The position numbers and the translations under genes are program-made. Below, one piece after another: positions 1-32,994 of a stretch of DNA of 32,994 bases. The notes below the pieces were generated by a model. That model was not told the origin of the DNA, did not search any database, and saw only the letters and a list, made by a program, of their open reading frames with translations. Numbering within the stretch: the first letter of the stretch is position 1; each line of letters opens with the position of its first letter. Source of the stretch: Phaeodactylibacter luteus (GTDB lineage Bacteria > Bacteroidota > Bacteroidia > Chitinophagales > Saprospiraceae); contig NZ_VOOR01000054.1 in NCBI RefSeq assembly GCF_007993045.1, forward strand, positions 1 through 32,994, in the 5' to 3' direction.

Positions 1-554
1 CAAAAGTTAAAAAGCTCTGTGTGTTGCCGTAGTGTGCTTATCGTAATTCTATGCGGAGGCGCAGCTTTCCCTCCTATCTTTCAGGTCATCATTGGTAAAG
101 AAATTGCCCAACGCAAGGCAGGCCCAAGGCTTGGGCATCCAAGCTTGGAAAACAGTGTCATGCTGCACAAATATTGACTTTGATCCGAATGGCAGCTAAA
201 ACTGTAATTCTTGCAGCGTATTTAATTCAAGATGTAAGCAAGGTGCCGGGACAGGAAAATTCGGGCAGACGTTTAGCCGGCTTTGTTTTTAGGTGAGTGT
301 TGTTCATCTGCGAATAACTATGATACAATATTAGGGAGAATTCTTATTGCAGCCCTATAGAAAGGGCATTTTATATTTTTAGCTCAAAAAACTGATATTC
401 AATATTTTGTAATAATGTGTAGGTATTGTGTTACCCATTTAAAGGGGGCAAAAGCCTTGGCGAAGGGGCTGCCTATCTGGGCTACAGACAAAAAGCTGCC
501 GCCTATTAGCCATAAAGCTTGAGCCGTATGGGAGTCAAATTTATCCATTACCTG
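1..554. other. Gene-free, relatively AT-rich stretch
   Basis: I found no open frame with coding character on either strand and no tRNA or rRNA signature. The composition is clearly more AT-rich than the genes to the right, with runs such as those near 370-420. One small palindrome is visible at 122-136 (GCCCAAG/CTTGGGC around a single base), with a second palindrome, CCAAGCTTGG, about 12 bases further on. Any gene to the left must lie outside the window. Confidence 0.5.
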
Positions 555-724
555 GCGACCTGCCTGGGTGCCTCAGGCTGGCATCGGACTAGCGCTGCGG
601 AGGGGTAGCAAGCCCGTTAGGGCCGAGCGGATAGCGAGCCCCGCAGCATAGCGACCCTCGCCCTAAGGCGGGGGTAGGCCCCTCTCGTTGGGCAGGCCCC
701 AAAAATGATGATCCGTTTTGCCCC
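555..724 (+). repeat. Dispersed GC-rich element, family 1, copy 1 (degenerate)
   Basis: The core from about 578 carries the family hallmarks: CTGGCATCGG, CTAGCGCTGCG, GGGCCGAGCGGATAGCGAGC and AGCATAGCG. The right end (about 706-724, ending in TTTTGCCCC) is a weak match to the family's terminal repeat; the left terminal repeat is not recognisable. The terminal hairpin has become CGCC-CTAA-GGCG here, against CTGCC/GGCAG in copies 2-4. The copy lies 3' of the PDZ gene, which reads towards it. Confidence 0.65.
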
Positions 725-754
725 TTCCAACGCCTGCCATTTGGGGGCCTATTA

Positions 755-1873
755 TCAAGTCCGGTCGATCTGTATTTTCCAGTGTGCGGCCCGGCCGCCC
801 TGAATGATTTCCAGGAAATAAACCCCGTCCTGATTGCGCAACAGGTTGGTCGCGTCCTCAAAATCACCGGAGAACCAGCCCAGGTCAAACTGATAAACGA
901 GGCGGCCGCTGCTGTGGTAAATATTCACGACGGTAGGGCCTTCGGTACCGAGCTCAAAAGCCAGTTCAAGCTGCCCCACCTCCAGGTCAGCCTCCAGCTC
1001 GAGGCCTTGGACCTCTAACGGAGCTTCCGTTTTAAGTGGCGGGCCGGCAATACTGCGTGCTTGTGCACCGGACAATGCGGTCGTCAATATCCTGATAGAA
1101 TGGCCGCTGCTATTGAGGGCAGGGGGCTTTGGGGCTGCCGAAGACCGGACGCGGTCCGTTTCGCACTTGGACATCAGCCTTCCGGAATATTCCCGGAGCG
1201 TGCCCGCGCGCTTCACTTCCACTACGATAGGCTGGCCTACGGGTGTAGCGTTGATGGCGGCAGTCATATCATCCCAGTCAGTCATGCGGCAGCCATTGAC
1301 GCGGACGACCTCATCATTATCCTTTAGCCCGATCTGCTCTGCCGTGGAAGCCCTGACCACGTTCACCTTAACGCCCCCGTGTGCCGGGCGCTGCCCGGTA
1401 GAGCTCACGCCAAGGAAAGGGTCTTCGCAAGGAGACGTTTCCAGTTTCCGCGCATCTGACCGTACGCCAAAAACAATATAAGTGCGCTCCGCTTTCCCCT
1501 TTCGGTAAAAATGAAGGGCAGCGCGGTCGCCCGGGCGATAGCGTTTGAGGATAACGCCCATGGGCTGTGCCTCGCCGGCCCGGTATTGGTCTACGCCAAA
1601 AATATAATCTAGCGCCTGTAGGCCTGCGCGGTCGGCGGCGGTACCGGGGATTACGGCTTTCACGTACGTACCGTAGGGGTTGCCTAGGCCAAGCAAACGG
1701 GCTTTTTCAGGAGTCATAGGCATGGTATAGACCCCCATGAAGGGCGGCTCGCCTGTAATGACCGCTGTAAAAGGCCCGGCGGGCGAGTACGAAGCCTCCT
1801 GCCCAGATAAAGGGCAGAGCGCCATGCACAACAAACTGGCTAGGAGAAAACGGGAAATCATCATGGTTTGCAT
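755..1873 (-). CDS. Secreted tandem-PDZ protein with C-terminal sorting-like domain
   Basis: A 372-residue exported protein. Residues 1-24 form a signal peptide (hydrophobic FLLASLLCMALC, then SGQ). A first PDZ-like domain spans about 45-137 (FMGVYTMP at its start, GTAADRAGLQALDYI as the ligand-groove signature). A second spans about 152-234 (FLGVSS, RASTAEQIGLKDNDEVVRVNG). After a low-complexity linker, the last 80 residues form a beta-rich module ending GVYFLEIIQGG...WKIQID, resembling the C-terminal sorting domain of type IX secretion cargo. No protease domain is present, so a scaffold or peptide-binding role at the cell surface is the most that can be inferred. Methionines 4 and 5 (1864, 1861) are alternative starts. 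Repeat copy 1 lies just beyond the stop codon. Confidence 0.8.
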   Translation of the reverse strand: MQTMMISRFLLASLLCMALCPLSGQEASYSPAGPFTAVITGEPPFMGVYTMPMTPEKARLLGLGNPYGTYVKAVIPGTAADRAGLQALDYIFGVDQYRAGEAQPMGVILKRYRPGDRAALHFYRKGKAERTYIVFGVRSDARKLETSPCEDPFLGVSSTGQRPAHGGVKVNVVRASTAEQIGLKDNDEVVRVNGCRMTDWDDMTAAINATPVGQPIVVEVKRAGTLREYSGRLMSKCETDRVRSSAAPKPPALNSSGHSIRILTTALSGAQARSIAGPPLKTEAPLEVQGLELEADLEVGQLELAFELGTEGPTVVNIYHSSGRLVYQFDLGWFSGDFEDATNLLRNQDGVYFLEIIQGGRAAHWKIQIDRT

Positions 1874-2192
1874 TTGGCATACGGAGCTTGCACGACAGCA
1901 GGCTCCAACGTTGGTTCTTTATCCTCTTCCCCCCCAAAGACAGCCCGGTAGGCAGGAGGTTGCAGGCAGGGCAGGGGCGCCACTTTTGCGGCCTTATGGC
2001 CCTTTGGAGAGCTTATGCAGAGCGCTTTTGTCATAATAACAAAGGATGTATGCCGGCCTGCTGTGCCAGCATGTCCGGCAGGGTCATGGCGGAGCCACTT
2101 CAATTTGAGTTTAGCGGGCTAAATAAAAATTTAGCGAGGCAGCCAACCTCATGAAGTATTGATTTTTAGATAAAAAAACTAAAAACATGCGC
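1874..2192. other. Intergenic gap with two hairpins
   Basis: This gap separates the 3' end of the nuclease-like gene from the 5' end of the PDZ gene, both on the minus strand. At 2051-2080 there is a 30-bp hairpin (TGCCGG ... CCGGCA, with an inner CTGCTG/CAGCA stem). At 2118-2135 there is a perfect GCTAAAT-AAAA-ATTTAGC hairpin. Either could end the nuclease transcript, though neither has a strong T-tract. I see no gene and no clear promoter in this gap. Confidence 0.4.
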
Positions 2193-2879
2193 TTAGCGTA
2201 TGGCGTCCCTGATCTCTTTCTCCCGGCTATAGAACCGGAGATAGTCGTGCCACCAATCCCAATGGAAACGGGCACGCAATTTGCGCTCCACACGCCCCCC
2301 CTGCCCTATTAAAAGCAGGCCGATACCATGATAACGGCAGATTTTCTGCAACTGTTGCTGCTGCTCAGCGGAGAAGTCGCCCCATGCATCATCGGAAAAA
2401 GCCAGCCACCGCTCATCTGCGGGGTACTGTTCGATCTGCTCCACCACTTTCAGCGTCCGGTGGCCGAAATGATTGCGGGTAAGGATAGCATATAAGGCTG
2501 CGGCAGTCAGGAAAACGCTCCCCGGCAGGATGAACTGCCAAAAGCCATCGTCCCACTTATAGAGGAAGAAGAAGGTGCCGCTCAGGATAGTGATCAGCAG
2601 TGCCGCCCTTAGCGTGTTGATCAGATAGCGCTTGCGGTCTATGCGCGGGGTGATGGCAGGGCGGGTTTTGGAGGACTTGGCCTCAAGGGAAACGACGTAT
2701 ACCCCCCAAAGCCAGTGCCGGAAAGCAATGAGCCCATCCGCTCGTTTGCTGCCATGAGCCCGTTTGGTGCGGACTTCCGGCTGAGCGAAGATACGCCCCC
2801 GCCTGGCCTTGCGCCTGTAGCGCGCTTCGAGATATTCCAAAGCCTTGATCTGTACTGTTGTCTCTGCTAACCTGCTCAT
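2193..2879 (-). CDS. Membrane-anchored PD-(D/E)XK nuclease-like protein
   Basis: A 228-residue protein; the start was chosen at 2879 because a longer frame would run into the divergent gene at 3021. The N-terminal part looks like a restriction-endonuclease fold: E35 (PEVRTKR), then D48 in KRADGLIAF, then E66 and K68 in VVSLEAKSS. This fits the E...D...ExK active-site order of the PD-(D/E)XK superfamily. Two transmembrane helices follow at about 92-108 and 113-134, then a basic C-terminal domain (about 140-228, with a GIGLLLIG strand) of unknown role. Membrane tethering of a nuclease-like domain is known in several uncharacterised families; the substrate is not evident. Assignment rests on the motif pattern alone, so activity is inferred. 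It shares a 141-bp divergent promoter region with the coiled-coil membrane gene at 3021. Confidence 0.6.
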   Translation of the reverse strand: MSRLAETTVQIKALEYLEARYRRKARRGRIFAQPEVRTKRAHGSKRADGLIAFRHWLWGVYVVSLEAKSSKTRPAITPRIDRKRYLINTLRAALLITILSGTFFFLYKWDDGFWQFILPGSVFLTAAALYAILTRNHFGHRTLKVVEQIEQYPADERWLAFSDDAWGDFSAEQQQQLQKICRYHGIGLLLIGQGGRVERKLRARFHWDWWHDYLRFYSREKEIRDAIR

Positions 2880-2949
2880 GTAAAGGATAAAATTGGGACA
2901 CAAATGTAGCAGTTTCCGGCACAGGCCCAACTGGCTGGCTGAGCATGCA

Positions 2950-2978
2950 TTGAAAAAGTTGTAATTTTTGTAGCTTCG
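2950..2978 (+). promoter_or_regulatory. Putative Bacteroidota-type promoter for the coiled-coil membrane gene
   Basis: TTG at 2950-2952 is followed after 18 bp by TAGCTTCG at 2971-2978. This resembles the Bacteroidota -33 TTG / -7 TAnnTTTG pattern with one substitution (TTCG for TTTG). A similar TAACTTCG occurs at 3828-3835 upstream of pruA. The start codon is about 42 bases further on. Confidence 0.4.
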
Positions 2979-3020
2979 ACCAACCACCGGCAGCTCCTCA
3001 TCTGCCCAACCCCTTTCATC

Positions 3021-3779
3021 ATGCAACAACAGGCACTTTTCTGGATTTTCGTGTCCATCTTTACCGTTACGGCCATCATCACACTGCTGGGCATCACCGG
3101 CGTGCTGAAGAATATCAAAGAGAACTACCTCAACGCTTTGTTCACTGCACTGATCCTGGAGGTCATCGCGGCTGTCATTTTTGTTTTCCGGGGCATGGAT
3201 TACAGCGGGGCCGCGCAGGCACAAGGGCCCTGCCTGGAAGAAGTGCTGGAACGCTCAGGCTTGGGCATAGATGCGTCAGGGGCAACTGATGCCACAGATT
3301 TCCTGGTCCGGCAGCTCGAAGAGCTTACCCTGCTCCGAGACCGGCACAAGGACTTGGCGGGCCTGCCGGGCGAAATAGCCCGCAGGGATTCTGCGCTCGA
3401 GGCTGCTGCTGCTCAGGTTGCAGCGCTGGAGGAAGAGCTCAATCAGCTGGGCCGGCAGTTTTATACCAAGATCACCCGCCTGCGCAATTACATCAGCGAT
3501 TATGGCGGCTTTATCAACCTAGCTTGGCGGCCAGAGGAAAAAGCAGCAGTCTACCGCCTGCTCATCGAAGTATTCGGGGATATGGGGCTCATAGAGAATG
3601 AAGGCTCTCTTTATAAGAATGGCGATGAGTCTGAGATTGACACTGAGGCCATCTGCCGCATTTATATGGACTACAAAAAGGAGCTGCAGCAGCCAGCAGA
3701 AAGCAAAACCAAAGTATACCTGGGCGAATATGATACCATCCTTTTTATCCGGACTTATCTAAATCAGACCGGTGGGTAA
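3021..3779 (+). CDS. Two-helix membrane protein with coiled coil, unknown function
   Basis: A 252-residue protein that I do not recognise. Two hydrophobic helices lie at about 7-29 (FWIFVSIFTVTAIITLLGI) and 38-56 (LNALFTALILEVIAAVIFVF). A short linker leads to a coiled coil at about 92-150 (QLEELTLLRDRHKDL, then SALEAAAAQVAALEEELNQL). The C-terminal 100 residues are soluble and mixed alpha/beta, including FINLAWRPEEKAAVYRLLIEVF. The protein is probably anchored in the inner membrane with a cytoplasmic oligomerising tail. It is divergent from the nuclease-like membrane protein at 2193-2879, which may or may not be a partner. The ATG at 3021 follows CCTTTCATC and has no strong Shine-Dalgarno, as is usual for this phylum. 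Confidence 0.7.
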   Translation: MQQQALFWIFVSIFTVTAIITLLGITGVLKNIKENYLNALFTALILEVIAAVIFVFRGMDYSGAAQAQGPCLEEVLERSGLGIDASGATDATDFLVRQLEELTLLRDRHKDLAGLPGEIARRDSALEAAAAQVAALEEELNQLGRQFYTKITRLRNYISDYGGFINLAWRPEEKAAVYRLLIEVFGDMGLIENEGSLYKNGDESEIDTEAICRIYMDYKKELQQPAESKTKVYLGEYDTILFIRTYLNQTGG

Positions 3780-3827
3780 ACCCCGGCTTTCCTGTGCTCG
3801 TTATTTCACTAAGCAACCTGAAAGGGC

Positions 3828-3835
3828 TAACTTCG
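3828..3835 (+). promoter_or_regulatory. Possible -7 element upstream of pruA
   Basis: TAACTTCG lies 106 bp before the pruA start and is close to the TAnnTTTG consensus. No clean TTG is seen 17-23 bp upstream, so support is weak. Confidence 0.25.
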
Positions 3836-3941
3836 CGACCGGGCACAACAGCCTGACGGTGCATCCCGGACCGCTGTATGGGCCCAATGTGCACAAAAGC
3901 GATACATCATTTTCAAACCAATAAAACCAAGGTCTACTATT

Positions 3942-5573
3942 ATGTCTAATGCATATTTCAATCCGCCGCCCGCTGTCAATGAACCTTCACTGAGCTATGC
4001 GCCCGGCACTACAGAACGGGATGCGCTCAAAGCGGAGCTTGCACGTATGAAAGCGGAGCAGGTAGATATCCCAATGACCATCGGCGGTAAAAAAATCACC
4101 ACCGGCGACCGGGTAGCGATCCACCCGCCCCACGAAATAAAGCATACCCTTGGGCATTACCACAAGGGTGGCTCTGCCCACGTACAGCAGGCTATTGATG
4201 CTGCCCTCGCTGCCAAGCCAGCTTGGGAAGCGCTGCCCTGGCAGGAGCGGGCTGCTATTTTCCTCAAAGCTGCCGACCTGATCTCTGGCCCCTACCGCTA
4301 CAAAATCAATGCGGCAACTATGCTTGGGCAATCTAAAACCCCACATCAATCTGAAATTGAATCGGTAGCAGAGCTGGCCGACTTCTTCCGGTTCAACGTA
4401 CAGTTTATGATAGAGATGTACGAGGACCAGCCGCTTACGGAGCCCGGCTCCGGCATTTGGAACCGCGTGGAGTACCGCCCGCTAGAGGGGTTTGTCTTTG
4501 CCATTACCCCCTTCAATTTTACGGCTATTGCAGGCAACCTGCCGGGCGCCCCTGCCCTGCTCGGCAATACGGTGGTCTGGAAGCCTGCCGAAACACAAGT
4601 GTATGCTGCGGCAGTGATCATGGAAATACTAGAAGAGGCGGGGCTGCCCGATGGTGTGATCAATATGATCCTGGTAGACGGCCCCGTAGCCGGCGATATC
4701 ATATTTGAACACCAGGACTTTGCCGGGCTGCACTTCACGGGCTCTACTAAAGTATTCCAGCACCTTTGGCAGACCATAGGCAAGAACCTGCCCAAGTACC
4801 GCACTTATCCAAGAATTGTAGGAGAAACAGGGGGCAAGGACTTCCTTATCGCCCACCCTTCGGCCCCAGCTGCACAGGTGGCCACGGCACTTGTGCGTGG
4901 CGCCTATGAATACCAAGGGCAGAAGTGCTCTGCCGCTTCCCGGGCTTATCTCCCCGAAAGCCTTTGGCCTGCCATCAAAACGCTGCTTGTTGAACAGGTG
5001 GGCAGCATCAAGATGGGGAATGTAGAAGACTTCAGCAACTTTATGGGGGCGGTGATCGACGAGCGTGCTTTCGACAAAATCAGTGGCTATATCGCTGAAG
5101 CCAAAAAGAGCACTGATGCGGAAGTATTGATAGGCGGCGGCTACGATAAATCCGAAGGTTATTTCATAGAGCCTACCGTTATCGTAACGACTAACCCCAA
5201 CTACCGGACCATGGAGGAGGAGATCTTCGGCCCTGTCCTGACCATTTTTGTCTATCAGGACGATGCCTTCGAAGCTACCCTTGACCTCATCGACCGGACA
5301 TCGCCTTACGCACTGACCGGGGCTGTGTTCTCCTGCGACCGCGGAGCAGTAGACTTTGCTACCCATAAGCTGCGGCACTCCGCCGGCAATTTTTACATCA
5401 ATGATAAGCCGACCGGCGCGGTGGTCGGCCAACAGCCTTTCGGCGGAGCGAGGGGCTCGGGCACCAACGACAAAGCGGGCTCTATCATCAACCTCTACCG
5501 CTGGGTCTCTGCCCGTTCTATCAAAGAGAATTTTGTATCGCCTACCGATTACCGATACCCCTATATGGGCTAA
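3942..5573 (+). CDS. pruA: L-glutamate gamma-semialdehyde (1-pyrroline-5-carboxylate) dehydrogenase
   Basis: A 543-residue aldehyde dehydrogenase of the monofunctional P5C dehydrogenase group. It oxidises glutamate semialdehyde to glutamate with NAD+, the second step of proline catabolism, in the cytoplasm. The Rossmann region shows ITPFNFTAIAGNLPGAPALLGNTVVWKPA and the nucleotide-binding FTGSTKVF. The general base is E295 in GETGGKDF, and the catalytic cysteine is C329 in YQGQKCSAASRAY. The C-terminal part has EEIFGPVLTIFVY and QQPFGGARGSGTNDKAGS, typical of the RocA/PruA branch. The length matches the family. No proline dehydrogenase gene is adjacent. The stop codon touches the direct repeat that flanks the mobile element at 5580. 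Confidence 0.95.
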   Translation: MSNAYFNPPPAVNEPSLSYAPGTTERDALKAELARMKAEQVDIPMTIGGKKITTGDRVAIHPPHEIKHTLGHYHKGGSAHVQQAIDAALAAKPAWEALPWQERAAIFLKAADLISGPYRYKINAATMLGQSKTPHQSEIESVAELADFFRFNVQFMIEMYEDQPLTEPGSGIWNRVEYRPLEGFVFAITPFNFTAIAGNLPGAPALLGNTVVWKPAETQVYAAAVIMEILEEAGLPDGVINMILVDGPVAGDIIFEHQDFAGLHFTGSTKVFQHLWQTIGKNLPKYRTYPRIVGETGGKDFLIAHPSAPAAQVATALVRGAYEYQGQKCSAASRAYLPESLWPAIKTLLVEQVGSIKMGNVEDFSNFMGAVIDERAFDKISGYIAEAKKSTDAEVLIGGGYDKSEGYFIEPTVIVTTNPNYRTMEEEIFGPVLTIFVYQDDAFEATLDLIDRTSPYALTGAVFSCDRGAVDFATHKLRHSAGNFYINDKPTGAVVGQQPFGGARGSGTNDKAGSIINLYRWVSARSIKENFVSPTDYRYPYMG

Positions 5574-5579
5574 ACGATG

Positions 5580-5780
5580 GGGCGCAAACCAGATTGTCGC
5601 TTTTTTTGGGGCCTGCCCCTGCCGCAAGGCAGGTGCCGCTATGCTCCGGGGCTCGCTATCCGCTCGGCCCCTCGCCCTACAGGCGTCGGGTCTGGCCTTC
5701 GGCCACCCCTGCGCAGCGCTAGGCCGGCTCCATCCTAAAGCCTACAAGGTTGAACACTAGCGACATTTTGGTTTACGCCC
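5580..5780 (-). mobile_element. MITE-like element, family 1, copy 2 (intact ends, target duplication)
   Basis: A 201-bp element with terminal inverted repeats. The left end GGGCGCAAACCAGATTGTCG and the reverse complement of the right end GGGCGTAAACCAAAATGTCG differ at 3 of 20 positions. It is flanked by perfect 8-bp direct repeats AAACGATG (5572-5579 and 5781-5788). Removing the element and one repeat leaves a continuous join from the pruA stop codon to the terminator at 5809. The interior has hairpins CCTGCC-GCAA-GGCAGG, CGCC-CTACA-GGCG and TGGCC-TTC-GGCCA, and the family core in reverse orientation (GGGGCTCGCTATCCGCTCGG). No coding capacity is seen, so a transposase would have to act in trans. 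Confidence 0.75.
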
Positions 5781-5808
5781 AAACGATGGCGCATACCGGA
5801 TGACCGAT

Positions 5809-5844
5809 AAAAAAAGCCCTGGCACTGCGCCGGGGCTTCTTTTT
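5809..5844. terminator. Bidirectional intrinsic terminator between pruA and the acetoacetyl-CoA reductase gene
   Basis: A 10-bp stem AAGCCCTGGC (5814-5823) pairs with GCCGGGGCTT (5829-5838), including one G-T wobble, around the loop ACTGC. An A-run precedes it (5809-5815) and a CTTTTT tract follows (5839-5844), so it can serve both convergent genes. The mobile element at 5580-5780 sits between pruA and this terminator. Confidence 0.85.
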
Positions 5845-5900
5845 ACATAGAATCAACCAAAAATTTGAACTAACCTGATTATTTCTGCTGGAGGCCTGCA

Positions 5901-6647
5901 CTAATAAACATGCTGCCCGCCATTGATCGCATAATTGGCCCCGGTGATGAAAGCCGCTTCTTTGGACGCCAAGAAAGATACCAGGTGGGCAATTTCATAA
6001 GTGCCCCCGAGGCGGCCAATAGGGATCCCTTTGACAATCTGCGCCCGTACTGCCTCATCTACTGCCATCACCATGTCTGTAGCGATATACCCCGGCGAAA
6101 TAGTATTGACAGTAATCCCTTTGCGGGCCACTTCTATGCCCAGTGTTTTGGTAAACCCGTGCATGCCTGCTTTTGCAGCAGCATAATTGCACTGCCCAAA
6201 CTGCGCCCGCTGCCCATTGACAGAAGAGATGTTGATGATGCGCCCGTACGCTTGCTCTATCATGGGGTTGATCACATGACGGCAGCAGTTGAACACGCTG
6301 TACACATTCGCCTTCATTACGGCGTCCCAGTTCTCCGGGGTCATTTTCTTGAAGGCCCCATCTCGGGTGATACCCGCGTTGTTGACCAAAATATCCACCG
6401 TGCCCAGCTCGGCTTCTATCTCGGCTACCATCTGCCCTACAGACTCGTAATCGCTCACATCTGCCTGAAACAAATGAGGCTCATAGCCTTCTGCTTTCAA
6501 TGCTGCCTGCCAGGCCTCTGCCTTTTGAGGGCTGCGGTAATTGGCGGCCACTGTGTAGCCATCGCGGATGAGCTGTTTGACCATATCTGTGCCCAGCCCG
6601 CCGGTAGCACCGGTGACGAGCGCAACGTATTTCTTGTCCTGAGTCAT
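5901..6647 (-). CDS. phbB: Acetoacetyl-CoA reductase (PhaB-type short-chain dehydrogenase)
   Basis: A 248-residue classical SDR. It is expected to reduce acetoacetyl-CoA to (R)-3-hydroxybutyryl-CoA with NADPH, the step before polyhydroxybutyrate synthase. The cofactor motif TGATGGLG is at 12-19, followed by NNAGITRDG (89-97). The catalytic set is S142, Y155 and K159 (INISSVNG, NYAAAKAG). The PhaB-like GQRAQFGQCNY stretch, ISPGYIATDM and the C-terminal INGGQHVY separate it from FabG, which usually ends differently. No polymerase or thiolase gene is present in the window, so a 3-oxoacyl-ACP reductase role cannot be fully excluded. Start at 6647, with a -7-like element 73 bases upstream. Confidence 0.85.
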   Translation of the reverse strand: MTQDKKYVALVTGATGGLGTDMVKQLIRDGYTVAANYRSPQKAEAWQAALKAEGYEPHLFQADVSDYESVGQMVAEIEAELGTVDILVNNAGITRDGAFKKMTPENWDAVMKANVYSVFNCCRHVINPMIEQAYGRIINISSVNGQRAQFGQCNYAAAKAGMHGFTKTLGIEVARKGITVNTISPGYIATDMVMAVDEAVRAQIVKGIPIGRLGGTYEIAHLVSFLASKEAAFITGANYAINGGQHVY

Positions 6648-6719
6648 TGCCCTGATTTTTGAGCCGGCACCTTTTGGATACCGGTGGGGTTAGGAAATAT
6701 GGCGATCGCGACAACAATA

Positions 6720-6727
6720 CAAATATA
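6720..6727 (-). promoter_or_regulatory. -7 promoter element for the acetoacetyl-CoA reductase gene
   Basis: On the minus strand this reads TATATTTG, an exact match to TAnnTTTG. Transcription would start near 6713, giving a leader of about 65 bases. No TTG is evident at the matching -33 position, so this is a partial promoter only. Confidence 0.4.
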
Positions 6728-7005
6728 TAGATATTTAGATGTTTTTATTTGAAAAAGGGAGCCGATTTGAAGGGCTGCAAAAACCTGGTCAACCCTATGT
6801 GCGCTATACCCCCTATCCTTTTCTTTCATTGCCCTAGGCAAGGGTCAAGGCTTTTTTTTTAACTCAAATACGCCAAAGTCAACCCCAAATTATTTTCCGC
6901 TCTCGCCTCGATTGACCCAAGAATCCCTGCTTTTATCCTACTTTAAGGCAAAGAAAACAAGGCGGCAGCCCAGTGTGCGGTGGTGCGGCCTGTTTGTGCG
7001 GATTA

Positions 7006-7037
7006 TTGAATGCCCAGGTGTGATAAAACCAAATTTG
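7006..7037 (+). promoter_or_regulatory. Putative promoter for the symporter at 7107
   Basis: TTG (7006-7008), a 21-bp spacer, then CAAATTTG (7030-7037), one base off TAnnTTTG. The leader would be about 63 bases and would contain the GCCGG/CCGGC hairpin. Confidence 0.35.
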
Positions 7038-7106
7038 CAGGCTGCCGGCTTCAACCGGCACCACCACTTGCCCGGGCTTTTTGACCAGAACACCACAACT
7101 GTAAAA

Positions 7107-8654
7107 ATGGCATCACAGGAACTAGTTTGGGCCACAGCGGGCCTGCTCGCTGCTTACGGCGCTATCATTTTGTTTTTCGTCATCAAGGGCGCGCTCCGCA
7201 TCAGCAATATTTCTGACTATGCAGTAGGCTCCATCCAATTCTCCCCGATCACAGTAGGGCTTTCCCTGGCCGCATCAATGACGAGCGCGGCGACCTTCAT
7301 CATCAACCCGGGCTTTATAGCACTGTACGGATTAAGCGGCCTCATTGCCTTTGGCGTGGTTATGCCGATTGGCATTTACGCTTCGCTCATCGTGTTGACC
7401 AAAAGCTTCCGCAAGCATGGGGCGACGGTAAAAGCACTGACGATGGCGCAGTGGATCGGCAAACGGTACGGCAGCCGCAGCTATGCCTTGTTTTTTGCTT
7501 TTCTGTCGCTGCTGCTCATCACCTTTATCGTTCTGATCTGTGTGGGAATGACCAAAGTGCTGGCCAAAGCGCTCAATGCGGAAGAGCTGTATGTACTGAT
7601 CGGGCTTGTAGCCTTTGTGTTCGGCTACATGATGTTTGGCGGGGCCAACGCTATGGTATACACCAATACCATTCAGGCTATACTGATGACGGTTGTGGCA
7701 GTGATCCTCTTGGGCAGTGGCTATGAGCACTTCAGCGAAGGGGTCAAAGGCTTCTTGGATAAAATAGCCGCCATCGACCCCTTGCTCGCACAGCCGGTCA
7801 ACCCTTCGAGCTTCCTGTTCCGCGACTACTTCGAGATCATCTTCTGCTCCCTGATCGTTGGGGTGGCGGTAGTCTGCCAGCCACATATCATTACCAAGTC
7901 CTTGCTCTTGAAGGAAGAGCGGGATGTAAACCGCTACCTTGCTACCGGGATCATCGTTGAAATGCTGTTCTTCTCGGTAGTCCTTGCAGGGCTTTTCGCC
8001 CGCCTCCGTTTTCCAGACCTCACTTCGGAGGGTGAGGCCATCAGCATGGATGGCATCATCCCGGCCTATGTGGTCACCGCGTTTCCGGTGGCCGTAGGGC
8101 TTGTCGTTATCCTAGGGCTGATCTCGGCCGGGCTTTCCACCTTGGAAGGTTTGATACAATCTTTATCTTCTACGATCACATCAGACATCATCGAGCCACT
8201 GTTCGGGCACCTCATGGGCGGGGAAGCGCAAAAGGGCCGATTCCTAATGGGCACCAATAAAGTGGTGATCATCTTATTGGCCATCGTCGCTATTGCCCTA
8301 TCTTACCAGCAGCTCATCAGCCCAAGCCTGAGCGTGGGCATCTTTGCACAAAACGGGGTATATGCTTATTTTTCAGCAGCCTTTGTACCTGTGCTAATGG
8401 GCATTTTCCTTAAGGAGGTGCCAAGGGCGGCCCCCATCTCAGCTAGCATCACCGCCATCGTTGTCCACTTCGGCCTATATTACGGCCGGATAGGGTGGTA
8501 TATGCAAGCGGAGGTCCGCAACCCAGCAGTAGCAGTCACCTTCGCCATACTTGCCTCTCTGACGGTGGGCGCATCGGTATACCTGGCGCTCAAGGGCAGG
8601 AAAGCCAGCGGAGCACAGCCTGATTTAGCCGCCCTTAAAAAAAAAGCGCCGTAG
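7107..8654 (+). CDS. Sodium:solute symporter (SSS family), substrate unknown
   Basis: A 515-residue polytopic membrane protein with about 13 hydrophobic segments. SSS-type features include the N-terminal ISNISDYAVGS...SLAASMTSAATFI stretch (TM1-2 sodium-site region), GYMMFGGANAMVYTNTIQAILM (the SSS signature area around TM5-6), and LISAGLSTLEGLIQSLSSTI (TM8 equivalent with small Ser/Thr residues that bind sodium in the family). It would import a small organic solute with sodium. Proximity to pruA raises proline as a candidate, but sequence alone does not identify the substrate. The start at 7107 (MASQELVW) was chosen over an upstream in-frame start at 6912 because the added 65 residues are basic and non-hydrophobic. 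The alpha/beta hydrolase gene begins 5 bases after its stop. Confidence 0.85.
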   Translation: MASQELVWATAGLLAAYGAIILFFVIKGALRISNISDYAVGSIQFSPITVGLSLAASMTSAATFIINPGFIALYGLSGLIAFGVVMPIGIYASLIVLTKSFRKHGATVKALTMAQWIGKRYGSRSYALFFAFLSLLLITFIVLICVGMTKVLAKALNAEELYVLIGLVAFVFGYMMFGGANAMVYTNTIQAILMTVVAVILLGSGYEHFSEGVKGFLDKIAAIDPLLAQPVNPSSFLFRDYFEIIFCSLIVGVAVVCQPHIITKSLLLKEERDVNRYLATGIIVEMLFFSVVLAGLFARLRFPDLTSEGEAISMDGIIPAYVVTAFPVAVGLVVILGLISAGLSTLEGLIQSLSSTITSDIIEPLFGHLMGGEAQKGRFLMGTNKVVIILLAIVAIALSYQQLISPSLSVGIFAQNGVYAYFSAAFVPVLMGIFLKEVPRAAPISASITAIVVHFGLYYGRIGWYMQAEVRNPAVAVTFAILASLTVGASVYLALKGRKASGAQPDLAALKKKAP

Positions 8655-8659
8655 CAGGG

Positions 8660-9556
8660 GTGCTTGGCAGCCCGAGCCCGGTAAAGCCTCCGGCAAAGCC
8701 CGTAACTAAAGAAGGGGAAATCATACTCGATAACAACATGAAGATCCGATACCGATCATCGGGCGCTGGCCCTGTCACCCTCCTTATGGTGCATGGCCTG
8801 GGGAGCAACCGGAAAGCTTGGGCTAAGATCAGCCCAATGCTCGAAGGCCATTACCGGTGCATAGCTATTGACCTGCCTGGATATGGCAGCAGCTCGAAAG
8901 GGGATTACCCCTACAGCATCCCATTTTTCGCACAGAAGGTGAACCAGCTTGCCCATCACCTCGGAGCAAAGCGTATGGTATTGATGGGCCACTCTATGGG
9001 CGGGCAGATTGCGATAGCTGCCCACCTGCTCGAGCCAGCGTTGTTTGAGCAACTCATCCTTTTTGCCCCTGCAGGGTTCGAGACTTTCAATACGGCGGCC
9101 CGGGAGTGGCTGAGGGCATTCTACCAGCCGGCCTTGCTGAAAGCCATGCCGGTGGCTCAGATTAAACACAACTTTGAAGCAAATTTCTACCAGTTCCCCT
9201 CAGATGCAGCGTTTATGGTTGCAGACCGCCTGGCCATGCGGGAAGACCCGGAGGCCTACGCCCAATTTTGCCGGATGGTGCCACGCTGCGTTATGGGCAT
9301 GCTAGATTACCCGGTTTTCAACAAGCTCGGCCAGATATCAGCCCCTACGCTGATCATTTATGGGGAAGAGGACCAGCTTATCCCCAACAAGGTCCTCAAT
9401 CCAGGGCTGACCACAGCTTTGGTCGCCCAGAGAGGGGCGGCCCGGATTGGGAAATCAGAGCTCCATCTCCTGCCGCGTTGCGGCCATTTCGTGCCATGGG
9501 AATGTGCACAAGAGTCTGCAGCTCTGGCCCGGTCATTCCTAGAACGGATAGCCTAA
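8660..9556 (+). CDS. Alpha/beta-hydrolase fold protein
   Basis: A 298-residue hydrolase when read from the GTG at 8660. An ATG at 8738 (MKIRYRSSG) would give 272 residues and still keep the full fold. Visible elements are the oxyanion HG of LLMVHGLGSNRKAW (45-46), the nucleophile elbow GHSMGGQ with S112, the acid D238 in IYGEEDQLIP, and H276 in LPRCGHFVPWE. This is the complete Ser-Asp-His triad of epoxide-hydrolase/lactonase/esterase-type enzymes. It probably cleaves an ester, lactone or C-C bond of a small molecule. The 5-base gap after the symporter points to translational coupling and a shared substrate pathway. No signal peptide is seen, so it should act in the cytoplasm. Confidence 0.8.
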   Translation: MLGSPSPVKPPAKPVTKEGEIILDNNMKIRYRSSGAGPVTLLMVHGLGSNRKAWAKISPMLEGHYRCIAIDLPGYGSSSKGDYPYSIPFFAQKVNQLAHHLGAKRMVLMGHSMGGQIAIAAHLLEPALFEQLILFAPAGFETFNTAAREWLRAFYQPALLKAMPVAQIKHNFEANFYQFPSDAAFMVADRLAMREDPEAYAQFCRMVPRCVMGMLDYPVFNKLGQISAPTLIIYGEEDQLIPNKVLNPGLTTALVAQRGAARIGKSELHLLPRCGHFVPWECAQESAALARSFLERIA

Positions 9557-9568
9557 AATGGGCGCGAG

Positions 9569-9622
9569 CCAAGCCAGATCTTTAGTAGCGATGGAGCGGG
9601 TAAACCACGCTATCTGGGCTGG
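9569..9622. repeat. Imperfect hairpin 3' of the hydrolase gene
   Basis: CCAAGCCAGAT (9569-9579) pairs with ATCTGGGCTGG (9612-9622) at 9 of 11 positions, and an inner TAGCG/CGCTA pair stacks beneath it. There is no T-tract, so it is not a standard intrinsic terminator. It may protect the 3' end of the mRNA. Confidence 0.3.
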
Positions 9623-9667
9623 CAAGCTGACCGGGAGAGCATTGGCTTCCTTTTCCATACTTTGTGC

Positions 9668-9822
9668 GGGCGTAAACCAAATTGTCGCAGGCGTTTAAGC
9701 TTTCTGGGCTTTATAGCCTGGCATCGGCCTAGCGCTGCGCAGGGGTGTAAGCCCGATAGGGCCGAGCGGATAGCGAGCCCCGGAGCATAGCGGCACCTGC
9801 CATCGGGCAGGGGCAGGCCCCT
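9668..9822 (+). repeat. Dispersed GC-rich element, family 1, copy 3 (right end lost)
   Basis: The left terminus GGGCGTAAACCAAATTGTCG is nearly identical to that of copy 2. The core follows with CTGGCATCGG, CCTAGCGCTGCG, GGGCCGAGCGGATAGCGAGC, AGCATAGCGGCACC and the hairpin CTGCC-ATCG-GGCAG. The right terminal repeat is missing or unrecognisable before the symporter stop codon at 9850. The copy sits between two convergent genes, like copies 2 and 4. Confidence 0.75.
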
Positions 9823-9849
9823 ATCCTTGCGGAGGGGGCAGGGCTCAAA

Positions 9850-11418
9850 TCAAATCCAGTCCTGCAGATAAATGCTCACCAGGATAATCAGAGCGAAAAA
9901 GCCGAGCAGGATAAAGGCTTCGCGCCCTAAGAGCTGTTTCCAGTCTGGCTCAAAAGGCACAGCAGCAGCCCTGGGCTCACCGGGCAATACCCGGCTCAGC
10001 CCATACCCCAGCAGGAGGGTAATGCCCGCCCCGATCGCGTTCCACCAGAACCAGAAAATCTCCGGCACGTACAGCCAGAGGTAAATATTGGCCAGCACGC
10101 CTACTGCCAAGCCGATATTTGCGCCCAGGGCGTGGGCGCGCCGCGTCATGACCGCCAGAAGGAAGGTAGCCAAAATAGGGCCATAAAAAACTGAGCCTAT
10201 TTTGTTGATCGCCTCAATCACGGTATCTGCAATATCCCCAGCGTATACGGCCAGTACAATACACAGTACCCCCCAAAAGAAAGCCGCTAAGCGGGAGTAC
10301 TTCATGTACTGAGCTGTGCTGAGTGCTCTGCCGCGGCCAATAAAATCTTCGACCGTCACCGCAGACAAAGAGTTGATGGCCGAGCTGAGGGAAGACATCG
10401 CAGCGCTGAGTATAGCCACAATGAGCAGCCCAATGATGCCGTGCGGCAGGTAGTCTCGTATAAAAACCGGGATCATCATATCTGGCCTGTCCGCTGGGAT
10501 TTCAGCCTGAAATTCGGGCGTAAGGGCTACAAGGGTGCCAATGACCAAACCCATAATACAATAGGTGAGCGTGACAGGGAAGCGGATCAGCCCGTTGAAG
10601 AGCAGGGTTTTGCGCACAACGCCCATGTCCCTTGCAGAAAGGGTGCGCTGTGCTTGCGATTGATCTGTGCCATAATAAGAAACGTAAAGAAAAAAGCCCC
10701 CGAGGGCCATAGGCCAAAAGCCAAATTCCTCCCCTTTCTGGAAACCCCAGCCCTGAAAATCTACAGCATCTAGGCGGGAACGGTCTACCGCGGCGGTAAA
10801 GGCTTCCCACCCGCCTAGTTCTGCCAGGCCATAGCCCATGCAAAGGATGATGCCCAGAAATAAAATTATCATTTGGATCATATCCCCGTAAACGACCGCT
10901 TTCATACCGCCCTGCAGGGAATAGATCAGCGTGATGATGCCGATCAGCCCTAAAGTGGTGAAAAACGACAGCCCAATAACGCTCTCCAGGATAATGGAGA
11001 CCGCATAAACCATAACCCCCGTTGCGAATGCCCGGCTTACCAAAAAAACAGCGCTCAGCAACAGCCGGGTAGAAGCGCTGAAACGGCGCTCCAAATACTC
11101 ATAGATAGAAACGATGCCTGCCTGGTAAAGCGGTGGGATGAGCACGGCCATCAAAAACAGCATGGCGATGGGCACCCCAAACTCAAAACTGAGCCACTGC
11201 AGGCCACCGCCTTCCCGTAGCCCTACAAATGCCGGGGCGGAGATAAAACTGATGGCCGAAAGCTGTGTGGCCATTATGGATAGCCCTAGTGGGAGCCAGC
11301 CGAAGCTCTTGCCGCCCAAAAAATAGTCCTTCCCATCTTTCTGCTCCTTAAAAAAGTAGCCTAGCCCTAAAAAAGCGGCTGCATACACGGCTACGATAAT
11401 GTAATCCAGGGTGTTCAT
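9850..11418 (-). CDS. Sodium:solute symporter (SSS family)
   Basis: A 522-residue membrane protein with 13-14 hydrophobic segments, clearly of the SGLT/NIS-like branch. It has the TM1 region LSIMATQLSAISFISAPAF, the family signature GGMKAVVYGDMIQMIILF, YGTDQSQAQRTLSARD in the TM6-7 loop, and SAAMSSLSSAINSLSAV in TM8, where Ser pairs coordinate sodium. YGTDQSQ-type loops occur in transporters of sugars, sialic acid or similar solutes, but the substrate cannot be fixed. It is divergently arranged with the MarR regulator at 11622 across a 203-bp gap, so it is a plausible target of that regulator. The start at 11418 directly precedes MNTLDYIIVAVYAAAF, a normal TM1. Confidence 0.9.
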   Translation of the reverse strand: MNTLDYIIVAVYAAAFLGLGYFFKEQKDGKDYFLGGKSFGWLPLGLSIMATQLSAISFISAPAFVGLREGGGLQWLSFEFGVPIAMLFLMAVLIPPLYQAGIVSIYEYLERRFSASTRLLLSAVFLVSRAFATGVMVYAVSIILESVIGLSFFTTLGLIGIITLIYSLQGGMKAVVYGDMIQMIILFLGIILCMGYGLAELGGWEAFTAAVDRSRLDAVDFQGWGFQKGEEFGFWPMALGGFFLYVSYYGTDQSQAQRTLSARDMGVVRKTLLFNGLIRFPVTLTYCIMGLVIGTLVALTPEFQAEIPADRPDMMIPVFIRDYLPHGIIGLLIVAILSAAMSSLSSAINSLSAVTVEDFIGRGRALSTAQYMKYSRLAAFFWGVLCIVLAVYAGDIADTVIEAINKIGSVFYGPILATFLLAVMTRRAHALGANIGLAVGVLANIYLWLYVPEIFWFWWNAIGAGITLLLGYGLSRVLPGEPRAAAVPFEPDWKQLLGREAFILLGFFALIILVSIYLQDWI

Positions 11419-11563
11419 GATCTGGCTGTTTAAAAGTCGGCCTTTGCGGCAAAGTGGTGTAAAGGGCGCAGCGTGCCAAAGAAAAAAGCTACCTTTACGA
11501 TACCTAACCTATATATCTTCACTGCCGCGCAAAATTGCAAAATAAGCATTTAGGCAAAACCAC

Positions 11564-11595
11564 TTTGAATTTTCGTTGTTTAAACTTTAAATTTG
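11564..11595 (+). promoter_or_regulatory. Bacteroidota-type promoter of the MarR gene
   Basis: TTTG at 11564-11567, a 20-bp spacer, then TAAATTTG at 11588-11595: an exact match to the -33/-7 consensus of the phylum. The start codon is 27 bases downstream, which argues for the ATG at 11622 rather than the in-frame start at 11535. Confidence 0.7.
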
Positions 11596-11621
11596 CAGGA
11601 AATAAAGCGCAGCAGTACACC

Positions 11622-12071
11622 ATGAAGATAGAAGATGCCATCAAGCAGACCAAGCCCTTCCGCAACAACCGGCACAAAGCTATGGTCAACCTGATCTACA
11701 CCCACAACTTTATCGTCGATCAGCTCCGGTCAAAGATCAAGCCCTTCGGCATCACGATGCAACAGTACAACGTACTGCGGGTGCTGCGCGGAGCAGGAGA
11801 GCCGATCAGCACTTCCGTCATCCGAGAACGGCTGCTGGATAAGATGGCAGACACCTCCCGTATGGTCAACCGGCTGCACCAAAAAGGGCTGGTGACCCGC
11901 AATGAGTGCGAGCACGACAAACGGCTGGTTGATATTTCATTGACAGAGGCCGGTTATGCCCTGTTGGAGCAGTTGGACCTCCTCAACCCTGACATGGACA
12001 AAATCGTAGGCAGCATAACAGAAGAGGAGGCTACTACGCTCAGCAACCTCCTCGACAAAATCAGATCTTAA
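11622..12071 (+). CDS. MarR family transcriptional regulator
   Basis: A 149-residue winged-helix regulator of usual family length. An N-terminal dimerisation helix (about 1-40) is followed by the DNA-binding core: QQYNVLRVLRGAGEPIS, the recognition region VIRERLLDKMADTSRMVNRLHQKGL, and the wing VTRNECEHDKRLVDISLTEAG, which contains the conserved D-x-R motif. A C-terminal helix completes the dimer interface. The start at 11622 fits the promoter at 11564. It is divergent from the symporter at 9850 and probably controls it and itself; this is inferred from position. Its 3' end faces the sugar dehydrogenase gene with a gap of only 11 bases. Confidence 0.9.
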   Translation: MKIEDAIKQTKPFRNNRHKAMVNLIYTHNFIVDQLRSKIKPFGITMQQYNVLRVLRGAGEPISTSVIRERLLDKMADTSRMVNRLHQKGLVTRNECEHDKRLVDISLTEAGYALLEQLDLLNPDMDKIVGSITEEEATTLSNLLDKIRS

Positions 12072-12082
12072 AATACTTGGCG

Positions 12083-13936
12083 TTACATCTTCAGCAGCTT
12101 TATGGTGTGCTGCTCGCTGCCTTTGGTAATCCTCAGCCAATAAGCGCCCGTAGGCCAGTCTAAGGTTTCTATCTGCCCAGCCCATTTCCCTGCTGCCTGT
12201 ATTTTTTCGCCCCACAGTTTTTGGCCATTGCTGTTGTGTACTTCCAAAAGGAACTCCCCCTGCCCTTTCAGCTCAAGCCAAAATGCCCTTCCAAAAGGGT
12301 TGGGGCTCGCTGTGACCCTATCAAGCCCGGGCAAGAAATTGCTGCCGACCAGGGCCAACGCTTCCGAAATCACCGTACATCCATCCTCATCTGTAATCTC
12401 TACCTGGTAGCTCCCGCTTTCCTGTGGCTCCCAAGTGGGCATATCTGCCCCTTCAATGGGGCTGCCATTTAGCAGCCACTGATACGCAGCGTAGCCTGGC
12501 GCGGCAGTGAGCACGCCTGAGGCGTTTTCGATCAGCACATCTGGGAAGTTGGCGGCTTCTACTTGGAAGGCCGCGGAAAGCGCAGAATTGCAGTTGCCGC
12601 TTTGGAAAGCCGCCAACTGCACCTGATAGCTGCCGGGCGCTGTAGCCTGTAGGGCGTTGTCTACGGTCTGTGTCAACAAGGCGCCATCTAGGTACCAATT
12701 GAAAACATAGCCCGCTGGAGCAGCCGAAGCCGACAGGGCTGCAGCAGCTCCTGTGCCGCAGATGATGCCCTCCCCCCCAATTTCGGGCGCAGCGGGGGAT
12801 TCGCAATTAGCCCCCACCTGGTAAACCGTGCCCTGTGTCAGGGCTGCAAGGTAAAGCTCTCCCGAGGCGTCTTCGCCAAAAGATGCATATTGCCCGCCTG
12901 GCCCGTCAAACAGTTCGGTGTTCTCCCATCCGCCCTGGCCATCGGGCGCGAGCCCCCAAATTTTGCCAGAACAGTAATCTGCATAAAGGTAAGTGCCATA
13001 AAGGGCCGGCGCGGCTTCTCCCCGGTAGACATAGCCACCGGTAATGGAGCAGCCGTCCGCGCTCCCAGTTTGATAGACGTGCACGGGAGGGGTGTAAGCC
13101 CCAGCCCCTTCGCACCCACCTGTGTTGAAGGCAGAAAAGCCTTCGTAGCACCGCCAGCCATAATTCTCTCCACCGGTGCTCTGTGCGGGCTGGAAGGTCA
13201 CTTCTTCCCAGGCATTCTGCCCGACATCCCCGATCCACATATCGCCCGTCAGGCGGTCGAAGCTGAACCGCCAAGGGTTGCGCAGCCCGATGGCCCAAAC
13301 CTCGTCTAAGGTAAAATCGTCATCGGCAAAAGGGTTGTCGGGCGGGATGGCGTAGGGCGTGCCATTATCGACATCCAAGCGGAGCATTTTGCCCAGCATA
13401 GACTGCCGGTTCTGGCTATAGTTGTCCGGATCTCCTCCAGCGCCGCCATCGCCCATGCCGACGTAGAGGTACCCATCGGGGCCGAAGTTGAGGTCTCCGG
13501 CATTATGGTTGCTGAAAGGCTGATCGATGGCCAGCAGGACCAGCTCCGAGCTGGGGTCCGCGAGGTTGGGGTTGCCCTCGCTTACGCGGAAACGGGAGAC
13601 GCGGGTATCGCCACTGTTGTTGGTATAGTTCACAAAGAAATAGCCATTCGTGGCGTAATCTGGGTGAAAAGCGAGCCCCAGCAGCCCCCGCTCGCCATTG
13701 GCCGGGCTGACACGGCTATCAATATCGAGGAATGGGGCGCTCAGCACCTCCCCGCCCGGGGCAAGGATACGGATACGGCCCGGGCGCTCAACGATGAAAA
13801 TCCGCCCATCGCCAGCGTGAGCGATATCCACGGGCTGGACCAGCCCTTCTGCTACGGGGGTGAGGGTGAGCTCAGGCTGTGCTTGTGCTATACCCGCCCA
13901 CAGGCCAAGCCCTAAAAATAAAAGGAATCCTTTCAT
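12083..13936 (-). CDS. Secreted PQQ-dependent sugar dehydrogenase-like protein with C-terminal sorting domain
   Basis: A 617-residue exported protein. A signal peptide (LLFLGLGLWAGIAQAQ) precedes a six-bladed beta-propeller of the soluble glucose/aldose sugar dehydrogenase family at about 22-380. Hallmarks are NGERGLLGLAFHPDY, FSNHNAGDLNFGPDGYLYVG, MGDGGAGGDPD, GLRNPWRFSFD and GGYVYRGEAAPALYGTY. Two Ig/PKD-like beta domains follow (about 390-530; WYLDGALL and YQWLLNGSPIEGA). The last 75 residues start with ASPNPFGRAFWLEL and end YWLRITKGS...IKLLKM, a standard type A sorting domain for type IX secretion. It should oxidise sugars or alcohols with PQQ outside the cell. An alternative ATG lies two codons upstream (13942). 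I did not verify the PQQ-binding residues one by one. Confidence 0.88.
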   Translation of the reverse strand: MKGFLLFLGLGLWAGIAQAQPELTLTPVAEGLVQPVDIAHAGDGRIFIVERPGRIRILAPGGEVLSAPFLDIDSRVSPANGERGLLGLAFHPDYATNGYFFVNYTNNSGDTRVSRFRVSEGNPNLADPSSELVLLAIDQPFSNHNAGDLNFGPDGYLYVGMGDGGAGGDPDNYSQNRQSMLGKMLRLDVDNGTPYAIPPDNPFADDDFTLDEVWAIGLRNPWRFSFDRLTGDMWIGDVGQNAWEEVTFQPAQSTGGENYGWRCYEGFSAFNTGGCEGAGAYTPPVHVYQTGSADGCSITGGYVYRGEAAPALYGTYLYADYCSGKIWGLAPDGQGGWENTELFDGPGGQYASFGEDASGELYLAALTQGTVYQVGANCESPAAPEIGGEGIICGTGAAAALSASAAPAGYVFNWYLDGALLTQTVDNALQATAPGSYQVQLAAFQSGNCNSALSAAFQVEAANFPDVLIENASGVLTAAPGYAAYQWLLNGSPIEGADMPTWEPQESGSYQVEITDEDGCTVISEALALVGSNFLPGLDRVTASPNPFGRAFWLELKGQGEFLLEVHNSNGQKLWGEKIQAAGKWAGQIETLDWPTGAYWLRITKGSEQHTIKLLKM

Positions 13937-14079
13937 ATCCATTCTTTTGCATTTTTCGTTAAGAGAAGGCAAGCTAAAGAAATGGGGCTTGCCCCCTTCA
14001 GGTACCAATATAATGGATTTGTAAGTGCTTGCCACCCCTGCCGCTCTTTTAAGTAAGGCAGCTGACACCAGCCCCCCGC

Positions 14080-14110
14080 TTTGCCATACCATTCCTAACC
14101 ACTAACTTTA
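14080..14110 (+). promoter_or_regulatory. Putative promoter for the TolB-like gene
   Basis: TTTG (14080-14083), a 19-bp spacer, then TAACTTTA (14103-14110), one base off TAnnTTTG. The start codon follows after 24 bases. Confidence 0.5.
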
Positions 14111-14134
14111 CCCAGACCAACAGAACCTGAAAAA

Positions 14135-15040
14135 ATGCTGAAACAGACTACCCTGCTCTTTTTCCTGTGCTCTACCCTGGCGAATGCCGCCATTGCACAA
14201 CAGCTCACCTTTCCCAAATCCAACATTTACCTGTTCAAGGTGGAACAGGAAGGCGATGGCAGCCTGTCCTTTGCTCAGCCCCGCTACCTGACGGCTTTCA
14301 ACCCAGAGGGCTACAACAACAACCCCTCTTTCTTCAGCAATACGGAGCTCTACATCTCCGTGCGCGAGCCCGGCAGCACGCAGGCCGACCTTTACAAACT
14401 CGACTTGGAGCACCACACCCGGCTGCAGGTCACTGCGACGCCAGAAAGTGAAATTGCCCCAGAGCGCATGCCAGAATACTATACCTTCTCGGCCGTACGG
14501 GCCGAGCGCAACGGCCAGGAGGAAGCCCTCAAGCTATGGCAGTTCCCCGTAGACCAACTGACCAATGGCAAGCCGGTTTTCAAATACCTGACCGGTATTT
14601 CGGACTATCTCTGGCTGAGCAGCCAAGAGATCGCCATCTACAAAGAGGACAACCCCAGCGCCCTCTCCATTGTCAATACCAATGATGACAAAATGGAAAC
14701 CCTGGCTACCAACGTGGGCCCCTGCCTGCAGCGGCTGCCCAACGGCAATCTCGTTTATGTGCAAAAAAGCCGTTACGACGATTGGAAGATCATGGAAAAA
14801 AACCTTTTCCGCCGCAAAGAGCCTGCGCGGACCATCATCGAGACCCTTCCTAACGCAGACCATTTTGCAGTTTTGCCGGACGGCTCCCTCCTCATGGCCA
14901 AGGGGAGCAAAATTTACCGCTTCAACAAGTTTACGGACGACAATTGGAAAGAAGTAGCAGACCTGCGGTTCTACGAGATCCGCAACATTTCACGCTTAGT
15001 CGTCAGCACAGATTTCCAGATTGCAGTAGTTGCAGACTAA
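14135..15040 (+). CDS. Exported TolB-like beta-propeller protein
   Basis: A 301-residue protein with a signal peptide (LLFFLCSTLANAAIAQ). The rest is a run of four-stranded blades resembling the WD40-like/TolB repeats, for example NNPSFFSNTELYISVREPG, YLWLSSQEIAIY, CLQRLPNGNLVYVQK and HFAVLPDGSLLMAKGSKIYRF. No catalytic motif is visible. It probably sits in the periplasm as a binding or scaffold domain. The DUF1684 gene starts 11 bases after its stop, so the two form an operon. Its promoter faces away from the sugar dehydrogenase gene across 198 bases. Confidence 0.7.
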   Translation: MLKQTTLLFFLCSTLANAAIAQQLTFPKSNIYLFKVEQEGDGSLSFAQPRYLTAFNPEGYNNNPSFFSNTELYISVREPGSTQADLYKLDLEHHTRLQVTATPESEIAPERMPEYYTFSAVRAERNGQEEALKLWQFPVDQLTNGKPVFKYLTGISDYLWLSSQEIAIYKEDNPSALSIVNTNDDKMETLATNVGPCLQRLPNGNLVYVQKSRYDDWKIMEKNLFRRKEPARTIIETLPNADHFAVLPDGSLLMAKGSKIYRFNKFTDDNWKEVADLRFYEIRNISRLVVSTDFQIAVVAD

Positions 15041-15051
15041 AACCCCGGACT

Positions 15052-15654
15052 ATGGCACGCCTCTACCCTATTCTGGCCCTGCTGTTGTGCGCTATCGTGG
15101 CCAATGGCCAGCCGGGCTTCGACAAGGCTATCCGCAAGCACCGCAAGGCATACAAAAGGGCTTTCTTGGAAGATGCCCGCTCTCCATTGAACAAAGCGCA
15201 GACAAAACAGCTGAGCTTTTTCCCTCCCGATGAAGCCTATCGCGTAGCAGCGGAGTTTTCCCCTGCAGATGGCGCAAAGCCTTTCGATATGGCCACCTAC
15301 AGTGGCGTCACCAAGCCCTATATCCTTTATGGCACGGCTACCTTCCAGCTTAAAGGGCAGGCCCTGACACTCGAAATTTACCAAAGCATTTCGCTCATGC
15401 GCATGCCTCAGTACCGGGACTACCTCTTCCTTCCGTTTAAAGATGATACCAATGGGGAACTGACCTACGGTGGCGGCCGCTACATGGATATTTCCGTTAA
15501 GGATATTGAGGACGGCAAGATCATACTTGACTTCAACAAGGCCTACAACCCTTGGTGTGCCTACAGCGATGGGTACAACTGCCCCATCCCTCCTGCAGCT
15601 AACCACTTGGGGCTGCCTATTTTGGCAGGCGAAAAGCGCTATGCCCCTCAATAG
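15052..15654 (+). CDS. DUF1684 family exported protein
   Basis: A 200-residue protein with an N-terminal signal peptide (LYPILALLLCAIVANGQ). The mature part matches the DUF1684 pattern: a central beta region ILYGTATFQLKGQALTLEIYQS, FLPFKDDTNGELTYGGGRYMD, and the conserved C-terminal block DFNKAYNPWCAYSDGYNCP, IPPAANHLGLPILAGEK. The family function is unknown; members are small beta-rich proteins often annotated as exported. The start at 15052 gives the signal peptide directly and lies 11 bases after the TolB-like gene; an in-frame extension to 14944 overlaps that gene and was not used. Confidence 0.85.
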   Translation: MARLYPILALLLCAIVANGQPGFDKAIRKHRKAYKRAFLEDARSPLNKAQTKQLSFFPPDEAYRVAAEFSPADGAKPFDMATYSGVTKPYILYGTATFQLKGQALTLEIYQSISLMRMPQYRDYLFLPFKDDTNGELTYGGGRYMDISVKDIEDGKIILDFNKAYNPWCAYSDGYNCPIPPAANHLGLPILAGEKRYAPQ

Positions 15655-15672
15655 GCTGGCCTGAAATCAATA

Positions 15673-15855
15673 GGGCGTGGACCAAAATGTCGCAGGCGTT
15701 TATGCTTTGGGGGCTCTAGCTTGGCATTGGCCTAGCGCTGCGAAGGGGTGGCAAGCCCGACAGGGCCGAGCGGACAGCGAGCCCCGCAGCATAGCGGCAC
15801 CTGCCCGATGGCAGGGGCAGGCCCTCAAAAAAAAACGGCAAGCTGGGTTGCGCCC
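15673..15855 (+). mobile_element. MITE-like element, family 1, copy 4
   Basis: A 183-bp copy. The left end GGGCGTGGACCAAAATGTCG and the right end, whose reverse complement is GGGCGCAACCCAGCTTGCCG, are diverged inverted repeats. The flanks AATCAATA (15665-15672) and AATCAAAA (15856-15863) form an 8-bp direct repeat with one mismatch; the right one overlaps the stop codon of the next minus-strand gene. The core is GGGCCGAGCGGACAGCGAGC with hairpin CTGCC-CGAT-GGCAG, followed by an A9 run. It lies between convergent genes. Confidence 0.7.
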
Positions 15856-15857
15856 AA

Positions 15858-17051
15858 TCAAAACTGGTAACCGGCCAGCAGCTCAACGCTCTGCACAAAA
15901 AAGAATGGCGCGCTGGGGGAAAGCAGCCCCAAATTATTGAGGTGATAGCGGAGGGATACCTCCAGTTTTTCCCCTCCCACAGAAAAGCCGCCAAACAGGC
16001 CCACTTGGTTTTCGGGGAAGACCCGCGGGTCCGTCCCTCTGATTTCACGGGCGGTGAGTTGACGGCTGTAGGAGAAGCCGATCAGCATGCTCCCAAACAC
16101 ATCGGCCACTCCGCTCTGCCGCAAGCCCGCATTGATCTGCAGGTAATCAACATCAACCGTGATGCCATCGAGCTCGTCTACTGTACGGAATGGCGCATAG
16201 AGGGCTTCTAGCAGCAAACCCGACCTACCCTGACTATGATGGGGGTGGATCAACACCCTTGCTCCTAAGCGGGGGACGATACGCCCATAGCCAGGGTTGC
16301 GCAACAGCTGATCGCGCACGCTCACCCGGGTAAATGCACCGCCGGCCAGTACGCCCGGGGCCCAATAAAAACGCTTAAACGACCGCGTGTAGGACAGGTA
16401 GTGGCTGGGGGCGCAAGTGTTGTACGCTTCGATCAACTTTTGGGCACGCCCCTCATCAAAAGGGGCACCGTCGAGCTCTTCCAGCAAATCCGGGCAGGCA
16501 GCTAAAGCTTTGCGCAACTGTTCCCGCCATTGGCCGTGCCGCTTGCGTATGCTGCGGCCGCTGCCCTCAAGGAGGTAAGCATGCATGACCAGCTCCTGGA
16601 AAAAGCCATCCTCTTCCAGAAAATAGCGGCTACGCCCACCTGCAGACTCATGATAGTATAGCCCCAACGTACCTTCTACCAAAGCCTGCAACAGCAGAGT
16701 ATCTGTTTCATAAAACAAGTCTTTGCCTTTCGGCAAATCCTCCCCAAGTGCCAGTACCTGCACCACTTCGCCCCGGAAGCGCTGTTCAAAGCCCCGTTCG
16801 TCCAAAGTCATTAGCGCTATATCCGCCGGATAGAGGTATTGGGGCTCCCCCGGCTGTGCTGATGGCCGGAACAACAAACGCTCTGTACCCAATGCCCAGC
16901 CCGGAGCTCTGACACGCCCACGGACGAGCTCGCCATTCCTAAGTTTTACTTCAGCGGGGACATAACGCTCCTGCGCGCGCCCTAGCACGCTAAGGGCAAG
17001 CAGCAAAAAAGCAAGCAGGTAATAGCGGCACTCGTGTAGCGGATGATGCAT
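15858..17051 (-). CDS. Outer-membrane-like protein of unknown function
   Basis: A 397-residue exported protein. Its signal peptide (YYLLAFLLLALSVLGRAQ) is followed by a beta-rich N-terminal domain (about 26-90; VKLRNGELVRGRV) and a mostly helical middle (about 120-220, WREQLRKALAACPDLLEELDG). From about 225 to the end there are alternating strands ending in aromatic residues with a final phenylalanine (LLAGYQF), which suggests a C-terminal beta-barrel. The start at 17051 was chosen; a TTG at 17057 would overlap the SulP stop codon by 4 bases. It is the last gene of the minus-strand operon with CstB and SulP, so an outer-membrane or surface step linked to that sulfur pathway is possible but not shown. 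Confidence 0.65.
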   Translation of the reverse strand: MHHPLHECRYYLLAFLLLALSVLGRAQERYVPAEVKLRNGELVRGRVRAPGWALGTERLLFRPSAQPGEPQYLYPADIALMTLDERGFEQRFRGEVVQVLALGEDLPKGKDLFYETDTLLLQALVEGTLGLYYHESAGGRSRYFLEEDGFFQELVMHAYLLEGSGRSIRKRHGQWREQLRKALAACPDLLEELDGAPFDEGRAQKLIEAYNTCAPSHYLSYTRSFKRFYWAPGVLAGGAFTRVSVRDQLLRNPGYGRIVPRLGARVLIHPHHSQGRSGLLLEALYAPFRTVDELDGITVDVDYLQINAGLRQSGVADVFGSMLIGFSYSRQLTAREIRGTDPRVFPENQVGLFGGFSVGGEKLEVSLRYHLNNLGLLSPSAPFFFVQSVELLAGYQF

Positions 17052-17053
17052 AG

Positions 17054-18802
17054 TCAAGATTTTTTATGCCTTTCATTGGTTTGTAATGCGGCAGGAGACC
17101 AGCCCGAAGGCTCTGTAGCCTCTTCTTCCAGGAAATAGGACACTGCGTCATGCACCTGCACAAATTGGTGCCTTTCCCCTATCCGCCCAGAAAGCCCATG
17201 CCGGTGCAAAGCATCACGGACCGGCCCTATGGCCCCTGAAATATAAAAAAGGATGCCTCGGCTTTCCAGCAGCTGTAGCAATTCAGATAGCACCATGGCA
17301 CCGCTCGAGTCCACGTCATGAATGCTCGAAGCATCCAATAACAGCAACTTCAGTGTACGGCCTTCTCCGGCAATCAGCTTTTCAATCGATTCCAGGAAAT
17401 AGCTGGCATTGCCAAAATACAGCTGTGCGTCAAAACGGACTATGAGCACTTCATCATGCTGACGTGCCTGCGAGAACCGGCTGATGCTGCGGTAGCGGCG
17501 CGAGCCAGGCAACTGCCCAAGCACCGCCAAGTGCGGCTTGGAATTGCGGTACACCATAATCCCTAACGACAGCAGCACACCGCTCAGTACCCCATTCTGA
17601 ATCCCTAACACCAAGGTAGCAACGAAGGTGGCCAGCATCGTCAGCCAGTCTCTGCGGTCGACGGCCCACAGGTGGCGGGCTTCCCGCCAATCCACCAAGT
17701 TGATCACTGCAGCAAGGATGATGGCCGCGAGCACCGCTTTAGGCAAATGGTAAAACCAAGGGGCAAGGTACACCAGCGCCAGTGCCAGTATGACTGCGCT
17801 GATCATAGAAGCAATGCCTGTACGGGCGCCTGCGTCACTATTGACGGCAGACCGGGAAAAACTGCCTGTAGTGGGAAAGGCCTGAAAAAACGCCCCCCCC
17901 AATTTGGTCGCCCCAAGAGCGATCAGCTCCTGATTGGGGTCTACCCGGTAATCACCGTGCTTGCGCTCCAGGGTTTTGGCAATCGCAACAGACTCGATAA
18001 AGCTTATGATGCAAACAGTAAAAGCAAGCGGAAAAACCTGCCCTAAGCGCTCCGCGCCCAGCTCTGGCCAAACGAAGCCAGGAAGCCCCGCAGGCACCTG
18101 CCCGATGACTGCTACGCCCTGCCCCTCCCAATCTAGCCCAGCTGACAAAAAGGTGCCGGCCAAGACTACGACCAATGCGCCGGGCACCGCACGGCTGGCC
18201 CGCTTAATGCCCCGCAACAACATAAAGCTTGCGAGGCTTATCCCTAACGTCAGCCCGTGCGCTGCATGCAGCTGGCTGAAGGCTTCTCCGGAAAGGAAAA
18301 AAATATTGTTGCTCCGGGGCAAAGGCAATCCTGTCAGGTTCCTCAGTTGGCTAAAGGCGATAATGAAAGCTGCGGCAGAAGTGAAACCTGCAATGACGGG
18401 GTGGGATAGAAAATTGACCAGCACCCCCAGCTTGAGGAACCCCATCAGCAGTTGTATAGCTCCCGCCACAAAAGCTACAGAAATGGCCAGGCTGACCATT
18501 TGCCCAGGCGGCAGCTCCCCGCCCAGCTGCTGTATCCCAGCCGCGATCAGCAGGGAAACTACCGCTGTAGGGCCTACCGACAGCTGCCGGGAAGTGCCCA
18601 GCACAGCATAAAAAAACAGTGGGATGAGGCTGGCATACAGGCCATACACCGGTGGCAGCCCAGCCAACAGGCCGTAAGCCATGCCCTGAGGCACCAGCAT
18701 AACGCCCACGGTGAGCCCGGCCTGCATATCCCCCCGCAAATAGGCCTTACGGTAGGCTGGCAGCCACGATAGAATGGGCATATACCGCGCCAGTTTTTTC
18801 AT
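17054..18802 (-). CDS. SulP family inorganic anion permease with STAS domain
   Basis: A 582-residue transporter. The membrane domain (about 25-430) begins with DMQAGLTVGVMLVPQGMAYGLLAGLPPVYGLY and SRQLSVGPTAVVSLL, the two N-terminal signatures of SulP/SLC26. A further family-type block, MISAVILALALVYLAPWF, follows mid-protein. The cytoplasmic STAS domain spans about 450-555 (VLIVRFDAQLYFGNASYF, LLLLDASSIHDVDSSGAMVL). SulP proteins move sulfate, bicarbonate or related anions. It lies 10 bases after the CstB-like gene, so here a sulfur oxyanion such as sulfite, thiosulfate or sulfate is the likely cargo; direction cannot be told from sequence. The start at 18802 follows GGGGAGG, a good ribosome binding site for this organism. 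Confidence 0.9.
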   Translation of the reverse strand: MKKLARYMPILSWLPAYRKAYLRGDMQAGLTVGVMLVPQGMAYGLLAGLPPVYGLYASLIPLFFYAVLGTSRQLSVGPTAVVSLLIAAGIQQLGGELPPGQMVSLAISVAFVAGAIQLLMGFLKLGVLVNFLSHPVIAGFTSAAAFIIAFSQLRNLTGLPLPRSNNIFFLSGEAFSQLHAAHGLTLGISLASFMLLRGIKRASRAVPGALVVVLAGTFLSAGLDWEGQGVAVIGQVPAGLPGFVWPELGAERLGQVFPLAFTVCIISFIESVAIAKTLERKHGDYRVDPNQELIALGATKLGGAFFQAFPTTGSFSRSAVNSDAGARTGIASMISAVILALALVYLAPWFYHLPKAVLAAIILAAVINLVDWREARHLWAVDRRDWLTMLATFVATLVLGIQNGVLSGVLLSLGIMVYRNSKPHLAVLGQLPGSRRYRSISRFSQARQHDEVLIVRFDAQLYFGNASYFLESIEKLIAGEGRTLKLLLLDASSIHDVDSSGAMVLSELLQLLESRGILFYISGAIGPVRDALHRHGLSGRIGERHQFVQVHDAVSYFLEEEATEPSGWSPAALQTNERHKKS

Positions 18803-18812
18803 GCCCTCCCCT

Positions 18813-20219
18813 TTATTGGCCTTCCACTTCTGGAAAAACTGCTGGCAGCCCACAGCCCAACAGCTCGTCCACCATGCCATGCAGATTGACAACAGTGTGC
18901 AGCCCCCTCGCTTTGAGTATAGATGCCGCAATCGTAGACCGGTAGCCACTTCGGCAGTGCAGATAGGTGCGCTTTCCGGGCTGCACCTCATGAAGGTGCC
19001 CGTTGATCGTCTCCAGAGTAAGCAGCTGAGCGCCAGCCACATGCCCTGCCTCATACTCCTCTGGGCGGCGGACATCAACAACGTGCTCCACCTGGCCAGA
19101 TTCATAGTCGGCTCCGAAAGCAGCTACCCCGATAGTCTCTATAGCGTCTATTTCCCGGCCAGCAGCTTCCCAAGCCTCAAACCCGCCTTTCAGATAGCCC
19201 AACGTATGAGTGTAGCCCACCCTTGCCAAACGCTCTACAGCCTCTTCCTCCTGCCCCTCAGGGGCTACCAATAAAATAGGCTGCTGCAGGTCGCTGATCA
19301 GCGTGCCAGACCAAGAAGCGAAATTGCCCTCCAGCCCGATAAAAATAGAGCCCGGGACAAAACCCTTGCTGAAGATGCTTTTCTCCCGCACATCCAAAAC
19401 AAGCGCACGCGCAGCAGTGGCCAACGCTTCGAAAGCATCAGGCTCAAGGGCCCGCAGCCCTTTTTCCTTCACCTCATCGAGGGCAGCGTAGCCCGACTTG
19501 TTGAGCTCGGCATTCTGAGCAAAGTATGGCGGGGGCGGCTGAAGCCCTTCCGTGACTGCTGCGACAAAAGCTTCAACCGATAGCCCCTCGCTAAGCGCGT
19601 AATTGGTTCTTTTCTGGTTGCCCAGGGTGTCCCAAGTCTCTGCACTCATGTTTTTGCCGCAGGCTGAGCCCGCCCCGTGAGCCGGATAGACCAGGACGTC
19701 ATCCGGCAGGGGCATGATCTTCTCCCGCAGGCTATTGTAGAGCGCCCTTGCCATATCCTCTGGAGAATGGCCGCTCTGCTGCGCAAGGTCGGGGCGGCCT
19801 ACATCCCCGATAAAGAGGGTGTCTCCTGTAAAAATAGCATAGGGCCGGCCCGATGCATCCCTCAAAAGGTAAGCCGTGCTTTCCGGAGTATGGCCTGGCG
19901 TATGCAGGGCTTGGATAGTAATAGCGCCCACCCGGAATACTTCCCCGTCCTGTGCTTCATACTTTTCATAGCCAGTGTGGGCACCGGGGCCATAAACAAT
20001 TGTCGCGCCCGACTGCTTGGCCAGGTCAAGGTGGCCTGAGACAAAATCTGCGTGGAAGTGCGTTTCAAAGACAAATTTGATTGTCGCACCGCCCTCTTTT
20101 GCACGTTGAAGGTAAGGCCGGGGCTCCCGCATAGGGTCAATGACCGCAGCTTCCCCTTCGCTTTGTACGTAGTAAGCACCTTGCGCCAGGCAGTTGGTGT
20201 ATATTTGCTGAATTTCCAT
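18813..20219 (-). CDS. CstB-like persulfide dioxygenase with two rhodanese domains
   Basis: A 468-residue three-domain protein. Residues 1-240 form a metallo-beta-lactamase-fold persulfide dioxygenase of the ETHE1 type: THFHAD (53-58), H110 in HTPGHTPES, D133 in FTGDTLFIGDVGRPD and H181 in YPAHGAGSACG. H54, H110 and D133 correspond to the two-His-one-Asp iron site. Residues about 260-355 are a rhodanese fold without the active cysteine (VAPEGQ where the loop should be), and about 365-465 is an active rhodanese with C422 in YLHCRSGYRS. This order matches CstB of Staphylococcus, which converts low-molecular-weight persulfides to thiosulfate. It heads an operon with SulP. The start at 20219 was chosen because the longer frame adds an unrelated 24 residues. 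Confidence 0.88.
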   Translation of the reverse strand: MEIQQIYTNCLAQGAYYVQSEGEAAVIDPMREPRPYLQRAKEGGATIKFVFETHFHADFVSGHLDLAKQSGATIVYGPGAHTGYEKYEAQDGEVFRVGAITIQALHTPGHTPESTAYLLRDASGRPYAIFTGDTLFIGDVGRPDLAQQSGHSPEDMARALYNSLREKIMPLPDDVLVYPAHGAGSACGKNMSAETWDTLGNQKRTNYALSEGLSVEAFVAAVTEGLQPPPPYFAQNAELNKSGYAALDEVKEKGLRALEPDAFEALATAARALVLDVREKSIFSKGFVPGSIFIGLEGNFASWSGTLISDLQQPILLVAPEGQEEEAVERLARVGYTHTLGYLKGGFEAWEAAGREIDAIETIGVAAFGADYESGQVEHVVDVRRPEEYEAGHVAGAQLLTLETINGHLHEVQPGKRTYLHCRSGYRSTIAASILKARGLHTVVNLHGMVDELLGCGLPAVFPEVEGQ

Positions 20220-20329
20220 AGTATTTAGTTTGTTCCAGAGCACGTGTTCCGCAAAGATGAGGCATAAAGCGCAGAATTTAAGGGAACCCAAGTAAAATCC
20301 TCCCCTGCGCAGGCTGCCCTTATTGGCCA

Positions 20330-20575
20330 GGCACCAACCCGGTTACCGTTTTTTTGCCTGCCCCTACCGCAAGAGGGGGGCTGCACAGCCTGCTTTACGG
20401 GATGGGGCTCCCCCTGCCTAGCAGCAGGGGGCGCTATGCTACGGGGCTCGCTCTTCGCTCGGCCCCTGCCCTACAGGCCTCGGGTCTAGCCTTCGGCTAC
20501 CCCTTCGCAGCGCTAGCCCGGCCCTATCACCAAGCGGAAAAGGCCCATACGCTTGCAACATTTCGGCTTTCCCCC
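20330..20575 (-). repeat. Dispersed GC-rich element, family 1, copy 5 (expanded, diverged)
   Basis: A 246-bp copy in the same orientation as copy 2. Degenerate ends remain: GGCACCAACCCGGTTACCG then T7 on the left, and GCAACATTTCGGCTTTCCCC on the right. The core is GGGGCTCGCTCTTCGCTCGG and CCCCTTCGCAGCGCTAGCCC. The hairpin CTAGCC-TTC-GGCTA replaces CTGGCC-TTC-GGCCA of copy 2, with both arms changed. An extra hairpin, CCCCCTGC-CTAGCA-GCAGGGGG, is present near 20410-20435. No flanking direct repeat is seen. It lies between two divergent genes. Confidence 0.65.
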
Positions 20576-20649
20576 TGTTGTTGTTCGCGCTCGGACAAAA
20601 CCAGGATGCTATTTTTCTCCGTAAGTGAAAAAAACGCACCTTTGTGCAT

Positions 20650-21330
20650 ATGCCCAGATCCGCAACTGCCATATTATTCTTCAGCCGGTCGGCTTCTTGC
20701 GAAGCTAGGGCCAAGGGTTTTGGGCTTGTCCAGAAGAAAGCCAAGCGCCTGGCCAAAGCCCTCATCAACCGGGCCAGGCAAACCGTTGAACGGAGCGGGC
20801 TCGATGTCGTGAACAGCGATGAGCGCAGCCAGCGGGGCCATACTTTTGGGCAGAAGCTGAGCAACGCCGTAGCAGATGTATTCCGCTCTGGATATCAGCA
20901 AGTCATCATCATTGGCAACGATTGCCCTGGTATCACGCCAGCTGAAATCGGCAGGGCTGCTCAGTTGCTGGAAGAAGGCCATCAGGTGCTTGCGCCCGAT
21001 CAGAATGGGGGCGTATGGCTGATCGGCCTTCGCAAGGGGGCATTTGCCCCTGCTGCCTTTGCTGAGGTAGCGTGGGAGTCTGAGCAAACCTTTGCAGGCC
21101 TCCGCCAACTGCTCTCCGGTGTAACCCTTCTCCCACCGCACCGGTCTGTAGAAAAAAATACGGACCTTCGTTTTTTCTGGCAGCAGCACAAATCCTGGCT
21201 TTACCTTGTCGCAGAGCTGCTTTTTGAAGCGCCTCTGCCCCATCGCAATAAGCCTGCTGCTCAAAAAACTGCCCCCCTCCATGGGCAGCTCTCCCAAAGA
21301 GGCCCGCCTCAAGAGCCACTTCACTTGTAA
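20650..21330 (+). CDS. DUF2064 family (TIGR04282-like) glycosyltransferase-fold protein
   Basis: A 226-residue protein resembling DUF2064, a nucleotide-diphospho-sugar transferase-like fold that often accompanies ArsS. Family blocks seen are ILFFSRSAS near the N-terminus, QRGHTFGQKL (the GxxFGxRL-like element), VIIIGNDCPGITPAEI (the DxxG/DCP acid block) and APDQNGGVWLIGL. The usual basic KTRL element after the first strand is not clear, which may affect nucleotide binding. The ATG at 20650 was chosen over the GTG at 20644. A CACCTTTG at 20637-20644, one base off the -7 consensus, would place the transcript start almost on this ATG. SusC starts 243 bases downstream. The link to arsenosugar synthesis is inferred from family and neighbourhood. 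Confidence 0.72.
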   Translation: MPRSATAILFFSRSASCEARAKGFGLVQKKAKRLAKALINRARQTVERSGLDVVNSDERSQRGHTFGQKLSNAVADVFRSGYQQVIIIGNDCPGITPAEIGRAAQLLEEGHQVLAPDQNGGVWLIGLRKGAFAPAAFAEVAWESEQTFAGLRQLLSGVTLLPPHRSVEKNTDLRFFWQQHKSWLYLVAELLFEAPLPHRNKPAAQKTAPLHGQLSQRGPPQEPLHL

Positions 21331-21573
21331 ATACAAGTCTTTCACATTAAAACATCGGCGGCAGCCAGCCCCTACCTGCGCAAGAGGTATGGGCTATACG
21401 GTATGTCTTATCCTTTTCCGTGCCCAGCTAAAAGCGGTGTGCAGCTACAAACTGGCAGTACATGGGGGCGGCAGGGTTTGCAATACGGCCTCGTCCCAAA
21501 AAATGCAGCGGGATGAAGGGGCAGATGCAGTATGCTGCTACGCCAAATCTTATCCAACTTTAAAGCTAAGTTC

Positions 21574-24500
21574 ATGAATCACAAGACTGTGTGGGCAATT
21601 TTGGTATGCCTGCTTTTTGGTGCCGCATTGGAGGCACAATCGTTTGTAGTAACGGGCACCGTATCCGATGCTGCAGACGGGAGCCCCCTGATCGGCGCTT
21701 CCATCCTCGAAACCGGGAAGGCCAATGGGGCCGTCACCGATGTGGATGGCCAATTTTCTATTACGCTGACGGGCAGCTCCCCAACCATCGAAGTCAGCTA
21801 TGTGGGCTACCTTACCCAAACCCTTTTCGTAAGCCCCGATATGGCAGCCTCACCGCTTTCCATTGCCCTTGCCCCGGGGTCCAACCTCTCAGAGGTGGTC
21901 GTCACTGCCCTAGGGCTGGAACGCGACAACCGAGAGCTAGGCTATGCCATACAACAAATTGACAATCAAAAACTCACAGACGTACAGTCGGTCAATTTCC
22001 TCGACAACCTGGCGGGCCAGGTAGCCGGGCTCAGAGTGACTGCAGGGGCTACTGGCGTAGGCTCCACCAGTCAGATCATCATCCGTGGGCAAGCAAGCTT
22101 CACCAACAACAACCCCCTTTTTGTAGTCGATGGCGTGCCCATCAACAACAATACCATCATCAACCTGACCGATGAAGCTGCAGCTGGCTTTCAGGAAATT
22201 GATTTCGGCAATGGCGCTATGGACGTCAACCCTGCCGATATTGAGTCTGTCAGTGTACTGAAAGGCGCTTCTGCGGCGGCCCTGTACGGTACACGGGCCG
22301 CCAATGGCGTCATACAGATTACCACCAAGACTGGCCGCCAAACAAAAGGGCTGGGCGTAAGCGTCAATTCTACTTTTATGGTAGACAACCCCTTTCAGCT
22401 GCCTCGCTACCAGAACACCTACGGGCAAGGCCAGGGCGGCGAATTTGAATTTGTGGATGGCCTGGGCGCTGGCATATCAGACAACATCACCTACAGCTAC
22501 GGCCCTCAGCTGGATATCGGCCTGCTCATACCACAATTTGACAGCCCGGTAACGCTGCCTGATGGCACTGTAGTGCGCGGAGGGGACGTAGCAGTGCATG
22601 GCGGGCTCCCCATCACGCCTACCCCTTTTGTCAGCCGGCCTGACAACGTAAAGGACTTCTACGAGACCGGACATACTGCCATCAACAACCTCGCCATCAG
22701 CAATAGCGGAGAACGGGGCGATTTCCGGCTGTCGCTCACAGACCTAAGGAGCGAGAGCTTTATCCCTGGGGTAAACCTAGACCGGAAAACCGTAAATGCA
22801 CGCCTGGGCTTCCGACCTATTGACGGGCTATCTTTCAATGCAGGCCTGACCTACATCAACACGCAGTCTGACAACCGCCCGGCTGGGGGCTACGGGTCTG
22901 AGAACATCAACTACGACCTTACTGCCTGGCTTGGGCGGCAGACCGACCTGAACGCACTGCGCGATTATTGGCAGCCGGGGCTGGAAGGCGTGCAGCAATA
23001 CAGCTACAACTATACTTTTTTCGACAACCCATACTTCACCCTGCTGGAAAACCGCAACAGTTTCAACCGGGACCGCTTCTTCGGTTTCCTTTCCGCCAGG
23101 TACGAGGTATCGCCACAGCTGAGCTTCACGCTCCGCTCTGGCATGGACTACAGCAACGAGCAGCGGCAATTCCGCCGGGCATTCAGCAGCAACCGCTTTA
23201 GCCAGGGCGGTTATGCAGAAAACGATGTTTTTTACCGGGAGATCAACACCGATTTCCTACTTGACTTTCACCCCAGGCTGTCAGGCGACTTCAGCCTCAA
23301 CCTTTTGGCAGGTGCCAACCGGCTCGACCAGCAGGCACAAAACACACAGAGCCAAGCCCTCACCCTTGCTCAGCCCGGTATTTTCAGGCTAAGCAATGCC
23401 GCCAGCCCCGTTGAGATCTTTGACCAGCTGGCTGAAAAAAGGATCAACAGTGTGTACGGGCTGCTCAAACTGGGCTACCGGGGGTATTTGTTCTTGGATA
23501 TCACAGGCCGCAACGACTGGTCAAGTGCCTTGGCCACGCCACAGAACGCCGAGAACACCAGCTTCTTTTATCCATCAGCCAGCCTGAGCTTCCTGGCTGA
23601 CCGCGCCTTAAGCCTGCCCTCAAGCATCAGCTACCTGCAGCTGCGGGCTAGCATAGCCCAAGTGGGCAACGATACCGATCCCTACCGGACCAGCTCTACT
23701 TTCGTCGCTCAAGTCCCATTCAATGGCCAGCCGACTTTCTCAGAGCAGGCTGTGCTGGCAGCCCCGGGCCTGGTGCCGGAGCAGACCACAAGCGTAGAGT
23801 TCGGTGCTGACATACGGTTGTACGATGACCGCATTGGCCTGGATGTGACCTATTATGACCAAGTAACGGAAAATCAGATCCTCAGCCTGCCAGTGCCTTT
23901 ATCTTCCGGTTACCGCCAACAGATCATCAATGGTGGCCAGGTAAGGGCCAAAGGCTGGGAAGCTGTACTGACCGCTGTACCCGTCAAAAGCCAGAAATTC
24001 CGCTGGGCCAGCGCTTTCAACTTCAGCACCAACCGGGCTACTGTAGAAGAGCTGCCTGCCGGTACGGACCGCTTCACTTTGGCTTACAGCCGCGTCTACA
24101 ATAGCGTCAACCAAACCGTATTCTTTATTGTCGAGCCAGGGGGTGAAATCGGGGACATCTGGGGCACCGGTTACCTGCGCAACGAGGAAGGCGCTTTTGT
24201 GCTTACCGAAGAAGGCAACTTCATTGCGGACAATAACCTGCAGAAGCTGGGCAATGCCAACCCAGATTTCATCCTGGGCTTTCAGAACAACTTCCGTTTC
24301 GGCAATTTCGACCTTGGGCTGCTCTTTGATTGGCGGCAGGGCGGGCAGCTTGTCAGCCGGACCCTGAGCTTGGCCGGTGTAGGAGGCCAATTGGAAGAAA
24401 CTGAGTTCCGGCCAGAAGAAGGCATCATCATAGATGGTGTGGTCAATGTCGGCTCTGAGGAAAACCCTGTTTATGAGCCCAACACCACTCCTATCTCTGC

Positions 24501-24813
24501 TGAGAGCTACTACCGCTCATTCTATGACCGCAACCACGAGGAGAACAACATCTATGATGCTAGCTACCTCAAACTGCGGGAAGTAGCCCTGACCTACCGG
24601 CTGGGGCAGGCTCAGCTAGAGCAGACTTTCCTGCGCGGGCTAGGCAGCCTCAGCATCAGCCTTATTGGCCGCAACCTTTACGCTTGGAGCGAGATACCCC
24701 ACTTTGACCCTGAGCAATTTGCGATACAAGGGCAGAACTTGGTATCTGGCGTGGAAGACATGACCTACCCGAGCGCCCGTTCATTCGGGATCAACCTGGG
24801 CATTGAATTCTAA
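21574..24813 (+). CDS. SusC/RagA family TonB-dependent outer-membrane receptor
   Basis: A 1079-residue outer-membrane transporter. A signal peptide (1-22, ending LEAQ) precedes a carboxypeptidase-regulatory-like beta domain (about 25-105; VVTGTVSDAADGSPLIGASI, VGYLTQTLFV). A TonB-dependent plug (about 118-265) follows, with the SusC signature IIIRGQASFTNNNPLFVVDGVPI and SVLKGASAAALYGTRAANGVI. The rest is a 22-stranded barrel ending GINLGIEF, whose terminal phenylalanine suits the BAM machinery. It works with the SusD lipoprotein encoded 60 bases downstream, forming a lidded channel powered by TonB. No regulatory anti-sigma interaction domain is apparent. Its position next to ArsS-type genes, rather than glycan-cleaving enzymes, suggests a non-glycan or modified-sugar substrate; this is inference. 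Confidence 0.95.
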   Translation: MNHKTVWAILVCLLFGAALEAQSFVVTGTVSDAADGSPLIGASILETGKANGAVTDVDGQFSITLTGSSPTIEVSYVGYLTQTLFVSPDMAASPLSIALAPGSNLSEVVVTALGLERDNRELGYAIQQIDNQKLTDVQSVNFLDNLAGQVAGLRVTAGATGVGSTSQIIIRGQASFTNNNPLFVVDGVPINNNTIINLTDEAAAGFQEIDFGNGAMDVNPADIESVSVLKGASAAALYGTRAANGVIQITTKTGRQTKGLGVSVNSTFMVDNPFQLPRYQNTYGQGQGGEFEFVDGLGAGISDNITYSYGPQLDIGLLIPQFDSPVTLPDGTVVRGGDVAVHGGLPITPTPFVSRPDNVKDFYETGHTAINNLAISNSGERGDFRLSLTDLRSESFIPGVNLDRKTVNARLGFRPIDGLSFNAGLTYINTQSDNRPAGGYGSENINYDLTAWLGRQTDLNALRDYWQPGLEGVQQYSYNYTFFDNPYFTLLENRNSFNRDRFFGFLSARYEVSPQLSFTLRSGMDYSNEQRQFRRAFSSNRFSQGGYAENDVFYREINTDFLLDFHPRLSGDFSLNLLAGANRLDQQAQNTQSQALTLAQPGIFRLSNAASPVEIFDQLAEKRINSVYGLLKLGYRGYLFLDITGRNDWSSALATPQNAENTSFFYPSASLSFLADRALSLPSSISYLQLRASIAQVGNDTDPYRTSSTFVAQVPFNGQPTFSEQAVLAAPGLVPEQTTSVEFGADIRLYDDRIGLDVTYYDQVTENQILSLPVPLSSGYRQQIINGGQVRAKGWEAVLTAVPVKSQKFRWASAFNFSTNRATVEELPAGTDRFTLAYSRVYNSVNQTVFFIVEPGGEIGDIWGTGYLRNEEGAFVLTEEGNFIADNNLQKLGNANPDFILGFQNNFRFGNFDLGLLFDWRQGGQLVSRTLSLAGVGGQLEETEFRPEEGIIIDGVVNVGSEENPVYEPNTTPISAESYYRSFYDRNHEENNIYDASYLKLREVALTYRLGQAQLEQTFLRGLGSLSISLIGRNLYAWSEIPHFDPEQFAIQGQNLVSGVEDMTYPSARSFGINLGIEF

Positions 24814-24843
24814 CCCAGCAGCAAACCATACTTACCATCACTA

Positions 24844-24860
24844 CAGCCGCCCTGCGGCTG
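24844..24860 (+). promoter_or_regulatory. Hairpin between susC and susD
   Basis: CAGCCGC-CCT-GCGGCTG forms a perfect 7-bp stem with a 3-base loop in the 60-base gap between the two genes. It has no T-tract, so mRNA stabilisation or differential processing is more likely than termination. Confidence 0.4.
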
Positions 24861-24873
24861 CCAAGCAAAAATT

Positions 24874-26316
24874 ATGAAATATACCTACTTCCTGTTCTTG
24901 GCCCTGCTGCTGGCAGGATGCACAAAGGACTTCTCTGCTATCAACACCAATGAGAATGCACCTAGCACGGTGCAGCCGGAGCTGTTGCTCCGCCAAGTGC
25001 TATATGGCTATGGCGATCAGATGAGCTACGAGGGCTTCGTGGCCGGTAACCTGCTGAGCCAGCACTTTGCCATGATCGATTTCAACCTCTTCGACCGGCA
25101 TGCCCTCAACTCCCCTCAGGAAGGCGGCAACCCTTGGGACGTGCTCTATGTCAACCTCAGGGATACGGAATCTATCTTGGAGCAGAGCCAGGCCAACCCG
25201 GCGCGGGCTGTTTACGAAGGGCCTGCCCTTATCCTGAAAGCCTACCTGACGATGACGCTGACCGACCTCTTTGGGGATGTCCCCTACTTTGAAGCCGTGA
25301 AAGGGCGAAGTGAAGGCATCGTCACACCGGGCTATGACCGGCAAGAGGACATCTACCTTGCAGAAGGGGGCATACTCGACAATCTGGAAAAAGCGGTGGC
25401 TGCCATTGACAGCTACACCGGTGCGCAGCCCCTCAACGGCGATATCCTCTTTGAAGGGGATCTGGAGGCATGGGTACGCTTTGCCAACAGTCTGCAGTTG
25501 AAGGCCCTGATGCGCATTTCAGGCGTAGAAGATGTTGCCGCCGAGCTGCAAGCCCTTTATGACCTTGGCGGCGGCAACGGCAGCGCCCTCATCCGGAGCA
25601 ACGCCCAGAATGCTGCTTTTGATTTTGCAGCCGGCCCGCCCAACAGCTTTGCTTTTGCAACAGCGCGGGTAGGCCTTTTCAATGTCTTCCTAATGTCCGA
25701 GACGGCATCAGAAATTTTTGAACCCCTAAACGACCCCCGGGCAGGAGTTTTGTACCGCCCTAGCGCAGCCAACAACGACTTCAACGGCATCATCAACGGG
25801 ATAGATGCATCGAGCGCTATTGTACCAGACCAGTATGCACGCCCGGGCACAGTATGGCGGGAGAACACAGGCAGCCTCGACTTCAACTACCTGACAGCTT
25901 GGGAGGTAGACTTCCTGCTGGCAGAGGCAGCACTGCGCGGTTATATCAGCGCTGATGCAAAGGCGCTGTACGAATCAGGAGTAGAGAAAGCTTTTGAATA
26001 CTGGCTTACGGAACTGCCCTCGGGCTATCTGAGCAGCGACCCGGCTGCTTGGGATGCGAGCAAAGGGCTGGAGCAGATCATTACCCAAAAATGGATAGCC
26101 TCCATCGGCAACGCATACGAAGGCTGGGCAGAATGGCGCCGAACAGGCTTCCCTGAGCTCAAGCCGGTGGAAGCCAGCCTGAACGGTGGGCTATACCCGG
26201 TGCGCATGCCCTACCCTTCCGACGAGCAAGCCCTTAACTTTGAGAACTACCAGACTGCAGCAGCCGCGACCGATGGCAACTCTATCAATGCGCCAGTTTG
26301 GTGGGATGTAGACTAA
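24874..26316 (+). CDS. SusD/RagB family nutrient-binding outer-membrane lipoprotein (SusD-like 2)
   Basis: A 480-residue lipoprotein with lipobox LLAGC (C16). The N-terminal DFSAINTNENAPSTVQPELLLRQVL matches the SusD-like 2 subfamily. The helical repeats of the fold appear as ILKAYLTMTLTDLFGDVPYFEAV and LEAWVRFANSLQLKALMRIS. The C-terminal part includes FLLAEAALRGY, EQIITQKWIASIGNAYEGWAEWRRTGFP and a terminal NAPVWWDVD, all typical of the subfamily. It caps the SusC barrel on the cell surface and binds substrate. No glycoside hydrolase or sulfatase lies beside it, which is unusual for a polysaccharide utilisation locus. A GC-rich hairpin follows 23 bases after the stop. Confidence 0.93.
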   Translation: MKYTYFLFLALLLAGCTKDFSAINTNENAPSTVQPELLLRQVLYGYGDQMSYEGFVAGNLLSQHFAMIDFNLFDRHALNSPQEGGNPWDVLYVNLRDTESILEQSQANPARAVYEGPALILKAYLTMTLTDLFGDVPYFEAVKGRSEGIVTPGYDRQEDIYLAEGGILDNLEKAVAAIDSYTGAQPLNGDILFEGDLEAWVRFANSLQLKALMRISGVEDVAAELQALYDLGGGNGSALIRSNAQNAAFDFAAGPPNSFAFATARVGLFNVFLMSETASEIFEPLNDPRAGVLYRPSAANNDFNGIINGIDASSAIVPDQYARPGTVWRENTGSLDFNYLTAWEVDFLLAEAALRGYISADAKALYESGVEKAFEYWLTELPSGYLSSDPAAWDASKGLEQIITQKWIASIGNAYEGWAEWRRTGFPELKPVEASLNGGLYPVRMPYPSDEQALNFENYQTAAAATDGNSINAPVWWDVD

Positions 26317-26339
26317 AGAACGTACAATAGACTTGATGG

Positions 26340-26363
26340 GCGGGGGCTGCTGCCAGCCCCCGC
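26340..26363 (+). terminator. Terminator-like or attenuator hairpin between susD and the symporter
   Basis: GCGGGGGCTG (26340-26349) and CAGCCCCCGC (26354-26363) form a perfect 10-bp stem around the loop CTGC. Only TTTC follows, so readthrough is expected. The symporter ATG begins 17 bases later, so the stem may lower or separate expression of the downstream genes. Confidence 0.55.
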
Positions 26364-26380
26364 TTTCAAAACTGACCTCA

Positions 26381-27802
26381 ATGGTTACACTTCAATGGGT
26401 GCTGGTGATCGCCAGCAGCTTGCTCCTGTTTTTCTTATCGCCTAAGGCCACCACGGCCAGTGCTTTTTTCGGCGGCACCCGCCGTGAGCGATCGCCAGGC
26501 ATGATTGCGCTGATGAGCAGCCTGGTCATTTCCTGGCTCTTTGCCAAATCCATCACCAATGCCGCCAACCTAGGCCTTGCTTTTGGCCTGATCGGAGGGG
26601 TAGCCTATGCGGCCTACTATCTGAGCTTTGCTGTAGCCGGCTGGGTCATTTACCGTATGCGCACCTTAGGAGGCTTTAAGAGCATACACGATTTCCTTAG
26701 CCAGCGCTTTGGGCGGGGCGCACTGATCTTGTTCTCCCTGCTCATCTGTTTCCGGCTGTTCAACGAGGTCTGGTCCAACACCATGGTGATCGGGAGCTAT
26801 TTTGGGCAACCGGGCGAAGGGGCTTACTATGCGGCCATAGCTGTATTTACATTGTTAACCCTTGCCTATAGCCTGAAGGGCGGCATGGCTTCCTCCATAC
26901 TCACCGATATTGTGCAGATGGCCTTGTTCGGGGTATTGCTGGCTGTAGTGCTAGGGGCAATTTTTCCCAAAGTGGACTACCAGCCCGCCCCAATACTGAG
27001 CAGTGGGGCCTGGACAATGGCCACGGGGGGCAACCTCCTGCTCGTAGCCGTCTTGCAAAGCTTTAGCTACCCCTTCCACGATCCGGTACTGACCGACCGA
27101 GGTTTCTTATCCAGCCCGAAGACGACGCTCAAAGCCTTCCTCTGGGCCACCCCACTTGGCTTTATCTGCATTGCCCTGTTCAGCACCGTTGGGATTTACG
27201 GCGGCCTGGAAGGGGTATCTGGGCAGGCGCCCGTGGAGGTTGCTAAACTGCTGGGCGGCCCCATACTGCTCGTGATGAACCTCATCATGATTACTTCCGC
27301 AGCCAGTACGCTAGATTCTACTTTTACCTCCTTTTCCAAGCTCGCCATAATAGACCTGGGGCTGGGGCGGAAAGGAGAAGCCCTGGCCATTTCTGAGCTA
27401 AAACAATCTGGCCATAGCCATCGCAACGTATTTGTGGGTAGAAGCGCCATGGCCATACTTGTAGCCGCTGGGACATTGCCCGTTTTTTTCAACCCTGCAA
27501 TTTTATCAGCGACCACTGTATCGGGAGCTATGGTAGCCGGGCTTGCCCCTGTTTTTTGCCTATGGCGCGTGAAAGCCCCCCCGCTAAGCTTCTGGCTTTC
27601 TGTGGGATTTGGGCTACTTTGTGGCATTATTTACGCAGCCGGCTATTGGCCGGAAAGCTGGGCACTGACCACTGGCAAGTACAGCCATTTGTTGGCTGTA
27701 ACGCTGATAGAGCTGGCAGGATGCTTTGGCTTGTACGCCTTGGGCATTATCTTTCAGCCTGTACACGAAAACAAAGGGAATCCCGATGGATCAAAAAATT
27801 AA
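26381..27802 (+). CDS. Sodium:solute symporter-like transporter
   Basis: A 473-residue membrane protein with about 13 hydrophobic segments and SSS-type organisation. It has SSLVISWLFAKSITNAANLG (TM2 equivalent), YSLKGGMASSILTDIVQMALFGVLLAV (the family signature GG-x-x-S-x-x-x-D-x-x-Q), FSYPFHDPVLTDRGFLSSPKTTLKAF, and ITSAASTLDSTFTSFSKLAI (TM8 equivalent with the Ser/Thr sodium site). The SYPFHDPVLTDRGFL loop differs from the other two symporters in the window, so this is a distinct subfamily. Its last 17 bases overlap the metallophosphoesterase fusion gene, which indicates translational coupling. It probably carries inward the solute that the SusCD pair brings into the periplasm. Start at 26381; the in-frame start at 26333 would place the hairpin inside the gene. 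Confidence 0.82.
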   Translation: MVTLQWVLVIASSLLLFFLSPKATTASAFFGGTRRERSPGMIALMSSLVISWLFAKSITNAANLGLAFGLIGGVAYAAYYLSFAVAGWVIYRMRTLGGFKSIHDFLSQRFGRGALILFSLLICFRLFNEVWSNTMVIGSYFGQPGEGAYYAAIAVFTLLTLAYSLKGGMASSILTDIVQMALFGVLLAVVLGAIFPKVDYQPAPILSSGAWTMATGGNLLLVAVLQSFSYPFHDPVLTDRGFLSSPKTTLKAFLWATPLGFICIALFSTVGIYGGLEGVSGQAPVEVAKLLGGPILLVMNLIMITSAASTLDSTFTSFSKLAIIDLGLGRKGEALAISELKQSGHSHRNVFVGRSAMAILVAAGTLPVFFNPAILSATTVSGAMVAGLAPVFCLWRVKAPPLSFWLSVGFGLLCGIIYAAGYWPESWALTTGKYSHLLAVTLIELAGCFGLYALGIIFQPVHENKGNPDGSKN

Positions 27803-29045
27803 ATCGATAACTGTAGCGCACGGCCCGGTCCTCGTCTTTGGAGGCGCTTACTCCAACCTCGATGCTTTCATTGCGCTCAAGGCAGAAGCACAGCGCAGGG
27901 GCATCCCCCCTTCCAATGTTATTTGCACGGGCGATACGCCCGGATATTGTGCAGACCCTTCCGCCTGTGTCGATTTCCTGGAAGCCTGGGGCTGCCATAG
28001 CATCGCCGGCAATGTGGAGTCCAACCTGTTCAACGGGACCGACGATTGCGGCTGTGGCTTCGGGGATGGGAGCCGTTGCGATATGTTCGCCAAATTGTGG
28101 TATGACTATGCCCAACGGAACGTCACGCCCAAAAACCTGAAGTTTATGGGCAGCCTGCCCGATCAGCTGCGTTTCCAGTACGCAGGAAAGGCCATAACCG
28201 TGCTACATGGCTCACCGGCCAACCAATCAGAATTCGTGTGGCGGTCTACGCCTGCTGCAACCAAACTGGCCTACTGCAAGGCTGCCGGAGCAGAAGTCGT
28301 AATCGGCGGCCACTGCGGCCTGCCCTTCGCACATCAGATCGATGAGCGCCACCTCTGGCTCAATGCAGGGGTAATTGGCATGCCGGCCAACGACGGCACC
28401 CCCCGTACCTGGTTCCTGCTGCTCGACGATGCCAATGGGCTGGCATACACTTTTCAGCCTTTGGCCTACGACCACCGCGCAGCAAAAGCCAAAATGATCG
28501 ATGACCGCCGGCTACCCGTAAGCTATGCTGCTACACTGACAACCGGGATATGGGACAATACAGAAATCATGCCCCCTGCAGAAGCAGAACGGGAAGGCCA
28601 GGCTTTATCTCCTGAACAACTGGCTGCAGAAGCACACCAATACCCATTGGCTGCAGCAGCTGCCCAACCTGCTCAAAAGACTCCTTTACCACTCAAAAAC
28701 CTTACTAAAATGAACAAATATACCGATCCTAAGGACCTCAAGTCATTTGGCAAAATCACAGAATGGCAGGAAGACATGGGCCAAAAATTCTTTGATTGGT
28801 ACGCTGGGGTCACCGAGGGCGACTCCGCCCTTACCGAACGGGAAAAAGCACTGATCGCCCTGGCCGTGAGCCACGCCATTCAATGCTCCTACTGCATTGA
28901 TGCCTACACCACCAACAGCCTGCAAGCCGGAGCCGATGAGGAACAAATGATGGAGGCGGTACACGTTGCCGCCGCGGTCAAAGCAGGCACCACGCTGATC
29001 TATGCCCGGCAAATGCAGCGGCAGGTCGACAAAATCACCATGTAA
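27786..29045 (+). CDS. Fusion of calcineurin-like metallophosphoesterase and AhpD-like (carboxymuconolactone decarboxylase) domain
   Basis: A 419-residue two-domain protein. Residues 10-230 are a metallophosphoesterase with ICTGDTPGYCADP (GD at 49-50), IAGNVESN (GN at 75-76), VLHGSP (H141) and VIGGHCG (GH at 175-176). The first motif is FGGAYSNLDA, without the usual GDxH, so metal binding may be altered. An Ala/Gln/Pro-rich linker (about 265-308) leads to an AhpD-like domain from about M309 with the redox pair C367-x-x-C370 (IQCSYC) and H393 in EAVHVAAAVKAG. The second domain resembles the peroxidase-like protein that accompanies ArsS. M309 (28710) sits in an ATGA context, as if a start codon of a once-separate gene. 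It overlaps the symporter gene by 17 bases and precedes arsS by 40. Confidence 0.82.
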   Translation: MDQKIKSITVAHGPVLVFGGAYSNLDAFIALKAEAQRRGIPPSNVICTGDTPGYCADPSACVDFLEAWGCHSIAGNVESNLFNGTDDCGCGFGDGSRCDMFAKLWYDYAQRNVTPKNLKFMGSLPDQLRFQYAGKAITVLHGSPANQSEFVWRSTPAATKLAYCKAAGAEVVIGGHCGLPFAHQIDERHLWLNAGVIGMPANDGTPRTWFLLLDDANGLAYTFQPLAYDHRAAKAKMIDDRRLPVSYAATLTTGIWDNTEIMPPAEAEREGQALSPEQLAAEAHQYPLAAAAAQPAQKTPLPLKNLTKMNKYTDPKDLKSFGKITEWQEDMGQKFFDWYAGVTEGDSALTEREKALIALAVSHAIQCSYCIDAYTTNSLQAGADEEQMMEAVHVAAAVKAGTTLIYARQMQRQVDKITM

Positions 29046-29085
29046 GCTGCCCTACACACTTTAGCAGAATCTCAAACCACGCGAT

Positions 29086-30156
29086 ATGGCTATTAAGCAA
29101 AAAACAAAATCACTAACGGCAAAAGGGTCACAGCTGAGCGATACCTTCATTCAGCTGAACGTCCTCAACGGCAAAGACCTGTCAGACGCCAAGTTCCCTA
29201 AGTTCAGCGAACGCTTAGCCGAGCAGGGGCACAAGCCCTTTAAGCCTATAGACATTGAAATCTTCCAGCTCAATATTGGCAAATTGTGCAATCAGACTTG
29301 TGCGCACTGCCATGTGGATGCCGGGCCCGACAAAAAGCGGGAGAACATGAACCGGGAAGACTTGGAGCGCTGTGTCGAGATCATCGCTGCCACACCGAGC
29401 ATAACTACCGTGGACATCACCGGCGGCGCACCGGAGATGAACCCTCATTTCAGGTGGTTTGTAGAACAGTGCACCGCGCTCGGCAAACAGGTGATCGACC
29501 GCTGCAACCTCACCATCATCATGGCCAACCCTAAATACCGGGACCTTCCGGAGTTCTTGGCCGAACACAAGGTGCACGTCATTTCCAGCCTGCCCTATTT
29601 CTCCAAAAAGCGCACCGATGGCCAACGGGGGGATGGTGTTTTTGAAGACTCCATCAAAGCCCTGCAACTCCTCAACGAGGTAGGGTATGGCAAACCGGGC
29701 AGCGGGCTTAAGCTCGACTTGGTCTTCAACCCCTCTGGTGCTTACCTGCCTGGCAAACAGGAGACTCTAGAGGCCGAGTTCAAGCGTCAGCTCGACCGCA
29801 AATTTGGCATTGTTTTTAATCAGCTTTACGCCATTACCAATTTGCCCGTAGCCCGTTTTTTGGACTACCTCCTGGAAACCGGGAACTACGAAGAGTATAT
29901 GCAAAAGCTTGTGGATGCTTACAACCCTGCAACCGTTGAAGGGCTGATGTGCCGCAACACCATTTCTGTGAGCTGGGACGGCTACCTGTACGACTGTGAC
30001 TTCAATCAAATGCTCGACCTAAAAGTAGCTGCCAAGGGGCAGCACATTAGTACCTTCGATGCCGCTGAGCTCCGCAGCCGCAATATCGTGCTCAACCAGC
30101 ATTGCTATGGATGCACAGCGGGTGCAGGCAGCAGTTGCAGCGGCACAGTAGCCTAA
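29086..30156 (+). CDS. arsS: Radical SAM protein ArsS (arsenosugar biosynthesis)
   Basis: A 356-residue radical SAM enzyme. The iron-sulfur site is C68-x3-C72-x2-C75 (LCNQTCAHC), followed by the GGAPEMN motif for SAM binding (about 113-119). The C-terminal DUF3641-type region contains C289, C304 (LYDCDFNQML), C340 and C343 (HCYGCTAG) and C351 (SSCSG). This architecture is that of ArsS, reported in cyanobacteria to work with the methyltransferase ArsM in making oxo-arsenosugars by adding a 5'-deoxyadenosyl group. Some family members carry selenocysteine near the C-terminus; here the residues are cysteine. No arsM lies in the window. The enzyme follows the MPE-AhpD fusion in what appears to be one transcript. 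Confidence 0.9.
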   Translation: MAIKQKTKSLTAKGSQLSDTFIQLNVLNGKDLSDAKFPKFSERLAEQGHKPFKPIDIEIFQLNIGKLCNQTCAHCHVDAGPDKKRENMNREDLERCVEIIAATPSITTVDITGGAPEMNPHFRWFVEQCTALGKQVIDRCNLTIIMANPKYRDLPEFLAEHKVHVISSLPYFSKKRTDGQRGDGVFEDSIKALQLLNEVGYGKPGSGLKLDLVFNPSGAYLPGKQETLEAEFKRQLDRKFGIVFNQLYAITNLPVARFLDYLLETGNYEEYMQKLVDAYNPATVEGLMCRNTISVSWDGYLYDCDFNQMLDLKVAAKGQHISTFDAAELRSRNIVLNQHCYGCTAGAGSSCSGTVA

Positions 30157-30291
30157 CTCCTGAACGCCAATCGATGTGGAAAGCAAAGGAGGGGAGCAGG
30201 AACTGGGCCGCGCTGCCCCCTCTACTGGCTTTGGATAGATTTTGCTTAACTTAGTGGGCACGCCATTAACCTGACCACCCTTCTTTTGCCT

Positions 30292-31389
30292 ATGAGCCTC
30301 ACCAAACTAGCCAAGCACAACCCGGTATCGCGTGCAGTAAGCAAACGGAAACGAAAAAACACAGGCCTGGCCCCCGGGAGCTTAGTCTTCACGGGCACAA
30401 AGCACTTGGAAGAAGCAGCTGTTACCCTTACTGAATACCATGCCGAGGGCGTTATTTATGAACAGTCGAGCCTTGGGCAGCTGCCCACACCACACGAAGG
30501 GGGCTTCATCCGCTGGTATGATATCCGAGGGCTCCACCATGTACCGCTTATACAAGAGCTGGGCGACCTCTACAACATCCACCCACTGGTACTCGAAGAC
30601 ATCCTGGATACGCAGCAGCGCCCCAAGTTTGAAGAATACGACAACGGGCTTTTCCTCATAGTGCGGGCCCTGTCCCTTAATGCCCAAGAACAACGGGTTG
30701 AGACTGAGCAAGTAGGCATTTTTGCTGGAGAAGGCTTTGTCCTATCCTTTCAGGAAAATGAAACCGACCTCTTCAGCGGGGTCCGCGACCGCATCCGGTC
30801 GGGCCGGGGCAAAATCAAGAAGCGCAAAGCCGACTACCTGGCGTATGCCCTAGCTGATAATATTGTTGACCACTACTATGTGCTGCTAGATCAACTGGAT
30901 GTGATGCTCGATGGGCTGGAGGAAGAGATTTTGTCCGATGCCAACCGGTCTACCAAAGGCCGCATCCACAGCTTAAAGCTGCAATCTATCACACTGAGGA
31001 AATCAGTAGCCCCGCTGAGGGAGGCCATCGGGCAATTCTCGAGGAGCGACAGTGCCTTTATCGATGAGGGCACGGAGGTGTTCATCCGGGACCTACATGA
31101 CCATAGCGTGCAGGTGATGGATGGTATTGATACCTTCCGGGACATGATCAGCGGCCTGTACGATTTATACCTGAGCGAAATCAGCTTCAAGATGAACAGC
31201 ATCATGCAGGTGCTCACCATCATTTCCACCATTTTCATCCCCCTTACCTTTCTGGCCGGCATCTACGGCATGAACTTTGACCACATGCCCGAGCTGCATT
31301 GGAGATACAGCTACTATGTGCTTTGGGCGGTCATGGCCCTCATCAGCGCTGCGCTCATTTATTACTTCCGGCGCCGAAACTGGCTATAG
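30292..31389 (+). CDS. corA: CorA-type magnesium/cobalt channel
   Basis: A 365-residue CorA family protein. A long cytoplasmic N-terminal domain (IRWYDIRGLHHVPLIQELG, HPLVLEDILDTQQRPKFEEYDNGLFLIVRAL) leads to the long stalk helix (LDVMLDGLEEEILSD and following). Two C-terminal membrane helices carry the family signature YGMNFDHMPEL in the loop between them and end with the basic FRRRNWL. It forms a pentameric channel for Mg2+ in the inner membrane. The ATG at 30292 is used; a TTG two codons upstream is also in frame. A 135-base gap from arsS, with a GC-rich inverted stretch, suggests separate transcription. Its role is probably housekeeping rather than part of the arsenosugar locus. Confidence 0.93.
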   Translation: MSLTKLAKHNPVSRAVSKRKRKNTGLAPGSLVFTGTKHLEEAAVTLTEYHAEGVIYEQSSLGQLPTPHEGGFIRWYDIRGLHHVPLIQELGDLYNIHPLVLEDILDTQQRPKFEEYDNGLFLIVRALSLNAQEQRVETEQVGIFAGEGFVLSFQENETDLFSGVRDRIRSGRGKIKKRKADYLAYALADNIVDHYYVLLDQLDVMLDGLEEEILSDANRSTKGRIHSLKLQSITLRKSVAPLREAIGQFSRSDSAFIDEGTEVFIRDLHDHSVQVMDGIDTFRDMISGLYDLYLSEISFKMNSIMQVLTIISTIFIPLTFLAGIYGMNFDHMPELHWRYSYYVLWAVMALISAALIYYFRRRNWL

Positions 31390-31543
31390 CCTCTAATTTT
31401 TGCCCAAAGAACATGCCCATATCAGATGAGGGGGCAATTCCGCTATCCACGCCGCATATTTGCTAACGAAGACACCAATTTCGAGGTTGGGGCCTCCTTA
31501 AAAGAAAGAGGGGCCCGCCTTGTCAGTAAGGAGCTATTTATTC

Positions 31544-31607
31544 ATGGCGATTGGAGGTGAAGGCCGTGCTGTGCAAACGGCGCACCTTTATCTCCCCCGC
31601 CATTTTT
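31544..31607 (+). terminator. Long imperfect hairpin with T-tract, downstream of corA
   Basis: ATGGCG (31544-31549) pairs with CGCCAT (31598-31603). Inside it GGAG/CTCC, AAGG/CCTT and CCGT/ACGG pair in order, separated by small bulges. The structure runs directly into TTTTT (31603-31607). It could end the corA transcript, 155 bases after the stop codon. The 31390-31543 stretch itself shows no gene and one GC-rich hairpin near 31488-31514. Confidence 0.5.
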
Positions 31608-31824
31608 AAGCGCCTTCTGCAATCATAGATGCGATAAGGGCTCTGCCCTCACACATAAACACAAAAACAAAACTTTCAAATCCGCTGCCCCCGAAAGGCA
31701 GCGCAACATCGCATTGTGCAATGGGCACCACACCGGTCCTGCCCATTATCCTGTAATACTTGCGAGAGCAAACACTATGAATTTTCTGTTACCGCCTTGC
31801 AGGGCTACTGTAAGGCGGTTTTTG
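31608..31824 (+). ncRNA. Possible structured non-coding RNA ending in an intrinsic terminator
   Basis: No open frame of note lies between the hairpin terminator at 31607 and the strong terminator at 31791-31824, yet the interval is rich in stems. These are GCTGCC-CCCGAAA-GGCAGC (about 31683-31701), CATTG-TG-CAATG (about 31712), and AATGGGCA ... TGCCCATT (about 31720-31747). A terminator with no gene before it suggests a short transcript. I see no recognisable 6S, tmRNA, RNase P, SRP or riboswitch motif and no clear promoter. An 18-codon frame from about 31777 runs through the terminator and is unlikely to be real. Confidence 0.25.
31791..31824 (+). terminator. Strong intrinsic terminator
   Basis: ACCGCCTTGCAG (31791-31802) pairs with CTGTAAGGCGGT (31808-31819) over 12 bp with one wobble, around the loop GGCTA, and continues into T5 (to 31823). 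No coding gene lies within the 400 bases upstream on this strand. Confidence 0.8.
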
Positions 31825-31832
31825 TATACCTA

Positions 31833-31995
31833 GTGGTCTGTCAAGGCTAAAACTATGGGTTGCCTGCGGCGACTTTTGAGGCTACTCTTCGTTGGACAAC
31901 CCCTTACGTAGCGCTGCTATGCGCGGGAACATCCGCCTTGATTAGCCTCAAAATTCGCTCCCACTCAACCCATAAATTAACACTTGACAGACCAC
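31833..31995. mobile_element. MITE-like palindromic element A, 163 bp, TA-flanked
   Basis: The ends are GTGGTCTGTCAAG and CTTGACAGACCAC, a perfect 13-bp inverted repeat. Further inside, ATGGGTT/AACCCAT and CGACTTTTGAGGCTA/TAGCCTCAAAATTCG also pair, so the element can fold as one long hairpin. TA dinucleotides lie on both sides (31831-31832 and 31996-31997), the target duplication expected of IS630/Tc1-mariner-type transposition. It starts 7 bases after the terminator's T-tract. No coding capacity is seen. Confidence 0.65.
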
Positions 31996-31997
31996 TA

Positions 31998-32160
31998 GTG
32001 CCTCAAGCCATAAACCCTTGACACCCCAAGTTTCGTTCTTTTCCGCCTACTCTTCGTTAAAGAACCGCTCCTTTAGCCCGGGCTAAAGTCGCGAACCTTC
32101 GCCTTGATTAGCCGGAAAGTAACTTCAACTTAAGTATCAGAGATTTATGACTTCAGGCAC
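31998..32160. mobile_element. MITE-like palindromic element B, 163 bp, TA-flanked
   Basis: It is the same length as element A and shares the TA at 31996-31997 with it; the other TA is at 32161-32162. The ends GTGCCTCAAGCCATAAACC and GTGCCTGAAGTCATAAATC (right end as its reverse complement) match at 16 of 19 positions, and pairing continues for about 50 bases. The interior shares CTACTCTTCGTT and CGCCTTGATTAGCC with element A. The centre is the perfect 18-bp palindrome CTTTAGCCCGGGCTAAAG (32071-32088). Confidence 0.65.
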
Positions 32161-32252
32161 TAGACTGCTGCTGAAAACCCCTCTCTTTGCCGAAGAAGGC
32201 AAAGGATATTTTTGTAATTTGCCCATTCCAGGTTTTCACTCAGCCCTTATCC

Positions 32253-32994
32253 ATGCTGCAAATTGAAAAGGCCATCAAATTGATGGACGACTTTCACTTC
32301 GAAGTCTTCAGAACTTACGTCAAAAACAGGAGTAAGCGGTCTTACTACCCTTTAGCCCTCATTGACGTCATTAGCCGGGACGCCCGCGTAGCACAGGATT
32401 CGGAGGAGCTCTACCGCAAGACTTACGGCGAAACTGCCCCGGATGAAAGAGCGATGAAAAAGCTGTTCCAGCTCGCCCATTATACCTTCCGTCTGACCAG
32501 CTTTCTGGCCGTCAACTACCCCGACTATCTGCAGCACAACGTTACTCGTGTACAGCACTTCTTCAATACCGGGCAGCCAGAAGAAGCCGCTAACCTGCTC
32601 AGTATGGCTTTGGAGATTGCCGAGAAAATCGAAGACCATGATACCGAGCTGAAGCTCAGGAGCATTTCCATGCAAAAAGAAGTGTTGCAGGAGTCTGCAC
32701 GACAGGCGCGCCCCCACCACGAGCGCATCGCACAGCTCTTAGGCTGGAAACAAGACCTGAACAGCCTTCTGCTGCACCTCCACAACTACTTCAATGCCAA
32801 GGGCAAGCCGGAGCAGGATATGCAGCTGCAGCCCCACCTCGATTTTTTCAGCCAATACTTCGAGCACGAAGTCTTTGCACTGCGGATCATCAGCAGGTTT
32901 GGGGCTTGCTATGCACGTTACTACGTAAAATCGCGCAGCTTTTACTCCAAGGGGACACTGCAGGAACTGCAGGCCATAGAGCGGGAGCTCCAAA
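32253..32994 (+). CDS. Helical protein of unknown function, 3' end outside the window
   Basis: An open frame from the ATG at 32253 stays open to the window edge, about 247 codons. I do not recognise it. The sequence is almost wholly alpha-helical and amphipathic, beginning MLQIEKAIKLMDDFHFEVF, with YYPLALIDVISRD, FRLTSFLAVNYPDYLQHN, FFNTGQPEEAANLLSMALEIAEKIED (TPR-like) and FGACYARYYVKSRSFYSKG. A TPR-like or helical-repeat scaffold is the best guess. No signal peptide is present. Upstream, TAATTTGC near 32215 is a weak -7 candidate. Element B ends 90 bases before the start. Confidence 0.7.
   Translation, partial: MLQIEKAIKLMDDFHFEVFRTYVKNRSKRSYYPLALIDVISRDARVAQDSEELYRKTYGETAPDERAMKKLFQLAHYTFRLTSFLAVNYPDYLQHNVTRVQHFFNTGQPEEAANLLSMALEIAEKIEDHDTELKLRSISMQKEVLQESARQARPHHERIAQLLGWKQDLNSLLLHLHNYFNAKGKPEQDMQLQPHLDFFSQYFEHEVFALRIISRFGACYARYYVKSRSFYSKGTLQELQAIERELQ

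Follow-up and report, generated by a model that had tools for sequence, protein, structure and literature searches.

A conserved SusC/SusD, symporter and phosphoesterase-fold gene set accompanying arsS in Bacteroidota

Why should a SusC/SusD pair and a sodium symporter stand directly upstream of a gene for the radical SAM enzyme ArsS? The question is raised by a 32,994-nucleotide stretch of Phaeodactylibacter luteus DNA (the window). According to a passage of PMC12159101, which there cites Cheng et al. 2021, the activity of the ArsS family is the adenosylation of arsenic. An earlier note had proposed that the locus encodes dedicated uptake of a small molecule for ArsS chemistry, based on six genes read in one direction, with overlaps or short gaps from SusC onward and no glycan-degrading enzyme beside SusCD. 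Coordinates and profile scores confirm this gene set and layout:

20650..21330, + strand: DUF2064 protein, type 1, a divergent TIGR04282 relative (PF09837, 75.9 bits)
21532..24813, + strand: SusC-type TonB-dependent outer-membrane transporter (TIGR04056, 571 bits, cut-off 368; Plug and CarboxypepD_reg matches)
24874..26316, + strand: SusD-type surface lipoprotein, SusD-like_2 (PF12771, 276 bits)
26340..26363, + strand: perfect 10-pair G+C-rich hairpin between the SusD and SSS genes (read by eye from the sequence)
26381..27802, + strand: SSS (SLC5-type) sodium:solute symporter, ATG at 26381 (PF00474, 28.2 bits, cut-off 22.8)
27786..28640, + strand: MPE domain, metallophosphoesterase fold (PF12850, 32 bits, cut-off 27)
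28713..29045, + strand: AhpD-like domain fused to MPE, CxxC present (TIGR04169, 146 bits, cut-off 120)
29086..30156, + strand: ArsS radical SAM enzyme, CxxxCxxC present (TIGR04167, 441 bits, cut-off 300; PF12345, 192 bits)

Setting of the locus

From DUF2064 to ArsS, the successive intergenic distances are 201, 60, 64, -17 and 40 bases, the MPE-AhpD fusion being a single frame (27786-29045, + strand). A CorA gene follows ArsS after a gap of about 135; we do not count it as a member of the unit, as it is present in none of 80 related loci (the best 80 of 350 SSS relatives). Promoter and terminator scans gave no excess over shuffles, and a Bacteroidota-type promoter motif, taken from general knowledge, had no match between 20 and 32 kb.

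The SusC and SusD genes match their families and are adjacent, and in pairing, order and strand they resemble those of a polysaccharide utilization locus. The window differs from such loci, however: a Pfam scan of 19 window ORFs found no glycan-degrading or other carbohydrate-active enzyme, and the partners of SusCD are a sodium symporter, an MPE-fold protein and ArsS. Likewise, the locus resembles arsenosugar biosynthesis clusters (ArsM, ArsS, TIGR04169, TIGR04282, TIGR04283) in that ArsS and the AhpD-like part exceed their family cut-offs, but differs by its SusCD-SSS-MPE module and by the absence of ArsM, PNP and TIGR04283 next to ArsS. The genome does encode a generic ArsM (370 bits, contig C259) and a TIGR04283 protein (contig C190). 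Membership of TIGR04167 assigns the window ArsS, for which arsenic adenosylation is predicted. We found no earlier description of the SusCD-SSS-MPE uptake module in the open-access literature searched.

Association of the module with arsS

We searched for relatives of the symporter with an alignment (A1) of four loci picked for adjoining arsS, and kept the best 80 of 350. Among these, 52 loci have full flanks: SusC and SusD are present in 52/52, MPE in 51/52 and ArsS in 44/52. At the genome level, arsS exceeds its cut-off in 74 of the 80, lying in the examined flank in 52 and elsewhere in 22 more; in the other six, no arsS over cut-off was found. A conserved order on one strand is observed in Lewinella/Neolewinella, Flavobacteriaceae and Pedobacter loci, and several families of the phylum show the arrangement. 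Flavobacteriaceae loci can carry the module embedded in full arsenosugar operons with a dedicated ArsM (NF038099, 570 bits), PNP, TIGR04282 and TIGR04283; in one such locus (L141), the full set surrounds the module, and TIGR04282 and TIGR04283 are both over cut-off. Partial forms also occur: in the stretches examined, SSS and MPE are found without SusCD in four loci (L173, L175, L183 and L184) and MPE without SSS in two (L170 and L172).

Three genome samples that were not chosen for linkage give the same picture, with MPE as the module marker. With genomes treated as independent, arsS is present in 12/14 marker genomes in the window's own order (n=118; Fisher p 0.003), in 30/30 in Flavobacteriaceae (n=199; p 7e-5) and in 13/14 in a class sample (n=395; p 3e-10). 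These samples are not disjoint: two of them include G000 and G011 as module genomes, the class sample contains part of the Flavobacteriaceae again (G504 and G319, for instance, share their coordinates), and several of the named loci fall in sample genomes (G125 matches G014, and G143 matches G027). In the own order, the module adjoins arsS in only 4 of 14 module genomes.

Both the SusCD and the SSS families have many members in Bacteroidota, and the window itself contains two further SSS genes elsewhere. An ordinary nutrient SusCD and symporter might thus have come to lie beside arsS by accident. We consider this very unlikely, because the linkage repeats in several families and the genes co-occur at the genome level even where unlinked. 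The association between module and arsS is firm, and the co-occurrence in Bacteroidota that the earlier note had put forward as a check is observed both among the SSS relatives and in the samples not chosen for linkage.

Proteins of the module

The MPE domain (AF2 model, pLDDT 93.4) shares its fold and the site-2 ligands D, N, H and H with calcineurin-like phosphoesterases such as 3rqz and the Ap4A hydrolase SapH (3qfm). Alignment to 3rqz and 77 homologues reveals where it departs from them. D50, N76, H141 and H176 are kept in 77/77 homologues, whereas the motifs DxH, GNH and GHxH have become GxY, GNV and GHxG in 77/77; these changes replace the catalytic histidine as well as three motif residues that belong to one metal site. 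Of the canonical two-metal signature (DxH, GD, GNH, H, GHxH), GD and the other ligands are retained. Four cysteines (55, 88, 90 and 98) are invariant in all 77. Judged on these motifs, the MPE protein is not an ordinary phosphoesterase.

Its C-terminal AhpD-like part belongs to the arsenosugar-associated family TIGR04169. A frameshift or assembly artefact was dismissed as the source of the fusion, as long fused open frames are also found in L088, L089, L091, L093, L094, L096-L100, L106 and a Maribacter locus (L153); L073 and L097 come from the same genome.

The symporter scores above the gathering threshold of PF00474 and below that of TIGR00813 (38.7 bits, cut-off 184). Its AF2 model (pLDDT 86) has the SLC5 fold, with structural matches to SGLT, SiaT, DUR3, CHT1 and NIS; for SGLT2, Foldseek gives E 3e-12. 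In sequence, its similarity to such carriers is weak, the best solved chain reaching 36 bits, and no ligand or substrate could be read from the solved-structure matches to sequence or model. A Ser-Thr pair aligned with SGLT1 residues 392-393, the Na2-site serines of that protein, does not vary across the 36 rows of the SSS alignment (A5). Sodium-coupled transport is predicted, the comparison of the Na2 site covering these two residues.

No STN domain appears among the Pfam matches of SusC; the SusD N-terminus carries a lipobox-like LLLAGC. The window DUF2064 protein scores 79 bits against TIGR04282, under the cut-off of 134, as does the type-1 protein of L141 (105 bits). In a comparison of DUF2064 types, a Gk.ktRl-like stretch near the N-terminus is missing from the consensus of type 1.

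What the module may import

The co-occurrence counts lend good support to a dedicated uptake system linked with ArsS chemistry, and this part of the earlier proposal stands. We infer ligand and mechanism from the company the module keeps. In the own order, a dedicated ArsM is found in 0/12 arsS genomes with the module vs 20/44 without (Fisher p 0.005); in Flavobacteriaceae, in 16/30 vs 101/118 (p 3e-4), kinship being ignored in both comparisons. An ArsS tree was built for the Flavobacteriaceae sample, covering 100 of its 148 arsS genomes (30/30 with the module, 17/17 with neither module nor dedicated ArsM, 53/101 others). As only 3 of its 97 inner branches are starred, the tree is too poorly resolved to give an ancestry-corrected test any power. 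One genome (G147) has a very long branch, for which a wrong reading frame is the probable cause.

Since the module accompanies ArsS but not always a dedicated ArsM, we favor the following reading, tentatively and with a probability of roughly 0.45: SusCD-SSS-MPE serves the arsenosugar clusters of Bacteroidota as a conserved uptake module, most likely importing a methylated arsenical to feed ArsS. SusC and SusD would capture dimethylarsinate, or something yielding it, at the cell surface and use TonB energy to pass it through the outer membrane; sodium-coupled transport by the SSS protein would then take it across the inner membrane. In the cell, the MPE-fold protein with its remodelled site and its cysteines, in the window fused to an AhpD-like thiol protein, may bind or reduce the arsenical and hand dimethylarsenite to ArsS, which would add the deoxyadenosyl group. 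Counting against methylated arsenicals, dimethylarsinate is small and might need no SusCD, SusCD is sometimes absent from the module, adjacency to arsS is infrequent in the own order, and six of the 80 genomes gave no arsS over cut-off; the Flavobacteriaceae module genomes that keep a dedicated ArsM and the generic ArsM of the window's genome also weigh on this side. Outright replacement of ArsM by the module is not general, as operons of the L141 type hold both.

Two of the ligands suggested earlier, finished arsenosugars and sugar precursors, are less favored in view of the retention of ArsS where a dedicated ArsM is often missing, a pattern (kinship ignored) that leans toward a methylated arsenical. 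Import of ready-made, for example algal, arsenosugars or arsenolipid head groups, which the cell would either use directly or break down to a dimethylarsenical and rebuild, seems somewhat unlikely. SusCD suits larger ligands, marine genera (Polaribacter and Winogradskyella, for example) are among the hosts, and the module is accompanied by a DUF2064 protein resembling glycosyltransferases and by a protein of phosphoesterase fold; yet direct use of the finished sugar would make ArsS dispensable, and arsS is almost always retained. We regard as unlikely an arsenic-free co-substrate (sugar, glycerol derivative or nucleoside) for steps downstream of ArsS: among solved SSS folds, the closest belong to carriers of sugar, sialic acid, urea, choline and iodide, and 37 of 40 module genomes examined have TIGR04283 over cut-off, a count that speaks for the favored reading as well; but such import alone explains neither the scarcer dedicated ArsM nor the invariant MPE cysteines.

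That ArsS and its neighbors make a non-arsenosugar product here, fed by the module, is quite improbable. ArsS function rests on family membership, and in three of 14 module genomes (G011, which is Neolewinella aquimaris and carries L097, as well as G021 and G042) the search for ArsM gave nothing better than weak methyltransferase scores; against this, a dedicated arsenosugar ArsM is present in 16 of 32 loci with PNP, and L141 carries TIGR04282 and TIGR04283.

A broader form of methylated-arsenical import is possible but doubtful: scavenging of organic arsenic, in which methylated arsenic or algal arsenicals would enter through TonB-dependent SusCD and the sodium symporter, be reduced or carried on a repurposed one-metal, cysteine-bearing phosphoesterase fold, and feed ArsS, so that the cell would need no dedicated ArsM of its own. 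The phosphoesterase-fold protein is AhpD-fused in Lewinella relatives and one Maribacter.

The locus bears on the reasons for which bacteria make arsenosugars and on the source of the arsenic in them. An importer conserved together with ArsS would represent a SusCD system for a metalloid compound and would open organoarsenic uptake in Bacteroidota to direct testing, with the remodelled MPE-fold protein as a candidate arsenical-handling protein.

The locus in the window

Profile searches of the window (bases 1-32994 of contig C252, from a genome of 6.0 Mb) found all the genes named in an earlier note, those for DUF2064, SusC, SusD, an SSS symporter, a metallophosphoesterase-fold protein (MPE) fused to an AhpD-like domain, and ArsS, on the forward strand and each with a family match. 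The close packing described from SusC onward is also present: the SSS and MPE frames share 17 bases, and the remaining gaps span 40 to 64 bases, taking the ATG at 26381 as the SSS start. DUF2064 and SusC are separated by 201 bases. The surroundings of this SusC-SusD-SSS-MPE module include the following:

6912-8654, further SSS symporter gene (PF00474)
8660-9556, alpha/beta hydrolase gene
9850-11418, further SSS symporter gene (PF00474)
17054-19105, minus strand, SulP-type sulfate permease with STAS domain, upstream of the module
18813-20291, minus strand, metallo-beta-lactamase/rhodanese protein, adjoining the SulP gene, upstream of the module
26340-26363, perfect G+C-rich hairpin of 10 pairs, between SusD and SSS

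The hairpin has no long T run and could lead to different expression of the module's two halves. Both further SSS genes outscore the module SSS (PF00474, 117 and 149 bits). The predicted structure of the module SSS matches SLC5 structures, and positions aligned with S392-S393 of SGLT1 are S and T in 36/36 rows. At another locus (L069), arsS is adjoined by a 59% identical relative of the metallo-beta-lactamase/rhodanese protein.

ArsS (TIGR04167) scores above cut-off in 56 of 118 genomes of the same family and order, own genome counted. We placed the window proteins on 57 fetched arsS places, 55 from the other genomes and two partial (G076, G110). SusC-SusD-SSS-MPE adjoins ArsS-AhpD in three further genomes, in three arrangements: L073 keeps the window order, L070 reads AhpD-ArsS-DUF2064-SusC-SusD-SSS-MPE, and L047 carries the two halves, module and ArsS-AhpD, on opposite strands. 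Such a module is absent from the other 54 fetched stretches.

Co-occurrence of the module with arsS

The earlier note suggested that these genes form a dedicated uptake system for a small molecule on which ArsS chemistry acts, and the co-occurrence of SSS and SusCD with arsS by which it proposed to test this is indeed observed. An alignment of the four SSS proteins from the window and these three genomes retrieved 350 relatives in named genomes; around the best 80 of these, the companions were MPE (74 loci), SusD (73), SusC (71), ArsS (52) and AhpD (52), and the CorA gene found 3' of ArsS in the window was seen in none. With higher score demands, and with the count restricted to loci 21,200 bases or longer (52 in all), we obtained SusC 52, SusD 52, MPE 51, type-1 DUF2064 50, ArsS 44 and AhpD 44. 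Twenty-eight of the 80 loci lacked arsS in the examined flank, several being ended by contig ends; 22 of these genomes carry arsS above cut-off elsewhere, so that 74 of 80 genomes possess it. Among the remaining six, G125, G136 and G144 have short low-score matches resembling arsS pieces, and profile searches of G123, G138 and G141 gave no match.

Samples not chosen by linkage agree, with the MPE homologue, separated by score, as module marker. Among the 118 genomes of the same family and order, MPE exceeds 300 bits in 14 (next best 119), and 12 of the 14 have arsS above cut-off; in G014 arsS gave just two matches, both short and low-scoring, and in G040 it gave none. In Flavobacteriaceae, MPE exceeds 400 bits in 30 of 199 genomes (next best 125). 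Each of these 30 belongs to the 148 genomes with arsS, and the two starts lie less than 10 kb apart in 28. In the class sample, MPE occurs in 14 of 395 genomes, the carriers coming from eight family codes, and arsS in 13 of these 14 versus 66 of 395 overall; the exception, G721, is 89% complete. In 8 of the 13, MPE and arsS lie on separate contigs or at a distance exceeding 60 kb, so the association goes beyond neighbourhood alone.

Probable module core and the MPE-fold protein

In Winogradskyella (L141), the module is embedded in a long series: AhpD, ArsS, type-1 DUF2064, SusC, SusD, SSS, MPE, rhodanese, TIGR04282, PNP, ArsM (NF038099, 570 bits), FA_hydroxylase, DUF547 and TIGR04283. PNP is found in 32 of the best 80 of 350 loci, and ArsM in 16 of these 32. 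Type-1 DUF2064 lacks the N-terminal stretch of the loci's other DUF2064 proteins, the types being divided roughly, by position (60 and 39 rows). Two Pedobacter loci and one from a Bacteroidetes MAG (L107, L113, L120) have a second DUF2064 gene before AhpD-ArsS, besides the one before SusC. In L183 and L184, SSS-MPE follows ArsS and SusCD is absent; ArsM was also not found in the fetched stretch of L183. The core of the module thus seems to consist of SSS and MPE, often supplemented by SusCD and type-1 DUF2064. The fetched stretches of L170 and L172 hold an MPE homologue without SSS or SusCD, so the MPE-fold protein may work independently of the transporter.

The MPE structure is predicted with confidence (pLDDT 93.4) and is nearest to 3rqz and SapH. 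Aligned with 3rqz, its motifs change from DxH to GxY, GNH to GNV and GHxH to GHxG, in 77/77 homologues (74 from the 80 named loci, L047, L070 and the window). D50, N76, H141, H176 and Cys55, 88, 90 and 98 are likewise invariant; Cys47 is kept in 75. Which motif residues belong to which of the two metal sites follows the phosphoesterase literature. A one-metal site with conserved thiols, together with the AhpD-like partner to which the protein is joined in Lewinella relatives and Maribacter L153, suggests from sequence that it would handle a thiophilic compound rather than cleave phosphate esters.

ArsM, TIGR04283 and the possible point of entry

Among matches listed in open-access full texts, judged by titles and abstract starts and with subscription journals mostly outside, such a module is undescribed. 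In the open-access library covered, no full text pairs arsenosugar with TonB-dependent or SusD, none has DUF2064, and the only one that pairs arsenosugar with Flavobacteri is an algal food review; among the matches listed more broadly for Bacteroidota or Flavobacteri, none has arsenosugar. Adenosylation of arsenic by the ArsS family is described in PMC12159101, with Cheng et al. 2021 as its source.

Dedicated ArsM (NF038099 above cut-off) occurs in 0/12 own-order arsS genomes with the module versus 20/44 without, and in 16/30 versus 101/118 in Flavobacteriaceae, as raw counts that ignore kinship; G014 has a 64-bit match. Generic ArsM (NF008823) exceeds cut-off in 7 of the 14 own-order module genomes, own genome counted, is weaker in G020, G040 and G060, and gives no match at E 1e-30 in G011, G014, G021 and G042. 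TIGR04283 was sought in 40 module genomes, namely the 14 own-order ones, the class sample's 12 others and the 14 Flavobacteriaceae that lack dedicated ArsM; it is above cut-off in 37 and missing in G027, G344 and G646. The substrate of ArsS is dimethylarsenite. Since ArsS and a late step are kept and dedicated methylation is often absent, these patterns fit an imported compound that would be a methylated arsenical, entering the pathway before ArsS.
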